A program made the position numbers and the translations under genes. The notes beneath the pieces were generated by a model that was not told where the DNA came from, searched no databases, and saw only the letters and a program-made list of their open reading frames with translations. From positions 5,704,001 through 5,768,000 of the forward strand of contig NZ_JADWYI010000001.1 in the NCBI RefSeq assembly GCF_016904885.1: a DNA stretch of 64,000 nt. Reading direction: 5' to 3'. Of the stretch, positions 1 through 64,000 are shown in pieces. Positions within the stretch are counted from its first letter, which is position 1. Every line of letters begins with the position of its first letter. The DNA comes from Archangium primigenium (GTDB lineage: Bacteria; Myxococcota; Myxococcia; Myxococcales; Myxococcaceae).

Positions 1-1597
1 CGTGCGCGTGTATGACGGCGGCGACCCGAGCGCCATCGCGCCCCCCGCCGTGCTCACGCCCGAGTGCCGCTCGCGCCTGGCGGCGCTCGGCTGCCGGATT
101 CCCCTGGAGTGGCGCGCGCACGAGTTGCGCGGCGTGGAGGTGATCTCCCACGGCCAGCGCGAGGTGGTGCCCGGCACGCCCGGCGGCCTGTGGGTGGTGG
201 ACGGCTGGCCCCAGGGCCAGGGCGGCGTGGCGCTCGTGCGCGAGATGCTCGCGGGGGCGGCCACCGCCCAGGGGGCCAAGTTCATCCAGCGGCGCGTGGA
301 GCGGGTGGAGAACCAGCCCTCCGCGCCGGACGCGCCCGCGGCGGTGCGCAAGTGTGGCCCGCTCATCGTGCGCGCCCAGGGCAGTGGCGAGCGCTTCCAC
401 GCGGTGGCCCTGGCCACGGGCGCGGGGCCCTCGCTGGGCGACGCCTTCTTCCCGGGCTTCCAGCCGGCGCCCACCGTGGCCGCCGTGCAGGCGCGGCTGC
501 GGCCCGCCTCGCTCCAGGCCCCTACCCCGCTCGCCCGGCTGTGGCTCTCGCCCCTGCCCACCGTGGACGGCCTGTGGCTCTTGCCCGGGGCCCAGTCGGT
601 GTACGCGCTCGCCTTCGGCCCCGCGGTGACGCCCGCGGACCTGTGCCAGGCCCTGATGATGGCGGCCCGGGACGGACTCGTGGAGGAGGGCTTCGAGCTC
701 ACCGCCGTGGAGACCACGCGCCTGCCCTACGGGCCGGGCCGCACCCTCGTGGCCCCCGGCCAGCTCGCCGTGGGCGCGGTGGCGCTCGGCCACCCGCTGC
801 AACTCGGCCTCACCGAGACGCTCGCCTCGTGCAGCCGCGCCGCCGTGGCCCTGCTCGACGCGGGACTGGAGAAGCCCGCCCTGGAGCGGCGCTACGTGCG
901 CGACGGCCTCGCCGAGCTGCTCGAGGACGCGACGGCCGGGGCCCGCTGCATCCCCTGGCTGCGCCGCGCGGGCCGCCAGGCGCCTCGTGCCTTCCTCACC
1001 GCCCGCCTGCGCGGCACGTCCGGGGGCATGGGGGGCGGCGGCGTGCTCGGCCTGTCCGCGCCCACGCCCCTCGCCCTGCTCTCCAGCCTGCGCTGGGCCG
1101 GCATCCGCGAGACGCTGGCCTCCTGGGTGCACACCACCCTGGAGCCCCTGCCCACGACGATCCCCGCCATGGAGCCGGACCTCTACTACATCGTGGATGA
1201 CGACCCGGAGCAGCGCGAGGCGATGACGCAGCTGCTGGAGTCCACGGGCGCGCGGGTGGTGGCCTTCGCGGACGAGCTCGCCCTCTTCTGCGCGGTGGCC
1301 CGCCGGCCGCCCACCGCCATCCTCCTGGACGTGGTGCTGCACTGGGTGGACGGCCTGCGGCTGTGCGAGGGCCTCAAGCAGCACCCGCTCACCCGCGACA
1401 CCCGCGTGGTGGTCATGAGCGGCCTCAACCGGCCCCACGTGCGCCAGCGCGCGCTCGACGCCGGCGCCGAGGCCTTCCTGCCCAAGCCCGTGGAGCCCGA
1501 GCGCCTCCTGCGCCAGCTGCTCGGTCTGGTGCCCGCGGCCCCGGCCGTGCCGGCCCCGAGCGCGCTCACCGAGGAGTCGGGGCGCTACGCGTCCTGA
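1..1597 (+). CDS. FAD-dependent oxidoreductase fused to response-regulator receiver domain (5' partial)
   Basis: The reading frame is open at the window edge and the first residues (VRVYDGG) look like the end of the second Rossmann strand, so the GxGxxG dinucleotide-binding start lies upstream and the gene is cut at its 5' end. The body resembles a DAO/amine-oxidase-like FAD protein: a central substrate domain and a closing segment near residues 240-280 (GPGRTLVAPGQLAVGAVALG). From about residue 395 there is a complete receiver domain: acidic DDD pocket, phospho-acceptor Asp in LLDVVL, Ser in VVMSG and Lys in LPKP. Fusion of a flavoprotein to a C-terminal receiver is unusual; it suggests redox chemistry controlled by phosphotransfer (inference). 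The substrate is unknown. It converges on miaA, and the two coding regions overlap at their 3' ends. Confidence 0.7.
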   Translation, partial: VRVYDGGDPSAIAPPAVLTPECRSRLAALGCRIPLEWRAHELRGVEVISHGQREVVPGTPGGLWVVDGWPQGQGGVALVREMLAGAATAQGAKFIQRRVERVENQPSAPDAPAAVRKCGPLIVRAQGSGERFHAVALATGAGPSLGDAFFPGFQPAPTVAAVQARLRPASLQAPTPLARLWLSPLPTVDGLWLLPGAQSVYALAFGPAVTPADLCQALMMAARDGLVEEGFELTAVETTRLPYGPGRTLVAPGQLAVGAVALGHPLQLGLTETLASCSRAAVALLDAGLEKPALERRYVRDGLAELLEDATAGARCIPWLRRAGRQAPRAFLTARLRGTSGGMGGGGVLGLSAPTPLALLSSLRWAGIRETLASWVHTTLEPLPTTIPAMEPDLYYIVDDDPEQREAMTQLLESTGARVVAFADELALFCAVARRPPTAILLDVVLHWVDGLRLCEGLKQHPLTRDTRVVVMSGLNRPHVRQRALDAGAEAFLPKPVEPERLLRQLLGLVPAAPAVPAPSALTEESGRYAS

Positions 1598-2487
1598 AGC
1601 CCGGCATAGGGCGGGGGCACGAAGCGCGCCCCCGGCTCCTTGCGAAACCACGTCATCTGGCGCTTGGCGTAGTGGCGCGTCTCCTGGGCCGTCTGGGCGA
1701 TGGCCTCGCGCTCCGTCAGCCGCCCCTCCACCACCGCGCGCGCCTGCACGTAGCCCACGCTGCGCATGGGCGCGGCCTCGCCATAACCCCGCGCCAGGAG
1801 CGCGCGCACCTCGTCCACCAGTCCCCGCGCGTAGAGCGTCTCCGTGCGCGCGTTGATGGCCTGGTAGAGCGCCTCGCGCGGCGGCTCCAGTACCACCATG
1901 CGAAACGGGTAGCGGCCCCCGGAAAAGGCGTGCTCCCGCCGGAACACCGAGGCGGGCTTGCCCGTCTGGGCGTGGATTTCCAGCGCCCGGATGACGCGCA
2001 ACAGGTCCTGCGGGGGCAGCTTCGCGGCCGACTCCGGATCCACCTCGGCGAGCCGCCGGTGCACGGCCTCGCGGCCCTCGGCGACGGCGAGCGCCTCCAG
2101 CCGCGCGCGCAGCGCGGGATCCGCCCCCGGCGCCTCCACCAGCCCGTGCAGGAGGATGCGCAGGTACATGCCCGTGCCCCCCACGACGAACACCCGCCGG
2201 CCCCGCGCGTGGATGTCCGCGATGGCCGCGTCGGCCCGCCGCTGGTACTCGGCGGCGGAGAAGGGCTCCAGGGGCTCCACCACGGACAGCAGGTGGTGCG
2301 GCACCGCGGCGCACTCGGCCTCCGAGGGCTTGGCGGTGCCGATGTCGAAGTGCCGGTACACCTGCTGCGAGTCCGCGCCGACGATCTCCCCGCCGTGGCG
2401 CAGGGCCAGCGCCACGGCGAGCGCGGACTTGCCCGAGGCGGTGGGGCCGGCGATGACGGTGAGGACCGGCCGCTCCACGGGCGTCAC
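1585..2487 (-). CDS. miaA: tRNA dimethylallyltransferase
   Basis: MiaA transfers a dimethylallyl group to N6 of A37 in tRNAs that read UNN codons. The P-loop GPTASGKS is near residue 14, followed by the family motifs DSQQVYRHFDIGTAKP and GGTGMYL. The length of 300 aa is normal. The start is GTG at 2487, two bases after the hisS stop, so it is the last gene of the run lipoprotein-psd-hisS-miaA. Its 3' end overlaps the convergent flavoprotein-receiver gene by 13 bases. Confidence 0.95.
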   Translation of the reverse strand: MTPVERPVLTVIAGPTASGKSALAVALALRHGGEIVGADSQQVYRHFDIGTAKPSEAECAAVPHHLLSVVEPLEPFSAAEYQRRADAAIADIHARGRRVFVVGGTGMYLRILLHGLVEAPGADPALRARLEALAVAEGREAVHRRLAEVDPESAAKLPPQDLLRVIRALEIHAQTGKPASVFRREHAFSGGRYPFRMVVLEPPREALYQAINARTETLYARGLVDEVRALLARGYGEAAPMRSVGYVQARAVVEGRLTEREAIAQTAQETRHYAKRQMTWFRKEPGARFVPPPYAGLQDA

Positions 2488-2489
2488 GC

Positions 2490-3767
2490 TCAGGCCGTGG
2501 GCTTGGCCGCGGCGTGCAGCGCCTGGGCCAGCTCCGCGAGCTTCACGGGCACCGGCTCACCCCCGGCCATGGGCTTGAGGTTCGCCTGGCCACTCGTGCG
2601 CTCCAGCTCGCCGAGCACCAGCGTGTACGTGGCGCCCACCTTGTCCGCGCGCTTCATCTGGCTCTTGAGGCTGCCGCCGCGCGTGTCCAGCTCCACCCGC
2701 AGGCCCTCGCGGCGCAGCCGGCTCGCGATCGTCAGGGCCTCGTCCGCCGAGCCCTCGTCCGCCACGGCGATGAAGAGCTGGGCCTTCAGGCCGAATGTCT
2801 GGCCGCTCTCGCGCAGGAGCAGGCAGAGCCGGTCGAGCCCCAGCCCGAAGCCCACCGCGGGCACGTCCGGCCCGCCCAGCGCCTTGACCAGCTTGTCGTA
2901 GCGCCCGCCCCCGCCCACGGTGCTCGCCGTGCCCAGGACCGGGTGCGCGGCGATGAACTCGAAGGTGGTGCGCGTGTAGTAGTCGAGCCCCCGCATGATG
3001 CGGTGGTTGACCTCGAAGGCGATGCCCAGGGCGCGCAGCTTGCGCTGCACGTTCTCGAAGTGCTCGCGGCACGGCGTGCACAGGGACTCGAGGATGCTCG
3101 GCGCGGCCTGGGCGATCTGCTGGCAGCGCTCCACCTTGCAGTCCAGCACGCGCAGGGGGTTGCGCTCCAGGCGCACCTTGCAGTCCGCGCACAGCTCGTC
3201 CACGTGCGCGCGCAGGTGCCCCACCAGCTTCTCCTGGTAGGCGGGCCGGCACGCGTCGTCCCCGAGCGAGTTGATGTTGAGCGACACGTCGCGCAGGCCC
3301 AGCGCCTGGAGCAGCTGCACCACCAGGTCCATCATCTCCACGTCCTGGGCGGGCTCCTTCGAGCCGTACGCCTCGGCGCCGATCTGGTGGAACTGCCGGT
3401 AGCGGCCCGTCTTCATGCGCTCGTAGCGGAACATGGGGCCCATGTAGAACCAGCGCGTGAGCGGCTCCTGGTTCAGCACCGAGTGCTCGATGTAGGCGCG
3501 CGCGGCGGGCGCGGTGCCCTCGGGGCGCAGGGACAGGCTGCGGCCGCCCTTGTCCTCGAAGGTGTACATCTCCTTGCCGACGATGTCCGTCTCCTCGCCC
3601 ACGCTGCGCACGAAGAGCGCGGTGTCCTCCACGGTGGGCGTGCGGGCCTCGCCGTAGCCAAAGCGCGCGAAGAGCTCGCGCGCCGTGCGCTCCACGTGCT
3701 GCCACACCTCCACCTCACCCGGGAGGATGTCGTTCATCCCCTTGGGGCCGGCGATCTTCTGGCTCAC
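2490..3767 (-). CDS. hisS: Histidine-tRNA ligase
   Basis: Class II aminoacyl-tRNA synthetase that charges tRNA-His. The N-terminus is the characteristic KGMNDILPGE. Motif 2 is seen as FRYERMKTGRYRQFHQIGAE, the histidine-binding signature as GGGGRYDKLV and motif 3 as GFGLGLDRL. The C-terminal anticodon-binding domain follows (residues about 325-425). The length is 425 aa from a GTG start at 3767. That GTG overlaps the psd stop codon as GTGA, so translation is probably coupled to psd. The frame stays open far upstream, but nothing there resembles HisRS. Confidence 0.95.
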   Translation of the reverse strand: MSQKIAGPKGMNDILPGEVEVWQHVERTARELFARFGYGEARTPTVEDTALFVRSVGEETDIVGKEMYTFEDKGGRSLSLRPEGTAPAARAYIEHSVLNQEPLTRWFYMGPMFRYERMKTGRYRQFHQIGAEAYGSKEPAQDVEMMDLVVQLLQALGLRDVSLNINSLGDDACRPAYQEKLVGHLRAHVDELCADCKVRLERNPLRVLDCKVERCQQIAQAAPSILESLCTPCREHFENVQRKLRALGIAFEVNHRIMRGLDYYTRTTFEFIAAHPVLGTASTVGGGGRYDKLVKALGGPDVPAVGFGLGLDRLCLLLRESGQTFGLKAQLFIAVADEGSADEALTIASRLRREGLRVELDTRGGSLKSQMKRADKVGATYTLVLGELERTSGQANLKPMAGGEPVPVKLAELAQALHAAAKPTA

Positions 3768-4606
3768 GGAATCTCCCCGATGCGACTGCCCAGGCGCACC
3801 ACGGCCTCGGGCACCAGGCTCTCGGCCCACTTCACCCGGCCCGGCTCGAACAGCAGGATGACGGTGGAGCCCATCTCGAAGCGGCCCAATTCCCCGCCCT
3901 TCTCCACGGCGATGGCCGTGTCGTAGCGGTGCACCTTGCCCGGCTTGCCCTGGTGGGTGATGACGTCCTCGTAGGCGGCCTTGATGCGCGACACGCAGGT
4001 CGCGCCCACCTTCACCACGGCGCACTTGCCCGCCACGGTGTCCAGGTACGTGATGAGCCGCTCGTTCACGCAGAACAGCGACTGCTTGTTCTTCACCGAC
4101 GCGGGATTCACCGGCCAGAACTCGCCCGGGATGTACGCGTAGCCGGTGATGGTGCCGCCCAGCGGCGCGTGGATGCGGTGGTAGTCCCGCGGCGACAGGT
4201 AGATGGTCGTCCAGGCGCCGCCGTGGAAGGGCTTCGCCGCCGCCTCGTCCCCGAGCAGCTCGCCCACCGAGTAGTGGATGTCCTTGGCCTGCAGCACCCG
4301 GCCGTGCTCGGAGTAGCCCACCTGGGACACGGCGCCGTCCACCGGGGACACCACGACCTTCTCGCCCGGATCGATGGTGCGCGCCCCCACCTTGAGCCCG
4401 CGGGTGAAGAACTCGGCGAACGTGGGGTAGTGCTCGAGCGCGTGCTCGGCCTCGGCCATGTCCACCTTGTACATCTTCGCGAACGTCTTGATGGCCGCGC
4501 GGTGCAGCGGCGCGGGCACGGGCAGACGCGTGGCCATCCCCACCGCCGTGGACAGGGCGGACTTGGGGAGGATCTGCATGAGCTTCATGAAGTTCTGTTC
4601 GTCCAT
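3764..4606 (-). CDS. psd: Phosphatidylserine decarboxylase proenzyme
   Basis: This membrane enzyme makes phosphatidylethanolamine from phosphatidylserine and self-cleaves to form a pyruvoyl group. The catalytic Asp is in SPVDGAV (about residue 90) and the conserved His is in SPRDYHRIHAP (about 140-148). The self-cleavage motif is FEMGSTVILLF, with the Ser near residue 247; it reads MGST here rather than the common LGST. The 280-aa length and the N-terminus (ILPKSALST) fit the long proteobacterial class. It sits between a lipoprotein gene and hisS, and shares a GTGA overlap with hisS. Confidence 0.94.
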   Translation of the reverse strand: MDEQNFMKLMQILPKSALSTAVGMATRLPVPAPLHRAAIKTFAKMYKVDMAEAEHALEHYPTFAEFFTRGLKVGARTIDPGEKVVVSPVDGAVSQVGYSEHGRVLQAKDIHYSVGELLGDEAAAKPFHGGAWTTIYLSPRDYHRIHAPLGGTITGYAYIPGEFWPVNPASVKNKQSLFCVNERLITYLDTVAGKCAVVKVGATCVSRIKAAYEDVITHQGKPGKVHRYDTAIAVEKGGELGRFEMGSTVILLFEPGRVKWAESLVPEAVVRLGSRIGEIP

Positions 4607-4645
4607 GAGGAAGAAGGCCTCGGGGGGAAGAGGAAGGAAGAAGGG

Positions 4646-5359
4646 TTAACGGCCCGCGTCGCGCGCCGGCGGACCCATGCCGCCGTCCGGGGAGAGGGCC
4701 TGGAGCGCGCTCTTGGGCGCCAGACCGAGAACCTTGCCGTTTTCGATGATCATCAACTGGTCCTGGAGCGAGGCGTACTGCTGGCGACACGCCGGGCGCG
4801 CCGCCAATTCCCAGCTCTCGCGGATGCCCCGACCCTGCACCTGGAGCGACTCGCCCCGCTGGAAGCAGCCCGAGAAGCCGCTGGACAACGCCGCCACCGC
4901 GGTGCCAATGCCCGGCGCGCCGCCCGTGCCCGCGTCCGTCCCGGCGTCGGCCGCCTGCTCGGGGGGCTCGGGCGGAGGCGCGCTCGGCACGTAGCCGCCC
5001 GTGCCACCGGGAGGCATGGCGCCGGGCGTCCGGGCGCTCTCCCGGGCGGCTTCCTGCTCGCGCAGCTCTCCGCTCACGCGCTGCTTGCCCTCGTCGATGC
5101 GCTGGCGCAGCTCCCGGGCCGACGCGGCGTCCAGGCTGTCCGTGGGCACCTGGGCGAGCAGGCCCTCGATGGCCTCCAGCTCGGGGTCCACGAAGGCCTG
5201 GTCCCCCTGGGCGGCGTAGAGCTTGCCGAAGCGGGTCTGCGCCTCCACGTAGGCCTCGGAGGGCTGGGCGGGTTTGCGGCAGGCCAGGGGGGTGGCCAAC
5301 AGGACGACGGTCACGAGGCCGGCGAGCTTCCGGCCAACTCGGGGGCGGTAGGGGCGCAC
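4646..5359 (-). CDS. Hypothetical lipoprotein upstream of psd
   Basis: The 237-aa product has a basic start, a hydrophobic stretch and a lipobox (LLATPLAC, Cys about 27), so it is predicted to be exported and lipidated. The mature part begins with a helical, charged region (residues 30-105), followed by a Pro/Gly/Ala linker (about 108-150) and a C-terminal domain with two Cys residues (SGCFQRG and RPACRQQ) that could form a disulfide. I do not recognise the family. It lies 39 bases upstream of psd on the same strand and probably heads that transcription unit. Confidence 0.75.
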   Translation of the reverse strand: MRPYRPRVGRKLAGLVTVVLLATPLACRKPAQPSEAYVEAQTRFGKLYAAQGDQAFVDPELEAIEGLLAQVPTDSLDAASARELRQRIDEGKQRVSGELREQEAARESARTPGAMPPGGTGGYVPSAPPPEPPEQAADAGTDAGTGGAPGIGTAVAALSSGFSGCFQRGESLQVQGRGIRESWELAARPACRQQYASLQDQLMIIENGKVLGLAPKSALQALSPDGGMGPPARDAGR

Positions 5360-5436
5360 AGGGCCGGTTTTCTACGCCATTTCCCGGCCCGCGCACCCCT
5401 TTTTCGCTCCGGCGTTGGCCTAGGCTCGCGCCCCCC

Positions 5437-7353
5437 ATGCCCTCCCCCACCGAAGTGCTGCGCTCCGTGTTCGGCTTTCCAGGCTTTCGCGGCGGCCAGG
5501 AGCCCGTCGTCTCGCGCCTCCTGGAGGGCCGCTCGGTGCTGGCCATCTTCCCCACCGGCGCGGGCAAGAGCCTGTGCTACCAGCTGCCCGCGCTGATGCT
5601 CGAGGGGCTCACCCTGGTCGTCTCGCCCCTCATCGCGCTGATGAAGGATCAGCTCGACTTCCTCACGCGCCAGGGCGTGCGCGCCGCGCGGATCGACTCG
5701 ACGCTCGGGCCGGACGAGCTGCGCCAGGTGTACGCGGACCTGCGCGCGGGCACGCTCCAATTGCTCTACGTCGCCCCCGAGCGCCTGGCCAACGAGCGCT
5801 TCCTCCAGACGCTCAAGGGCCTCCGCCTGTCCATGCTCGCGGTGGACGAGGCCCACTGCATCAGCGAGTGGGGCCACAACTTCCGGCCCGAGTACATGAA
5901 GCTCGCCCCGCTCGCGCGCACCCTGGGCGTGGAGCGCGTGCTGGCGCTCACCGCCACGGCCACGCCCTCGGTGGCGCGCGACATCGCCGCCGCGTTCGGC
6001 ATCGCCGCGGGGGACGTCGTGCAGACGGGCTTCCACCGCCCCAACCTCACCCTGCGCGTGACGCCCACCGGGGGCGGCGACGCGCGGCGCGAGCTGCTCT
6101 TGCAGCGGCTCGGCGCCCGGGCGCGCGGCGCGACGATCATCTACGTCACGCTCCAGCGCACCGCCGAGGAGCTGGCCACGTTCCTGCGCGGCCACGGCCA
6201 CGACGCGCTCGCCTACCACGCCGGCATGGAGCCCGAGGCGCGCCACGCGGTGCAGGACCGGTTCATGGCCTCCCCGGACGCGGTGGTGGTCGCGACGATC
6301 GCCTTCGGCATGGGCATCGACAAGAGCGACATCCGCGCCGTCTACCACTACAACCTGCCCAAGAGCCTGGAGAACCACGCGCAGGAGATCGGCCGCGCGG
6401 GACGCGATGGCCAGCCCTCGGACTGCGAGCTGCTCGCGGCCCGCGAGGACGTGACGGTGCTGGAGAACTTCACCTTCGGCGACACCCCCACCCCCGAGGC
6501 CGTGGCGGGTGTGCTCGAGCACGTGCTCGGCCAGGGCGAGACGTTCGACCTGTCCGTCCACGAGCTGTCCGGCACCCACGACGTGCGCCCGCTGGTCATC
6601 GAGACGCTGCTCACCTACCTGGAGCTGGACGGGCTCATCGAGTCCACCGGCCCCTTCTACAACGCGTACAAGTTCCAGGAACTCAAGCCCCTGGACGAGG
6701 CCATCGCCGGCTTCGACGCCGCGCGCGCGGCCTTCCTGCGGGGCGTGTTCGCCCACGCCGAGCGCAAGCGCACCTGGAGCGTGCTGGACCTGGCCACGGT
6801 GATGCGCGAGACGGGCGAGCCGCGCGCGCGCATCGTCGCGGCCCTCAACTATCTGGAGGAGCAGGAGGTGCTCAAGCTCCAGGTGACGGGGGTGCGCCAG
6901 GGCTACCGGAAGAAGGCCCGGAGCGTCGGTGCCGAGGCGCTCACCCGCACGATGCAGGAGCGCTTCCTCGAGCGCGAGGCGCGGGACGCGCGGCGGCTGG
7001 GCCAAGTGCTGGCCTTCGTGGACCACGCGGGGTGCCGCACCCGCTTCCTGCTCGCGTACTTCGGCGAGGAGCTGGGAAAGGACTGTGGCCACTGCGACGT
7101 GTGCGCGGGCGAGCACCCCGGCGTGCTGCCCCCGGCCCCGGACGCCGAGGCGCGCGAGGCCCAGGTGCGCGCGGAGGTGGCCCGCATGCGCGCCGAGCGC
7201 CAGGACGCCCTCGCCTCCCCGCGCCAGCTCGCGCGCTTCCTGTGCGGCATCACCTCGCCGAGCGCCACGCGCGCGAAGCTCACGCGCCACCCGCGCTTTG
7301 GCGCACTCTCGGACGTCCCCTTCCAGCAGGTGCTCGACCTCGCGAGGCCGTGA
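5437..7353 (+). CDS. recQ: ATP-dependent DNA helicase RecQ
   Basis: 3'-5' DNA helicase of recombination and fork repair. The Walker A motif is FPTGAGKS (about 38-45), motif II is the DEAH box AVDEAHCISEWGH (about 135-147), and the helicase C-terminal lobe carries IAFGMGIDKSDIR and QEIGRAGRDG. Family RecQ zinc ligands are visible in the cluster C-RTRF...CGHCDVC around residues 530-562. The protein is 638 aa. After the zinc/RQC part only about 75 residues follow and I do not see a clear HRDC domain, unlike E. coli RecQ. The gene diverges from the lipoprotein/psd operon across a 77-base gap. Confidence 0.93.
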   Translation: MPSPTEVLRSVFGFPGFRGGQEPVVSRLLEGRSVLAIFPTGAGKSLCYQLPALMLEGLTLVVSPLIALMKDQLDFLTRQGVRAARIDSTLGPDELRQVYADLRAGTLQLLYVAPERLANERFLQTLKGLRLSMLAVDEAHCISEWGHNFRPEYMKLAPLARTLGVERVLALTATATPSVARDIAAAFGIAAGDVVQTGFHRPNLTLRVTPTGGGDARRELLLQRLGARARGATIIYVTLQRTAEELATFLRGHGHDALAYHAGMEPEARHAVQDRFMASPDAVVVATIAFGMGIDKSDIRAVYHYNLPKSLENHAQEIGRAGRDGQPSDCELLAAREDVTVLENFTFGDTPTPEAVAGVLEHVLGQGETFDLSVHELSGTHDVRPLVIETLLTYLELDGLIESTGPFYNAYKFQELKPLDEAIAGFDAARAAFLRGVFAHAERKRTWSVLDLATVMRETGEPRARIVAALNYLEEQEVLKLQVTGVRQGYRKKARSVGAEALTRTMQERFLEREARDARRLGQVLAFVDHAGCRTRFLLAYFGEELGKDCGHCDVCAGEHPGVLPPAPDAEAREAQVRAEVARMRAERQDALASPRQLARFLCGITSPSATRAKLTRHPRFGALSDVPFQQVLDLARP

Positions 7354-7429
7354 GGTCTCCCCCCTTCTCCCCACGCCACGTCCAGTGCTCAACTGGGCGC
7401 GCGGCACGTGCGTGGGAGAAGAGGTCTCG

Positions 7430-10400
7430 ATGTCTCGTGGAGTCTTGAGGTGGCTGTGGGTGGCGGGCCTCGCGCTCGCCCTGTCGGGCTGTGAGTACTT
7501 CCAGGACGAGCCGGAGGTCCTTCCCCCCGACAAGCCGGTGGTGACGGTGCCGCGCTTCGCCGAGGCGCCCTTCATCATCCCCCTGGGCGAGCCGCTCACC
7601 CTCACCGCGTACGTGAACAACCCGGACGGCTCGCCCGCCACGGGCTACGAGTTCTACTGGAACGGGTGGGATCCGAACGGCGGCGAGGTGAAGGCCGAGT
7701 TCGGCCACCCCGCGCCGGGCGTGGAGACGGTGACGCTCACGTTCCTGCGGGAGATCCGCCTGGACGTCAGCGTGACGGTGACGGTGGTGAACGCGGTGAA
7801 CGCGGTGGGCGCGGCGGTGGCGCGGGTGCGGCCCGAGCGGGTCGTGGCCTGGGGCGGCACGACGCGCGAGGTGCTGCCCTTCCAGCAGGAGGTGGCCCTG
7901 CGCGTGGGCGAGGCACGCCCCACGGCCGCCCTGCCCCACGGCCAGCGCAACCCCGCCGAGCCCAACGTGCGCATCCTCGGCAAGGAGCCCCTGGGCTACG
8001 CCACCGCGAATCCCGCCATCGCCACCGTGGACGCCACGGGCGTGGTGCGCGGCGTGGCGCCCGGGCAGACGACGCTCACCTTCCAGAGCCCCACGGGGGC
8101 CACGGCCAGCATCCCCGTGCGCGTGCAGACGGGCGCGCTGGAGCCCGCGGCGGAGGGCGCCTGGCCCACGGATGGCGTGGGGCCCTCGGCCATCCGCTCG
8201 GACTACGGCGCGCGGCTCCTGGCGGGCAAGGACGCGGTGGACGATCAGCTGGCGGTGGACTCCCAGGGCCGGGCCTTCGCCGTCCTGACGGGGGGCGCGC
8301 GCACCGCCACCCTGGCGTCGCTGACGATCCAGTCGGTGCTGCTCTCGCGCTGGACGGGCTCGGGGCTCGGTGTCGAGTGGGTGAGCCAGCCGTGGGACGC
8401 CGCCGAGGATCCGCGCCTGGTCCTGGACGCGCGTGACGTGCCCTACGTCACCTATACCTCCCGGCACTTCGGGGACATCGTCGTGGCGGACCGCCCGGCC
8501 GAGGGCGCGCCGGACACCTGGCGCCACCGGCGGCTGCCCATGGACCTGGGGCTCGCGGCGGACGCGGGGCTCAGGCCCCCGCAGTACGTGGGCCGGCACG
8601 CGCTGTCCCACGTGGCCATGCTGCCGCGCGAGGGCGGCGGCGTGTGGATCGCCTGGTGGATGGCGGACCGCTTCGACGATCAGAACCCCACCTACCAGAC
8701 CACCGAGTTCCTGGAGACGCCGGCCCAGTGCGCCGAGGTCATCAAGCTCGCGGAGGTGACGGACGACGCGGTGAAGACGCAGGAGGTGCTCGTGCGCTGG
8801 AACGGCCCGCCGCTGGCGGCCACCTGTGACGCGTACGCCCTCAAGTCCACGCGCACGGACATGCCCCTGCATCTGCTGCCGCCCGCGCCAGGCGAGCGGC
8901 TGCCCCGGGTGCTGTCCACCCACGACAAGCCCCTGATGCTCCACGAGTCCAAGGGCGGCACCTGGACGGCGCGGGAGCTGGCGCATCCGATCATCCGCTC
9001 CACGGGGTTCGAGGGCCCGAACTTCGTGACGCTCGTGCGGCCGGAGACGCCGGGCGGGAGCACGGTGCTCCTGAGCTACGACGCGCTCACGGGCGCGCTG
9101 CCCGCGGACGTGTCCTTCAACGCCCTGCCCGGCCAGGAGCCGCTGGCCTCCTTCGCCTTCGAGGGCGGAGACTCCTCGCGCCAGACGCTCTACTTCGGCT
9201 TCCAGTCCGAGGGTCGGCTGTTCTCGGGCTCGGGCTTCGTGGGGCCGCTCGTGGTGCGCACGAGCCTGGGCGGCTTCTTCAAGGACGAGCCCACGGGGCC
9301 CTGGGTCGCGCCCACGCGGGCCTACAACTCGCAGTGGAGCCTGGACTTCCCCATGCGGGGCCATGCCCACCGGGGCACGCGGCTGCACCTGCTCTCGGAG
9401 ACCTCGAGGGGCGTGCCCCAGCTCCTCTCGCGCGGCCTGCCCCCGGCGGAGCCGCTGTCCACCGCGCCCGAGACGCGGGGCGCGCGCCTGGGGACCACGC
9501 CCGTCACGCCCCGGGTGTCCACGGCCCCGATCGTGCTCGCGGACGGCGCGCGCTACCTGCTCACGGACCTCGTCGACAGCTCCGTGCCCGGAGGCGTCCT
9601 GCGCTCGGAGGGGCCGGGCCAGCCCTTCGTCCCCCGGCGCGCGCGCATCGGGGGCGAGGCGCTCTTCTCGGCGCGCCGGCTCTGGCACTCGGGCGGGGGG
9701 CTGTTCCTGCTGGAGGAGCAGGGCTCGGCGCTGCGGGTCCACCGCTCGGCGGACCAGGGCGCGAGCTTCTCGGCCGTGAGCACCACCCCGCGCCCCGCCG
9801 CGCCCCTGGAGGCCGCGTGGGTGCATGCCGGGGGCTCGGGGCCGCTCTTCGCGATGTTCTTCGACAAGCTCCAGTCCTTCGACTTCCAGTGGGGCTTCTC
9901 CCCCAACGCCGCCACCACGCCGCCGACGATCGTCCCGGGCTTCACCGCGGCCGAGCGGGGTCGGCTGGTGGTGCTCCACGGCGCGCTGCTGCCCACGTCC
10001 ACGGGCGTACTGCTCGCGGTGGACGCGCTGAAGAACGACGGCACGGGGAGCCACGCCCAGCTCCTGCTGCGCCAGTACGACCTGACGGGCACGCTCGTGT
10101 CCGAGCGCACGGTGGATCCGCTGCTGCGGCCGGGCATCTACCTGCGCGCGGAGGGCGCGGCGCTCGCCGGAGACGACACGCTGGTGTGGGTGACGGACAG
10201 GGACGTGCGCCGGGTGGACCTGACGACGGGGGCCGTCACCCACGCCGACCTGCCCGCCAGGAACATGCAGGAGCCCGTCCTGGCGCCGGTGCGGCTCGCG
10301 GATGGCCGGCTGCTCTTGCCCGTCACCGAGCGGGTGCGGCCCCACGTGCACCACGCGGGCTACCGGCTGTCGGCGGATGGGCTGACCTGGGGGCCCTTCC

Positions 10401-10564
10401 AGGCCCTGCGGCCCACGGGCGCGGACGGCCAGGCGGTGCTGAGCGTGGCGGCCGAGCCCGACGGGGGCACGCTCTTCGTGCTCGGCGACAGCGGGCTGAT
10501 GATGGCGGGCGATGGCGAGGTGATCACCCAGGCGATCGTCCAGCGCGTCTTCCCCGTGCCCTGA
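7430..10564 (+). CDS. Large BIG2-domain lipoprotein
   Basis: The ATG at 7430 follows a purine-rich GGAGAAGAGG and opens a type II signal peptide (LALALSGC, Cys about 20). The 1044-aa product is predicted to be a surface or periplasmic lipoprotein. After a beta-rich N-terminal domain (ENP-style PLTLTAYVNNPDG) a BIG2 Ig-like domain is clear near residues 185-225 (NPAIATVDATGVVRGVAPGQ). The remaining 800 residues are beta-rich, with repeated short W/F-containing strands that suggest a propeller or beta-sandwich fold (inference). No catalytic motif was recognised. The gene converges on a small lipoprotein gene only 4 bases away. Confidence 0.8.
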   Translation: MSRGVLRWLWVAGLALALSGCEYFQDEPEVLPPDKPVVTVPRFAEAPFIIPLGEPLTLTAYVNNPDGSPATGYEFYWNGWDPNGGEVKAEFGHPAPGVETVTLTFLREIRLDVSVTVTVVNAVNAVGAAVARVRPERVVAWGGTTREVLPFQQEVALRVGEARPTAALPHGQRNPAEPNVRILGKEPLGYATANPAIATVDATGVVRGVAPGQTTLTFQSPTGATASIPVRVQTGALEPAAEGAWPTDGVGPSAIRSDYGARLLAGKDAVDDQLAVDSQGRAFAVLTGGARTATLASLTIQSVLLSRWTGSGLGVEWVSQPWDAAEDPRLVLDARDVPYVTYTSRHFGDIVVADRPAEGAPDTWRHRRLPMDLGLAADAGLRPPQYVGRHALSHVAMLPREGGGVWIAWWMADRFDDQNPTYQTTEFLETPAQCAEVIKLAEVTDDAVKTQEVLVRWNGPPLAATCDAYALKSTRTDMPLHLLPPAPGERLPRVLSTHDKPLMLHESKGGTWTARELAHPIIRSTGFEGPNFVTLVRPETPGGSTVLLSYDALTGALPADVSFNALPGQEPLASFAFEGGDSSRQTLYFGFQSEGRLFSGSGFVGPLVVRTSLGGFFKDEPTGPWVAPTRAYNSQWSLDFPMRGHAHRGTRLHLLSETSRGVPQLLSRGLPPAEPLSTAPETRGARLGTTPVTPRVSTAPIVLADGARYLLTDLVDSSVPGGVLRSEGPGQPFVPRRARIGGEALFSARRLWHSGGGLFLLEEQGSALRVHRSADQGASFSAVSTTPRPAAPLEAAWVHAGGSGPLFAMFFDKLQSFDFQWGFSPNAATTPPTIVPGFTAAERGRLVVLHGALLPTSTGVLLAVDALKNDGTGSHAQLLLRQYDLTGTLVSERTVDPLLRPGIYLRAEGAALAGDDTLVWVTDRDVRRVDLTTGAVTHADLPARNMQEPVLAPVRLADGRLLLPVTERVRPHVHHAGYRLSADGLTWGPFQALRPTGADGQAVLSVAAEPDGGTLFVLGDSGLMMAGDGEVITQAIVQRVFPVP

Positions 10565-10568
10565 GCGC

Positions 10569-11243
10569 CTAGCGGTTCAGCTCGAAGACGACCCGGCGGG
10601 ACAGGCCCATGTCGTTGGTGATGCGCACCTCCACGCGGGGCCGCGCGTCACCCGGGAAGCGCTCGGGCTTGCTCCAGGTCACCTGGCTCGTGGTGGCGCC
10701 GGAGGACGGCGGCGAGAGCGTGCCCACCTGGGTCGTCCACTCGAAGCGGAGCGCCGGTGCGCCCCACGGGTCCATGGCGCTCACCTCGAAGGAGACCGAG
10801 CCGTTCTCGGGCACGCGGTAGGAGGACTGGGAGGAGCGCACGAGGCGCGGCGCCGTACTCACGCCCGCCGTGGATTTCACGCACAGGTCCAGCGCGCTCC
10901 GGGTCCGGCCGCCCCGCCCGTCCGTCACGTCGACGCTGAGCACACACGTGTCGCAGGAGCCATCGTCGGCGGAGGACTCCGTGGGGGTGAACACGGCGCT
11001 GGCGAAGGAGGCCTCGGCCCAGGTGCCCGGGCACGAGGCCGACCACTGGTAGCGCTGGGTGTCCCCATCGACGTCCCGGGTGCTGATCGTCACCCGCGAG
11101 GCCTGCCCCACCTGCACCGCCGACGGCCAGATCGACAGCTCCATCACCTCGGGGGAGACATTGTCTCCGCTCCCGCACGCGCTCAGCGCGCCCCAGAGGA
11201 CCCACGACAGGGGGACGACCCACCACTCACGGCGACAAGACAT
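10569..11243 (-). CDS. Ig-like lipoprotein, function unknown
   Basis: I place the start at ATG 11243, 17 codons inside the longest frame, because it is preceded by GAAAGGG and directly begins a lipoprotein signal (MSCRREWW...LWGALSAC). The 224-aa mature product contains two fibronectin/cadherin-like beta domains: PSAVQVGQASRVTIST...DVDGDTQRYQWSA and VPENGSVSFEVSAMDP. The Cys residues in SCPGTW, DGSCDTC and LCVKS may form disulfides. This type of lipoprotein is common in myxobacterial genomes; no function is known to me. Confidence 0.75.
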   Translation of the reverse strand: MSCRREWWVVPLSWVLWGALSACGSGDNVSPEVMELSIWPSAVQVGQASRVTISTRDVDGDTQRYQWSASCPGTWAEASFASAVFTPTESSADDGSCDTCVLSVDVTDGRGGRTRSALDLCVKSTAGVSTAPRLVRSSQSSYRVPENGSVSFEVSAMDPWGAPALRFEWTTQVGTLSPPSSGATTSQVTWSKPERFPGDARPRVEVRITNDMGLSRRVVFELNR

Positions 11244-11297
11244 GCGACCCTTTCCCGGCGCGAGCGCGCCACTGAAGGGAGCCACCTGCCCCATAGC

Positions 11298-12611
11298 CTA
11301 TGCAGGTTTTCGCTCGCCCAGGGCAAGCCACCGCGCGAAGGCGAGCCGCTCGTTGCGCAGGCCATCCTTTCCTCCGTCTTCGAGGAGGTGGGCCAGGGTG
11401 GGCAACACCACGGGCCGGAGGATGACCCGTCCCCGGCGGGCCCCATGGACGACGTCGCGCACGTCGATGACCTGTTCCCGGGCGTCGGGGGCGAGCGTGG
11501 CGTACAGCAGCGTGGCCGAGCCCAGGGCGTCATGACTCAGCGCGTAGAGGGAGAGCTGGTAGAGCATGTCCCGGGGCAGCGGTGTCTCCCACAGGTCGCG
11601 GTACTTGGCCTCGAGCAGGGCGAGCACCCGGGGCCCCTGGCGCAGGGCGAAGTCGGGCCGGGGCACGGGGGCGCGGCGCCCGAGGGGGTTGTGGGCCGGG
11701 GCGTACGCCATCATCCCCTGGAGGGGGAACTCCGGGTGCACGGTGTGGCCGGGCAGGTGCTCGGTGAGGAAGCGCGCCAGGAGGACCTGGAAGAAGCGGT
11801 TCATGTCGAAGAGGAAGCCGGGCAGGACATGGGTCTGGGCGGCGGCGTCCTCGGGCAGCATGCCGCCGGCGTCCAGGAGCAGCTGCAGGAGCGTCAGGGC
11901 GGGCCGGTAGGCGGCGGTGAGCCGATTGGTGTCGTGGAGCGCCCGGGCGAGGCGCCACGGCTCCAGCCGGACGGGCGTCACGCCGCGCAGGCCCGTGTCG
12001 AGCCGGTGCAGGCGCTGGCGCAGCACGGGCTCGTGGGTGAGCCGGGCGGCGAGCGCGAGGCCCGCCCGGAGCGTCTGGTTGAGGGGATGGTCCTCGAGGC
12101 GCGCGTGGTGGGTGCAGCGCAGGCGGGCCTGGCCGGCGTGGAGCGCCTGGAGGGAGGCCGGCAGATCGATGCGGCCCCGGGGACTGTCGAGCGTCTCCTC
12201 GCGCTGGACGTACCCCCGAGGCGGCCCCTGGCCCAGGAGCCGCTGGAGCTCGGCCTCCAACTGGTGGAGCAGCAGCGCCTGGAAGGCCTGGGGCGCGGTG
12301 TCCTGCGGCAGCGCGTCGAAGCGCTCGAGCGGACACAGCCCGTAGGCGTAGCGCAAGAGCGTGCGCAGGGGCAGGCCCGGCAGCTTGGGGCGGATGACGA
12401 CGGCGAGCGCGCCGAGCCGCACGGTGCCCACGTAGGACGTGGCCTCCAGGCGCAGGCCCGAGCGCAGCTCCCGCACCCGGAGCCGACCCGAGCGGTGCAG
12501 CGTGTCCGCGAGCGCCCGCACCTCGGCGCTCGGCTCCAGGTGGTGGGGCGGCACGGGCGGGCCGTCCTCCGGAGGCCAGCTCGACCACTCGCGCAGCTCG
12601 GCGGTGATCAC
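11298..12611 (-). CDS. mcrC: McrC-family nuclease subunit of McrBC-type restriction system
   Basis: McrC is the PD-(D/E)xK endonuclease that partners the GTPase McrB and cuts DNA with modified bases. The 437-aa protein has the N-terminal McrC beta domain (LRLEATSYVGTVRLGALAVVIRPKLPG, about 50-80) and the nuclease signature near the C-terminus: Asp in PRPDFAL followed by LEAKYRDLW, the D...ExK triad. The start is GTG at 12611, which overlaps the mcrB stop as GTGA, so the pair is translationally coupled. It is the last gene of a four-gene run (PilZ, phosphoesterase, McrB, McrC). Confidence 0.88.
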   Translation of the reverse strand: MITAELREWSSWPPEDGPPVPPHHLEPSAEVRALADTLHRSGRLRVRELRSGLRLEATSYVGTVRLGALAVVIRPKLPGLPLRTLLRYAYGLCPLERFDALPQDTAPQAFQALLLHQLEAELQRLLGQGPPRGYVQREETLDSPRGRIDLPASLQALHAGQARLRCTHHARLEDHPLNQTLRAGLALAARLTHEPVLRQRLHRLDTGLRGVTPVRLEPWRLARALHDTNRLTAAYRPALTLLQLLLDAGGMLPEDAAAQTHVLPGFLFDMNRFFQVLLARFLTEHLPGHTVHPEFPLQGMMAYAPAHNPLGRRAPVPRPDFALRQGPRVLALLEAKYRDLWETPLPRDMLYQLSLYALSHDALGSATLLYATLAPDAREQVIDVRDVVHGARRGRVILRPVVLPTLAHLLEDGGKDGLRNERLAFARWLALGERKPA

Positions 12612-14149
12612 GGCGGGCCGAGGGCGCCGAGCGCGTCGCGCAGCGCGGCCTGGTGCTCGGGGGCGAACAGCTCGTGCCGCACGCGGCGGGCCTCCCGGTC
12701 CACCAGCACGTCGCCGAGCAGCTTCTCCAGGGCGCCCCAGTCCTCGTAGCAGTACTCCTCCAGGAGGGGGACGAGCTCCTCCTGCACCACGCGCGCGAAG
12801 CGGGGGAAGTCGCCGAGGGGCCGCTCGCGCTCCAGGAGGTAGGCATGGCCCACCTGGAGGTTGCGGCCATCGCGGCCCACGTGCGCGAGGATGCGCTGGT
12901 TGAGCGCCCGCAGCCACGGGCCGAGCGCGAGGCCCTCCACCTCGGCCTCCCCGAGCAGCTCCGGCTCCGGCATCAGCTCCAGGAAGGCGAAGCGGCGGCG
13001 CAGGGCCGCGTCCAGCAGCGCGATGGAGCGATCCGCCGTGTTCATCGTCCCCAGGAGGTAGACGTTCTCCGGCACCAGGAAGGGCGCGCCGCTCAGCGGC
13101 AGCAGCACCTCCCGGCCCCGCTTGCCCGGCTCGAGCACGGTGAGCAGCTCGCCCAGGATGCGCGGCACGTCGCCCCGGTTGAACTCGTCGATGACGAGGT
13201 AGAAGCGCTGGTGGGGCCGCCGCCGGGCCTCCAGGCACAGGCGCTTGAACAGCCCGTCGCGCAGGGCGAAGCGTGGGGGCCCCTCGCGCGGGCCGTCCGC
13301 CACGGGCCGATACCCCTCGATGAAGTCCTCGTAGCCGTAGGAGGGGTGGAAGCAGCACACGCGCACCAGGGGGCCCTCGGTGTCCGAGCCGCGCAGCACG
13401 GCCTCGCGCTGCGCGGGGCCCAGGGCCTCGAAGGGCCGGCCAAAGGCGGCGTGCGCGGCGAGCTCCCGCGCCGTGCGCTCGGCGAGGAACGTCTTGCCCG
13501 TGCCCGGGGGGCCGTAGAGCAACAGCTGTCCCTTGCGCTCGAGCCCCTCCTGGACGCGCCCCGCGAGCCCGGGCAGCGCCGGAAGCACATGGCCCCGGGC
13601 GCCGCCTCGGGACGGCCGGGGCCGCGCCTCCGGGGTGGGCGCCCGGACGCGCTCCAGGTGCGCCTCCACGGCGAGGATGCTCTCCAGCGCGTCGAGCTCC
13701 CGCAGCAGGGTGCGCTCGGTGACGGGGCTCTCGCCTGGCAGGGAGAACTCCTCCAGGGACAGCCACCGCACCCGGTGGCGGTGGGCGAACTCCGACGCGG
13801 GCTCGAAGAAGTAGGGGCCCTCCACCCGCCCCACCCCGAGCACCCGCCGGCCCCGCATGACGATCACCCGGTCGTCCTCGCGCGGCTTCAGGACGAAGTC
13901 GAAGAGCTGCTCGCGCACCTTGCCCTCGCGCGGCGACAGCCCTCCGCAGCGGCCCAGCAGCGAGCCCAGGGTCTTGAGGCCCTCCCGCGTGGGCTCCAGG
14001 CCGGACAGGTCTCCCAGCGCCCGGCCCTCCACCGCCACGCACGCGGCCTCGCGCATGACGGGCCAGTGGGCCGCGGGGCCCTGCCCTTCCAGCGGGCCGA
14101 GACACCAGTAGCGCGGGGGCGCGGGCGCGTGAGGGCCCCGCGCGTCCAC
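12608..14149 (-). CDS. mcrB: McrB-family AAA+ GTPase with EVE-like N-terminal domain
   Basis: Motor subunit of an McrBC-type restriction system. The AAA+ core is clear: Walker A YGPPGTGKT (about 212-220), Walker B YLVIDEFNRGD (about 317-327), the McrB signature GTMNTADRSI (367-376) and the arginine cluster ALRRRFAF. The N-terminal 130 residues (RYWCLGPLEGQG at 13-24; DRVIVMRGRRVLGVGRVEGPYFF near 93-115; HRVRWL at 125-130) look like an EVE/PUA-type modified-base reader (inference). I chose GTG 14149, two bases after the upstream stop; this gives 513 aa and just covers the domain. The frame is open further upstream, but only as antisense-like low-complexity sequence inside the phosphoesterase gene. 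Confidence 0.87.
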   Translation of the reverse strand: MDARGPHAPAPPRYWCLGPLEGQGPAAHWPVMREAACVAVEGRALGDLSGLEPTREGLKTLGSLLGRCGGLSPREGKVREQLFDFVLKPREDDRVIVMRGRRVLGVGRVEGPYFFEPASEFAHRHRVRWLSLEEFSLPGESPVTERTLLRELDALESILAVEAHLERVRAPTPEARPRPSRGGARGHVLPALPGLAGRVQEGLERKGQLLLYGPPGTGKTFLAERTARELAAHAAFGRPFEALGPAQREAVLRGSDTEGPLVRVCCFHPSYGYEDFIEGYRPVADGPREGPPRFALRDGLFKRLCLEARRRPHQRFYLVIDEFNRGDVPRILGELLTVLEPGKRGREVLLPLSGAPFLVPENVYLLGTMNTADRSIALLDAALRRRFAFLELMPEPELLGEAEVEGLALGPWLRALNQRILAHVGRDGRNLQVGHAYLLERERPLGDFPRFARVVQEELVPLLEEYCYEDWGALEKLLGDVLVDREARRVRHELFAPEHQAALRDALGALGPP

Positions 14150-14151
14150 GC

Positions 14152-14883
14152 TCAGACGCCCAGGAACAGGCGCTTGCCGAAGTTGAGCGCCAGCGAGGCG
14201 TCGAAGATCTTCTGCGCCGCGGACTCGATGTCGTACTCCACGCGCAGGTACTCCACGGTGCGCGCGCCCGTGTCGCAGATGACGAAGCAGGCCCGGTTGT
14301 CGTAGTCGCGGGGCTGGCCCACGCTGCCCACCGAGATGATGTACTTGTAGCCCCGGCGGATGCCGAACTTCTGGGCCACCACGTCGTGCACCTCGCCGTT
14401 GCCGATGGCGAACGCCTTGCACAGGTGGCTGTGCCCGATGAACGTCACCTCGGGCAGGTGCTCCACGAACGGGGCGAGCTCGCGCGCCTGCTCCAGCGCG
14501 AAGATGTACTCGTAGGCCTTGGGCTCCACGGGCGAGCCGTGACAGAAGCCCACGTCCCCGATGCGGTACTCGTACGGGAGCGTCTTGAGCCACTCCATGT
14601 TCTCGTCGGACAGGACGCCCGCCGACCAGTCCAGGGCGTGGCGCGCGGCCTCGTAGTAGTACGAGTAGTCCATGCGTCCGGCCACCGCCGCGTCGTGGTT
14701 GCCCAGCAGCGTGACCTCGGTCACCTGCCGCACCAGGTCACAGCAGGCGTTGGGCGAGGCCCCGTAGCCCACGATGTCCCCGAGCGACACGATCCGATCC
14801 ACCTTCTGCTCTTCCGTGACGCGCAGCACCTCGGTGAGCGCTTCGATGTTCGAGTGGATGTCGGAGATGATCGCGATTCGCAT
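14152..14883 (-). CDS. Calcineurin-like metallophosphoesterase
   Basis: The 243-aa product contains the complete metal-binding set of the family: SDIHSN (Asp8, His10), LGDIVGYG (Asp36), LLGNHD (Asn62, His63), FCHGSP (His115) and IGHSHL (His151, His153). It resembles the YfcE-like/diadenosine tetraphosphatase branch that acts on phosphodiesters or phosphoanhydrides; the substrate cannot be read from sequence. It begins 7 bases after the PilZ gene and ends 2 bases before mcrB, so it is probably co-transcribed with both. Whether it takes part in defence or is simply a neighbour is open. Confidence 0.88.
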   Translation of the reverse strand: MRIAIISDIHSNIEALTEVLRVTEEQKVDRIVSLGDIVGYGASPNACCDLVRQVTEVTLLGNHDAAVAGRMDYSYYYEAARHALDWSAGVLSDENMEWLKTLPYEYRIGDVGFCHGSPVEPKAYEYIFALEQARELAPFVEHLPEVTFIGHSHLCKAFAIGNGEVHDVVAQKFGIRRGYKYIISVGSVGQPRDYDNRACFVICDTGARTVEYLRVEYDIESAAQKIFDASLALNFGKRLFLGV

Positions 14884-14890
14884 GTGGAGC

Positions 14891-15232
14891 TCAGTGACCC
14901 AGGGTGGACCCGCGCTGCTCGTCGGAGATGATGCGCCGTAACAGGTCCTGGGCGCCAGAATCCATCCCCTCGAATCGCATTCCCATGCCCGCCGGGCCCT
15001 TGTCCTGCCGCGAGGGGCGGCTCCACATGACCGTGGCCTCGGCCATCACCTCGCTCACCTCCCCGGAGCTCAGCCGCAAGAGCGCCTTGCCGCCCGTGCG
15101 CAACGGGGTGCTCGTCTGGAGGAACAGCCCGCCCTCGCTCAGGTTGGCGATCCGGGCATACAGGGTGATGTTGTCCGACTCGCACCAGCAGCGCAGGCGC
15201 GAGGTGAAACGCGTGTTCTTCCGGTTTTCCAT
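14891..15232 (-). CDS. PilZ-domain protein
   Basis: Small c-di-GMP receptor candidate. The ligand-binding motifs RKNTR (RxxxR form) and NLSEGG ((D/N)xSxxG form) are spaced as in PilZ domains, followed by the beta-barrel. The ATG at 15232 is my preferred start because it begins just before RKNTR and gives 113 aa; the frame extends to a TTG at 15331, but the extra residues look non-native. It is the first gene of the run into the phosphoesterase and McrBC genes. Confidence 0.82.
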   Translation of the reverse strand: MENRKNTRFTSRLRCWCESDNITLYARIANLSEGGLFLQTSTPLRTGGKALLRLSSGEVSEVMAEATVMWSRPSRQDKGPAGMGMRFEGMDSGAQDLLRRIISDEQRGSTLGH

Positions 15233-15363
15233 CCGCAACCCGCTGTCCTCCGGCTCGCGGCCACCTTCCCGACCCCCACACCCTGCCCGACGAAGGGCTG
15301 CGACGTTAGCCAAGGTGTAAAAATCCGTCAAGCCGCGATCCCCCCCCTCCCCCTCCCCGGCCC

Positions 15364-16293
15364 TCAGGCCTTCAGGGAGGGCAGGTCGTCGAAGTGGGTG
15401 AGGCGCTTGAACTCCGCGAAGCGGGCGTGGAGGTCCGCGCGGGAGATTTCCTTCAGACGCTCGAGGCTGAACTTCTCCACGGTGAAGGAGGCCATGACGC
15501 TGCCCATGACCATGGCGCGCCGCAGCACGTCCGAGTCCAGGCCGCCCGAGGTGGCCAGGGTGCCCATGAAGCCGCCGGCGAAGGTGTCCCCGGCGCCCGT
15601 GGGGTCGAACACGTCGGCCAGGGGCATGGCGGGGCAGGCGAACACGTGCTCCTTCTCCACGAGCAGGGCGCCGTACTCGCCGCGCTTGATGACGACGCGC
15701 TGGGGGCCCATGGCGAGGATGGCGCGCGCGGCGCGCAGGATGTTGTGCTCACCGGACAGGAGGCGCGCCTCGGTGTCGTTGACGAAGAGCAGGTTGACGC
15801 GCGCGAGCGTCTTGAGGAGCGCGGGCCGGCTGCCGTTGATCCAGAAGTTCATGGTGTCCGCGGCCACGAGCTTGGGGGCGCGCACCTGATCCACGACCTG
15901 GGCCTGGAGCTCCGGGTGGATGTTGCCGAGCATGACGTACTGGGCCTGCCGGTGCTGCTCGGACAGCTTGGGCGAGAAGCTCTGGAAGACGTTGAGCTGG
16001 GTGTCGAGCGTCTCGGCCTCGTTGAGCTGCCAGCCGTAGCGGCCCTTCCACCGGAAGGTGCGGCCCTTCTCGTGGGACACGCCGGAGATGTCCACGCCAC
16101 GGCCCTGGAGGAAGTCCAGGTGGGCCTGGGGGAAGTCCTCCCCCACCACCGCCACCATCTGCACCGGCGTGAAGAAGGACGCCGAGGTGGAGAAGAAGGA
16201 CGCGGAGCCGCCGAGCACGTCCTCCTTGGTGCCGAAGGGGGTTTCCACCGAGTCCAGCGCGACCGAGCCAACGACGAGAAGAGACATGGGCAT
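15364..16293 (-). CDS. PfkB-family carbohydrate/nucleoside kinase
   Basis: Ribokinase-fold sugar or nucleoside kinase of 309 aa. The N-terminal beta-lid region (GSVALDSVETPFG, GGSASFFSTSASFF) and the C-terminal anion-hole signature DPTGAGDTFAGGFMG (catalytic Asp of GAGD) are intact. The substrate is not deducible from sequence; the absence of a fructokinase-like context argues against a sugar-catabolic operon. The start is at ATG 16293 or ATG 16287, two codons later. It lies between the PilZ and mla units and has its own upstream gap of about 107 bases. Confidence 0.88.
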   Translation of the reverse strand: MPMSLLVVGSVALDSVETPFGTKEDVLGGSASFFSTSASFFTPVQMVAVVGEDFPQAHLDFLQGRGVDISGVSHEKGRTFRWKGRYGWQLNEAETLDTQLNVFQSFSPKLSEQHRQAQYVMLGNIHPELQAQVVDQVRAPKLVAADTMNFWINGSRPALLKTLARVNLLFVNDTEARLLSGEHNILRAARAILAMGPQRVVIKRGEYGALLVEKEHVFACPAMPLADVFDPTGAGDTFAGGFMGTLATSGGLDSDVLRRAMVMGSVMASFTVEKFSLERLKEISRADLHARFAEFKRLTHFDDLPSLKA

Positions 16294-16400
16294 TCCAGGG
16301 GAGCGTGCGAAGGACGGCGCACGAGGCTCCCGGGGGGCTCGTGCCGTGGCGAGGTACGACTTTTGGCCGGGTCAGGTCAAGCCAATGCGGGATTTCCCCG

Positions 16401-17927
16401 CTAACGGGGCGTGGGGAGGATGGGCAGCAGCGCCTTGAGATCGTCGTCGGTGAAGTACAGGCCGCCACCGAAGAAGAAGTCCCGGCCGGCGAGCATGCGC
16501 CGGGTGTTGAGGTCGCGCCGGGGATCGTTGAGCAGGTCGTCCATGCCCACCGTGAGGAAGATGCGGTCGAAGGCCTGGGCGCGCAGGGCGGTGCGGATGC
16601 GCGGGTAGCGCAGCTCGTCCACCGAGAAGTTGAAGGCGTCCAGGCGCAGCATCAGGTGATCCTGGAAGAAGTGGAAGTCGGCGCCCACGCCGCCCGTGGA
16701 CTCGATCATGCCGAAGCGCAGGGTGGTGAAGTAGTAGCGCTTGGCGAGCTGCGCGCTGAAGGTGAAGCCCTGGCGGGTGATCTTCTGCGCCTGGAGCACC
16801 GGCTCGCCCGAGGAGGGCGGGTTGGTCTGGGTGTAGACCGTCTCGGTGATGCCGCGCGGGTCGTCCACGATCTCCAGGAGGTAGTACTTGTCCGGCCGGG
16901 GCGCGAGCCGCAGGGACACGATGTTCTTGGACGTGCCCTGCCCCGTGAGCCAGGTGGACTGCAGGCCCACCTCGGTCTGCAACCCGGCGATGGTGGAGGC
17001 CAGGGCGGACACGTCCTCCACCGTCTCCGAGAGCTTCTGGCCCAGGCGCTTGTCGGTGAGCAGCGTGCCCACGGTGCCCTCGCCGTTCTTCACCTTCTGG
17101 GTGACCTCCTCGATGTTGGCGAGCGAGCGGTCCAGCCGCTCCATGGTCTGCTTGAGGCTGGAGACGCTGTCCTTCAAGTCCCCTTCCCCACTGCCGACGA
17201 TCTGCCGCACCGAGGCGAGCACCTGGCGGGTGTCCTGGGTGATGACCTCGATGTTGCGCACGATGTTGCTGACGCTCTGCTCGTTGGTCTGGGTGAGGCC
17301 ACGCACGTCGGCGCTCACGCTCTCGAAGTTGCGCAGGATGGCGTCGAGCTGCTGCGAGGAGGAGCGCACCGTCAGGTCCACCGACTCGGACAGGCGCACC
17401 ATGTTGTCCACGATGCGGCCGAGCGAACCCGCGCCCTTCTCGCCGCCGAGCACGTCGCGCAAGGCGCCCGTCACCTGCTGGATGTCCGAGGTGATCTGGC
17501 TGAGCGAGGCGAACGCCGCCTCCATGCCCTGCACGTCCACGACCTTGCGGATCTCCTCGCCGTCCTTGAGCGGCGGGGTCATCTCCGTGCCGGGGTTCAG
17601 GTCGAGCAGGTAGTCGCCGAGCAGGGACTCCGAGCGCTTGATGAGGGCGGCGTCCTGGTGCAGCGCCACGTCGTCGCGGATGCGCACCGTGACGCGCGCC
17701 CGGGTGCCGTCGAGCTTGACGTCCGTCACCTCGCCCACGGGGATGCCGGCGATCTGGATGCGGCTCTTGGGGCCCAGGCCCGAGGCGTCGCGGAAGAAGG
17801 CGTACGCCTCCACGGACTCGTCCTTGCCCAGGCCGCCCTTGCGGGTGAAGGCGATGAAGGCGAAGAGGAAGCCTCCGGCGACGAGCACCAGCAGGCCTAC
17901 GCGAAAGGGTGTGACGAGCTTCTTCAC
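16401..17927 (-). CDS. mlaD: MlaD/MCE-family lipid-transport protein with extended C-terminus
   Basis: Substrate-binding component of an Mla phospholipid trafficking system. One N-terminal membrane helix (residues 9-26) is followed by a single MCE domain (about 38-115; AGIPVGEVTDVKLDG, LLGDYLLDLNPG), a long helical region (about 130-310), and a beta-rich C-terminal part (RLDAFNFSVDELRYPRIRTA...GRDFFFGGGLYFTDDD) that resembles outer-membrane barrel strands. At 508 aa it is far longer than E. coli MlaD (about 180 aa). The GTG start at 17927 has GGAG overlapping the end of mlaF. It could span the periplasm as a bridge. Confidence 0.88.
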   Translation of the reverse strand: MKKLVTPFRVGLLVLVAGGFLFAFIAFTRKGGLGKDESVEAYAFFRDASGLGPKSRIQIAGIPVGEVTDVKLDGTRARVTVRIRDDVALHQDAALIKRSESLLGDYLLDLNPGTEMTPPLKDGEEIRKVVDVQGMEAAFASLSQITSDIQQVTGALRDVLGGEKGAGSLGRIVDNMVRLSESVDLTVRSSSQQLDAILRNFESVSADVRGLTQTNEQSVSNIVRNIEVITQDTRQVLASVRQIVGSGEGDLKDSVSSLKQTMERLDRSLANIEEVTQKVKNGEGTVGTLLTDKRLGQKLSETVEDVSALASTIAGLQTEVGLQSTWLTGQGTSKNIVSLRLAPRPDKYYLLEIVDDPRGITETVYTQTNPPSSGEPVLQAQKITRQGFTFSAQLAKRYYFTTLRFGMIESTGGVGADFHFFQDHLMLRLDAFNFSVDELRYPRIRTALRAQAFDRIFLTVGMDDLLNDPRRDLNTRRMLAGRDFFFGGGLYFTDDDLKALLPILPTPR

Positions 17928-17939
17928 CGGCGGGAACTC

Positions 17940-18707
17940 CTAGTCATTCTTGCCGAACCACGTCTCCAGGAAGACCTTCACGGTGGGGTGCTCGGAGGCG
18001 CGCACCTGCTCCGGGGGGCCCTGCTCCAGGATGACGCCCTTGCTGAGGAAGGCGATCTGATCGGCGATATTGAAGGCGGAAGCGATGTCGTGGCTGATGA
18101 CCACGCTGGTGACGCCCAGCTCGCGCTGGGCCGCGAGGATCATCTCGTCCACGTAGTCGGTGGTGATGGGATCCAGGCCCGTGGTGGGCTCGTCGTAGAG
18201 GACGATCTTCGGCTCCATCACGACGGCGCGCGCCAGGCCCACGCGCTTGCGCATGCCGCCGGACAGGTCCGCGGGGAACTTGCCCTCCACCGCGCGCGGC
18301 AGGCCCATCAAGTCGAGCTTGGCGCGCACCCGCGAGAGCACCTCGTCCTCGGACAACTGGCGGTGCTGGCGCAGGGGAAAGGCCACGTTCTCGTAGACGG
18401 TCATCGAGTCGAACAGCGCGGCGGCCTGGAACACCATGCCGAACTTGTTGCGCACGCGCGCCAGGTCCTCGGCGCCCATGGGCACCAGATCCTCGCCGTC
18501 GATGAGCACCTGGCCCGTGTCCGGCTTGAGCAGCCCGATCATGTGCTTCATCAACACCGTCTTGCCCGAGCCCGAGCCCCCGAGGATGACGCAGGTGTCC
18601 CCCTCGGCCACGGACAGATCGATGCCCGTGAGCACCTGATGTCCACCGAAGGACTTCTGCAGGCCCTGGATCTCGATCATCGGCCGCGCGGGCGCCAGGT
18701 CCGCCAT
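17940..18707 (-). CDS. mlaF: Mla ABC transporter ATP-binding protein
   Basis: ATPase of the inner-membrane lipid transporter. Walker A GGSGSGKT, the ABC signature LSGGMRKRVGLARA, Walker B IVLYDEPTTGLDP and the switch His in VISHD are all present. The 255-aa length is normal. ATG 18707 lies two bases after the mlaE stop; the mlaD gene follows 12 bases downstream, giving a compact mlaE-mlaF-mlaD operon. Confidence 0.95.
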   Translation of the reverse strand: MADLAPARPMIEIQGLQKSFGGHQVLTGIDLSVAEGDTCVILGGSGSGKTVLMKHMIGLLKPDTGQVLIDGEDLVPMGAEDLARVRNKFGMVFQAAALFDSMTVYENVAFPLRQHRQLSEDEVLSRVRAKLDLMGLPRAVEGKFPADLSGGMRKRVGLARAVVMEPKIVLYDEPTTGLDPITTDYVDEMILAAQRELGVTSVVISHDIASAFNIADQIAFLSKGVILEQGPPEQVRASEHPTVKVFLETWFGKND

Positions 18708-18709
18708 CG

Positions 18710-19531
18710 TCAGTGGAGGAGCACCCCGACGATGAAGTCGAGGATGAAGATGGACAGGGCGCTGTTGACCATGGCGGCGGTGGTGGCCTGGCCCACGCCC
18801 TTGGCGCCACCGGCGGCGTGGTAGCCCTTGAAGCAGCAGATGAGCGCCACGGCCAGGCCGAACACCGCGCCCTTGATGACGCCCTCGAGCACGTCCGCGG
18901 GCTCCAGCCACTGCTGGGTGCGCGCGATGAACGTCCCGGGGGACACGCCCTGCACGGACACGGACACCACATAGGCGCCGAAGATGCCCGCGGCGTCGAA
19001 GAGCAGCGTGAGCACCGGCACCATGAACAGCCCCGCGAGCACCCGGGGCACCAGCAGGAACTGCACCGGGTTGACGGCCATGGTCTCCAGGGCGTCCACC
19101 TGCTCGGTGACGCGCATGGTGCCCAACTCCGTGCACATGGCGGAGCCCGCGCGCATGGTCATCATCAGCGAGGAGAACACGGGCGCCAGTTCGCGCGTGA
19201 GCACCAGGCCCACCGTGGGGCCCACCAGGCTCTGGGCGTCGAACATGGCGAAGGCCGCGGCGGACTGGTTGGCGAACACCATGCCGGTGAACAGCCCGGT
19301 GAGCAGCACGATGAACACGCTGCCCACGCCCACGAAATCCAGCTGGAAGAAGAGGTTGTGCAGCCGCAACGGCCGGCGCACGCTCAGCCGCATCACGTCC
19401 ACGCCGAGCGTGACCAGGCGGCCCAGGTCCTCCACCCGCTCGATGAGGCCCCGCCCCACCGCCTCGATGGCCTGCACGGTCGCGGAGGGGCGTGGGGGTT
19501 CTTGCGCCTGCTGAGGTGTCTCTGGGGGCAC
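18710..19531 (-). CDS. mlaE: Mla ABC transporter permease
   Basis: Inner-membrane permease of the Mla lipid transporter, 273 aa, with the family hallmarks of five to six hydrophobic helices and the conserved stretches TRELAPVFSSLMMTMRAGSAM and EQVDALETMAVNPVQFLLVPR. The GTG start at 19531 is preceded by GGAAG. It is the first gene of the mla operon; the 209-base gap to the divergent zinc-ribbon gene probably holds both promoters. Confidence 0.94.
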   Translation of the reverse strand: MPPETPQQAQEPPRPSATVQAIEAVGRGLIERVEDLGRLVTLGVDVMRLSVRRPLRLHNLFFQLDFVGVGSVFIVLLTGLFTGMVFANQSAAAFAMFDAQSLVGPTVGLVLTRELAPVFSSLMMTMRAGSAMCTELGTMRVTEQVDALETMAVNPVQFLLVPRVLAGLFMVPVLTLLFDAAGIFGAYVVSVSVQGVSPGTFIARTQQWLEPADVLEGVIKGAVFGLAVALICCFKGYHAAGGAKGVGQATTAAMVNSALSIFILDFIVGVLLH

Positions 19532-19740
19532 GGGAGCTTCCTACTCTATGTGCCCCCCTTCCCGGCACAAGCAATCGCTCCGGGCCCGGCCCTCCTGGAC
19601 TTTCCGGACCTCCAAGCATCCAGGCACGCGCCCGCCCGCGTCCGCCGACAAAGGGGTTTCTCCCAGACGGGCTTGCCGTTATGTTCCGCCCCCCTTTTTC
19701 AACCCCCCCCTCTCTTCCGAGAAGCGAGAAGCACACACCC

Positions 19741-20325
19741 ATGGCGACCCAACACAAGGTCGGCGGCGAGGTCGACGCCTTCTGTACCCGGTGCCGACTC
19801 ACGCTCGCACACACCATCCTCGCGATGGTGGGCACGAAGATCGCCCGCGTCCGCTGCAACACCTGCAACGGCGACCACGCCTACCGCTCCGCACCGGGCA
19901 CCACCGACAAGCCGTCGGCCTCGTCCCGCGCCAGCTCCTCCTCCAGCACCTCGCGCCCCCGCGCCAGCCGCGCGTCCTCCGAGGAGAAGATCGTCATCTC
20001 CTTCGAGGAGCAGCTCGCCGGCAAGGATATCGCCAACGCCCCGCGCTACAGCCCGCGCGAGACCTTCAAGGTGGATCAGGTCATCAACCACCCCACCTTC
20101 GGGCTGGGCCTGGTGACGGCGGTGCGCGGCAACAAGGTGGACATCGCGTTCCGCGCGGAGACCAAGACGCTCATGCACGCCGCGGGCGGCGCCCCCGCGG
20201 AGAAGCCCGCCTTCAGCCCGCCCAACGCCCGGAAGGCGGGTCCGGCGGACAAGCCGATGGCCGCCCCCGACGCGGACCCCGATGCGGAGCCCGAAACCGA
20301 GTCCTCGGATCCCGTCGAAGGTTGA
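19741..20325 (+). CDS. Zinc-ribbon protein with Ser-rich linker and SH3-like domain
   Basis: The 194-aa protein begins with two CxxC knuckles (FCTRC near residue 14-18 and CNTC near 40-43) that can bind one zinc. A Ser/Arg-rich linker follows (about 55-80; runs of SSSSS). The C-terminal part contains FKVDQVINHPTFGLGLVTAV, similar to the small SH3-like beta domains at the ends of UvrD/CarD-like proteins, which fits DNA- or RNAP-binding (inference). The tail is acidic. ATG 19741 is the first good start; the frame is open upstream, but only as shadow. I do not know a characterised homologue. Confidence 0.7.
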   Translation: MATQHKVGGEVDAFCTRCRLTLAHTILAMVGTKIARVRCNTCNGDHAYRSAPGTTDKPSASSRASSSSSTSRPRASRASSEEKIVISFEEQLAGKDIANAPRYSPRETFKVDQVINHPTFGLGLVTAVRGNKVDIAFRAETKTLMHAAGGAPAEKPAFSPPNARKAGPADKPMAAPDADPDAEPETESSDPVEG

Positions 20326-20363
20326 CAGGAGCGCCGGGGAGGCTGGACGGTAGGCCCTTGCGT

Positions 20364-21785
20364 ATGCGCGCGCCGCTCCTCTACTTGCTGCTCGCCCTGC
20401 CCACCCTGGCGGTGGCCGAGCCCTTCCAGGTGACGGCGGTGCCGCGGCAGGTCGTCCTGGGTCGGGATGCCGTGGTGGTGGTGCGGGTCCCGCGGCCGCC
20501 CGGCATGCCCGTGCTGCGCGCCGCGGCCTCCTCGGGGCACCTGGCGCCGCTGGCGTCCTCGCCCCCCGGAGAGGCCGCCTACGCCTGGACGCCTCCGGAC
20601 ATCCGCTACCCGCTGCTGGCCGTGCTCGCCTTCTGGGTGGACCGGCCCGGCCTGCCCCCCGAGCCCACCTTCCTGCACATCCCCCTGCTGGGCCGCACCA
20701 CGCTCAACGTGGACACGCGGGGCGGCCCGGGCACCCAGGTGGTGGTGCGCGTGGGCGAGAAGGACTTCGGCCCCCTGCCCACGGATAGGCGGGGCCGCGC
20801 CCAGGTGCCCGTGGAGGTGCCCCCGGGCGTGCGCGAGGCGATCGTGCTCGCCACCTCCAAGCGCCAGAAGTTGCGGCGCACCATTCCCCTCGCCGTGCCC
20901 CCCGCCCAGCCCCTCATCGCGCTCTTGAGCCCCCTGCCCCTGCGCGAGGACGCGGATGGCTGGCTCGTGACGCTCGGGGACGGGCCCGTGCCGGGCGCCG
21001 CCCTGCACCTGCGGGTGGACGGCGCGGCCATCGAGGAAGAAGGCCCGGGCGTGTTCCGGCTCCGGCCCGTGCCGGGCGCGCGGGAGATCCACGTGGAGGC
21101 CCGGCGCACGGATGGCACGGCCTCGGCCCAGGTCTCGGGCCCGGTGGAGCCCGCCCCCGTCGAGCCGCCCGCGCCGCCCGAGCCCCCCGCGCCCCTCGCG
21201 CCCCTGGAGGTGCCCCTGGTGTGGGCGCCACCGCCGCCCCGCGCCCGGCCCGCGCCGCCGCCCGCGCCCCGGCCCCGCGCGCCCGTCTGGGCCGTCCAGG
21301 TTCTCGGCGGCGTCTTCGTCGCGGGGGGCGACAACCAGGGCCCCCAGGCCTCGCTGGCCCTGGGCGTGCGCCTGCCCGGCCTGGGCGAGCGCGTCTTCCT
21401 GGAGGCCGAGGCCGGGTGGCGCCAGGCCACCACCCACTTCACCCTGGAGGGTCTGGGCACGGTGGACGCCCGCGTGCGCGCCCTGCCCCTGGGGGTGTCC
21501 GCGCGGATCCGCGTCCTGGAGCTCGGGCGGCTGTCCCTGCATGGCCGGGTGGGCGGCGGCGCCGTGTCCTACACCCACCAGGCCACGGGCTCCTTCTTCG
21601 ACACCCCGCTCGCGCAGCGGGGGTGGACGTCGCTGGGCTTCGTCGCCGTCCAGGCCGCGTGGCGCCTGGGCTGGGTGAGTCCGGTGGTGGAACTGCAGGG
21701 CGCGCGGGCCCTGGCGAGCACGCCGCTGGTCGAGGCCCGTTTCGGCGGCGTGTCCGCGTCCGTGGGAGTAAGATTCAGCCCATGA
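20364..21785 (+). CDS. Secreted envelope protein with Pro-rich linker and barrel-like C-terminus
   Basis: The ATG at 20364 starts a Sec signal peptide (MRAPLLYLLLALPTLAVA). The 473-aa product has an N-terminal beta domain, a Pro/Ala-rich linker (about residues 255-305; repeated PPAP, PAPP) and a C-terminal region of alternating strands (VQVLGGVFVAGGD, VFLEAEAGWRQ, LSLHGRVGGGAVSY, VGVRFSP) ending in a hydrophobic/aromatic strand, as in outer-membrane barrels. It has the organisation expected of an outer-membrane protein with a periplasmic arm. The stop overlaps the next gene's start as ATGA, so they are coupled. Confidence 0.72.
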   Translation: MRAPLLYLLLALPTLAVAEPFQVTAVPRQVVLGRDAVVVVRVPRPPGMPVLRAAASSGHLAPLASSPPGEAAYAWTPPDIRYPLLAVLAFWVDRPGLPPEPTFLHIPLLGRTTLNVDTRGGPGTQVVVRVGEKDFGPLPTDRRGRAQVPVEVPPGVREAIVLATSKRQKLRRTIPLAVPPAQPLIALLSPLPLREDADGWLVTLGDGPVPGAALHLRVDGAAIEEEGPGVFRLRPVPGAREIHVEARRTDGTASAQVSGPVEPAPVEPPAPPEPPAPLAPLEVPLVWAPPPPRARPAPPPAPRPRAPVWAVQVLGGVFVAGGDNQGPQASLALGVRLPGLGERVFLEAEAGWRQATTHFTLEGLGTVDARVRALPLGVSARIRVLELGRLSLHGRVGGGAVSYTHQATGSFFDTPLAQRGWTSLGFVAVQAAWRLGWVSPVVELQGARALASTPLVEARFGGVSASVGVRFSP

Positions 21786-22456
21786 GACTGCCCTGGGTGG
21801 TGCTGCCGTGGGTGCTGCTGAGCGCGTGCGAGCCGGCCTCGACGCCCTCGCGCACGCCCCGTGTCCTGTCCGTCACGCCCCTGAGCCAGCGCTCCAACGA
21901 GTCCCGCGTCGTCACGCTTCAGTTGGACGAGGATCCCCCGCTGCGCGTGGACTATGGCCAGTCCTCGGCGCGCCTGCCCGCGCTGCCCCAGCTGCGGCTC
22001 GGGGACGCGGTGACGGTGACGCTGGACTCCTACCTCGGCCACGGCCAGTACCTGGGCCGCGTGGGACCCGTGGCCTACGGCACGTATGACCTGAACGTGC
22101 TGCTGCCGGACGGCCGCGAGGCCGCCTTCTCGGACGCCCGCTATGTGGTCAAGCGGGCCATCAGCTACTCCATCAACCCCATCGGGCGACAGCAGGCGGG
22201 CGTGCCGTTCGACGTCACCGTGCGCGTGGACGTGAAGGACGACCTGCCCTTCGCGGGAACGGCGGTGCTTCAGCTCTACAAGGATGGACGCCCCGAGGGG
22301 CCGCCGGAGGTGATAGGCCCCCTGAGCGAGGGAGAGAGCGACCCCTGGCCTTTTCCTGCGCAGTCGTCCGGAGATGACTATGTCATTCGGATCACCGACG
22401 ATCAGGACAATGCCGCCACCTCCCAGTCGTTCCCCGTGGATCCGGTGGACCCGTAG
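21782..22456 (+). CDS. Hypothetical lipoprotein
   Basis: The 224-aa product starts with a lipoprotein signal (LPWVLLSAC, Cys about 16). The mature part is mostly beta: one IPT/TIG-like module (TPLSQRSNESRVVTLQLDEDPPLRVDYG) and a second fibronectin-like stretch near residues 130-210, with a short acidic tail. The ATG overlaps the upstream stop by four bases. The M50 protease gene starts 18 bases downstream. Function unknown. Confidence 0.75.
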   Translation: MRLPWVVLPWVLLSACEPASTPSRTPRVLSVTPLSQRSNESRVVTLQLDEDPPLRVDYGQSSARLPALPQLRLGDAVTVTLDSYLGHGQYLGRVGPVAYGTYDLNVLLPDGREAAFSDARYVVKRAISYSINPIGRQQAGVPFDVTVRVDVKDDLPFAGTAVLQLYKDGRPEGPPEVIGPLSEGESDPWPFPAQSSGDDYVIRITDDQDNAATSQSFPVDPVDP

Positions 22457-22474
22457 CATCGACGTCCGAGGCTC

Positions 22475-23848
22475 ATGAGCACGTACTCCCCTTCCCCTTT
22501 TTCGTGGCAGTTCAACCTCGGCCGCATCCCCGTGGTGGTGGAGCCGAGCTTCTGGCTCATCACCGCCCTGTTCGGCCTGATGGGGGCGCGGGAGAACGTG
22601 GCCTGGACGGGGATCTGGGTGGGCGTCTGCTTCGTGTCCATCCTCATCCACGAGCTGGGCCATGCCCTGGCCGCCATGACGCTGGGCTCGGACCTGGTGC
22701 ACATCCGCCTCTATGAGTTCGGCGGGCTCACGACCCACCAGGTCATCAGCCGCTGGCGCGACGTGGCCGTCACCGCCGCGGGCCCCCTGGCGGGCTTCCT
22801 GTTCGGCGGCCTGATGGTGGCCGTGCACCACTACGTGCCAGCCACCACCGAGTACGGCCAGGTGGCCTACAGCTACCTCAAGTTCGTGAACTTCTTCTGG
22901 GGCTTCGTGAACCTGCTGCCGGTGCTGCCGTTGGACGGCGGCCACATCCTCAGCGGCGTGCTGGGCCCCACCCGCCAGCGCATCGCCCTGTGGGTGGGCG
23001 TCGTCGTCGCGGCGGGGGTGACGGCCCTGGCGCTCCTGGGCCGCGCCATCTTCGTGGCCTTCATGTTCGGCCGCATGGCGTACACCTGCTGGCAGGCCCT
23101 GTCCTATACGCGCGATCTCAAGCCCCTGGAGCCCGTGCGCCCCGCCGAGGACACCGAGCCGGTGAAGGACCTGGTCGCCCAGGGCTGGCAGGCCTTGCGC
23201 TCGGGCCAGGAGAGCGAGGCGTCGCGGCTGGGCCACCTGGCCTTCAGCGTGGCCGCGCCCGGCGAGGAGACCAACACGGTGCGCGACCTGCTCGCCTGGG
23301 TGGCGCTCTCCGAGGGCAACCCGCGCGCCGCCCTGTCGCAGCTGGAGAAGGTGGCCCCGCCCGAGGCCGTCAAACCCTACTCGCTCGCCATGGCGTACGA
23401 GGCGGCGGGGCTGCACGAGCGCGCCCTGCCCCCCGCCCTGCGCGCCCAGGAGACCGAGCCGTCCGAGGCCACGGTGGCGCTCGCGGTGCGCCTGCTGGTG
23501 CGGGCCCAGCGGCTGCCGGAGGCCGAGCGCTCGGCGCGGGACTTCGCCTGGAGGAACCTCGCCCGGCGGGACGCGCTGCTCGCGGACATCGCCGTGGCGC
23601 GGGGGGACTATGGCGCGGCGGCGAGCCTGTTCGCGCGCACCTTCGAGACCACCGGTCGCGCCGAGGAGGCCTACCAGGCCGCGCTCAACCACGCCCGGGG
23701 CGATCAGGTGGAGCACGCCACCGAGTGGCTCAAGCGCGCGCTGGACGCGGGCTACGACGATCTGGACGCGGCGCTCCAGGAGCCCGCCCTGGCCCTGGTG
23801 CGCGCCACGCCGGAGATCGCCCAGCGCCTCACCCCGCGTCAGGGCTGA
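22475..23848 (+). CDS. Site-2 protease family (M50) protein with TPR-like C-terminus
   Basis: Intramembrane zinc protease. The zinc site HELGH is in the second hydrophobic segment (SILIHELGHALAAM) and the third ligand motif LLPVLPLDGGH lies near residues 148-158. Five or six membrane segments cover residues 20-205. The cytosolic C-terminus (about 225-457) is a set of helical hairpins with TPR character (EASRLGHLAFSVAAPGEE, AYEAAGLHERALPPALRAQ). TPR tails may select substrates. At 457 aa it is longer than a minimal S2P. It is followed by a strong hairpin at 23869-23894. Confidence 0.88.
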   Translation: MSTYSPSPFSWQFNLGRIPVVVEPSFWLITALFGLMGARENVAWTGIWVGVCFVSILIHELGHALAAMTLGSDLVHIRLYEFGGLTTHQVISRWRDVAVTAAGPLAGFLFGGLMVAVHHYVPATTEYGQVAYSYLKFVNFFWGFVNLLPVLPLDGGHILSGVLGPTRQRIALWVGVVVAAGVTALALLGRAIFVAFMFGRMAYTCWQALSYTRDLKPLEPVRPAEDTEPVKDLVAQGWQALRSGQESEASRLGHLAFSVAAPGEETNTVRDLLAWVALSEGNPRAALSQLEKVAPPEAVKPYSLAMAYEAAGLHERALPPALRAQETEPSEATVALAVRLLVRAQRLPEAERSARDFAWRNLARRDALLADIAVARGDYGAAASLFARTFETTGRAEEAYQAALNHARGDQVEHATEWLKRALDAGYDDLDAALQEPALALVRATPEIAQRLTPRQG

Positions 23849-23868
23849 CGGCCCGCCGCCCGGGAATG

Positions 23869-23894
23869 GGGACTCCGGGTTTTCCCGGAGTCCC
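23869..23894 (+). terminator. Perfect 11-bp hairpin, possible transcription terminator
   Basis: Read directly: GGGACTCCGGG, a TTTT loop, then CCCGGAGTCCC, an uninterrupted 11-bp stem. It lies 20 bases after the stop of the M50 protease gene and 46 bases before the next GTG start. There is no T-tract after the stem, so it is not a textbook intrinsic terminator; it could stall RNA polymerase, protect a 3' end or be a protein-binding palindrome. Confidence 0.55.
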
Positions 23895-23940
23895 GCATGG
23901 TAGACTGGGAGGGACCCTGCCCCCCCCCCGGAGTCTCCCC

Positions 23941-25320
23941 GTGCTGCCGACCGTCAGAACCGTGTTTCGCGTCTCACGCACCAGGTTCTCGCAGAAGAAG
24001 AGCCTCTTCACCCTGGTCGAGTCGACCAAGCCGCTCATCACCCAGCACATCGAGTGGGCGGAGCGGCGCGTCTACGACGCCCCGAGCCGCTCCCTTCACT
24101 TCGATCGCGAGCCGATGTCTCCCGTGCGGATGACGGGCGGCCAGGGTGCCTCTTCCTCGGGGGGCGGTGGCGGTGGCTCCCTGCGTCGGCGGGACTCCTT
24201 CGGCGGTGGCGGGGGCGGCTCGCCCGGGGGCAACGAGCCGCCGGATCCGGAGGGCGGCGGGTTCTGGAAGGCCGTGTGCTACTTCTCCTCGCTGCTGCTG
24301 TTCGGCTACTGGTCCTACGCGGACAACACCCACGAGAACACGGGCGGCGTCACCGGCCCGCTCACGGATGCCATGGCCCGTGGCGCCAAATTCGCCCAGG
24401 ACAAGACCGTGGGCACCCTGCCGAGCCGCGACGACCAGGACGAGGAGCTCCAGCAGTTCCTCGCCCTGGTGGGCGAGGCGCACGCGAAGGTGCTGGGCAA
24501 GGGCCTGCCCTCGTCGGATCGGGCGCTCGATGCGTCCTTCCTGGCGATGAAGGACAACCTGCCCCAACTGCTCGACATCATCAGCCGGCAGGTCTCCCCG
24601 GACTGCCCCTTGTTGGAGGCGAGCCTGGGCAACTCGGACGAGCACGTCTACGCGATGGCGCTGCACATCCCGGCGAGCCAGGGCAAGGGCTACGACGCGC
24701 TGGGCCTGCATGAGATCATCCTGCGCTCCGCGAGCAACTTCCCCGGCGGCTTCCGGGTGCTCCAGCAGGAGGGCGGCGTGGGTTCCATGCCCGCGGAGAT
24801 CGAGCTGGCGGGAGGCGACCGCGTCCTCATCCGCGACGGCCTGACCTTCGAGAACAAGGGCCGCAAGGGGGCCGTGTTCCACTTCCGCACGGGCAAGGCG
24901 CACTCCCTGGAGGGCAGCCTCTACCACGCCGTCTTCCAGAACTCCGATGGCAGCTACGTCATCTTCCGGGTCGGCGTGGGCAAGGCGCCCACCCTTCAGG
25001 GCAAGGGCCGAGGGTTCCTGGACAGCTTCAACAACCAGATGGGGCCCGCGTCCTGGTTCCTGGCGGATCTGCGCGCCATGCAGGAGCTGGCCAGCGAGGG
25101 CGCCGTGGAGCAGCTGCTCAAGGGCGCGGTGCCCTCGGGCTCCATCCGCTCGGTCGAGGATCTCAAGAAGGCCCATCAGACCATGGGGACGGCCGCCAAG
25201 TACGGAGGCCCCATCTCGCGCGACGTCGTGAAGCCGCTCGTGCTCCCGGTCGCGCGGGCGATCCAGGACGCGGTGCGGCCCCTGCGCAACACCTCCAGCC
25301 AGAGCGACGGTCCGGGGTGA
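23941..25320 (+). CDS. Gly-rich single-pass membrane protein, function unknown
   Basis: The GTG at 23941 is preceded by GGAG with 7-base spacing. The 459-aa product begins with a basic stretch (about 1-60), then two Gly-rich blocks (SSSGGGGGGS near 70-80 and GGGGGGSPGG near 88-97), then a hydrophobic helix at about 110-127 (AVCYFSSLLLFGYWSYA). The C-terminal 320 residues are soluble, with a conserved-looking beta region (LIRDGLTFENKGRKGAVFHF, SLYHAVFQNSDGSYVIF). I do not recognise the fold. The stop overlaps the GNAT start as GTGA, so the two are coupled. Confidence 0.7.
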   Translation: MLPTVRTVFRVSRTRFSQKKSLFTLVESTKPLITQHIEWAERRVYDAPSRSLHFDREPMSPVRMTGGQGASSSGGGGGGSLRRRDSFGGGGGGSPGGNEPPDPEGGGFWKAVCYFSSLLLFGYWSYADNTHENTGGVTGPLTDAMARGAKFAQDKTVGTLPSRDDQDEELQQFLALVGEAHAKVLGKGLPSSDRALDASFLAMKDNLPQLLDIISRQVSPDCPLLEASLGNSDEHVYAMALHIPASQGKGYDALGLHEIILRSASNFPGGFRVLQQEGGVGSMPAEIELAGGDRVLIRDGLTFENKGRKGAVFHFRTGKAHSLEGSLYHAVFQNSDGSYVIFRVGVGKAPTLQGKGRGFLDSFNNQMGPASWFLADLRAMQELASEGAVEQLLKGAVPSGSIRSVEDLKKAHQTMGTAAKYGGPISRDVVKPLVLPVARAIQDAVRPLRNTSSQSDGPG

Positions 25321-25832
25321 GCGCCGTGCCTCCGGTCCTCCTCCGGAGGCACGCGACGTGGCCGCGGGGTGAGCTGCTCGCGCTGCAGCTCGCCGCCCTG
25401 CGCCACGCGGGCCCGTCGCACTACCGCCCCCGGCAGCTCGAGGCCTGGGGCGCCCTCGCGGCCCAGGGCTCCGAGGCCGAGGACGCCCAGACGGACCGCG
25501 CGCTGTACGTGGCCCAGGCCGGGGCGCTGCTCGCCGGGTTCGGGCAGCTCCAGCTCTCCACGTCCTTCGTCGCGGCGCTGTACGTCCACCCCCACTTCGA
25601 GGGTCAGGGCATCGGCACGGCGCTGCTCACCGCCCTGGAGCGGGAGCTCGTGGCGCTCGAGCACGAGGGCGTCCAGCTCCACGCGTCGCTCAACGCCGTG
25701 GCGTTCTATGTCCGTCGGGGCTACCGCGCCGTGGGCGACGCGGCTTTCGTGGGCCCCGACAACACCCGGGTGCCCATGGTCCACATGGTGAAGGCGTTGG
25801 ACGGGGGCGCCTCGCCCGCTCCCGCCGGGTGA
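25317..25832 (+). CDS. GNAT-family N-acetyltransferase
   Basis: The 171-aa product carries the acetyl-CoA binding motif A (YVHPHFEGQGIGTALLTALE, near residues 91-110) and a C-terminal strand-helix (LHASLNAVAFYVRRGYRAVG) typical of RimI/YhbS-type GNATs. The substrate is unknown. GTG 25317 overlaps the stop of the Gly-rich membrane protein gene as GTGA, which implies co-translation; acetylation of that protein is one possibility (inference). Confidence 0.85.
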   Translation: MSAVPPVLLRRHATWPRGELLALQLAALRHAGPSHYRPRQLEAWGALAAQGSEAEDAQTDRALYVAQAGALLAGFGQLQLSTSFVAALYVHPHFEGQGIGTALLTALERELVALEHEGVQLHASLNAVAFYVRRGYRAVGDAAFVGPDNTRVPMVHMVKALDGGASPAPAG

Positions 25833-25854
25833 CGCACTCCGGTTCCGGAAACGG

Positions 25855-25866
25855 CGGGAATTCCCG
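25855..25866 (+). promoter_or_regulatory. 12-bp perfect palindrome upstream of the Ser-rich protein gene
   Basis: CGGGAATTCCCG is a perfect inverted repeat 41 bases before the GTG at 25908 and 23 bases after the GNAT stop. It may be an operator or a short hairpin. The sequence is GC-rich, so chance occurrence is possible. Confidence 0.3.
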
Positions 25867-25907
25867 TACACTTGGATGCCCAAACGTCCCCTGACGAGGT
25901 TGCCCGC

Positions 25908-26807
25908 GTGAGCGTCGGTTCCACCAGCGGTTCCAATTCCAGTCGGAGTTCCTCGTCGTCCTCTTCGTCCAGCTCCAGCCGCGGATCGAGCAGCTCGGAG
26001 GGAAGCAAGAGCGCGAAGAGCTCCAAGACGTCCGAGAGCCCGTCGTCCAAGACGTCCGCCGCCGAGCGCTTCTCTCGCAGCAGCTTCGAGGCCGCGCCGA
26101 CCAAGGGCGCCAAGGGAACCCAGGACACGCCCGCCCGGCCCAAGGCCGCCTTCAACCGGCGCGATCCCAAGAGCGTGGCGTTCCAGAGCGAGCTCCAGGC
26201 GCCCCGGCTCGACAGGCAGATCCTCCGCGCCGGGACGTTCGGCCCCGCCTCCTCCTTCCAGAAGGGCGCCCCCGGACCTCAGTCCACCGCTTTCGAGCGG
26301 ACCCCGCAGGTCGCCCCCGTCCCGGCGACGCGCCAGGGCAATCCCGGGCTTGAGGCCATCAACGCGGTGAACCTCGTCGCGGGCAAGAAGCATTCGTGTG
26401 TCACGACCGTGCGCGCCAACCTCCAGGCCGCGGGCATGAAGGGCGTGCCCACCACGACCAGCGGCGACAAGAACAACTCGCGCGGCATGATGGCCCAGAT
26501 GATCCAGAGCGGCCACTGGCGCTCCGTGGCGATCCCGGGCGCCACGTCGACGACCATCCCCAGTGGCTACGGCGATGTCCAGGCCCACGTCCTCACCCGC
26601 GAGGCCTACCTCGACGCGGCGAGCAAGGGCCTCATTCCCGAGGGCTCGGTGGTGTTCCAGACCAAGCACGGCTGGGATTATGGCGAAGGGGCCTACGGCA
26701 ACGACGTGGGCATCGTGCGCAACGGCGCCATCTTCAACTACGAGCAGAACAACACCATGGCCATCTACTCCGGCCTGGTGTCGGCGGTCGTCCTGCACCC
26801 GAACTGA
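25908..26807 (+). CDS. Ser-rich protein with possible Cys-peptidase C-terminal domain
   Basis: GTG 25908 follows GAGG at normal spacing and gives 299 aa. Residues 1-60 are a low-complexity Ser tract (long SSSSS runs), then a charged linker to about residue 150. The last 140 residues form a compact domain: KKHSCVTTVRANLQAAG with Cys about 164, and later KHGWDYGEGAYGNDVGIV, with His about 254 and an Asn-Asp before VGIV. The order C...H/N before a GIV strand is like NlpC/P60 or CHAP amidases, but the usual His is replaced by Asn, so activity is uncertain. No signal peptide is seen. It may be an effector or cell-wall enzyme (inference). Confidence 0.62.
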   Translation: MSVGSTSGSNSSRSSSSSSSSSSSRGSSSSEGSKSAKSSKTSESPSSKTSAAERFSRSSFEAAPTKGAKGTQDTPARPKAAFNRRDPKSVAFQSELQAPRLDRQILRAGTFGPASSFQKGAPGPQSTAFERTPQVAPVPATRQGNPGLEAINAVNLVAGKKHSCVTTVRANLQAAGMKGVPTTTSGDKNNSRGMMAQMIQSGHWRSVAIPGATSTTIPSGYGDVQAHVLTREAYLDAASKGLIPEGSVVFQTKHGWDYGEGAYGNDVGIVRNGAIFNYEQNNTMAIYSGLVSAVVLHPN

Positions 26808-26927
26808 GCCCCCGCGTGTGGGTGGGAGGGGAGCGGCGGGCCAGGCAACGCATCAGGGCGCCCTGGACGCCCCCCTCCTGTCGGGGAAGAACGCTAAGCT
26901 CGGCGCCCCCTGGAAAGGACGGCCCCC

Positions 26928-28613
26928 ATGCCTTGGCCCTGTGGCACTTGTGACTGGTCCAACCTGGACAACGCGACGGCGTGTCTGGTCTGCAAGGATC
27001 CCCGCATCAACGAGGTCCTCGACCGTCCGGCCCGTGCGCCCGCGCTCAAGACGCCGAGCCCACCTCCCGGCATGGGCGCGCCCCGCGAAGGCGTCGAGGA
27101 GCCCGGCAACCACCTGTATCCCAAGAAGGCCCACCAGCATCACGCGCAGACCTCGCGCTGCCTGACCCGGCGCCACCAGGACGCGGACATCCGCCAGAAC
27201 CAGATCGCCGAGGAGACGTTCGTCAAGCGGTTCCAGGCGGACCCCTTCTCCGTGTGGAAGGAGCTGCGCGAGCGCGCCCGGCGCGACCCGAACTTCTCCT
27301 TCCCCGAGCTGTCCGAGCTGTTCGACAACATGCGGCGGCAGTTGCTCACGATGGCGCAGCGGGCCTGCTGCGGCGAGCGGATGAAGGACATGCTCATCGA
27401 CAGCTGGGTGCCCGACGCGCTCCGCCTGGAGCTCCAGGGAGAGGCCCCCGCCCTGCTCCTGCGGGACATGGACGCGATCGCGCGCCAGGGCTACCGCTAC
27501 CAGGACGCGCTCCGCTTCTGTCTCAAGTTCGTCAAGGTGCTCGACTACATCACCTGGCGCGCGCGTACCGCGTGGGAGGTGCGTGGCTACAAGCTCGACG
27601 CGGCCCTGGACAAGGGCCTGGACACCACGGGCGCCGTCGCCCATTACAAGTACTCGGTGCGCGGGGACGTGGTCAGCGGCGTGCAGAAGGCGCGGGGCGA
27701 CTACGCCCGCAAGTGGGCCCTGGTGCCCCACGGCAAGCCCTCCGACACGAACACGCGCTTCGTGCACACGCGCTTCGAGCCGTACAAGCACTTCGCCGCG
27801 GGCTTCTCGTGCTTCCCCGAGTCCGTGACGATGATGGACGTCTACGACCTGGCGTCGACGAGCACCGCGTGGCCCTACGACACCGGCCATACCGATCGCG
27901 GCTCGACCCTGGAAACCCTGCTTGCGGATCCGGACATCGTGGCGGTGCCGACCTACAACTACCTGGGCTCGGGCTTCTTCACGCGCACGCGCGGCGTGCC
28001 CATGTGTGTCATCGGGATGATCGACACCGAGTTCATCGGCGCGGACGCCATCTGCATGAGCCCGCTCACGTTCTTCGATCACGACATGTTCCACATCGTC
28101 GGCTACCCCAAGAACTCCGACAGCACCCAGCTCGTGCACACGATGAAGTTCCGGCTCCAGGAGCTGCGCGCGAAGGTGGACGGCTCGCTGCGCGACGAGG
28201 ACGTCTACGCTCTGTGGGATCGCAACGCGAAGAAGGTGTTCGAGTGGATCGATCCGATGAAGGACAGGAAGCTGCGCTGGGCGCTGAACATCCTGGCGTT
28301 CTTCGTGCTGCACGAGCCGGCCAACCTGGGGGATGACACCCAGAACCCGCCGGCGCTCGCCGAGCCCCACGCGATGCGCGAGCGGCTGGAGAACCCGAAG
28401 CTGGGCGAGCGCATGCTCCTGCGCGCGCGCAACGGGGACTTCGGCGCGCCCTCCCAGGAGGTGCTCGCACACCTGTCGCCCGGGGGCGAGGCCTTCACGC
28501 GGCTGCTCGCGAAGCTCGACGAGCTCGAGGTGGACCCCGGACAAGGCCTGCATGGGTACGCGACCCGGAAGAACGGCAAGTTGCTGTCGCTGCCCTCCCG
28601 ACGGACGACCTGA
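26928..28613 (+). CDS. Protein with N-terminal RanBP2-type zinc finger, function unknown
   Basis: The first 22 residues match the RanBP2 zinc-finger consensus exactly: Trp3, Cys5, Cys8, Asn12, Cys19, Cys22 (W-x-C-x2-C-x3-N-x6-C-x2-C). In eukaryotes this finger binds RNA or ubiquitin. A Pro-rich linker (about 32-60) leads to a 500-aa region with no family I recognise. Visible stretches are KKAHQHHAQTSRCL, HTRFEPYKHFAAGFSCFP and MSPLTFFDHDMFHIVGYPKN, the last rich in His/Asp and possibly metal-binding. The protein is 561 aa. The ATG at 26928 is followed directly by the finger, which supports this start. It lies 120 bases after the Ser-rich protein gene. Confidence 0.72.
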   Translation: MPWPCGTCDWSNLDNATACLVCKDPRINEVLDRPARAPALKTPSPPPGMGAPREGVEEPGNHLYPKKAHQHHAQTSRCLTRRHQDADIRQNQIAEETFVKRFQADPFSVWKELRERARRDPNFSFPELSELFDNMRRQLLTMAQRACCGERMKDMLIDSWVPDALRLELQGEAPALLLRDMDAIARQGYRYQDALRFCLKFVKVLDYITWRARTAWEVRGYKLDAALDKGLDTTGAVAHYKYSVRGDVVSGVQKARGDYARKWALVPHGKPSDTNTRFVHTRFEPYKHFAAGFSCFPESVTMMDVYDLASTSTAWPYDTGHTDRGSTLETLLADPDIVAVPTYNYLGSGFFTRTRGVPMCVIGMIDTEFIGADAICMSPLTFFDHDMFHIVGYPKNSDSTQLVHTMKFRLQELRAKVDGSLRDEDVYALWDRNAKKVFEWIDPMKDRKLRWALNILAFFVLHEPANLGDDTQNPPALAEPHAMRERLENPKLGERMLLRARNGDFGAPSQEVLAHLSPGGEAFTRLLAKLDELEVDPGQGLHGYATRKNGKLLSLPSRRTT

Positions 28614-28661
28614 CCCAGGACTCGCGTTGCCGCCGGGGCTCCAGGACAATGCGGCCCCTGC

Positions 28662-30329
28662 ATGTCTCCTTCCTTCGACACCACGGGTGGCCCGGCCCCG
28701 CTCGGCACCCAGCTGCTCTCCGCGCACTTCCGCGCGGACGCCGCCGCCCGCGAGGCCATCGTGGCCCGGTTCATCAGCCGGATGGCCGCCCTCTGCATCC
28801 TCTCCACGCTCGGGCTCGTCTCGGTCATCGGCGGGCCGCGCGCCATGGCCGTGGCGGGCCTGTGCGCCGTCATCGCCGTCTACTACGGGGTGCTGTCCCG
28901 GGTGCTGCGGCGCGGCTGGTTCCACCCCGGCATCTACTGGGTCAACATCGCGCTGGAGACGTCCACCGGCGGGCTGCTCTTCGTCTGTGACACGCTCTTC
29001 GGCACGCCCGAGCAGGCGCTGGGCAACCCCATGGCCGTGCTCTGGACGGCGGCCATCGTGTTCGCGGCGCTGCGGGGCAAGCGCCGCCTGGCCCTGTTCG
29101 CCGGGGGACTCGTGGCGGCCCAGACGGTGCTGCTCTACTTCCTGCTGGCCTGGCCCCGGCTGGCCGAGCCCGTACCCATGTACTTCTCGCCGCCCCTGGT
29201 GCTGCTGCGGGCCGCCTACTACGTCGGCATCGGCTGGCTGGCGGCGCTCGTGGCCGGCTACCTCACGCAGCGCGCCGAGGAGGCGCTGCACGCCGTGCGG
29301 GCCAAGGATCTGGTGGGCAAGTACTTCCTGCACGAGCGGCTGGGCGTGGGCGGCATGGCCGAGGTGTTCCGCGCCACGTACAGCCCGGAGGGCGGCTTCG
29401 AGAAGGTGGTGGCCATCAAGCGCATCCTCCCGGCCTATGCCGAGGACGAGGACTTCGTGACGCTGTTCCGCCGGGAGGCGGAGCTGGGCTCGCTGCTCAA
29501 CCACCCCAACATCGTCCAGGTGCTCGACGTGGGCCGCTTCGGGGACACGTACTTCATGGCCATGGAGCACATCGAGGGCGTGTCCCTGCGCGAGCTCATC
29601 AAGAGCCACGGGCCGCTGCCGCCCGCGGTGGTGGCCTACCTGGGGGCGGAGCTGGGCGAGGCGCTCGACTACGTGCACCGGCGCACCGCGAGCGACGGCA
29701 CCCCGCTCAACCTCGTGCACCGCGACGTCAATCCCCCCAACATCCTGCTGTCGCGCATCGGCGAGGTGAAGCTCGGGGACTTTGGCGTGGCCCGGGCGGC
29801 CATCCACGTCCGGCTCACCCAGGCGGACCGGGTGCGCGGCAAGCTGGGCTACCTGGCGCCGGAGCAGGCCCGGGGCCACGCCTTCGACGGGCGCGCGGAT
29901 CTCTTCGCGCTCGGCCTCACGCTGCACGAGGCGCTCACCGGCCGGCGCGTCTTCCAGGACGAGGACATCTCCAACACCGTGCGCGCGACGCCGCCGCCCT
30001 TCCTCGTGTCGCCCTCGGTGCACCGCCCGGACGTGCCCCCCGCGCTGGACGCCGCCCTCATGGGCCTGGTGCGCTGGAACGTGCAGGAGCGCACGGAGCG
30101 GGGCCAGCGGCTGCGCGAGCAGTTGTGCGCCCTGACGGGCGTGGCCGCGCCCTTCCCCCGGGGACAGCGCGAGCTGGGCCGCCTGGTGCAGGAAGCCCTC
30201 GCGCACAAGGCGGGCCACGTCCCCGCGCGGAGCGCGGAGCGGGAGACCCGGGTGGAGCACCTCCCCTCCCCGCCGGGCAGCGAGGAGCCCACGGGCGTGG
30301 TGACGCGAAGGAGCTTGGATGAGCCGTGA
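28662..30329 (+). CDS. Membrane-anchored Ser/Thr protein kinase (Pkn type), N-terminal TM sensor
   Basis: The N-terminal 210 residues hold about six hydrophobic helices (for example FISRMAALCILSTLGLVSVIGG, MAVAGLCAVIAVYYGVLSRVL, FAGGLVAAQTVLLYFLLAW), then a full kinase domain: glycine loop LGVGGMAEVF, VAIKRI with the ATP Lys, catalytic loop HRDVNPPNILL, metal loop GDFGVA and GYLAPEQ. The catalytic loop has Asn where the usual Lys sits (HRDLKPEN); many myxobacterial Pkn proteins vary here. The C-tail is proline/charged. TM segments before the kinase are the reverse of the usual order (kinase then TM). It overlaps the next gene by 11 bases. Confidence 0.9.
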   Translation: MSPSFDTTGGPAPLGTQLLSAHFRADAAAREAIVARFISRMAALCILSTLGLVSVIGGPRAMAVAGLCAVIAVYYGVLSRVLRRGWFHPGIYWVNIALETSTGGLLFVCDTLFGTPEQALGNPMAVLWTAAIVFAALRGKRRLALFAGGLVAAQTVLLYFLLAWPRLAEPVPMYFSPPLVLLRAAYYVGIGWLAALVAGYLTQRAEEALHAVRAKDLVGKYFLHERLGVGGMAEVFRATYSPEGGFEKVVAIKRILPAYAEDEDFVTLFRREAELGSLLNHPNIVQVLDVGRFGDTYFMAMEHIEGVSLRELIKSHGPLPPAVVAYLGAELGEALDYVHRRTASDGTPLNLVHRDVNPPNILLSRIGEVKLGDFGVARAAIHVRLTQADRVRGKLGYLAPEQARGHAFDGRADLFALGLTLHEALTGRRVFQDEDISNTVRATPPPFLVSPSVHRPDVPPALDAALMGLVRWNVQERTERGQRLREQLCALTGVAAPFPRGQRELGRLVQEALAHKAGHVPARSAERETRVEHLPSPPGSEEPTGVVTRRSLDEP

Positions 30330-30780
30330 GGGAGACCCCCGGATGGATTGGCGTCAACGCCTGCGCGCGGTTTCGCGCCTCACGCTCGTGGGCTGGGCGG
30401 TCGCGTTCGTCATCCAGTACGTGTTGGGACAATGGCTCCTCACTGAAAGCTCCGTGTGCGCCCCGTGGGGGACCCGCCTCTCGCTGTTCGACCGCGCGGT
30501 GGCGCCGCCGTTCGTGTGGGGCCTGGGGACGGTGATGGTGGCGATCGCGTACCTGCTCGCGGTGGTGGTGACGATGGTGGGCAAGACGCCCCTCGCCGAG
30601 GCCCTGGGGCTCCTGCCGCTGATGCTGCTGCCCGTGCTCCTGCTCGGGCTGGGCGCGTGGTCCTTCCACCGGGAGCGGACCGGGGGCCCCCGCCCCTGGC
30701 GCTGGCTGAATGGGGCTCGCTGTTCGTGCTGGCCCTCGGGCTCAACGTCAGCGCCACCCTGCTGTTCTGCGTGGGCATGA
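30319..30780 (+). CDS. Multi-spanning membrane protein, probably frameshifted at its 3' end
   Basis: The 153-aa frame has three hydrophobic segments (VGWAVAFVIQYVLGQWLL, VWGLGTVMVAIAYLLAVVVTMV, LLPLMLLPVLLLGLGAWSF), then turns into a Cys/Pro-rich tail without membrane character. In the -1 relative frame the same DNA reads ALAEWGSLFVLALGLN and ends hydrophobic at 30788. One added base in the GGGGGCCCCC run at 30682-30691 joins the two into a four-helix protein. It may be a sequencing artefact or a real frameshift. Starts are ATG 30319 (after AAGGAG) or ATG 30343. It partly overlaps the kinase and may be its membrane partner (inference). Confidence 0.5.
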   Translation: MSREGDPRMDWRQRLRAVSRLTLVGWAVAFVIQYVLGQWLLTESSVCAPWGTRLSLFDRAVAPPFVWGLGTVMVAIAYLLAVVVTMVGKTPLAEALGLLPLMLLPVLLLGLGAWSFHRERTGGPRPWRWLNGARCSCWPSGSTSAPPCCSAWA

Positions 30781-30798
30781 GCGCGTGAACGGCGGGGC

Positions 30799-31365
30799 TC
30801 AGCGCGAGGGGTCCACCGAGGTCGGCGGCCGGGGCGTCTCGCGCACGGGGACGTAGCACTTGCCGGCATGCTCGTAGAACTGACCGCACGGCGGCGTGGC
30901 CACTACCAGCCAGCACCCCCCGTTGAGTTCCACCTGACCGCCGGGAGGCGGAAGACAGGGCGGGGCCTGCTGGCGCTCCAGCCGCTTGGGCGGCAGGGGC
31001 ACGGCGATCGTGCCGCCGTCCCGCGTCAGCCAGTCGGTGGTGGCCACCTCGGAGAGCGGCCCCTCCGACGCGGGCGCCCTGTACACGGCGGAGCGCGACG
31101 GCGAGAACAGGACCCCGAGCGCGACGCCGACCGCGAGGATCGCCCCGACGCGCGGGAGCCACTCGGGCGGCGAGCGCCACGCCGGACGCGGCACCCGGGC
31201 GAGACCGGCCCGCGCCACGACCCGCCCGGCCAGGAGCACGGGCACCGGGGAGCCCACCTGCCGCGCGCAGGCGACCGCGAAGCCCAGGAGTTCCGGTGTC
31301 CCCAAACCTCGCCGCCGGGCGCCGATGAAGACGCGTGCCCACTGCCGCCTTTTGCGTGGAGTCAT
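30799..31365 (-). CDS. Single-pass membrane protein with Cys-rich C-terminal domain
   Basis: ATG 31365 gives 188 aa. A basic N-terminus (MTPRKRRQW) is followed by a short region and one membrane helix (VGAILAVGVALGVLF, about 83-100). The outer part ends in a small domain with Cys residues in PPCLPPPGGQVELNGGCW and PPCGQF, GKCYVPV. A similar 'GGCW...GKCY' module is often attached to myxobacterial Ser/Thr kinases (recollection, not checked), and this gene converges on the kinase/membrane-protein pair. It may be a detached extracellular sensor. Confidence 0.6.
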   Translation of the reverse strand: MTPRKRRQWARVFIGARRRGLGTPELLGFAVACARQVGSPVPVLLAGRVVARAGLARVPRPAWRSPPEWLPRVGAILAVGVALGVLFSPSRSAVYRAPASEGPLSEVATTDWLTRDGGTIAVPLPPKRLERQQAPPCLPPPGGQVELNGGCWLVVATPPCGQFYEHAGKCYVPVRETPRPPTSVDPSR

Positions 31366-31445
31366 GTTGGGGACGTGACTTATCGCGTCGGGTGCGCGGG
31401 CGTCTAGAATCCAGGGTCCTGGACGCCCGCGTCCCCTCCCGGGTG

Positions 31446-32561
31446 CTACGGGCTCGCGGGCGTGTAGCGCGTGGCGTTGGAGCCCGACGCGGTGAACACC
31501 TGGCCGGTGTGCAGCAGCACGGCCGTCTCGTCCCTGACGGGCGCTCCCGCGGGCTGGGAGGTCCAGGTGCGGGTGGCCGGATCGAAGAGATCGGAGGCGC
31601 CGGAGCCCGCGACCACCAGCACCTTGCCCGAGTAGAGCAGGGTCGCGCTCTGGCTGCCGTACACGTGGTTCATGTTGGACGCGCGCGTCCAACTGTCGCT
31701 GTAGGGGTTGTACAGCCAGGACGCGAGGCTGGGGTCGCTGCCCTCGCTGCCGCCCATGAGCAGCACCTCGCCCGAGTACAGCCGGATGAGCTTGTGGGCG
31801 GTGTGGGCGCCCGGCTTGCTCGCCACGAGGCGCCAGGTGTTGGTGGCGGGGTTGTACACCTCGGCGTTGGCGCGCTCCGAGGGGTCCGGGTTTCCGGTCA
31901 CCAGCACCTCGCCCGAGTACAGCCGCGCCGCCGCCTGGAAGAAGCCGTAGGTCTTCTTGGGGCCCGTGCGGGTCCAGGTGCCGGTGTCCGGGTCGTACAC
32001 CTCGGCGGTGTAGGAGAAGCCGGCCATGGTGGTCATGCCGCCCGAGACGAGCACCTTGCCGGAGTCCAGCAGCGTGGTGGTGAACCAGGAGCGGCCCTCG
32101 TTGAGCGAGCCCGTGTAGCTCCAGGTGCCGGTGGCGGGGTCATACAGCTCCACGGCGCGCACGTTGGGCGTGACGCTGTTCTGTCCGCCGATGACGAGCA
32201 CCTTGCCCGAGGCGAGCCGCACCGCGCCGCCATTGGAGTGCGGCTCGTGGAGCGAGCCGGTGAAGGCCCACGTGTTGGAGTACGGGTTGTAGAGCTCCGC
32301 GGACGTGAGGTAGGTGTTCCAGTCCGAGCCCCCCGCGGCCAGCACCAGGCCCGAGTCGAGCAAGGTGAGCGAGTGCTTCTCGCGCCGCTGGAGCATGGGC
32401 GCCTGGGACGCCCAGGAGGCCGCGGCCTGCTTCTCCATCGCGTCGACGCGGGACGTCATCGGCGCGGTGTCCGGGGCCTCGGACTCCAGGGGCGCGCCAC
32501 AGCCGGTGGACAGGGACAGCAGGCCCGCGAACAGCAGGGAGCCGCGCAGCGTCGTGTGCAT
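31446..32561 (-). CDS. Kelch-repeat lipoprotein
   Basis: ATG 32561 is preceded by GAGGAAA and starts a lipoprotein signal (LLFAGLLSLSTGC, Cys about 21). The 371-aa product contains at least six kelch-type repeats of the form (S/G)GKVLVxGG...YDPATGTW, read as ASGKVLVIGGQN, DSGKVLVSGG, YSGEVLVTGN, YSGEVLLMGGSE, YSGKVLVVAG and HTGQVFTASG, so a beta-propeller is expected. These proteins are thought to mediate binding at the cell surface in myxobacteria; no partner can be named. Confidence 0.88.
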   Translation of the reverse strand: MHTTLRGSLLFAGLLSLSTGCGAPLESEAPDTAPMTSRVDAMEKQAAASWASQAPMLQRREKHSLTLLDSGLVLAAGGSDWNTYLTSAELYNPYSNTWAFTGSLHEPHSNGGAVRLASGKVLVIGGQNSVTPNVRAVELYDPATGTWSYTGSLNEGRSWFTTTLLDSGKVLVSGGMTTMAGFSYTAEVYDPDTGTWTRTGPKKTYGFFQAAARLYSGEVLVTGNPDPSERANAEVYNPATNTWRLVASKPGAHTAHKLIRLYSGEVLLMGGSEGSDPSLASWLYNPYSDSWTRASNMNHVYGSQSATLLYSGKVLVVAGSGASDLFDPATRTWTSQPAGAPVRDETAVLLHTGQVFTASGSNATRYTPASP

Positions 32562-32663
32562 GGGATTTCCTCGTGGGGGGAGCGGAACCGAGGGTCTCGG
32601 CTCCGCAGTTCTCCACGCTGACACGATTTGTTTATTCTCGCTGTTCGAACGAGTCCGCCGTGC

Positions 32664-32882
32664 TCATGGGGGACTCAGGGCCCCTTGTAGCGCCAGAAGC
32701 AACCGGCGCACGGCGTAGCCCTCGAAGTCGTCCACGGGATCGATGCTCGCGGGGAACACCTCCAGCGCGCTCTGGATCATCGTGAGCGTGGACTGGAGCC
32801 CCTCCGGCCCCGCCTGCCGTGGCGTTTGATCCAGCAGGAAGGCCGTGTTCACCAGGTTGGCCCACCGGTTGTCGTGCGTCAT
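32664..32882 (-). CDS. Small conserved-looking hypothetical protein
   Basis: A 72-aa frame starting at ATG 32882 (MTHDNRWANLVNTAFLLDQTP). It is amphipathic and acidic, and ends in an apparently folded helix (DDFEGYAVRRLLLALQ). Codon third positions are GC-rich as in its neighbours, which supports coding. It is short and lacks family motifs, so the call is tentative. Confidence 0.5.
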   Translation of the reverse strand: MTHDNRWANLVNTAFLLDQTPRQAGPEGLQSTLTMIQSALEVFPASIDPVDDFEGYAVRRLLLALQGALSPP

Positions 32883-33025
32883 GTGTCGCGCCCTCCCCGC
32901 GCAGGGGTGGAAGTCACCTGCCCTCTCGGCCTTATTCAACCCAGACGCGTCGCGCAATCGCTGGGCGCGACACGGCTCCGTGTATGGTCCGCTCAACCCC
33001 GACTTACCAGGAAAGCGGAAATACC

Positions 33026-34888
33026 ATGCACAAGGCAGGGAGCAGGTGGTTTGTGTCCGTCGTGCTCGGCGGACTGATGCTCGCGAGCACGGGCTGTGAC
33101 GAGGAGGCCGTGGGTCCTCGCCCTCCCCTCGCCCCGGACTGCGGGACGCCGCCCGACGTCGCCTCGCCGGACTGGGTGCCCTGTCAGTTGAAGGCCATGA
33201 CGCTCGAGGAGAAGGTGGGCCAGCTCTTCATGACGCACGCCTATGGCGAGAGCGCCACGGACACGGATCCCAAGATGCGGGAGGGCAACCGCAAGGATCA
33301 CGGGCTGGACACGGCGGCGCAGCTCGTGGAGCGCTACCACCTGGGCGGCGTCATCTACTTCACCTGGGCCAACAACCTGAAGACGCCGGAGCAGATCGCC
33401 CGGCTGTCCAACGGGCTGCAGGAGGTGGCGCTCGGCCAGGAGCGGCCCGTGCCCCTGCTCATCGCCACGGATCAGGAGCACGGGGTGGTGGTGCGGGTGA
33501 CCGAGCCGGCCACCCAGTTCCCCGGCAACATGGCCCTGGGCGCCACCCATGACGTGGAGACCGCGCGCCAGGCGGCGGTCATCACCGGGCGCGAGCTGCG
33601 CGCCCTGGGCATCAACCAGAACCTCGGCACGGTGGCGGACGTGAACAGCAACCCGCTCAACCCCGTCATCGGCGTGCGCTCCTTTGGCCTGGATCCCGCG
33701 CGGGTGGCGGCCTTCACCCAGGTGCAGGTGGGCGCCACGCAGGCCGAGGGCCTCGCGGCCACGGTGAAGCACTTCCCCGGCCATGGGGACACGGACGTGG
33801 ACAGCCACTACGGCCTGCCCATCATCCGCCGCACCCGGGCCCAGTTCGACGCGGCCGACCTGCCGCCGTTCGTGGCCGCCATCGACGCGGGCGTGGACGC
33901 CATCATGTCCGCGCACATCGTGGTGCCCGAGCTGGAGCCCTCGGGCCTGCCCGCCACGCTCAGCCCCGCGCTCATGACGGACCTGCTGCGCGGCCAGCTC
34001 GGCTTCACGGGCGTGGTGATCAGCGACTCGCTGTCCATGCAGGGCGCCCGGCCCTACGGCGACGCGAGCGACGCGCGCGTCCCCGTGGAGGCGCTCAAGG
34101 CGGGCGTGGATCTGCTGCTCATGCCCCCGCGCATCGACGTGGCCTACAACGCCGTGCGCGACGCGGTGAACAGCGGCGAGGTCAGCCAGGCGCGGCTCGA
34201 CGAGGCCGTGGGGCGCATCCTCACGCTCAAGCAGAAGCGCGGGGTGCTCGCCCAGCCCCGGGTGGACCTGGCCGGGCTCACGCGCGTGGGCGCCCCCGAG
34301 CACCTGGCCGTGGCCGATGCCCTCACCGAGCGCGGCATCACCCTGGTGAAGAACGAGGCGGGCGTCCTGCCGGTGAAGCCCGAGGTGCGCGAGGTGCTGG
34401 TGACGGGCTGGGGCGTCCCGGCGACGGACGCGCTGGCGGCGGCGCTGACCCAGCGCGGGCTGTCCGTGCGGACCCTGGAGACGGGCGCGAGCCCCACCCC
34501 GGAGAAGATCGAGCAGGCCCGGGCCGCGGCCGGACACGCGGACCTCACCGTGGTGCTGGTCCACCGGGCGTGGACGTCCGAGGCGCAGCCCGCGCTGGTC
34601 CGGGCGCTCCAGGGCACGGAGCGGCCGGTGGTGGTGGTCTCGGTGCGCGAGCCGTACGACCTGGCCTGGTTCCCCGAGGTGCCCACCTACGTGGCCACCT
34701 ATGGCTTCCGCACGGTCTCCATGAAGGCCCTGGCGCGGGTGCTGATGGGCGAGGTGGACCCCTCGGGCCGCCTGCCCGTCACCCTGCCCCAGAAAGACCC
34801 GGCCGCGCCGGTGCTCTTCCCCGTGGGCCATGGCCACGCGTACGGCCCTTCACGCTTCTTCACGCCCGCGGCGAGCGCGCTCCGTTAG
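33026..34888 (+). CDS. GH3 glycosidase, NagZ-like beta-N-acetylhexosaminidase lipoprotein
   Basis: The product is a lipoprotein (LGGLMLASTGC, Cys about 24) with a GH3 (beta/alpha)8 barrel and the NagZ-type signature KHFPGHGDTDVDSHYG (about 252-267). The nucleophile Asp is in GVVISDSLSMQG. NagZ releases N-acetylglucosamine from muropeptides or glycans; here the enzyme is exported, unlike cytoplasmic E. coli NagZ. At 620 aa it has the extra C-terminal alpha/beta domain (VLVTGWGVPATDALAAALTQ) of larger GH3 enzymes. A role in degrading prey cell wall is likely (inference). ATG 33026 follows AGGAAA. Confidence 0.88.
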   Translation: MHKAGSRWFVSVVLGGLMLASTGCDEEAVGPRPPLAPDCGTPPDVASPDWVPCQLKAMTLEEKVGQLFMTHAYGESATDTDPKMREGNRKDHGLDTAAQLVERYHLGGVIYFTWANNLKTPEQIARLSNGLQEVALGQERPVPLLIATDQEHGVVVRVTEPATQFPGNMALGATHDVETARQAAVITGRELRALGINQNLGTVADVNSNPLNPVIGVRSFGLDPARVAAFTQVQVGATQAEGLAATVKHFPGHGDTDVDSHYGLPIIRRTRAQFDAADLPPFVAAIDAGVDAIMSAHIVVPELEPSGLPATLSPALMTDLLRGQLGFTGVVISDSLSMQGARPYGDASDARVPVEALKAGVDLLLMPPRIDVAYNAVRDAVNSGEVSQARLDEAVGRILTLKQKRGVLAQPRVDLAGLTRVGAPEHLAVADALTERGITLVKNEAGVLPVKPEVREVLVTGWGVPATDALAAALTQRGLSVRTLETGASPTPEKIEQARAAAGHADLTVVLVHRAWTSEAQPALVRALQGTERPVVVVSVREPYDLAWFPEVPTYVATYGFRTVSMKALARVLMGEVDPSGRLPVTLPQKDPAAPVLFPVGHGHAYGPSRFFTPAASALR

Positions 34889-34901
34889 CGTTCGGCTCGC
34901 C

Positions 34902-35603
34902 ATGACCACCGCCAAAGCCGCCGTCCAAGGCCTCCTCGGCCGTCTGTTCTTCCGCGACACCACGGTGACCCACGCCGAGGACGTGGGCCGCCGCTTCCGC
35001 AGGCTGGTGCTCTCGGGCCCGGCCCTGCGGGGCGTGGAGTGGACCCCGGGCGACAAGCTGCAGATCTTCCTGCCGGACGCGGGGACGCGGACCTATACGC
35101 CGCTGCGCTGGGACGCGAGCACGGGCGAGACCGAGCTGCTCGCGTACCTGCACGGCGACACCCCGGGCGCGCGATGGGCCCGGACGGTGCGCGCCGGGGC
35201 CGCGCTCCAGATCTTTGGACCTCGAAGCTCCCTGGTCGTCGGCGGTCCGTCCCCGGCGGTGATGTTCGGCGACGAGACGAGCCTGGCGCTGGCCCGGGCC
35301 AATGGCGAGCCCGGACGGACGGTGCTCGAGGTCTCCGAGCCCGAGGAGACCCAGGGGGCCCTCGACGCCCTGGGCCTGCGGGGCGTGCGGCTCGTCACCC
35401 GCCGGGCCGACGACGCCCACCGCGAGGAGCTGGTCGACGCGGTCGCCCAGGCCCTCCAGGCGCATCCCGGGGCGCCCCTCGTGCTCTCGGGCCGCGCGGC
35501 CGCCATCCAGGGCGTGCGCCAGGGACTCAAGGCCCGGGGCACGGCCGCCCCGGCGCTCAAGACCCGGGCCTACTGGGCGCCGGGCAAGGTGGGAATGGAT
35601 TGA
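34902..35603 (+). CDS. Siderophore-interacting protein (FAD-binding ferric reductase-like)
   Basis: The 233-aa product has the SIP/flavodoxin-reductase fold: the FAD motif RTYTPLRW (RxYT), a linker, the NAD-binding end domain (SPAVMFGDETSLALA) and a C-terminal YWAPGK tail typical of the family. These proteins reduce ferric siderophores in the cytoplasm. No iron-uptake genes are adjacent. ATG 34902 lies 13 bases after the GH3 stop. Confidence 0.82.
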   Translation: MTTAKAAVQGLLGRLFFRDTTVTHAEDVGRRFRRLVLSGPALRGVEWTPGDKLQIFLPDAGTRTYTPLRWDASTGETELLAYLHGDTPGARWARTVRAGAALQIFGPRSSLVVGGPSPAVMFGDETSLALARANGEPGRTVLEVSEPEETQGALDALGLRGVRLVTRRADDAHREELVDAVAQALQAHPGAPLVLSGRAAAIQGVRQGLKARGTAAPALKTRAYWAPGKVGMD

Positions 35604-35676
35604 CACGGGGCGCGCGGAACGCCAGGAGGGGGCGCGCATCGAAGGCGGTCGACAGCACCGCCTCCTGGAGACACCC

Positions 35677-36075
35677 ATGGGATTCCTGACCCCGCACACC
35701 GCTCGCATCTACGCCCTGCTTCGCATCGTGACGGGCTTCATGTTCATGTTTCACGGCCTGCAGAAGGTCTTCGGCATGTTCGGCGGCACGCCTCCCGGGG
35801 CGCCGCCGTTCATCATCTACGGCGCGGGACTCATCGAGCTCGTGGGCGGCATCCTCGTGATGATCGGGCTGTTCGCCGGCCCGGCGGCCTTCATCTCGAG
35901 CGGCACCATGGCGTTCGCCTTCTTCATGGGACACGCCGTCCCCGGCGGCCACATCCTGCCCATCGTGAACAAGGGCGAGCTCGCCGCGCTCTACTGCTTC
36001 GTGTTCCTCTACATCGCCGCGCACGGCTCGGGCATCTGGAGCGTGGACGCCGCGCGCCGCGGCGCCAGGCCCTAG
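35677..36075 (+). CDS. DoxX-family membrane protein
   Basis: A 132-aa protein with four hydrophobic helices and DoxX hallmarks (ARIYALLRIVTGFMFMFHGLQKVFG, LIELVGGILVMIGLF, MGHAVPGGHILPIVNKGE). DoxX-like proteins are membrane components whose roles include quinone-linked redox and stress processes; the function is not fixed here. ATG 35677 follows CTGGAG. Confidence 0.85.
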   Translation: MGFLTPHTARIYALLRIVTGFMFMFHGLQKVFGMFGGTPPGAPPFIIYGAGLIELVGGILVMIGLFAGPAAFISSGTMAFAFFMGHAVPGGHILPIVNKGELAALYCFVFLYIAAHGSGIWSVDAARRGARP

Positions 36076-36088
36076 GCGCCCCCCGTGC

Positions 36089-36541
36089 TTACAGGTGGAA
36101 GTCCCCGGCCGCCTCGGGCTGGTAGAGGACTTCCATGATGCGCAGGTGGGCCTGGCGCTCGTGGGGCAGAGGCCAGTGGATGGCATCCCCGACCTTGAGG
36201 CCCAGCACCGCGAGCCCGACCGGCGCCAGGATGGAGATGCGCGACTGCTCCATGTCCGCCTCCTCCGGATAGACGAGCGTCGCCTCGCGGCGGCGGCCCG
36301 TCTCCATGTCCTCGAAGAGGATGCGCGAGCGCATGGTGACGACATCGGACGGCATCTGGTCCTGGGGCACCACCCGGGCGCGGTCCAGCTCCAGCTCCAA
36401 CTGCTCGGCCGCCGCGGCCCGGGAGCCCTCGAGGTAGCGCTCCACGACCGTGCGCAGACGCGTCATGTCCTCGGCGGTGATGCGCAAGGCCGGAGCGGGG
36501 GTGGGGGTGGAGCGGGAATCCGTCACGGGGAGAGACGTCAT
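36089..36541 (-). CDS. rnk: Rnk-like nucleoside diphosphate kinase regulator (GreA/GreB C-terminal fold)
   Basis: A 150-aa protein with the GreA/B C-terminal FKBP-like domain but a short N-terminus rather than the GreA coiled coil: VTMRSRILFEDMETGRRREATLVYPEEAD and ILAPVGLAVLGLKVGDAIHWPLP. This is the Rnk/GreA-like class. Rnk modulates NDP-kinase; related proteins act on RNA polymerase. The start could be the first Met or a few codons later. It converges on doxX. Confidence 0.78.
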   Translation of the reverse strand: MTSLPVTDSRSTPTPAPALRITAEDMTRLRTVVERYLEGSRAAAAEQLELELDRARVVPQDQMPSDVVTMRSRILFEDMETGRRREATLVYPEEADMEQSRISILAPVGLAVLGLKVGDAIHWPLPHERQAHLRIMEVLYQPEAAGDFHL

Positions 36542-36860
36542 GGCGAGCCTCGGAGCCCCTGGCGCCGCACGGCGGCCGGGAGCCCGTCAGGGGGTGGAAA
36601 GGTGAAGCGAGGGGGGAACCGCGGAAATGCGGTGCGCCGTCGACGGTGGGGGTCAGCCCAGGACCGTCGAGGCGCGGCTCCCAGGGCAAGCCGTCTTCCG
36701 GACACACCTTCCCTGAGCACCACGCCGGGGCGTTGAAGCGCTGAGGGTGAAGGTGACTCGGGACACGCTGCCTCCAGGGACCGCTGCGATGAGGTTAACC
36801 AACCCCACCTCGCTCCGCAATCCATGTCACGCCCACGACCCGAAGCGGTATAGGGGCCCC
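36542..36860. other. 319-base intergenic region without a convincing gene
   Basis: It lies between the divergent rnk-like gene and the beta-helix gene and presumably holds both promoters. No RNA gene or repeat was found. A TATAG-like string lies close to the downstream ATG (36849-36853), but its spacing is too short for a normal -10 element. Antisense-frame open reading is explained by high GC. Confidence 0.5.
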
Positions 36861-38213
36861 ATGCTCGACTTCTCACGCGTCCGAAGCCCCCTGCTCTTCT
36901 TGCTGTTGATGCCCACCGCCGCGAGCGCCGCCACGCTCACGGTCGGCGCGGGAAAGACCTACGCCACCCCGAGCGCCGCCGCCGCCGCCGCGCGCGATGG
37001 GGACACCATCGAGATCTCCCCGGGCGTCTACCAGGACGAGGCCACCTGGAAGGCCCATGGCCTGACGATTCGCGGCGTGGGCGGGACGCGGGCCCAGCTC
37101 GACGCGACGGGGCGCACCCTCTCCAACCGCAAGGCCATCTGGGTCATCCAGGGCACGGGCACGACGGTGGAGAACATCGAGTTTTTCGGCGCCAAGGTCC
37201 CCGACCGCAACGGCGCGGGCATCCGGCAGGAGGGCGCGGGCCTCACGGTGCGCGGCTGCTATTTCCACGACAACCAGAACGGACTGCTCGCGGGCGACAA
37301 GGCCGACAGCGACATCCTCATCGAGTCCTCGTGGTTCGCGCGCAACGGCGACGGCGATGGCCAGTCGCACAACATGTACATCAACCGGGTGCGCAGCTTC
37401 ACGCTGCGCTTCAGCTACTCGCACGGCGCGAAGGTCGGCCACCTGGTGAAGAGCCGCGCGTACAGCACGTCCATCCTCTACAACCGGCTCACGGGCGAGG
37501 AGGGCAATCCCAGCTACGAGATCGACGTGCCCAACGGCGGCCGGGTGGAGATCGTGGGCAACCAGATCCACCAGGGCACGGCGGCGGAGAACTCGACCCT
37601 GGTGTCGTTCGGCGCCGAGGGCACGAGCAACCCGGAGCAGTCACTGCTCGTGAGCCACAACACCTTCGTGAACGAGCGCTCGGCGGGAGGCACCTTCGTG
37701 CGCGTCGCCGGCTCGCCGACGGCGCGGATCGTCAACAACCTGTTCATCGGCCCGGGCACGGCCCTGAGCGGCACGGCGACGCAGCAGTCCAACCTCGTCA
37801 TGGACAAGGCGAGCCTCGTCAACGCGGCGGGCTTCGACTACCACCTGAAGGCGGGCGCCCCCGCCATCAACGCGGGCACGGATCCGGGCACGGACGCCAC
37901 GCCGCGCTTCCACTACGTGCACCCCCTGGGCAGTGAGCCGCGTCAGCGCGTGGACAGCGCGTGGGACGTGGGCGCGTTCGAGTTCGGCACGCCGCCCGCC
38001 CCGCCCACGTCTCCGGACGACGGGGGGACGCCTCCGGACGCCGGGACGCCTCCGGACGCGGGGACGCCCGGCACGCCCGAGACGCCCGCGACGCCCGGTG
38101 GAGAAGAAGGGACCCCCGAGGAGTCGCGCCGCGGCTGCACGACGTCGGGCGCCGCCACCTCGGCCCTGGCGCTCCTGGCGCTGCTCGCGCTGGCACGGCG
38201 CCGCGCCCGCTGA
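36861..38213 (+). CDS. Right-handed beta-helix protein with MYXO-CTERM sorting tail
   Basis: Sec signal peptide (LLFLLLMPTAASAATL) at 1-24, then a 340-residue region of parallel beta-helix repeats (GDTIEISPGVYQDEATW, IRGVGGTRAQLDATG, NGAGIRQEGAGLTVRGCYFHDNQNG). A Pro/Asp/Gly/Thr spacer (PPDAGTPPDAGTPGTP) precedes a C-terminal signal RRGCTT...ALLALLALARRRAR: a Cys, hydrophobic helix and Arg cluster, as in MYXO-CTERM (TIGR03901). The protein is 450 aa. Pectate-lyase-like folds are used by polysaccharide-binding or -cleaving proteins; the substrate is unknown. The tail suggests sorting to the cell surface. Confidence 0.88.
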   Translation: MLDFSRVRSPLLFLLLMPTAASAATLTVGAGKTYATPSAAAAAARDGDTIEISPGVYQDEATWKAHGLTIRGVGGTRAQLDATGRTLSNRKAIWVIQGTGTTVENIEFFGAKVPDRNGAGIRQEGAGLTVRGCYFHDNQNGLLAGDKADSDILIESSWFARNGDGDGQSHNMYINRVRSFTLRFSYSHGAKVGHLVKSRAYSTSILYNRLTGEEGNPSYEIDVPNGGRVEIVGNQIHQGTAAENSTLVSFGAEGTSNPEQSLLVSHNTFVNERSAGGTFVRVAGSPTARIVNNLFIGPGTALSGTATQQSNLVMDKASLVNAAGFDYHLKAGAPAINAGTDPGTDATPRFHYVHPLGSEPRQRVDSAWDVGAFEFGTPPAPPTSPDDGGTPPDAGTPPDAGTPGTPETPATPGGEEGTPEESRRGCTTSGAATSALALLALLALARRRAR

Positions 38214-38323
38214 CGTCGTCCGGTGACGAATGGCGCCGGGAGCGTTCACCGGCGAGCACTGAGGGCGGTCGGAAAAATGGACAGTCCGGGTCCGACCCCT
38301 TTGGGCACTAGGATCGCGGCGGA

Positions 38324-38761
38324 ATGGACGGCCCTGGCGCCTGGACGATCGGACGACACACCTTCCGCTGGGAGGATCCCCACATCCTGTGGGTGACGCT
38401 CGTGGGAGACAACGACCTGGAGGAGGCGCGTCAGATGGCGAGCCTCTACCGGGCCCTGGGCGAGCGCGCGCCGTTCTACATCCTGGCGGACTCGAGCGCC
38501 GCGGGAGGGATGCAACAGGAGGCGCGACGCCACCTCAGCGAGCACCTGCGGTCCCAGTGGTTCCAGGGGGTCATCTTCTACAACACGCGGCTGTTGCACC
38601 GGGCCATGGCGCGGGGGTTGATCCTCGCGGGAGAGCTCTTCCATGCCTACCCCGGCGGCGTGAGCGTCATGCGCGGACGGCTGCACTTCGTCGACACCCA
38701 GGACGAGGCCCAGGCGCTGGTCGCGCGCTTGGGCACCCAGGAAGTGGACTCGCGTCCGTGA
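38324..38761 (+). CDS. STAS-like hypothetical protein
   Basis: The 145-aa protein has alternating strands and helices (ILWVTLVGDNDLEEARQMA, PFYILADSSAAGG, VIFYNTRLLHRAMARGLILA, RLHFVDTQDEAQALVARLG) that fit a SpoIIAA/STAS-type fold (inference). No catalytic residues are seen. It lies 54 bases upstream of the orphan sheath gene on the same strand. Confidence 0.6.
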   Translation: MDGPGAWTIGRHTFRWEDPHILWVTLVGDNDLEEARQMASLYRALGERAPFYILADSSAAGGMQQEARRHLSEHLRSQWFQGVIFYNTRLLHRAMARGLILAGELFHAYPGGVSVMRGRLHFVDTQDEAQALVARLGTQEVDSRP

Positions 38762-38815
38762 GACGACGGGCGCAAGATTCGACGTCGCCCCCCCTCAAAG
38801 GAGCATCTCGCGCGT

Positions 38816-39865
38816 ATGACGATCCGCTTCCCAGTCTCGCCAGGAGTCCACATTGAAGAGAGTGATTCGCTCGCCTTGAGCACGGGTCGGCAACCCACGG
38901 CGGTTCCCGTCTTCGCGGTGGGCGCCCACGGTGGCATCACCGAGACCACGCGCCTCAATACCTTCTCGGAGTTCACCCGCGCCGTGGGGGACTTCGACCC
39001 CAAGCAGACGTTGCATGTCGCCCTCCGGAGCTACTTCGACAATGGGGGCGGGTATTGCTACCTCGTTCCCACCGCGCGCTGGACGACGGAGCTCCCCAAA
39101 CTGGACGACGTCACCCTGCTGGTCGCCGCGGGCCAGGACGTCCGCGCCCAGGTCCTGGAACTCTGTGTGCCCGGCGCTCACCGGTTCGCCCTGCTGGATG
39201 GCCCCGAGGCGGAGCTCACGAAGGACAGCGCCGAGTCCCTTCCCTCGACGTCTCACGCCGCGGCCTACTTCCCCTGGCTGACCGCGGACTGGGCCGAGAC
39301 CCCCATTCCGCCCAGCGCCACGGTGGCGGGGGTGTTCTGCCGGGTGGATCGCGAACGGGGCGTCTGGAAGGCCCCCGCCAACGTCGCATTGAACGGAGGC
39401 GTGCGGCCTGTTCACCGGATCTCGGATGAGCAGCAAGCCCAGTACACGGACGGCAAGGCCCTCAACATGATCCGGGAGTTCCCGGGCCAAGGCACTGTCG
39501 TCTGGGGCGCGAGAACCTTGGAGGCGGAGTCCACGGCGTGGCGCTACGTCCCCGTCCGCCGTCTGTTCGACTCCGTCGAGCGACATATCCAGGCGACCCT
39601 GAGCCCCGTGATCTTCGAGCCCAATTCGAGCGCGACCTGGGAGCGGGTTCGCGCGGCGATCGAGAACTACCTCTACACCCTCTGGAAGCAGGGCGCTCTG
39701 GTGGGCACTTCTCCCCAGGAGAGCTACTCCGTGCAGGTCGGTGAGGGCGTTACCATGACCCCGGACGACGTCTCGAAGGGCGTGTTGAGGGTCCGCGTCG
39801 CACTCGCGGCCGTCCGTCCCGCCGAATTCATCGTCCTGGAATTCACCCAGCAACTGGGAGGCTGA
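38816..39865 (+). CDS. Contractile tail-sheath family protein (orphan)
   Basis: The 349-aa protein shows the sheath family stretches from end to end: SPGVHIEE at the N-terminus, ALRSYFDNGGGYCYLV near 65-80, AAYFPWL, the central ATVAGVFCRVDRERGVWKAP, and the C-terminal LRVRVALAAVRPAEFIVLEFTQQ that closes the fold. Phage sheaths are larger, but eCIS sheaths such as Afp2/Pvc2 are of about this size (from memory). ATG 38816 has AGGAG 11 bases upstream. No tube, baseplate, spike or ATPase gene is in the window, so it is an orphan here. Confidence 0.85.
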   Translation: MTIRFPVSPGVHIEESDSLALSTGRQPTAVPVFAVGAHGGITETTRLNTFSEFTRAVGDFDPKQTLHVALRSYFDNGGGYCYLVPTARWTTELPKLDDVTLLVAAGQDVRAQVLELCVPGAHRFALLDGPEAELTKDSAESLPSTSHAAAYFPWLTADWAETPIPPSATVAGVFCRVDRERGVWKAPANVALNGGVRPVHRISDEQQAQYTDGKALNMIREFPGQGTVVWGARTLEAESTAWRYVPVRRLFDSVERHIQATLSPVIFEPNSSATWERVRAAIENYLYTLWKQGALVGTSPQESYSVQVGEGVTMTPDDVSKGVLRVRVALAAVRPAEFIVLEFTQQLGG

Positions 39866-39921
39866 CGCCCCCGGGGGAGAAGCGCCTCCGGACGCGGGAG
39901 CCGGTGTGTCATCGTCCGGGG

Positions 39922-42114
39922 ATGCGATGCGTCTTCGTCTCCCTCGGCCTGCTGGTGATGAGCCTGTCCAGCCCGCCCGTCCTGGCCCTCCCGGAGGCGC
40001 GACGCGAGCTCGCCGAGCGCTACGTCCATCTGCCGGAGCTCATCCGCGACAGCCTGGTGCCTCCGCGATGGCTCCGTCAGGGGGACCGGCTGATCTTCTG
40101 GTCGGCGGTGGGAAAGGACAGCGGCACCTGGGTGCTGGTGCATGCCCGCACCGGCGCGATGAAACCCCTGCTGGCCAGCGCCGCGCTGCGCACCCAGCTC
40201 TCGCGCCTGATGGGCAAGCCGGTGCGCCTGCCCGCCCAGATGGGCTTCGCGCTCGCGCCGGATGAGCGGGGCATTGTCTTCGCCTTCGAGGGACGGACCT
40301 TCGCGCTGGGACTGTCCGACGGCCGGGTCACGGCCCTGGCGCCCACCGACCCGGCCACCTGGGCGCTGTCCCGCGAGCACCAGCGCGCCCCGATCGGAGG
40401 CGCCGTCGCGGTGCAACGGGAGGACGGCTTCGCGGTGCTGGGAAGTGACGGACGCCCGCGGGTCGAGCGCTCCGGAGAGGAGAATCACGGCTGGCGGCTC
40501 CCCGAGAAGGCCTGGTCTCCCGACGGGCGCTTCCTGGTGGTCACCCGGGACGATCTGCGCGGCGTCCACACGATTCCCCTCGTGGACTATTCGAGCGCGC
40601 TCGAGCGCGTGATTCCGGTGCCCTACGTCAAGGTCGGCACGCCCCTGGCGCGCACGGAGTTCCACGTGGTCGAGCCGTCGACGGGCCGGGTGACCCAGGT
40701 CCCCCCGGTCGAGGGCGAGACCCATGCCTGGTTCGCGGGGTGGCGCCCTCGGGGCGGCGAGGCGCTGTTCCTCCACCTGACCCGGGACGGCAAGCGCCTG
40801 GACCTGGTGGCGGTGGATCCCGTGTCCGGCGAAAGCCGACGGGTGCTGCGCGAGGAGCGGCCCGAGAGCTTCGTGGGGGGATTGGACTTCGCCCTGGAGG
40901 GCTGGTCCTGGCAGGTCACCCCACTGCCGGATGACTCGGGCTTCCTGTGGATGTCCGAGCGCGATGGATGGCGGCACGTCTACCTGTATGACGCCGCGGG
41001 CACGCTCGTGCGACAGGTCACCCGGGGCGACTTCCCGGTGCATCGGGTGGTGGGGATCGCGCCCCAGGGGGACGCGGTCTTCGTGCTGGCCTCCGCCGAC
41101 AGCGGCGCGCCCTACGAGCACCTGCTCTACCGGGGCACGTTGAAGGGCGGTGCGTTGACGCGCATGTCCTCGGGCTCGGGCATGCACACCGTCACCTTCT
41201 CGCCCTCGGGCGCGTACTACGTCGACGCCTGGTCCTCGCGGACGCAGCCCCGGCTGCGGGAGGTGGTGGCCACGGAAGGTGGCGGCCGCGTGCGCCTCAC
41301 CACGGCCGACGCGAGTGCCCTCCAGGCGCTGGGCTACACGCCGCCCGAGGCCCTCACCGTCCAGGCCGCCGATGGCGTCACCCCGCTGCACGGCGTGCTC
41401 TACACGCCGCGCGATTTCGACGCCGCCCGGCGCCACCCGGTCATCGTGTACGTCTACTCCGGACCGTTCACCACGATCGTGCCCTGGAGCTTCGTGGGCT
41501 CCTCCATGTCCCTGGAGGCGAACGCCCTGGCGCAGCGGGGCTTCATCGTCGTGATGATCGATCCCCGGGGGACTCCGGGCCGGAGCAAGGCGTTCCAGGA
41601 CACGAACCATGGGCGGATTGGCCAGACCGAGATCCCCGATCAGGTCGCCGGGCTGAAACAGGCCGCCGCCACGCGCCCGTGGATGGACCTGGAGCGGGTC
41701 GGGATCCACGGCCACTCGTGGGGGGGCTACTTCGCTCTGCGCGGCATGCTGACGGCGCCAGAGGTCTTCAAGGCGGGCTACGCGGGAGCCCCCGGCGCCC
41801 TGGAAGAGGAGGCGATCATCAACGAGCCCTACCTCGGCCTGCCCCAGGACAATCCCGAGGGCTACCGGGCGGGGTCCAACCTCGCGCTGGCCGGCAACCT
41901 CCAGGGGACGCTCAAGCTGATGCACGGCACCCACGACGTGAATGCCTCCCTGTCCACGACCCTGCGCATGGCCGATGCGCTCATCCGCGCGGACAAGCAC
42001 TTCGAGCTGCTCCTCATGCCCGGACAGCCGCACACCCCCGAGCCGCCCGCGGATCGCTACTACCGCGAGGACGTCCAGGGCTTCTTCCTGCGCACCCTGG
42101 GCGAGCCCCGGTAG
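39922..42114 (+). CDS. S9-family prolyl oligopeptidase/DPP IV-like peptidase
   Basis: Secreted serine peptidase: a signal peptide (FVSLGLLVMSLSSPPVLA) is present. The 730-aa product has an N-terminal beta-propeller (about 60-430) and a C-terminal alpha/beta hydrolase domain. The triad is seen as GHSWGGY (Ser about 599), HGTHDVNA (Asp about 672) and GQPHTPE (His about 704). These enzymes cleave after proline or alanine in peptides, consistent with predation on protein. I use ATG 39922 rather than GTG 39904 because it starts directly with the signal peptide. Confidence 0.9.
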   Translation: MRCVFVSLGLLVMSLSSPPVLALPEARRELAERYVHLPELIRDSLVPPRWLRQGDRLIFWSAVGKDSGTWVLVHARTGAMKPLLASAALRTQLSRLMGKPVRLPAQMGFALAPDERGIVFAFEGRTFALGLSDGRVTALAPTDPATWALSREHQRAPIGGAVAVQREDGFAVLGSDGRPRVERSGEENHGWRLPEKAWSPDGRFLVVTRDDLRGVHTIPLVDYSSALERVIPVPYVKVGTPLARTEFHVVEPSTGRVTQVPPVEGETHAWFAGWRPRGGEALFLHLTRDGKRLDLVAVDPVSGESRRVLREERPESFVGGLDFALEGWSWQVTPLPDDSGFLWMSERDGWRHVYLYDAAGTLVRQVTRGDFPVHRVVGIAPQGDAVFVLASADSGAPYEHLLYRGTLKGGALTRMSSGSGMHTVTFSPSGAYYVDAWSSRTQPRLREVVATEGGGRVRLTTADASALQALGYTPPEALTVQAADGVTPLHGVLYTPRDFDAARRHPVIVYVYSGPFTTIVPWSFVGSSMSLEANALAQRGFIVVMIDPRGTPGRSKAFQDTNHGRIGQTEIPDQVAGLKQAAATRPWMDLERVGIHGHSWGGYFALRGMLTAPEVFKAGYAGAPGALEEEAIINEPYLGLPQDNPEGYRAGSNLALAGNLQGTLKLMHGTHDVNASLSTTLRMADALIRADKHFELLLMPGQPHTPEPPADRYYREDVQGFFLRTLGEPR

Positions 42115-42303
42115 GCGCTCACCTGTCCCCCGCGCGCAGGAGTCCTTGACGCCGGAGCTCCGATGCCACGAGCCGTGCGGTGAGCTGTATCGGTCTTCAC
42201 AGGCGACGTGTGAAGCCGCGCACAGGCCGCGAACGGCCGGAATGACAGAACAGGGCTCACCGAACGCCACACGCCGTCGCGTTCGCACCCCAGGAGAGCC
42301 CTC

Positions 42304-43023
42304 ATGTCGATTCCCCGTTATGGATTGCTCGTCGCCCAGGCCGTCGAGGGCAAGCCCGCCACCAACGCCTTCGCCCACTACCAGGTCATCGCGCGGGACC
42401 CCACGAGCGGCGAGCCGTACCAGATCGACATCAACGTCCGCTCCCAGGACGGCTCCGAGGTGCTCTACTCCATCAACGAGTCGTTCCAGAACGCCCTCAC
42501 GGACGCGCTGAGCCGTGGGGCGCGGGATGGCATCAACGCGCTCGACAGCGTCCCCGGCTCGCTGTCCATCGACTACCTGCGCAGCGGGCTCTTCCCCGTT
42601 TCCGCCATGAAGCCCCTGGGCATGGAGACGCCCCCCAAGCAGGATCTGAATGATCTGATCGGCGGCTACATCCAGCGGGCCATCCAGACGCAAGGGGCGC
42701 GGCTGTACGCGTTCGGCCAGTACTTCGATGACGCCCAGCAGCCCGGACGCGCTCGCCGCTCGAGCAACGGGCCGTCCAAGGGCATCCACGACATCCACAT
42801 GAACCAGGGCAACGCGGGCCGGTGGGAGCGGGACAACGGGACGTACCAGGACGGTGGGTTGCTGATCAGCTACCCCGGCCAGGGATGGGTGGCCATCTTC
42901 CTCGCCTTCCAGGTGCAGTCCTTCCAGACGAACGATGCCAACGGAGACCCCACCGGCCCGTCCTGGGCGCAGCTCCACGGCGGCGAGGTGTACGAGGAGC
43001 CGGGCACCTCCGAGGCCGCCTGA
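42304..43023 (+). CDS. DUF2278 (YukJ-like) protein
   Basis: The 239-aa product matches the DUF2278 pattern: RYGLLVAQAVEG, YQIDINVRS, then SKGIHDIHMNQGN followed by W...NGTYQDGG and WVAIFLAFQVQSFQTND. The conserved GIHDIHMNQG and QDGG stretches are probably the functional surface. Function is unknown in the family. The gene has AGGAG before ATG 42304 and its own gap of 189 bases upstream. Confidence 0.8.
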   Translation: MSIPRYGLLVAQAVEGKPATNAFAHYQVIARDPTSGEPYQIDINVRSQDGSEVLYSINESFQNALTDALSRGARDGINALDSVPGSLSIDYLRSGLFPVSAMKPLGMETPPKQDLNDLIGGYIQRAIQTQGARLYAFGQYFDDAQQPGRARRSSNGPSKGIHDIHMNQGNAGRWERDNGTYQDGGLLISYPGQGWVAIFLAFQVQSFQTNDANGDPTGPSWAQLHGGEVYEEPGTSEAA

Positions 43024-43059
43024 GCCGGCGGTCCGAGAAAGCCCGTCCGCCCTGGCGCC

Positions 43060-43773
43060 TTAGGAGAGCGCCCGCGCGCGCAGCAAGGCCACCGCGCCCG
43101 CCATGTCCTCGGGCAGCGGGGACTCCAGCACCCGGGGCTCCACCCCCGGCAGGGCCGGCCACTCCAGCCGCGCCGCGTGCAGGGGCGTGCGCGCCAGCAC
43201 CTCGCCCTCCCCCACTCCGCCCAGTTCCCGCGCCGTCCACGCCGTGTCCCGCCCGTACTGATGGTCCACCAGTAACGGGTGGCCGATGGACAAGAGGTGC
43301 ACGCGGATTTGATGGGTGCGGCCCGTGAGCGGCTCGGCCTCTACCAGCGTCGCCGCCGCGAAGCCCTCCACGGGCTTGAAGCGCGTCACCGAGGGCTTGC
43401 CCTCCTCGCCCGGCCGCGCCACCCGCATGCGGCCCTTGCGCCCGGCCGCCAGCGCCGCGTCCACCTCGCGCGGCGCCTCCAGCCGGCCCTCCACCAGCGC
43501 CCGGTAGCGCTTGTGCACCTGGCCCGCCTCGAAGGCCATGGACAGCGTGCGGTGCACCGCGGGCGTCAGGGCGAACACCACCACCCCCGACGTGTCCCGA
43601 TCCAACCGGTGCACCACGAACACCTTGCGCTGGAGCTGCGCCTCCAGCACCTCGCGCAAGGAGGGCGCGGCGTCCTCGGCGCGCCCGGGGATGACGAGCA
43701 TCCCCGCGGGCTTGTCCACCGCGAGCAGCCCCGCGCCCTCGAACAGGACGCGGAGGCCCGGCGTGTCGCTCAC
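43060..43773 (-). CDS. RluA-family pseudouridine synthase
   Basis: Converts specific uridines in rRNA or tRNA to pseudouridine. The catalytic motif HRLDRDTSG (catalytic Asp in LDRDT) is present, with the substrate-binding stretches GMLVIPGR and GRTHQIRVHL. The 237-aa length is normal for RluA-type enzymes without an S4 domain. GTG 43773 overlaps the upstream M16 stop as GTGA, so it is coupled to a peptidase gene; its functional link is unclear. Confidence 0.9.
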   Translation of the reverse strand: MSDTPGLRVLFEGAGLLAVDKPAGMLVIPGRAEDAAPSLREVLEAQLQRKVFVVHRLDRDTSGVVVFALTPAVHRTLSMAFEAGQVHKRYRALVEGRLEAPREVDAALAAGRKGRMRVARPGEEGKPSVTRFKPVEGFAAATLVEAEPLTGRTHQIRVHLLSIGHPLLVDHQYGRDTAWTARELGGVGEGEVLARTPLHAARLEWPALPGVEPRVLESPLPEDMAGAVALLRARALS

Positions 43774-45155
43774 TCGTAGTCCGAGGCCGGCACCACCGAC
43801 ACCGACCCCAGCCCCTTGAGCTGCTTCTTCACCACGGACGCCTTGCCCAGGAGCACGATGAGCGGCGCCTGGGGGAAGAGGTACTTGGCCGCCATCTCCT
43901 GCGTCTGCCGGGGCTTCACGGCGAACAGCCGCTCGCGGAACTTCTGCACCCAGTCGTCCCCGAGCGCGTGCACCCGGATGTCGGCGATGACGGACGCCAC
44001 CGACTCGTTCGTCTCCGTGCGCAAGGGGTAGAGCCCCGCCATGTAGCGCTGCGCCTTCTTGAGCTCCGCGGCGGTGATGCCGCTCTCGCGCACCTTGCCC
44101 ACCTCGGCGAGCGACACGTCGAGCATCTCGCGCGTGCGCTCCGTCTGGGTGAAGGTGGAGATGGCGAAGACACCGCCCACGTCCAGCATCTCGAAGTAGC
44201 TGCTGATGCCGTAGGTGAGGCCGCGCTCCACGCGCACCTCGTTCACCAGCCGCGAGGTGAAGCCGCCACCCAGCACGTTGTTCATCGCCGCGGACGGGAA
44301 GTAGTCCGCGTGGCCCATGCGGAAGCCCGGGCCGCCCAGGCGCACCTGGGTCTGCGTCTGATCCGGCTTGTCCACCAGGAGGATGCGCCCCGAGGCCATC
44401 TTGCCCGTCGCCGGCACGGGCTCGGGCCTCTCCGGGCCGCCCGTCCACCCACCGAAGGCCTTCTCCGCCGCCTCGGCCACCACGCCCGGCGCCACCGCGC
44501 CCACCACCGACAGGAGCGCCACCTTGGGCCCCAGCCGCTCGCGGTGGAAGCGCACCAGGTCCTCGCGCGTGAAGGTGCGCACGTGCGCCGCGCTGCCCGA
44601 CACGTCGTGCCCGTAGGGGTGCTTGCCCCAGAGCGCCCGCGTGAAGGCCCGGTCCGCGATGGACGAGGGGTCATCCAAGTCGTTGGCGAAGCTCGCCAGG
44701 GTCCGCTCGCGCGCCAGCTCCACCTCGCGCTCGGGGAAGGACGGCTCGCGCACCATCTCGCCCAGCAGCCCCAGCATCGCCGGGAAGTGCTCGGCGGGGG
44801 ACGTCACGTAGAAGGACAGCGAGTCCTCGTTGCTGCCCACCGCGAAGCTCGCGCCCACGAACTCGATGGCCTCGTCGAGCTCGTCCGCGCTCAGGCGGGC
44901 CGTGCCCCGGCGCATCAGCCGCGCGGTGAAGTCCGCGAGGCCGTGCTTGTCCGCCGGGTCCATGGCGCTGCCCACGCGCAGCACCAGCCGCGCGGCCACG
45001 AGCGGCAGGGGGCCCCGCTGGGCCGCCAGCACCTGGAGCCCGCTGGACGTGGTGGTCTCGTGCAGCGCGGGCAGCATCACGCTCCCCGGGGCCGGAGCCG
45101 GGGCAGGCGTCGGCGCGGGGGCCGGGGGCTTCGTCACCGGACGCTTGGCGGCCAT
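43770..45155 (-). CDS. M16-family peptidase subunit without zinc motif
   Basis: The 461-aa protein has the M16 fold (GLQVLAAQRGPLPLVAARLVLRVGS, GGGFTSRLVNEVRVERGLTYGIS), but the zinc-binding HxxEH is missing: the matching place reads KHGLADFTARLM. It is therefore likely the inactive partner of the upstream M16 gene. A proline/alanine-rich leader (PAPAPTPAPAPAP) is present at the N-terminus. ATG 45155 shares one base with the upstream stop (TGATG). Confidence 0.85.
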   Translation of the reverse strand: MAAKRPVTKPPAPAPTPAPAPAPGSVMLPALHETTTSSGLQVLAAQRGPLPLVAARLVLRVGSAMDPADKHGLADFTARLMRRGTARLSADELDEAIEFVGASFAVGSNEDSLSFYVTSPAEHFPAMLGLLGEMVREPSFPEREVELARERTLASFANDLDDPSSIADRAFTRALWGKHPYGHDVSGSAAHVRTFTREDLVRFHRERLGPKVALLSVVGAVAPGVVAEAAEKAFGGWTGGPERPEPVPATGKMASGRILLVDKPDQTQTQVRLGGPGFRMGHADYFPSAAMNNVLGGGFTSRLVNEVRVERGLTYGISSYFEMLDVGGVFAISTFTQTERTREMLDVSLAEVGKVRESGITAAELKKAQRYMAGLYPLRTETNESVASVIADIRVHALGDDWVQKFRERLFAVKPRQTQEMAAKYLFPQAPLIVLLGKASVVKKQLKGLGSVSVVPASDYE

Positions 45156-46501
45156 CACGCCACCTCCTTCGCGTCCACGGCCTCGGCCCCGTCGGCCTCG
45201 GGGGCCGCGGGCAGCAGCGTCACCACCGAGCGGCCCTCGGGCGCGAGGTACTTGCGCGCCACCTCCCGCACCTGCTCGTTGGTGGCCGCGGCGTACACGG
45301 ACGGCAGGCTCAGGCCGTCGCGCCACGAGCCGAGCAGCGCCTCGTAGTGGCCCATGGCGTGGGCCCGGCCGCTGTTGGTGGCCAGCTCCCGCAGGTGATC
45401 CGAGCGCAGGTTGTTCTTGGCCTTCTGCAGCTCGCGCTCGGTGAGGCCGTCCTTCACCAGCCGCTCCAGCTCGGCGTAGAGCGCCTGCTCCACCTCGCGG
45501 GGGTTGGAGTCCGGCTTGAGCTCCAGGAAGAAGAGGATGATGCCCGGGTCCAGGCGCCAGCCCCAGTCCACGCCCACGGAGACGGCGAGCTGGGTGTCGT
45601 AGACGAGCTTCTTGACCAGGCGGCTGCCCTCGCCCCGGGTGAGCGCGTACTGGAGGATGTCCAGGAGGAAGGTGTCCTGCTCGCGCGCGGCGGGGCCGCG
45701 GTAGGCGATCATCAGCGCGGGGGACTGGGCCGGGTGGCGCACCTCGGCGCGGCGCTCGCCCCGCTGGTCCGGCTCGGCGTTGAGCACGGGCGCGGGCGTG
45801 GGGCCCCGGGGGATGTCCCCGTAGTACTTGCGCACGAGCGCCAGGGTCTTCTTCGGATCGATGTCCCCGACGATGTAGAGCACCGCGTTGTTGGGGGCGT
45901 AGTAGGTGCGGAAGTACTGCTCGCAGTCCTGGCGGGTGATGTTCTCGATGTCCTTCATCCACCCGATGACGGGCCAGCGGTAGGCGTGCGCCTTCCACAC
46001 GAGCGTGCCCAACTCCTCGTCCATGATGCCGGTGATGTCGTTGTCCACCCGGACGCGGCGCTCCTCCATCACCACCTGGCGCTCGCTGGTGAGGGCGGTG
46101 TCGTTGATGCGCAAGGAGCGCATGCGGTCCGACTCCAGGTCGAGCACCGTCTCCAGCGCGTCCGAGGCGAAGTCCTCGTAGTACACCGTCATGTCCGTGG
46201 ACGTGTACGCGTTGGAGCGGCCCCCGTTGGACTCGAGCACCTGGTCGAACTTCTTCGGGCCGTACTTCTTGGCGCCGTTGAACATCATGTGCTCGAACAG
46301 GTGGCTGATGCCGGTGATGCCGGGGCGCTCGTTGCGGCTGCCCACCTGGAAGAAGGTGTAGAGGCTCACCACCGGGGTCTGCGGGTTGGCCAGCAGGCGC
46401 ACCCGCAGGCCGTTGGGCAGGGTGGCTTCCTGGACGTCGAAGAGGGACTGGAGGATGGGGTCCGCCACGCGGGGGGCGGGTTTCGCTTGAGCCTTCGCCA
46501 T
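45155..46501 (-). CDS. M16-family zinc peptidase (active subunit)
   Basis: The 448-aa protein contains the inverted zinc motif HLFEH (in ITGISHLFEHMMFNG) and the downstream Glu region of M16 peptidases (ETVLDLESDRM). The catalytic Glu lies in the HxxEH. It likely forms a heterodimer with the adjacent inactive M16 protein and degrades peptides. ATG 46501 is preceded by GGTGG; a GTG three codons earlier (46510) is possible. No signal peptide was seen. Confidence 0.88.
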   Translation of the reverse strand: MAKAQAKPAPRVADPILQSLFDVQEATLPNGLRVRLLANPQTPVVSLYTFFQVGSRNERPGITGISHLFEHMMFNGAKKYGPKKFDQVLESNGGRSNAYTSTDMTVYYEDFASDALETVLDLESDRMRSLRINDTALTSERQVVMEERRVRVDNDITGIMDEELGTLVWKAHAYRWPVIGWMKDIENITRQDCEQYFRTYYAPNNAVLYIVGDIDPKKTLALVRKYYGDIPRGPTPAPVLNAEPDQRGERRAEVRHPAQSPALMIAYRGPAAREQDTFLLDILQYALTRGEGSRLVKKLVYDTQLAVSVGVDWGWRLDPGIILFFLELKPDSNPREVEQALYAELERLVKDGLTERELQKAKNNLRSDHLRELATNSGRAHAMGHYEALLGSWRDGLSLPSVYAAATNEQVREVARKYLAPEGRSVVTLLPAAPEADGAEAVDAKEVA

Positions 46502-46598
46502 GGGCGCCACCCTATAACGGCCGCCGGGGGGCCGGGCATGGGATTCACGGCGCGACTGTCAGGCATACTTCCCTTCCCCAGCCCCCGCCGGAGGAAGC

Positions 46599-47813
46599 GT
46601 GACGCAGCCGCACACCCCGTGGTCGCCCGAGCACCTGCGCAATCCCCACCCCTTCTACGCCGCCTTGCGCGAGCGCGCCCCGGTGCTGCCCCTGCCCGGC
46701 TTCGAGGGCGTGCTGGCCGTCACGCGCCATGAGGACATCGCGCCCGCGCTCAAGAACCCCACCCTCTTCTCCTCGCGGCGCGTGGCCCCGGGCCTCAACC
46801 TGCCCCCCGAGGTGGGCGAGCAGGCCCGGCGCTTCTTTCGCACCGAGAACAACCTCATCGCCTCGGATCCGCCCCACCACACGCGCCTGCGCACCCTGGT
46901 GGCCAAGGCCTTCACGCCCCGGCTGGTGGCGGAGATGGAGCCGCGCATCCGCGCCCTCGCCCGCGAGCTGCTCGAGCCCCTGCTCCAGCAGGAGACGTTC
47001 GACGTGATGGAGGGCCTGGCCGTGCCCCTGCCCGTCATCGTCATCAGCGAGATGCTCGGCGTGGAGCCCGAGCGCCGCCAGGACTTCAAGCGCTGGTCGG
47101 ACCACGTGGTGCAGATGGTGGCCCTGTCCCAGAAGCGGTTGGATCCCCGCCCCATCCTCCAGGGCCTCACCGAGCTGCACGCCTACCTGGGCGAGGTCAT
47201 CGAGCGGCGGCGGCGCGAGCCCCGGGACGACCTGCTCAGCGCGCTCGTGCGGGCCGCCGACGGCTTCCTGGAGGTGGAGGACCTGGTCTCCTTCGCGCGG
47301 CTCTTGCTCGTGGCGGGCAACGAGACCACGACGAACCTCCTGGGCAACGCCCTGGTGTCGCTCCTGCGCCATCCCGAGCAGTGGGAGCGGCTGCGGGCCA
47401 CGCCGGGCCTCGTGCCCGCCACGATCGAGGAGACGCTGCGCTACGAGGGCCCCGTCCAGGCGCTCATGCGCATGGCCACCCAGGACACGCGGATCGCCGG
47501 CCACCCCGTGGCCGAGGGCACGCGGTTGTTCCTGCTGATCGCGGCGGCCAACCGGGATCCCCGCCGCTTCGTGGAGCCGGAGCGCTTCGACATCACCCGC
47601 CAGGATCCGGGCCAGCTGGCCTTCGGGCACGGGGTGCACTTCTGCCTGGGCGCGCCCCTGGCGCGGCTGGAGGCCCGGGTGGTCCTGGAGGAGCTGCTGC
47701 CCCGGGTGGGCCGGCTCGCGTTCGCCCCCGGCCAGGAGGAGGCGATCGACTGGGGCGAGTCCTTCCTCTTGCGCGGCCCCCGGCGGTTGCGGCTCGTGGC
47801 CGAGCGGCGCTGA
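46599..47813 (+). CDS. Cytochrome P450
   Basis: A 404-aa bacterial class I P450. Heme ligand Cys349 is in FGHGVHFCLGAPLARLE; the I-helix oxygen-binding motif is AGNETT; the ExxR pair is EETLR. Electron partners (ferredoxin, reductase) are not adjacent, so it depends on proteins encoded elsewhere. The substrate is unknown; the N-terminus lacks a membrane helix. GTG 46599 has a good GGAGGAAGC upstream. It is an orphan in this window. Confidence 0.93.
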   Translation: MTQPHTPWSPEHLRNPHPFYAALRERAPVLPLPGFEGVLAVTRHEDIAPALKNPTLFSSRRVAPGLNLPPEVGEQARRFFRTENNLIASDPPHHTRLRTLVAKAFTPRLVAEMEPRIRALARELLEPLLQQETFDVMEGLAVPLPVIVISEMLGVEPERRQDFKRWSDHVVQMVALSQKRLDPRPILQGLTELHAYLGEVIERRRREPRDDLLSALVRAADGFLEVEDLVSFARLLLVAGNETTTNLLGNALVSLLRHPEQWERLRATPGLVPATIEETLRYEGPVQALMRMATQDTRIAGHPVAEGTRLFLLIAAANRDPRRFVEPERFDITRQDPGQLAFGHGVHFCLGAPLARLEARVVLEELLPRVGRLAFAPGQEEAIDWGESFLLRGPRRLRLVAERR

Positions 47814-47817
47814 CGGC

Positions 47818-50208
47818 TCAGCCCGGCCGGGTGCCCCGCACGAGCTTGCGCCACGCCTCGTCCAGGAAGATGGGCTCGGCCCGGGCCACCTCCAGCAATT
47901 CCTCGCGCGCGTCCTCGCCGCCCTGGAGCAGCCACTCCTCGATCGCCGCGCGCGCCTCCTCGCGCCGGCCCTGGAGGAAGGCGAGGTAGGCGCGCTCCAC
48001 CTGGACCCGGAACACCCCGGGCTCCCGGGCGAGCGAGGCCTCCAGGAGTGTCCCGGCCCGCGCGAGCCAGGTCACCACGTCCTCGCGCGCCCCGTGCCGC
48101 CAGCGGCGCTTGCCCTCCTCGAGCGACACCCGGCCGGCGTGGTGCAGCGCCTGGGCCGCCAGCCGCAGCAGGAAGGGCTCGGCCGCGTCGCCGAAGCGGC
48201 GCACCACCTCGTCGTAGCGCGCGCAGGCCGCCTCGGCCCGCCCCTGCCGTCCCAAGAGCCCCCCCAGGGTCATCAGCGCGAGCGCCACCTCGCCTTGAGG
48301 GCCGGACTCGGTCTCGTCGCCATGGCGCCGGACGACCTCCTCCAGGAGCGCCTGGCCCTCCACGACACAGTCCTCCTCCAGGAGCAGCTCGCCCAGCTCG
48401 CGCATGGCCAGGGCCCGCCGGGCCGCGCAGGTGTCGTCCTCGAGCAGCTGGAGCGCCTGCTCGAAGTGCCACCGCGCCCGCTCGCCCTGGCGCAGCTGGC
48501 CATACAGGCGCGCCAGGTCATGGTGGGTCTGGGCCAGCAGTCCCGGCGGGGCGGCCTCCGGGCGGGCGGCGTAGCGGCGCACCAGCTCCGCGTGGTGGGT
48601 ACACGCCCGCTCGCGCTGGCCGAGCCGCTCGCACAGCGCGCCCAGCTCGCTCAGGGCCTCGAACACCAGCAGCCGCAGGCCGGGGTCCTCCGGGTCGCCA
48701 TGCCGCCGCACCAGCTCGCCCAGACACTCCACCGCCGCCTCCGTGCGCCCCGACATCACGAACACCTGGGCGAGGTTGCGGTGGGCCTGGAGCGCCTGGG
48801 AGCGCAGCCAGGCATTGGGCGCCTGGCCATAGCGCAGCATCATCTCCTTGAAGCACACCTCGGCCTTGTCGAAGCGCTGGAGCAGGCAGAGCATCCAGCC
48901 CACCTGGTGATGGGCCGCGGGCACCATCCAGTTGAGCGACAGCTCGCGCTGCCACCCGAAGCGCCGCACCAGCTCCGCGTAGTGCGCCAGCGCGTCCTCC
49001 CGCCGGCCCTGCGCGTCGGCCAGGTCCCCCAGGGCCATGAGCGCCTTGGGCACCTGCAAGTCCCACGGGTCCACGCTCGCGGCCGTGCGCCGCACCAGCT
49101 CCTCGTAGCAGCCGCGCAGCTCCTCCAGCCGCCCCTGGTCGCCGCGCAGCTCGGCCATGCGGCCCAGGGCCTCCACCGCCAGCGCGGCGTCTCCCCGGGG
49201 CTGGAGCACGTCCGCCCGGCGGATGGCCTCGTGCCAGTCCTCCAGCGCCTCCTCCAGGCGACCCTGCAGCCGCAGGAGCCGGCCCCGCTGGACGAGCGCC
49301 TCCGCGATCACCCAGCCCAGGGGCGCCTCACGCACCTCGCCGAAGCGCCGCAGCACCTCCTCCAGGCACCAGCGCGCCTCCTCGTAACAGAACACGCCCT
49401 CCAGGCCCGAGGCCGTCACCCGGAAGACGTCGATCATCCGCGCGCGCGCCGCGGCGTCCGCCACCGCGTCGAGCGCGCGCACCGCCGCCTCGTACTCCCG
49501 CTGGGCCTCGGCGAAGCGCTCCTGGCCACGCAAGAGCGCCCAGATGCGCAGCCGCGCCCCGGCCACCTCCTCGCGCAGGGCGACCTCGGGGGCCTCGGCG
49601 AAGCGGCCCACCACCTGCTCGAAACAGGACCGGGCCTCCTCGGGGCGCAGCAAGTCCCAGTACGAGCGGCCCAGGCGCATGAGGCTCCGGGCCACCACGT
49701 CCCGCGCGTCCGTCTGGGACGGCGCGGTCTGGCGGTGCACCAGCGCGTCCACGAACTCCCGGGCCCGGTCGGGCTGGCCGTGGTCCGCCCACAGGTCGCC
49801 CTGCTCGGCCAGGGCGGCGATGACCTTGCGCGCCAGGACGGGCTCGGGCGCCTGGCCGAAGCGCCGCACGGTGTCCTGGAGGAAGGCGCGCGCCTCGTCG
49901 AGGCGATCCTCGGCGCGGCACACGGCGTACAGGCCGAAGAGCGCCTCGGCCACCTGGACGCGCAGGGGGAGCTCGGGGGCCTCGCCATAGCGGCGCAGCA
50001 CCTCCTCGTGGTGGCTCCGGGCGGAGCGCCCATCCCCGAGCCGCGCGTGCTCCAGGCCCAGGGCATTGAGCGCGCGGGCGGCCTGCTCCCGGCGCGCCAC
50101 GTCCCCCGCGTCCGCGTGCTGGCGCACCACGTCCTCCCAGGCGCGCAGCGCCGCGTCGGTTCGTCCCTCCTCCCGCCCCATGTCCCGGAGCGTGACGCGA
50201 CCGGCCAT
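47818..50208 (-). CDS. Long TPR-repeat protein
   Basis: The protein is about 796 aa, almost entirely helical tetratricopeptide-like repeats of 35-45 residues with the recurring phrase EEVVRRxGEA or CxxELVRRxG and the AxxLxxLGxLxxxxGRxxEA consensus. No signal peptide or membrane segment is seen, so it is probably a cytoplasmic scaffold. I place the start at ATG 50208; a TTG at 50217 with GGAGGGCGC upstream is possible. It converges on the P450 gene with 4 bases between the stops. Confidence 0.85.
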   Translation of the reverse strand: MAGRVTLRDMGREEGRTDAALRAWEDVVRQHADAGDVARREQAARALNALGLEHARLGDGRSARSHHEEVLRRYGEAPELPLRVQVAEALFGLYAVCRAEDRLDEARAFLQDTVRRFGQAPEPVLARKVIAALAEQGDLWADHGQPDRAREFVDALVHRQTAPSQTDARDVVARSLMRLGRSYWDLLRPEEARSCFEQVVGRFAEAPEVALREEVAGARLRIWALLRGQERFAEAQREYEAAVRALDAVADAAARARMIDVFRVTASGLEGVFCYEEARWCLEEVLRRFGEVREAPLGWVIAEALVQRGRLLRLQGRLEEALEDWHEAIRRADVLQPRGDAALAVEALGRMAELRGDQGRLEELRGCYEELVRRTAASVDPWDLQVPKALMALGDLADAQGRREDALAHYAELVRRFGWQRELSLNWMVPAAHHQVGWMLCLLQRFDKAEVCFKEMMLRYGQAPNAWLRSQALQAHRNLAQVFVMSGRTEAAVECLGELVRRHGDPEDPGLRLLVFEALSELGALCERLGQRERACTHHAELVRRYAARPEAAPPGLLAQTHHDLARLYGQLRQGERARWHFEQALQLLEDDTCAARRALAMRELGELLLEEDCVVEGQALLEEVVRRHGDETESGPQGEVALALMTLGGLLGRQGRAEAACARYDEVVRRFGDAAEPFLLRLAAQALHHAGRVSLEEGKRRWRHGAREDVVTWLARAGTLLEASLAREPGVFRVQVERAYLAFLQGRREEARAAIEEWLLQGGEDAREELLEVARAEPIFLDEAWRKLVRGTRPG

Positions 50209-50313
50209 CCCGGACAAGCGCCCTCCGGGGCGAGCGGCCGCCGGGGGCCACCAGCCAACGGAGGGCGCCCCGCGCGCCGCCTGGAAGCGTTCACCAGGCG
50301 ACGGGGGCGGCGC

Positions 50314-51831
50314 TCAGGGGCAGTCGGACTCGCGCGCGCCGATGTCCGGACCCTTGCCGCAGTAGGCCTCGCCCGTGGAGACCCCCGTGTCGAGCGCGGG
50401 CGAGACGGACGTGAGCCAGAAGTCCACCGCCAGGGGCGTCACGAACGCCGGGGGCTTCTCCAGCGCGCGCGCGTCCCACCCCGTCGCCGAGCGCCAGGCA
50501 CTCAGCCCCATGAAGCTGTTGTGGTTGCGCAACACCGCCGCGCCCTTGAGCGAGGTGTAGAGGTTGCCCTCGAAGGACATGTTCTGGCGGCTCGTGCCCG
50601 CGCGCACCAGCGCCGACGTGCAGGCGCCGAGGATGTTGTTGCGCACCTGCACGTCCTTGCTCGGCCCCGACTCGCCGTTGCCCACGATGAGGCCGTAGTT
50701 GGGCATGTTCCACACGGTGTTGTGCAGCACCTTCACGTCGGTGGCGGTGTCCACGCGGATGCCCGAGCCGTCGTTGCCGTCCGCGCCGTAGCCGTTGAAG
50801 ACGCGGTTGCGCCGCAGGACGACGCGGGCGGGCGGCGCGCCCACGCGCACGCCGCCAATCTGGATGCCCCGCCCGTTGTCGCGCACCTCGTTGTCCTCCA
50901 GCGTGACGTCGCTCGCGGACAGGTGCACCACCACGCCCTCCCCCGCCGACGAGGACGTGCGGCGGTGGCCCCAGATGCGGTTGCCCCGGAGCGTCACCCG
51001 CGTGCACGTCTTGATGTCCACGCCGTTCTCCTGGTTCTCGTGCAAGTCGTTGTCCTCCACGAGCAGGTTGTCGAAGGGCGTGCCCGCCTCGGTGGCCCCG
51101 CCCTCGGCGCTCAGGCACTGCACCCCATCCCCCGAGTTGTGGTGGATGTCGTTGGCCCGGACGATGACGTTGCGCGCGTTGGTCTGCACGCAGACGCCGT
51201 GGCTGTCCGCCCCCGAGCGGCGGAAGTGGCTGATGCTGTTGCCCTCGATGAGCACGTCCTGGGCCTGCTGCGCCACGTAGACGCCCGCGCCCTCGGTGCC
51301 GTTCTTGAGCGTGCACGCGCGCAGGATGCCGTGGTGCGCCCCGGCGCCCCGCCAGAACGCCACGAAGGCCTTGTCCCCGGCCGCGTCGAAGGTGAGGCCC
51401 TCGATGCGCCAGTACGCCCCGCGCACGTCCAGCATCGGCGTGCGGCTGCCGGTGCCGCCCTTGAACACGGGCGTGGCGCCCGGCGCGGCCTTGAGCGTGA
51501 GGTAGCGGCTGGACGAGCCGCCCTTCTCGTCGAGCCGCAGCCGCTCGGAGTAGGTGCCCGACTTGAGATAGATGGCCTCGCCCGGCTTCACCAGGGACAG
51601 GGCCTTGGCCACGGTCTTGAACGGCTTGGACTCACTGCCCTCGGCGGTGTCCTGGCCCGAGGCCGACACCCAGAGGATCCGCGAGAACGTCGGCGTCGTC
51701 GCGGTGGCGACCATGGACTGCTCCGGGGCGAGCATCCGCTCGTCGGCGCCCGCGAGGGCGACGGAGCCCACGGCGAGAACACCCACGAGGGCCAGGGACG
51801 AGACGGCCTTCAGCGAACGGCGGTTGCGCAT
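50314..51831 (-). CDS. Secreted right-handed beta-helix protein
   Basis: ATG 51831 follows AAGGAGTGTGG, a strong Shine-Dalgarno, and starts a Sec signal peptide (LKAVSSLALVGVLAVGSVALAGA). The 505-aa product is built of parallel beta-helix turns (VSASGQDTAEGSESKPFKTVAKAL, DGVQCLSAEGGATEAG, IHHNSGDG, VTLEDNEVRDNGRGIQIGG), the fold of polysaccharide lyases and glycan-binding proteins. No catalytic triplet can be assigned. A Cys-containing end (GKGPDIGARESDC) is present. No MYXO-CTERM tail is seen. Confidence 0.85.
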   Translation of the reverse strand: MRNRRSLKAVSSLALVGVLAVGSVALAGADERMLAPEQSMVATATTPTFSRILWVSASGQDTAEGSESKPFKTVAKALSLVKPGEAIYLKSGTYSERLRLDEKGGSSSRYLTLKAAPGATPVFKGGTGSRTPMLDVRGAYWRIEGLTFDAAGDKAFVAFWRGAGAHHGILRACTLKNGTEGAGVYVAQQAQDVLIEGNSISHFRRSGADSHGVCVQTNARNVIVRANDIHHNSGDGVQCLSAEGGATEAGTPFDNLLVEDNDLHENQENGVDIKTCTRVTLRGNRIWGHRRTSSSAGEGVVVHLSASDVTLEDNEVRDNGRGIQIGGVRVGAPPARVVLRRNRVFNGYGADGNDGSGIRVDTATDVKVLHNTVWNMPNYGLIVGNGESGPSKDVQVRNNILGACTSALVRAGTSRQNMSFEGNLYTSLKGAAVLRNHNSFMGLSAWRSATGWDARALEKPPAFVTPLAVDFWLTSVSPALDTGVSTGEAYCGKGPDIGARESDCP

Positions 51832-52089
51832 CCACACTCCTTGTTTGAGTTCAGTTCCCGAGGGGGACCGGGAAGCCGGGCGCCGGACAGATGGCCGGCC
51901 CTGGCCATTCCGTCGTCGCCCCGCCCGCGCCGCCCGGCCGTTCGTCCACGGACCGAGCGAGGCGTCTGAAATCAATGACTTGGAGGTGCAACCAGGAGCG
52001 AGCGGGCGGGAGTGCGTCCCCCCGAGGGCTCGCCCCCGTCATCCCGAGGGCTTCCGGAGCCGGTTCGCTGGGAGTGCGGGACGTCCTCC

Positions 52090-52692
52090 TCACAGGCTGA
52101 CGTAATAGATGTCCTTGCCGCTGCCCGGCGCGATGCGGTCACGGCGGGCGTTCACGTGGATGCGATCGTTTCCGGGGCCGTCGATCAGGAGGTTCTTCCC
52201 TCCCCGCCCCTTCAGGATGTCGTTGCCCTTGCCGCCCACGAGCGTGTCGTTGCCCTTGCCGCCCACGAGCGTGTCGTTGCCCTTGCCGCCGTCGAGGGTG
52301 AGGCCCCGGGTGACCTTCGCGCTCACCGTCACCTTGTCATGGCCATCGCCGGCCTGGATGATCGCCTTGCGCGCCTGACGCGCCGAGAGCGTGACGGTGT
52401 GGCCATCGGACTTCACCCGCAGCCCCCCGTCCCGGGTCTGGGTGACGGTGGCGACGTTGTTGCCCTTGCCCAGCTTCACCACGGTGGAGCCGTTGGAGGT
52501 GGTGTGCACGGTGGGGGCCGGCGGACGGGCCTTGGCCGACTCGAAGCTGTCCCGGTGGTGGGCGGCCCGCGTCTTGTTCTCGGGCGCGGGCGTGCCCTTC
52601 GCCAGCGGCTTCAGCGGCGCCTTCGCGGACGCCGCGCCCGGGGTGGTCAGGTTCATGGGCCGGGGCATGGAGCAGGTCTTCTGGATCGTCAT
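52090..52692 (-). CDS. Short RTX-repeat protein
   Basis: The 200-aa protein has an unstructured N-terminal half and a C-terminal block of calcium-binding nonapeptide repeats: LDGGKGNDTLVGGKGND, repeated and followed by GGKGNDILKGRGGKN. This is the RTX motif GGxGxDxLx. It lacks a signal peptide, so type I secretion by a C-terminal signal is expected, but no secretion genes are adjacent. Only about three full repeats are present, short for a toxin. The gene is divergent from the helical protein gene at 52966. Confidence 0.78.
   Translation of the reverse strand: MTIQKTCSMPRPMNLTTPGAASAKAPLKPLAKGTPAPENKTRAAHHRDSFESAKARPPAPTVHTTSNGSTVVKLGKGNNVATVTQTRDGGLRVKSDGHTVTLSARQARKAIIQAGDGHDKVTVSAKVTRGLTLDGGKGNDTLVGGKGNDTLVGGKGNDILKGRGGKNLLIDGPGNDRIHVNARRDRIAPGSGKDIYYVSL
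52221..52290 (+). repeat. Tandem 27-bp repeat inside the RTX gene
   Basis: Unit CGTTGCCCTTGCCGCCCACG plus seven bases (AGCGTGT) is repeated perfectly at 52221-52247 and 52248-52274, followed by a partial third copy to 52290. Each unit encodes the nine residues of one RTX turn on the minus strand. Perfect DNA identity suggests recent duplication by slippage or recombination. Confidence 0.9.
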
Positions 52693-52965
52693 GGAGAATG
52701 CCTTCTGGGGAAGTCCGCGGTCGTCGCGACCGCGGTGCGCCGTGGCGCCTGGTTTGAATGGGTTATCGAAAATGTCTGCAAAGGGTTGTCGGCGGACGTT
52801 GCCAAACCCAGACGCCAGACTGGAGAGCAGCCAACCCCTCCCGGGAAAACACGTCCCGTCAGCGCGTCGTGCTCGCCTGCCGCGGGAGCGGGCCCTGGTG
52901 TGCGATTTGGGCGACGAACACCCACCATGTCACGGTGCCCTTCCACTCAAACGGGAGGACTCCCC

Positions 52966-53580
52966 ATGGATGGCGTTGGAGGTTCAGGACGAGGTGAAGG
53001 CGCGGGTCGTGCGAGTGACAGCGCGGCCCGCGCGGAGGCCGCCGCGAAAGCCGCGGAGAAGGCAGCGGAGAAGGCCGCCGCCAAGAAGGCCGAGGAGGAC
53101 AAGAAGGCCGCCCAGCAGTCCCCCTCCTTGAGGGATCGCCTCGGTCACCTCGCGGATGCCTTCATGGACGCGCTGCCCACCGCTCAACGGGAGCGGGCCC
53201 TGCAGGCCACCCGCGAAGCGCCGCCGGGCTCCGTCGGGGCCGCCATCAACGTCCCCCTGGCCGCGGTGACCCACGGCGTGGGCGTGGGCGGCTGGTGCGC
53301 GGGCAAGGTGGGCGACTTCTACGAGAGTGAGCGCTCGTTGCTCAACAGCCCCGCGACCCGGCAGAACGTGGACACGTTCGCGCGCCGGGAGACGGACTTC
53401 TTCCAATCCCAGACGGGGTGCGCGGGCCTGGTGGGCTCCGCCATGAGCGCCCAGACGCGGGCGGACATCCTCAATCACAGCGCGGCCGTGAACGAGCGGC
53501 TGGGTGATTCGTTGCGCCAGGCCGTGAACCTCGCCACGGATCCCCTGGGTCCTTACTCGAACGTGACCCGGGACCGGTAG
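52966..53580 (+). CDS. Helical protein with charged Ala/Lys/Glu coil, function unknown
   Basis: ATG 52966 has GGAGG seven bases upstream. The 204-aa product starts with a Gly/Ser stretch, then a lysine/alanine-rich coil (ARAEAAAKAAEKAAEKAAAK near 20-40), then a 140-residue compact region (LRDRLGHLADAFMDALPTAQ, VGVGGWCAGKVGDFYESERS, ADILNHSAAVNERLGDSL). No family is recognised. It shares a 273-base gap with the divergent RTX gene. Confidence 0.7.
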   Translation: MDGVGGSGRGEGAGRASDSAARAEAAAKAAEKAAEKAAAKKAEEDKKAAQQSPSLRDRLGHLADAFMDALPTAQRERALQATREAPPGSVGAAINVPLAAVTHGVGVGGWCAGKVGDFYESERSLLNSPATRQNVDTFARRETDFFQSQTGCAGLVGSAMSAQTRADILNHSAAVNERLGDSLRQAVNLATDPLGPYSNVTRDR

Positions 53581-53685
53581 CGCGCGCCCGCCCCCACGGG
53601 GGTTCTGTTGGGTGTGACACGTGCGGCGCTTTTCGTCGGCCCTCCCGGGTCGCGCGGGACGCGCGCCGCACTAGTCATCCCGTGC

Positions 53686-54141
53686 ATGAACCTTCGTCTC
53701 GTCGCGCTCGTGGGGGCGCTCGCCGTGGGGCCGGGCTGTGCCCCGGACATCCAACCGTTCCTGGGCACCTATGACGCCTCCGGACAGATCACCCTCTCCC
53801 TGTTCGACTCGCGCGCGTCCCAGTCCCGCGAGGAGACCCTGCGCATCACCGAGGGGCTCAGCGCCGACATCGCCATCTCCGATGGCGAGGGGTGCGCCCT
53901 TCCCGCCAAGGTCCAGGACACGGTGGCGACCCTCGTGCCCCGGACCACCTGTCGCAAGACCGTGACGAGCCCGGAGGGCGAGACCGTGACGGCGGACTTC
54001 GTCGTGACCCGCGGCACCGCGACCCTGCTGGGCGGCATCATCACCCTGGAGTACGAGGGGACCGTGCGCGCCACCTACCAGGGCGTGCCCTACTCCGCCC
54101 GGTTCTCCAGCACGCTGAACCTCGTCCGGGCCACCCCCTAG
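53686..54141 (+). CDS. Small lipoprotein
   Basis: The 151-aa product has a lipobox (LVGALAVGPGC, Cys about 19). The mature part is a beta-sandwich of about 130 residues (FLGTYDASGQITLSLFDSRA, TLLGGIITLEYEGTVRATYQ) with Cys in DGEGCALP and TTCRKT. No homologue is recognised. ATG 53686 lies 105 bases after the preceding stop. It may accompany the downstream kinase. Confidence 0.72.
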   Translation: MNLRLVALVGALAVGPGCAPDIQPFLGTYDASGQITLSLFDSRASQSREETLRITEGLSADIAISDGEGCALPAKVQDTVATLVPRTTCRKTVTSPEGETVTADFVVTRGTATLLGGIITLEYEGTVRATYQGVPYSARFSSTLNLVRATP

Positions 54142-54307
54142 GTGAGCCCTCGCCCGCCCGCCGACCCTCCGAGGGCACCGCCAGCGCGCCGTGCCCTCGC
54201 CCTCCCATACGGAGAATAGGAGCCCCGCGCGCGGCATTTTCCTAGGCCTGCCGGAATCCGGGGCGTCGCGCGTCCGGAGGTGGAGGGCACCAGGAGGGAG
54301 GCAGGCC

Positions 54308-55945
54308 GTGACCCGGTTCGTCGGCAAGTACCAACTCATCCGCAAGCTCGCCGCCGGGGGCATGGCCGAGGTGTACCTCGCCAAGGCCGCCGGGCCCCAT
54401 GGCTTCGAGAAGACCCTGGTGGTCAAGTGCATCCTGCCGCACCTGGCCCAGGAGCCCGCCTTCGTGCGGATGTTCCTCTCCGAGGCCATGCTCGCCGCCC
54501 GGCTCAACCACCCGCACATCGTGCAGATCTACGACTTCGGCGAGGTGGAGGGCGCCTACTTCCTGGCCATGGAGTACATCGACGGGCCGAGCCTGCGCAC
54601 GCTCATCAAGCGGGCCTCGGCGCGGGGCCTGCCCCTGCCCCCCACCGTCTGTGCCCGACTCGTCTCCCAGGCCTGTGAAGGGCTGGCGTTCGCCCACGAC
54701 TTCGCCGACCCCGAGACGCATCAGCCGCTGGGGCTCATCCACCGCGACATCAGCCCGGACAACCTGCTGCTCACGCGCCAAGGCTCGGTGAAGGTGGTGG
54801 ACTTCGGCATCGCCAAGGCGGCCGGCCAGAGCCACAAGACCGAGAGCGGGGTCATCAAGGGGAAGCTCGCCTATATGCCGCCCGAGCAGCTGCGCGGCCG
54901 GGGCCTGGATCGGCGGGCGGACGTGTACGCGCTCGGCGTGGTGCTCTACGAGCTGCTCACGTCCCACAAGCCCTACCGTCCCACGGAGGACGCGGCGCTG
55001 ATGCACGCCATCCTCTTCGAGCCGCCGACCCCCGCCGTCCACCACCGGCCGGACCTGCCCGTGGCCTTGCAGCGCATCCTCGCGCGGGCCCTCGACAAGG
55101 ATCGGGCGCAGCGCTACCCGGACTGCCATGCCCTCCAGGCGGAGCTCGAGGAGTTCATCCTCGCGGGGGGCCGGACCCTCACCGCGTCCCAGGTGGCCCA
55201 GCTCGTCCATCAAGTCACCGCGCCGCCCGCCGCCGAGACCGCCAGCGAGGCGGTGACGGACGCGGACGGGGCGCCCCGGGAGGCGCCCGCGACCCTGCTC
55301 GAGGACATGATGGCGCCCCAGGATGCCTCGCGCGTCCCGCCCTCCCAAGCCCGGGCGCCCCGGGCATCCCCGGGGGTGGAGACGCGACTTCATGTCCCCC
55401 TCGCGTCCAAGCGCGGCGCCTGGACACGGTACGCGCTGGCGGGGGCCGTGCTGCTGATGGCGGGAGGCGGGCTCGTCCATTGGGGGCGGAGCCCCGCGCC
55501 AGCGCGCGTCAGTGCCTCGCCCGGGGTCGCCTCGAAGGATCCGGCCCCCGCGCCTCCCGCCGAGGCCGTGCCCACCGAGGAGCCCCCGCAGCGGCGGCCG
55601 ATCCTGGCGGAAGCGCCCCGGGAGCCAGAGGCCGAGGCCGCTCCCGAGACGTCCGCGCCCCCCGAGGCGCGGCCGGCCCCGGCGCGCAGTGCCCGTGCCT
55701 CCAAGCTCCGACGTCCCGCGCCCCCTGCCGCCCTGGGGTCCTTGGACGTGCGGGCCCAGCCCTATGCGAACATCTCGGTGAACGGGACGCCCCGGGGCTC
55801 GACCCCGCTGGAGTCGGCGTTGGAGCTGCCGGCGGGGCTGCACACCGTGACGTTCTTCTTCCCCACCCTGTCGAGGTCCGTGACCCGGCGGGTCGAGGTG
55901 AAGGCCGGCAAGCTCACCCCCCTCAACGTCACCGCGTCGGAATGA
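54308..55945 (+). CDS. Ser/Thr protein kinase with C-terminal TM and PEGA domain
   Basis: A 545-aa Pkn-type kinase with canonical order: kinase domain ([51 protein letters not shown]), juxtamembrane Pro/Ala linker, membrane helix near 378-395 ([18 protein letters not shown]), proline-rich stretch and PEGA domain at the end ([23 protein letters not shown]). The catalytic loop has Ser in place of the usual Lys, as in many myxobacterial Pkn proteins. GTG 54308 has GGAGGGAGG upstream. PEGA domains often sense carbohydrate (inference). Confidence 0.93.
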
Positions 55946-55954
55946 GGTGACGGT

Positions 55955-57160
55955 TCACGGCAGGAAGGTCACGGGCCGCGGCGTCCCGAGGGTGTCACCC
56001 GCCTGGCCGACGCCCAGCCGTTCGCCTTGATTGGAGCCCCACGCGAACAACAGGCCCCCATTGAGGATGGCCAGGGAGTGGGAGTAGCCCGCGGACAGGG
56101 ACGTGACCCGGGTCAATCCGTAGGTCTTCACGGGCAGGGCGCGATCCTGGGACGTCGGGTTGTACTGCTCGGCATCGTTTCCGAGCTGCCCCGAGGAATC
56201 CCTTCCCCAGGCCTGGATGTCATTGTCCCGGGTGAGCGCCAGGGAATGCTCGTAGCCCGCGGCCACGTCCGTGATGTCACCCAAGCCCACCACCCGCTCG
56301 GGCGTGGAGCGCTTGCCGCCGATCGTCCCGTCCCCCAACTGACCATGGTTGTTGTTTCCCCAGGCCCAGACGGCGCCCGTGGCGTCTCGGGCCAGGGAGT
56401 GATTCCCGCCGCCCGCGATGAACTCGATGGTGGCGGGCAGACCCGCCACCTTCACGGGCGTGTCACTCTCCGAGGGCGAATCCAGACCAAGCTGTCCGAA
56501 CTCGTTGTTTCCCCAGGCCCAGACCGAGCCGTCCTCGCCCAGCGCCAGCGAGTGGGCGTTGCCCGCGGCGATGGCCTTGATGCGAGGCAGTCCTTCCACG
56601 AGGCGGGGCGTATCGCCGTTGATCGTCGCGCCGTGACGTCCCCAGATCCAGACCGACTTGGAGGGATCCAGGGCGAGGGAGTGGTAAGCGCCCGCGGCGA
56701 TGGCGGTGATGCCGCTCAACCCGGGCGCCTCCACGAGCGGCAGCTGGACGGCCCCCGAGGCCTTCGCGCCCCAGAACCAGACCTTGCCCGCGCGAAGCGC
56801 GAGCGAATGGGAAAACCCCGCGGCCACCTGACTGACCCCGCCCAGATTCTCGACGCGGGTCGGGGCCTTGTGGACGCTGGTGTCCGCGTCTCCCAGTTGG
56901 CCCTCCTCGTTCTTTCCCCAGGCCCAGACCGAGCCATCACTGCGCAGGGCGAGGCTGAACTGTCCCCTCGCGGAGACCCGCTCGACGGGGGCGGGGGGAC
57001 TCGTCCCCGCGTCGCCGGAGGGCGTCCCGCAGGTCTCGGGATTGCGCTGGCAGTACGCCTCCTCTTCCGTGTCGAAGCGCACACAACCCCAGGCGCCGAG
57101 CAGCCCCACCAGCACGGGGAGCAGGACACGTCCAACGGGCACGACACTCGTTCGCGTCAC
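55955..57160 (-). CDS. RCC1-repeat lipoprotein
   Basis: The 401-aa product has a lipobox (LLGAWGC, Cys about 25), then about seven RCC1-type repeats (WAWGKNEEGQLGD, WIWGRHG, WAWGNNEFGQLG, WAWGNNNHGQLGD, QAWGRDSSGQLG, FAWGSNQGERLG), so a surface beta-propeller is expected. GTG 57160 overlaps the stop of the upstream gene as GTGA. RCC1-like surface proteins are common in myxobacteria and their partners are unknown. It converges on the PEGA kinase gene. Confidence 0.88.
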   Translation of the reverse strand: MTRTSVVPVGRVLLPVLVGLLGAWGCVRFDTEEEAYCQRNPETCGTPSGDAGTSPPAPVERVSARGQFSLALRSDGSVWAWGKNEEGQLGDADTSVHKAPTRVENLGGVSQVAAGFSHSLALRAGKVWFWGAKASGAVQLPLVEAPGLSGITAIAAGAYHSLALDPSKSVWIWGRHGATINGDTPRLVEGLPRIKAIAAGNAHSLALGEDGSVWAWGNNEFGQLGLDSPSESDTPVKVAGLPATIEFIAGGGNHSLARDATGAVWAWGNNNHGQLGDGTIGGKRSTPERVVGLGDITDVAAGYEHSLALTRDNDIQAWGRDSSGQLGNDAEQYNPTSQDRALPVKTYGLTRVTSLSAGYSHSLAILNGGLLFAWGSNQGERLGVGQAGDTLGTPRPVTFLP

Positions 57161-57957
57161 GGCCACCTCCCATAGAGGAACGCGGAGCTCCCGTGGGTGC
57201 CCACGGCCAGGGACGGGGCGGCGTCGTCGGGCGCCCCCAGCAGGTACATGCCCGCCGCGGTGAGCAGGCCCGCGGCGCCCACGCCCAGCAGGCTGACGCC
57301 CGCGGTCTGCCAGTTCCGCCCCCGTCGGGCGACCAGCTCCGCGTCCGCGCGGCTCACGATGCGCGGATCGTCGTCGCGCAAGAGGTTCAACTGCGCGCGG
57401 GAGAAGCCCAGCGACACCCCTCCGGCCACCGCGAACGCGCCCCCCACGACGGCGGGAATCCACGCGCGCCGGCGCAGTCCGGAGGGCGCGGCCGTCTTCT
57501 GGACCGGCGCGTCCGGGGTGACGGTGACGGCCCGCACGTCCTCCGGTCGGGTCGGGGGGTGGGGCATGGCCTTCAGCTCGGCCTCGACCTCCCGACGCAC
57601 GGTGTCCACATCCGCCTGGATCTTGGGGGACACCGGCACGGGCAGCTCCGCCTCGGGCCGCAGCAGCAAGCCCCGGCGGAACGCCGCCCTCGCCTCGTCC
57701 TTGCGGCGCAGCTCGTACAAGAGGATGCCCTCGTAGAGCGAGAGCGTGACGTCCTCGTCCGTCCCGTGGCGCTCCTGGCGGGCCACCTGGATCTGCTCGA
57801 GCGCGCGCTCGTACTCGGTGCTGCCCAGGAGCTGTTGGATCACGACCAGGTGGTTGCGAATGGACTCCCGCGCGGCGAGCGCCGGAAGCGGGAGCGCGAG
57901 CACCAGGAGCCACGCCATCATCCGAAAAACAAAGGGAGGGGTCTGACGACAACTCAC
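57157..57957 (-). CDS. Exported helical-repeat protein with C-terminal membrane segments
   Basis: The GTG at 57957 has GGAG at 5-base spacing; an ATG at 57921 is an alternative without a ribosome site. The 266-aa product has a signal-like N-terminus (MAWLLVLALPLPALA), a TPR-like helical part (EYERALEQIQVARQ...YEGILLYELRRKDEARAAFRRGLLL) and two membrane segments near the C-terminus (AWIPAVVGGAFAVAGGVSLGF and AGVSLLGVGAAGLLTAAGMYLL). This architecture is common next to myxobacterial Pkn kinases. It is coupled to the RCC1 gene. Confidence 0.78.
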   Translation of the reverse strand: MSCRQTPPFVFRMMAWLLVLALPLPALAARESIRNHLVVIQQLLGSTEYERALEQIQVARQERHGTDEDVTLSLYEGILLYELRRKDEARAAFRRGLLLRPEAELPVPVSPKIQADVDTVRREVEAELKAMPHPPTRPEDVRAVTVTPDAPVQKTAAPSGLRRRAWIPAVVGGAFAVAGGVSLGFSRAQLNLLRDDDPRIVSRADAELVARRGRNWQTAGVSLLGVGAAGLLTAAGMYLLGAPDDAAPSLAVGTHGSSAFLYGRWP

Positions 57958-58107
57958 GGATGCTCCGGCGCCTGAAGGAGGGCCGAAGATGTTGACCCGG
58001 GGTGTCCGAGGCCACCGGGGTGCGTGCCAGCTCCGTTCAAGACACGACGGCCCCGTCGGGACAGTGTCGGGTAGGCCGCACACCCCGTGTGGGCGGCCCC
58101 CCGGGGC

Positions 58108-59853
58108 CTAGAAGCCGGCCGAGGTGGCGCCGGTGCCCGAGGCGGGCGTCTTGTAGACGATGTTGGCGCCCGCCTGCCACTGCACGCCATTGGCCGGGTT
58201 GGCCTCCTCGCGCTTGAGGCACTTCCACTCGAGGGATGTGTTGGCCGGCAGGGAGAGGGAGCCCGTCCAGGTGGGGTAGCTCGTGGGGTTGAGCTTCACG
58301 GCGCTCGCGGGCGCCCAGCTGCCCAGGGAGGCGTGGCTGCCCACGGCGTAGACGCTCTGGCCCACGTACGTGGTGCCATTGGTGCAGGTGAAGTTGACGG
58401 TGACGTTGCCGGTGGAGGGCGGAGGCGTCGTGCCCCCGCCCGCGCCGAGCGCGCCCACGTGCAGCGCGGCCGCCGTCATCGCGGGCACGGAGAAGGTCGC
58501 GTTGCCGCTCGCGTCCACGGTGATGCTCCGGCCCGTGCACGCGCCGTTGGCGGCCTCCCCGTTGATGACGTCGCAGTAGGTGCCCGCGGGCAGGCCCGTG
58601 GCGAAGGTGCGCGAGAGCGCCCCGCCCTCGCGGTTGATGACCACGAAGCCCTTGCCCGTGCGGGCGAAGGCCACCTGGTTGTTGCCGTTGTCCCACCACC
58701 GGGACACGCCCGCGCCCTCGGTCGCCGCGCGGAAGCGCACCATGTTGGAGATCTCCCGCCAGCGGTGCTCGCACTGCCACGCCCCGAAGCAGTTCACGCT
58801 CGAGCCGCTGTGCACCGCGCTGCCCGGAGGCCCGGCGTCCGTGTTGGTGAAGCTGTAGCTGGACATGACCTGGGGATAGCCATACGGCCAGCCCAGCATG
58901 AACACGTTGGCGAGCGTGTAGAGCGCGCCGTCCTTGTAGGTGAGGATGTTGGCGCCCCCCGCCCCGTGGCCGCGCTGGTTGTCGTGGTTGTCGGTGAAGA
59001 CCACCGCCGAGCCGCTGGACAGAAAGCCCCAGGACTCACCGAAGTTGGAGAGGTTGCGCAACTGGCCCGTCTTGAACTGGGTGCCGATGTTGGCGCTGTA
59101 CTTGAACTCCGTCACCGCGCCATTGCCCAGGTACTGGCTGGCCGTGACGGCCTCGCCGCCCAGGTCGATGACCTCCTGGAAGACGTAGGGCGCGCCCGTC
59201 ATGCGGCCGCGGATGCCGGAGAGGTCCCCGGAGGCCATGTGCTTGGCGGCGTCCACCCGGTAGCCCTTCACCCCGATGCTGGTGAGATCGTTGATGTAGT
59301 TGGCCAGCGTCTGCTGCACGTAGCTGGAGCCGGTATTGAGGTCCGGCAGGCCGCTCAGGTCGCAGTTCTGGACGTTCCAGGCATCCCGGTAGTTGGTGAT
59401 GGAGCAGACGGGCGAGTGGTAGTCCTGGGCCGAGTACATCGGGTGCTTGCGGGGCGTCCAGGAGGTGCCGCCCGTGCCCACGCCCCCGTTGCTCAGGGAC
59501 GCCGTGTGGTTGATGACCAGGTCCGCGTAGATGGCCACGCCCGCCGCGTTGCAGCGCTTCACCATGTCGATGAACTGGGCCCGCGTGCCGCCACGCGACT
59601 CGAGCTTGTAGCTGACGGGCTGGTACCGGGTCCACCACGCCTCGCCGGTGACGTGCTCGTTGGGCGGCGACACCTGCACCGCGGTGTAGCCCTTGGGGCC
59701 GAGCCACGTCTCGCACTCGCGCGCCACGTCCGGCCAGCGCCACTCGAACAGGTGCACGTAGACGCCCGCCTGGGCCTGGCCGGCCAGGCCCAGCGTCAAC
59801 GCCAGGCCCAGCGTCTTGAGCACACCACCACGTCGCGTCGTCACCACTCGCAT
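58108..59853 (-). CDS. Secreted animal-type alpha-amylase with CBM20
   Basis: GH13 enzyme that cleaves alpha-1,4-glucans. A signal peptide (residues 1-29) precedes the barrel. The nucleophile Asp201 is in GYRVDAAKHM, the acid/base Glu227 in FQEVID and the third Asp291 in FTDNHDNQRGHGAGG, a stretch almost the same as in pancreatic amylase. The chloride-ligand Arg that lies in MSSYRW in animals appears as MSSYSF here, so chloride dependence may be lost. The C-terminal 95 residues are a CBM20 starch-binding domain (YAVGSHASLGSWAPASAVKL). The protein is 581 aa. ATG 59853 has AAGGTGG upstream. Confidence 0.93.
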   Translation of the reverse strand: MRVVTTRRGGVLKTLGLALTLGLAGQAQAGVYVHLFEWRWPDVARECETWLGPKGYTAVQVSPPNEHVTGEAWWTRYQPVSYKLESRGGTRAQFIDMVKRCNAAGVAIYADLVINHTASLSNGGVGTGGTSWTPRKHPMYSAQDYHSPVCSITNYRDAWNVQNCDLSGLPDLNTGSSYVQQTLANYINDLTSIGVKGYRVDAAKHMASGDLSGIRGRMTGAPYVFQEVIDLGGEAVTASQYLGNGAVTEFKYSANIGTQFKTGQLRNLSNFGESWGFLSSGSAVVFTDNHDNQRGHGAGGANILTYKDGALYTLANVFMLGWPYGYPQVMSSYSFTNTDAGPPGSAVHSGSSVNCFGAWQCEHRWREISNMVRFRAATEGAGVSRWWDNGNNQVAFARTGKGFVVINREGGALSRTFATGLPAGTYCDVINGEAANGACTGRSITVDASGNATFSVPAMTAAALHVGALGAGGGTTPPPSTGNVTVNFTCTNGTTYVGQSVYAVGSHASLGSWAPASAVKLNPTSYPTWTGSLSLPANTSLEWKCLKREEANPANGVQWQAGANIVYKTPASGTGATSAGF

Positions 59854-59999
59854 GCACGCCACCTTGTCTGTCGGGGTCGGGCCGTGGGGGAGAAGCCGGC
59901 CCGGAGGATCCGCCGGAAGGGAGCCTCCCCGGAAAACCCGGCAAACGCTAGAAGTCTGTGAACGATGACTTTCCGCGTCACGCGGCGGGAGTGTCGGAC

Positions 60000-61643
60000 T
60001 CAGCGCGAGATGCTGGCGGGGCGCTTGACGGGGAGGACGACGCGGAAGGTGGTGCCCTGGCCCTCCACGCTGTCCACGCCGATGCGGCCGCCCATGGCGG
60101 TGATGAGGTTGTGGCAGATGGACAGGCCCAGGCCGGTGCCCTGCCCCACCGGCTTGGTGGTGAAGAAGGGGTGGAAGAGCTTGCCCAGGTTCTCCGGGGA
60201 GATGCCCACGCCGCTGTCGCGGATGGCCACCACCACCAGGCCCTCCTCGTGGCGGGTGGACACGTGGATGCGGTTGCCCTCGCGGTCCCCGTGGGGAATG
60301 GCGTGCGCGGCGTTGACGAGCAGGTTGAGGAAGATCTGCCCCAGGCGCGAGGCGTTGGCCTCCAGCCGCGGCACCACGCCGTAGTCCTTCTCCAGCAGCG
60401 CGCGGTGGCGGATCTCGCCCCAGGCCATGTTCACGCACGAGTCGAGCACGCCGCACACGTCCACCGACTCGACCGAGTCCTCGCTGTCGCGCGAGAACGT
60501 CTTCAGGTCGCGCACGATGTCGCGCACCCGGTGGGTGCCCGCGAGCGCCTCGTGCAGGGCCTCGCACACCTCCCGGCCCCGCTCGCCCGTGAGCGCCTCG
60601 CCCGCCTCGCGCATGGCCGCCAGCTCCTCGTCCACGAAGCGCAGGTTGCTCAGCAGGTAGGACAGGGGGTTGTTGATTTCGTGGGCCACGCCCGCGGCGA
60701 GCGTGCCCAGGGACACCATGCGCTCGGTGGCGCGCAGCTGCTCCTGCTCCTGGCGCCGGCCGGTGACGTCGCGGGCGATGGACACCCGGGTGGGCTGGCC
60801 GTCGAACAGGAGCGCCACCGTGCTCACCTCGGCCACGACCCGCAGCGCGCGCCGGTGGCGCAGGCGCACCTCCCGCGGCCCCGCGCTCTCCGGAGTCTCC
60901 GGGGTCGGCTCGAGCAGATCCGCGTCCTCGGGCAGCACGAAGTCCGCGAAGCGCTGCCCTTCCATCGGCACGTCCTCGGGCTGGCCCACCAGCCGGGCGG
61001 CCACGGCGTTGGCGAACACCACCCGGCCCTCGCGGTGCACGAGGATGGCGTCCGGCGCGGCGTCCAGGAGGGCCCGGAAGCTCTCGGACCACCGCCGCTC
61101 GCCGGCCTCGGCCCGCTGGCGGCCCCGCTCCTCGCGCAGGCCCTGGAGGATCACCCGGCACGTGACGAGCACGGGCTCCAGGCTGGCCACCACCCGCGCG
61201 TCGTAGCCCTCCTCGCGATCCGTCAGCACCACCAGGCCCACCACCTCCGGGCCCACGCGCAGGGGCAGCCCCAGCAGGGACCGGGGCGGCGGATGCGCCG
61301 CGAGCGGCCCGCCCCACCGCGCCCCCTCCCCCGGCTCCTGGCTCAACACCGCCTCGCCGGTGCGCGGGATGCCGCCCAGCAGCGGCCCCAGGTCCTCGAG
61401 CGCCACGCGCTCGGGCGTCTCCCTCCCCCCCTCCGTGTACAGGTGCAGGAAGGACGCGCCCTCGGGCGTGGCCTGGAACTCGCCGATGAAGCCGGACGCA
61501 CTGCCCGTCCACTCCCGCAGCACCGCCCACAGCCCGCCCAGGGCCCGGCGTGCATCGCGGTGTTGGAGGAACCTCGCCTGGAGCTGGGTGAGGGCCCCCA
61601 GCAGCCAGGTGCTCGTGCTCGCAGACGTCTCGGACCGCTCCAT
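60000..61643 (-). CDS. GAF-PAS sensor histidine kinase
   Basis: The 547-aa protein has an N-terminal GAF-like domain (about 35-165), a PAS domain (about 185-300; LLDAAPDAILVHREGRVVFAN), then HisKA with the phospho-acceptor His in VAHEINNPLSYL, N-box NLLVNAAHAI, G1 DSGVGI and G2 GTGLGL. No membrane segment is seen, so it is cytoplasmic. The NtrB-like H-box (HEINNPL) suggests it acts on an NtrC-type regulator. No partner response regulator is adjacent. ATG 61643 follows GGAAGG; a GTG at 61682 is possible. Confidence 0.93.
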   Translation of the reverse strand: MERSETSASTSTWLLGALTQLQARFLQHRDARRALGGLWAVLREWTGSASGFIGEFQATPEGASFLHLYTEGGRETPERVALEDLGPLLGGIPRTGEAVLSQEPGEGARWGGPLAAHPPPRSLLGLPLRVGPEVVGLVVLTDREEGYDARVVASLEPVLVTCRVILQGLREERGRQRAEAGERRWSESFRALLDAAPDAILVHREGRVVFANAVAARLVGQPEDVPMEGQRFADFVLPEDADLLEPTPETPESAGPREVRLRHRRALRVVAEVSTVALLFDGQPTRVSIARDVTGRRQEQEQLRATERMVSLGTLAAGVAHEINNPLSYLLSNLRFVDEELAAMREAGEALTGERGREVCEALHEALAGTHRVRDIVRDLKTFSRDSEDSVESVDVCGVLDSCVNMAWGEIRHRALLEKDYGVVPRLEANASRLGQIFLNLLVNAAHAIPHGDREGNRIHVSTRHEEGLVVVAIRDSGVGISPENLGKLFHPFFTTKPVGQGTGLGLSICHNLITAMGGRIGVDSVEGQGTTFRVVLPVKRPASISR

Positions 61644-61737
61644 CCAGCCTTCCGTGCTCGGGGGACTCACCACGGGGTGCACGATCCCCTGGATGCGGCA
61701 GGGGGGTCAATCGTCCCCCACGGGGGGTCCCCCGGAC

Positions 61738-63726
61738 TCAGGCGGCGATGCGCGACAGGCGCTTGCGGCGGGGCACGCCCCGGCCCCCGCCCTCGTCCCG
61801 CGGGCCCAGCACGCGCTCGGCGGGGATGCCCGCGTCGAGCGCCTCGCGCAGGCCCGGCGAGAGGCCCTCGAGCAGGAGCAGCACCGAGGCGTTCGTCCAG
61901 GCGAAGCCCAGGGTGCGCTCGGCGCGGGGCGCGAGGAGCGCGCCCCGGTCCGCGCCCTGGTTGCCGTACTCCACGGGCACGTCCGCCGAGCGGCTCACCA
62001 CGTCGTACTTCTCCTTGATGAGGCCGTTGTGGCTCCCGGCGATGTCCAGCACCATGGACAGCCAGCGGTAGGCCACCGCGTCGGCCTCGGCGTGGAAGCC
62101 ATAGCGGCGCAGGCCCTCCACGGCGATGACCTGGTGGGGCGCCCAGCCGAACGGGTAGTCCCACTGCAGATCCTCGCCGCCCACGGCCTCGCGGGACGCG
62201 CGGCTGCTGGCGGTGAGGCCGCCGGCGTGCAGGAAGCGCGGGAGCGCGGCGGCCACGCGCGTGGCCTCCTCGCGGCTCGCCCACCCCGTCCACAGGGGAT
62301 AGAAGGTGGCGAGGCACTCGTAGGTGGAGCGGCGCCCGGCCACGAAGTCATGGTCGAAGAAGAGGCCCCGCTCGGCGTCCCAGAAGCGCGCGCGCATGGC
62401 GCGGGCGCGGGCCCGGGCGGCGCGGGTGTAGCGGGTGGCGCGCACGCCGCCCTCGCCCTCCACGTGGCGCCAGAGCGTGGCCAGGTCCTGCTCGTACTGG
62501 AACAGGAGCGAGTTGAGGCACACCGGCTCGTGGTGGTGGGTGGCGGTGCCGAAGCGGTGGCACATGTCCCAGCCGCTCTCGCGGATGGCCCGGTCATGGC
62601 GGTGGAAGCCCGCGTCGTCCGGCCGCGCCTCGTCGTAGAAGTGCGACAGGTCCTCGGCGTCGGGGCCCGCGGCGTCGTCCTGGTAGCGCGACAGGCCGCC
62701 CGGCGTGGCGCGCGGCCCCGTGCGGAACACCTCCTCCAGCTCCTGCTCGGCCACCCGGGCCACGCGCTTGAGCAGGCGCCGGTCCGAGCGCGCCTCGTGC
62801 ACCGCCAGCGCCAGCCGCGGCATGAGCGGCGGCTGGGTGCGCGACAGGTGGTAGCTCAGGTTGGAGTTGGGGATCTTCCCGTAGTGCTCGATCTCGTAGA
62901 GCTGGTTCTCCAGCATGTCGCGCGCCAGCTCGACGCGGCCGGAGGCCAGCGCGCCCCGGGCGTTGAAGTAGCTGTCCCAGCCGAACATCTGCACGAAGCG
63001 GCCGCCGGGGACGATGTAGGGCCGGGGCAGGTAGAGCATGCCGGGGGCGCGCATGAGGGCCGTCCAGTCCTCGGCGCTCCGGGGCCGGTGCAGGGGCACC
63101 ATCTCCAGGCCCCCCGCGCGCCGGGCCTCGGCCCGCAGCTTCTTGAGCGCCTGGCGGTCGCGCACGGGCACGTACACGCGCGAGACACCGGTGGGATCCT
63201 TCACCGGCATCACCTCGAGCGCCTTCTTGAGGTCCACCGCCCGGTCCGAGCGGCGCACGAGCCCGTCCCAGCCCCGGTCCAGCAGGCCCTTGAGCGCGGC
63301 GGTGCGCGTCTCCAGGAGCCGCTCCACGGGCAGGCCGTCCTCGTCCCCGCGCCCCTCCAGCACCCTCTCGGCGAGCACGTCCGCCGCGTGCGACAGGCGC
63401 TCCGGGCCGGCCAGCTCCAGCCGCACGCCGGGCCCCAGCTCCAGGTCCACCGCGAAGCGCAGGCCCGCCTCGCGCGCGAGCACCGCGTCACGCTGGGTGA
63501 GCCGACCATCGCCGTCCAGGTCCAGCGCCATCACGGTCTCGAAGGCCAGGCGCGCCGAGGCGGTGGTGACGGACAGGGGCGCGGGCGACACGCTCACCGG
63601 CGCCCGGGGCGTCTCCCGCGGCGCGGGCTCGGCGGCGGCCACGGCGGCCAGCACGCGCGAGGCGCCGGGAAGGGAAGTCACGGATTCGGAAGGGAGACGG
63701 GGGGAAGACGGCGTCCGATGGGGCAC
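61738..63726 (-). CDS. GH37 trehalase with N-terminal EF-hand
   Basis: Hydrolyses trehalose to glucose. Signature 1 is PGGRFVQMFGWDSY and signature 2 QWDYPFGWAPHQ, both in the (alpha/alpha)6 barrel. Upstream, residues 69-80 form a canonical 12-residue EF-hand loop (DLDGDGRLTQRD, with Asp at positions 1, 3, 5 and 12). This resembles the calcium-binding N-terminus of yeast neutral trehalase and is rare in bacteria. The protein is 662 aa from GTG 63726. There is no signal peptide, so it is cytoplasmic. Trehalose is linked to spore and osmotic physiology in myxobacteria. Confidence 0.9.
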   Translation of the reverse strand: MPHRTPSSPRLPSESVTSLPGASRVLAAVAAAEPAPRETPRAPVSVSPAPLSVTTASARLAFETVMALDLDGDGRLTQRDAVLAREAGLRFAVDLELGPGVRLELAGPERLSHAADVLAERVLEGRGDEDGLPVERLLETRTAALKGLLDRGWDGLVRRSDRAVDLKKALEVMPVKDPTGVSRVYVPVRDRQALKKLRAEARRAGGLEMVPLHRPRSAEDWTALMRAPGMLYLPRPYIVPGGRFVQMFGWDSYFNARGALASGRVELARDMLENQLYEIEHYGKIPNSNLSYHLSRTQPPLMPRLALAVHEARSDRRLLKRVARVAEQELEEVFRTGPRATPGGLSRYQDDAAGPDAEDLSHFYDEARPDDAGFHRHDRAIRESGWDMCHRFGTATHHHEPVCLNSLLFQYEQDLATLWRHVEGEGGVRATRYTRAARARARAMRARFWDAERGLFFDHDFVAGRRSTYECLATFYPLWTGWASREEATRVAAALPRFLHAGGLTASSRASREAVGGEDLQWDYPFGWAPHQVIAVEGLRRYGFHAEADAVAYRWLSMVLDIAGSHNGLIKEKYDVVSRSADVPVEYGNQGADRGALLAPRAERTLGFAWTNASVLLLLEGLSPGLREALDAGIPAERVLGPRDEGGGRGVPRRKRLSRIAA

Positions 63727-63755
63727 GTTCGACCTGTCGTTGTGAAAGCGATTCC

Positions 63756-63784
63756 AAAATACACGACTCGCCCGTGTCTCCCAA
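63756..63784 (-). promoter_or_regulatory. Candidate promoter of the trehalase gene
   Basis: On the minus strand TTGGGA (63779-63784) and TATTTT (63756-63761) are spaced by exactly 17 bases, each matching the sigma-70 consensus at four of six positions. The -10 lies 30 bases before the GTG start. Myxobacterial promoters often deviate, so this is tentative. Confidence 0.3.
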
Positions 63785-63965
63785 TCCACAATGACACGTG
63801 TCCATGGCCCGGCCGCTCGGCGGCTTCCAGGACACGCGCCCCCGTCAGGATGTTTGTATTCAAAGCGCCGGGAAGTTCCGGGGGGTGACACTTCCCGCGA
63901 GACAGGTGATGACTAGTTTGCCGTTCCCCGCTTCCCCCCTTCCCCCTCCGTTGGAGTCGCCTCCC

Positions 63966-64000
63966 ATGACATCCCTCGCCGTCCTTGGCCGCGGGGTGAG
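63966..64000 (+). CDS. Start of an unidentified gene (3' partial)
   Basis: An ATG at 63966 preceded by GGAG at 9-base spacing opens a frame (MTSLAVLGRGV) that runs off the window. The 239-base gap between it and the trehalase gene contains upstream regulatory sequence for both. Too short to name. Confidence 0.4.
   Translation, partial: MTSLAVLGRGV

What the first reader, a model, noticed from the sequence alone, without database searches (positions are those of the whole stretch)
38816..39865. Orphan contractile tail-sheath protein
The 349-aa sheath protein is complete and of eCIS size, but no tube, baseplate, spike, ATPase or cap gene is within the window. The neighbours are a STAS-like protein, a secreted peptidase and DUF2278. 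It may be a domesticated sheath with a new role, or may serve a contractile apparatus encoded elsewhere.
Basis: partly seen in the sequence, partly recalled or inferred. Interest (0 to 1): 0.6.

Follow-up and report, generated by a model that had tools for sequence, protein, structure and literature searches.

The report
Lone injection-machine sheath gene
The gene encodes an intact main sheath subunit of an insect-toxin-type (Afp/PVC) contractile injection machine, but it sits alone in this bacterium, far from the genome's five complete contractile machines, and looks like a gene imported by itself whose use here, if any, is unknown.

Summary
In detail: 38816-39865 (+) encodes a complete 349-aa contractile sheath with a ribosome-binding site and no machine genes around it. 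It belongs to the Afp2/Pvc2 class (main sheath subunit of Afp/PVC particles; Pvc2 match 410 bits) and keeps 69 of 71 residues invariant in 13 cluster-borne members. The host, by inference a myxobacterium, has two eCIS clusters and three T6SS elsewhere, each with its own, different sheath, so no cluster lacks one. A second lone copy (316 aa, 54% identical in the aligned part) lies 741 kb away; it is truncated and degenerate but open, in an operon of 4-nt overlaps with two enzymes. Of 195 phylum genomes only one other has this class, again alone, as a sharp 1.25-kb low-GC block; a Streptomyces plasmid has one between IS elements. Elsewhere the class almost always sits in tube1-sheath1-sheath2-sheath3 clusters. 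The window copy is the most foreign gene of the window by codon usage and lies in a 19-kb interval absent from all three congeners. Best reading: a laterally acquired lone main-sheath gene, able by sequence to fold and polymerise, with no shown partner, probably a passenger. Domestication is possible but unproven. Interest is moderate.

The parts
38816..39865 (+). Lone Afp2/Pvc2-class contractile sheath protein, 349 aa, intact
38796..38803 (+). Shine-Dalgarno-like AAAGGAGC, about 12 nt before the ATG
   Evidence: Sequence printed
38324..38761 (+).
   Evidence: no domain over cut-off
39922..42114 (+). Downstream S9/DPPIV-type serine peptidase, 56-nt gap (38 nt if the GTG at 39904 is the start). 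In most relatives sampled it is divergently paired with a LysR gene, which is absent here
42304..43023 (+). DUF2278 protein, last gene of the lineage-specific interval
23849..43059 (.). About 19-kb lineage-specific interval between genes that abut in all three congeners; no tRNA, integrase or terminal repeats found

Best explanation
SHOWN: the gene encodes a full-length Afp2/Pvc2-class sheath subunit, which in Afp/PVC particles makes up most of the sheath (established knowledge). It has no partner genes nearby, and every contractile machine in this genome has its own, different sheath. INFERRED: a single sheath-1 gene from an Afp/PVC-type cluster was brought in by lateral transfer as part of a variable 19-kb interval. 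It is translated from its own ribosome-binding site, possibly from a read-through transcript shared with its co-directional neighbours. If expressed it folds as a normal two-domain sheath protein and either stays monomeric or polymerises into tube-less, already contracted 'polysheath' tubes, as phage sheath proteins do when made alone. With no baseplate, tube or cap of its own class it cannot form a working injector. It is most likely a passenger gene that still looks functional because its independent life is short or because it did its diverging inside a working cluster.
For: Class: PDB match to Pvc2/Afp2 over the whole length; sheath-1 branch in trees. Integrity: 69/71 class-invariant residues including both terminal arms, and a short end branch of 0.34-0.39. 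Lone: no tube, gp25 or Pvc16 gene in the window; all five other contractile loci carry their own sheaths. Lateral origin: the class is in only 2 of 195 phylum genomes; it has the lowest GC3 (0.854 against 0.959 +/- 0.028 outside the interval) and lowest host codon fit (0.488) of 53 window genes; the interval is missing in 3/3 congeners. Lone transfer happens elsewhere: the G035 copy is a 1.25-kb block of 55% GC in 66-69% surroundings, and the Streptomyces copy lies between transposases. Polysheath precedent: PMC6357053, PMC6088184.
Against: GC3 of 0.85 means the gene is already largely adapted to a high-GC genome, so it may have been kept for long, and neutral drift would by then probably have introduced stop codons (P(no stop) 0.03-0.18 at 20% residue change, indels ignored). 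Repeated lone acquisition, and a second open copy in an enzyme operon, are more than one expects of pure passengers. Diffocin sheath, also small, does not self-assemble (PMC6088184), so polysheath formation is not assured. The donor is unknown, so its original GC is too.
Confidence: 0.5

Rival explanations
1. Domesticated stand-alone sheath: the protein polymerises or acts alone in a new role, for example as a cytoplasmic tube or scaffold, and is kept by selection.
For: Near-complete conservation of class-invariant residues and both terminal arms; separate lone copies in G035, Streptomyces and elsewhere in this genome; one clade for window+G035 is rejected (p-AU 0.009), as it is for all four (0.015), so lone copies arose more than once; the second copy is open and overlaps its neighbours by 4 nt although its branch is 3-4 times longer.
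Against: No shared neighbour among the four lone copies; absent from all three congeners; the second copy has lost the N-terminal arm and 25 of 71 invariant residues, as decay would give; no promoter-like site or partner found. The clade tests were run after seeing the tree.
Confidence: 0.22
2. Spare or alternative sheath subunit for the resident eCIS clusters at 5.95 or 6.06 Mb, acting in trans.
For: Both eCIS loci lie within about 320 kb on the same contig and encode tubes; Afp/PVC particles mix several sheath paralogues (PMC10598620).
Against: Both clusters have their own sheaths, only 30-36% identical to this one in blastp and in a separate, well-supported branch. The class is otherwise encoded with sheath 2 and 3 of its own type. 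Relatives with eCIS-type sheaths lack this gene.
Confidence: 0.13
3. In-place relic: the last surviving gene of an Afp/PVC cluster that once stood at this site or elsewhere in the genome.
For: Two divergent copies in one genome, which can be sisters (p-AU 0.33); phage-tail loci often erode (general knowledge).
Against: No fragment of tube, sheath 2/3, spike or baseplate of that type near either copy; congeners and outgroups show no cluster at the site; in G035 the low-GC block is gene-sized.
Confidence: 0.12

Closest known systems
Pvc2 (Photorhabdus PVC) and Afp2 (Serratia antifeeding prophage), main sheath subunits
   Same: Same class by tree and by full-length match of 410/305 bits; 349 aa against 354-355; both terminal arms present
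   Different: No adjacent tube (Afp1), sheath 2/3 (Afp3/4), tube initiator, spike, baseplate or ATPase; two class-invariant residues changed (Y12H, D257H)
Resident eCIS clusters of the same genome (5.95 and 6.06 Mb)
   Same: Contractile sheath proteins; core eCIS domains present in these clusters
   Different: Their sheaths are 30-36% identical to this one (blastp) and form another branch; the clusters have sheaths without it
Phage tail sheaths (T4 gp18, FV3 gp053, pyocin sheath) and their polysheaths
   Same: Homologous C-terminal sheath domain; others of this fold polymerise without partners (PMC6357053)
   Different: At most about 31% identity over up to 75% of the protein in the phage records listed; no phage record matched 80% of the query

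Membership tests
Afp2/Pvc2-class contractile sheath protein | Sheath C-terminal (PF17482) and subtilisin-like (PF04984) domains over cut-off | tested here: met
   48 and 35.4 bits against cut-offs 26.9 and 31.4
Afp2/Pvc2-class contractile sheath protein | Groups with sheath 1 rather than sheath 2/3 of Afp/PVC clusters | tested here: met
   Falls among cluster-borne sheath-1 proteins, apart from the sheath-2 and sheath-3 branches; the fork holding the sheath-1 rows without the Streptomyces copy has support 94/94
Afp2/Pvc2-class contractile sheath protein | N- and C-terminal arms that link neighbouring subunits (handshake) | tested here: met
   PGVHIEE and RPAEFIVLEFTQQ arms present; only Y12H changed in the N arm. 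Actual assembly was not testable
Extracellular contractile injection system (eCIS) | Sheath co-encoded with tube, baseplate/gp25, spike, cap and AAA ATPase | tested here: not met
   None of the marker families searched (tube, gp25, cap) lies in the window; tubes only at 5.95 and 6.06 Mb; no Afp/PVC-type gene within about 8-12 kb
Extracellular contractile injection system (eCIS) | Particle formation and contraction | not testable with these tools
   Needs expression and electron microscopy
Component of an otherwise sheath-less cluster elsewhere | A tail cluster in the genome that lacks a sheath | tested here: not met
   Two eCIS with PF17482 sheaths and three T6SS, each with proteins read from sequence as TssB/TssC

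The most novel reading that the evidence does not exclude
Lone Afp2/Pvc2-type sheaths are a recurring domesticated class: bacteria repeatedly take up just the main sheath gene and use it, without tube or baseplate, as a self-assembling cytoplasmic tube or as a scaffold, and the second, truncated copy with two enzymes is a further step away from the machine.
Probability: 0.18. Interest if true: 0.75.

Novelty: new member of a known kind. Interest (0 to 1): 0.38.

Why it matters
Sheath genes are treated as markers of contractile injection machines. This case shows that a sheath hit alone does not mean a machine, and that the main sheath gene can move by itself between distant bacteria. If a lone sheath turned out to have a job, it would be a new use of the contractile fold and a naturally tube-free system for studying sheath polymerisation.

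Tried and rejected
(1) Chance ORF: rejected, full-length homology. (2) Phage or prophage sheath: rejected, phage matches are weak and partial. (3) Dispersed part of a sheath-less machine: rejected, all five machines carry sheaths. (4) Two IMG/VR loci that first looked like lone sheaths (L169, L177): rejected, they are the 3' halves of clusters whose 5' halves are L170 and L183 on the same contigs. (5) Pairwise dN/dS between copies: not used, synonymous sites are near saturation once codon bias is allowed for. (6) AlphaFold of the sheath from a 7-row alignment was poor (pLDDT 44) and is not used; fold rests on sequence. (7) AlphaFold and Foldseek of the upstream 145-aa protein were uninformative. 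(8) A lost charge in a tube-attachment helix (D257H): dropped, because I could not assign which helix faces the tube. (9) Papers on lone eCIS sheaths: none found in the open-access library searched, which is not proof that none exist. (10) Defence-gene library: no hit for the sheath.

Full report
1. The + strand ORF 38816-39865 gives 349 residues without interruption, with AAAGGAGC about 12 nt before its ATG. Both sheath domains pass Pfam's cut-offs, and the closest solved structures are a PVC-like sheath (9qgl), Pvc2 and Afp2, matched over residues 7-346. This is a main sheath subunit of the Afp/PVC type, not merely 'a sheath'. Phage sheaths are much further off.

2. The genome around it. The window is 5,704,001-5,768,000 of a 9.47-Mb contig. 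The genome has five sheath places: this one; a second lone copy at 5.00 Mb; two sheaths in an eCIS cluster at 5.95 Mb; and one in a second eCIS cluster at 6.06 Mb. The first cluster has a Pvc16 cap, tubes, a spike/hub, gp25, baseplate J and an AAA ATPase; the second has a tube, hub, gp25 and baseplate J, with a weak cap match. Tube proteins occur only in those two clusters and a clear Pvc16 cap only in the first. gp25 occurs there and in three T6SS-type loci whose neighbours read, by sequence, as TssB, TssC and Hcp (assignment by eye).

3. Rarity. Of 195 genomes of the phylum, only this one and G035 (same family, other genus) have a protein of this class at E <= 1e-60. G035's gene (56% identical) is also alone and stands out as about 1.25 kb of 55% GC between flanks of 66-69%, which reads as transfer of a single gene. 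On a Streptomyces microflavus plasmid (NZ_CP054927.1) a gene of this class lies between transposase genes with no tail genes. Elsewhere the class is clustered: all six genome contigs from the scan and 51 of 53 IMG/VR loci at 38% identity or more show tube or further sheath partners, as a rule in the order tube1-sheath1-sheath2-sheath3, and the other two are 3' halves of clusters. Plasmid clusters show the same order. IMG/VR is biased towards clusters, since tail genes help to flag a contig as viral.

4. Where it sits. In all three congeners the genes corresponding to 22475-23848 and 43060-43773 abut and are convergent; here they are 19 kb apart, with the sheath near the right end of the extra DNA. 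In other genera the same gap holds other, variable genes. The extra DNA holds no tRNA, no obvious integrase and no terminal repeats, so its mode of entry is unknown. The peptidase downstream is an old family gene; in nine of the ten relatives whose flanks I read it is paired with a divergent LysR gene, which is missing here, so the sheath lies at a rearrangement point. The sheath has the lowest GC3 and the lowest host codon fit of 53 genes in the window.

5. Quality of the protein. Of 71 residues invariant in 13 cluster-borne sheath-1 proteins, this copy keeps 69, G035's 67, the Streptomyces copy 63 and the second copy in this genome 46. In trees the window copy has a short end branch (0.34-0.39) and the second copy a long one (1.26-1.78). 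The second copy lacks the N-terminal arm, has gaps in the C-terminal domain and falls below both Pfam cut-offs, yet is open for 316 codons and overlaps by 4 nt with a beta-lactamase-family gene upstream and an NAD-epimerase gene downstream. It still matches Pvc2 by sequence at 246 bits. Holding the window and G035 copies together as one clade is rejected (p-AU 0.009), and so is holding all four lone copies (0.015); window plus second copy is not (0.33). These tests were run after the tree was seen. They suggest that lone copies arose more than once.

6. How it most likely works. Shown: an intact sheath subunit with no machine of its own. Inferred: if made, it folds normally, and either stays monomeric or forms tube-less polysheaths. 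Precedents go both ways: FV3 gp053 polymerises alone, tolerating loss of up to 25 N-terminal and 100 C-terminal residues (PMC6357053), whereas diffocin sheath stays monomeric (PMC6088184). I think it most likely a laterally acquired passenger. Against that stand its good condition and the fact that lone copies recur. A neutral simulation shows that 20% residue change without selection would usually leave a stop (P(no stop) 0.03-0.18), so the gene has been protected for most of its history.

7. Membership and novelty. It is a member of the Afp2/Pvc2 sheath class. It is not, by itself, an eCIS. I found no paper describing lone sheaths of this class in the library searched. The protein is a new member of a known kind in an unusual setting; a new function is possible but unproven.

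Noticed in passing
Own genome C1:5001375-5002325 (-), loci L006/L007: Second lone sheath, 316 aa, without the N-terminal arm and with 25 of 71 class-invariant residues lost, in an apparent operon with 4-nt overlaps between a beta-lactamase-family gene and an NAD-epimerase gene.
   Followed up: partly
Own genome C1:5947686-5964594, loci L008/L009: eCIS cluster, less host-like in composition (sheath GC3 0.72-0.82), with an IS-type transposase-like gene just upstream and a long Ala-Pro repeat inside its first sheath protein.
   Followed up: partly
Own genome C1:6058814-6069026, loci L010/L011: Second, host-like eCIS cluster with one sheath and one tube gene.
   Followed up: partly
Own genome C1 near 4.14, 5.27 and 8.48 Mb, loci L192-L195: Three T6SS-type loci (read by eye from sequence), each with TssB/TssC-like, Hcp-like and gp25 genes.
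   Followed up: partly
window 23962-43023: 19-kb lineage-specific interval in a variable spot: GNAT acetyltransferase, Ser/Thr kinase (28662-30329), Kelch-repeat protein, GH3-like glycosidase, beta-helix protein with a myxosortase-type tail, and several proteins with no Pfam hit (23962-25317, 25908-26804, 27072-28610).
   Followed up: partly
L048/L049 (G035 C2:5979653-5980711): Lone sheath of the same class as a sharp gene-sized low-GC block, evidence that a sheath gene can be transferred alone.
   Followed up: yes
L051:9980-11074 (NZ_CP054927.1): Lone Afp2/Pvc2-like sheath on a Streptomyces microflavus plasmid between transposase genes.
   Followed up: partly
L169 and L177: PVC-type clusters with extra, long sheath genes at their 3' ends beside what look like the cap and ATPase genes, so some clusters carry many sheath paralogues.
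   Followed up: partly
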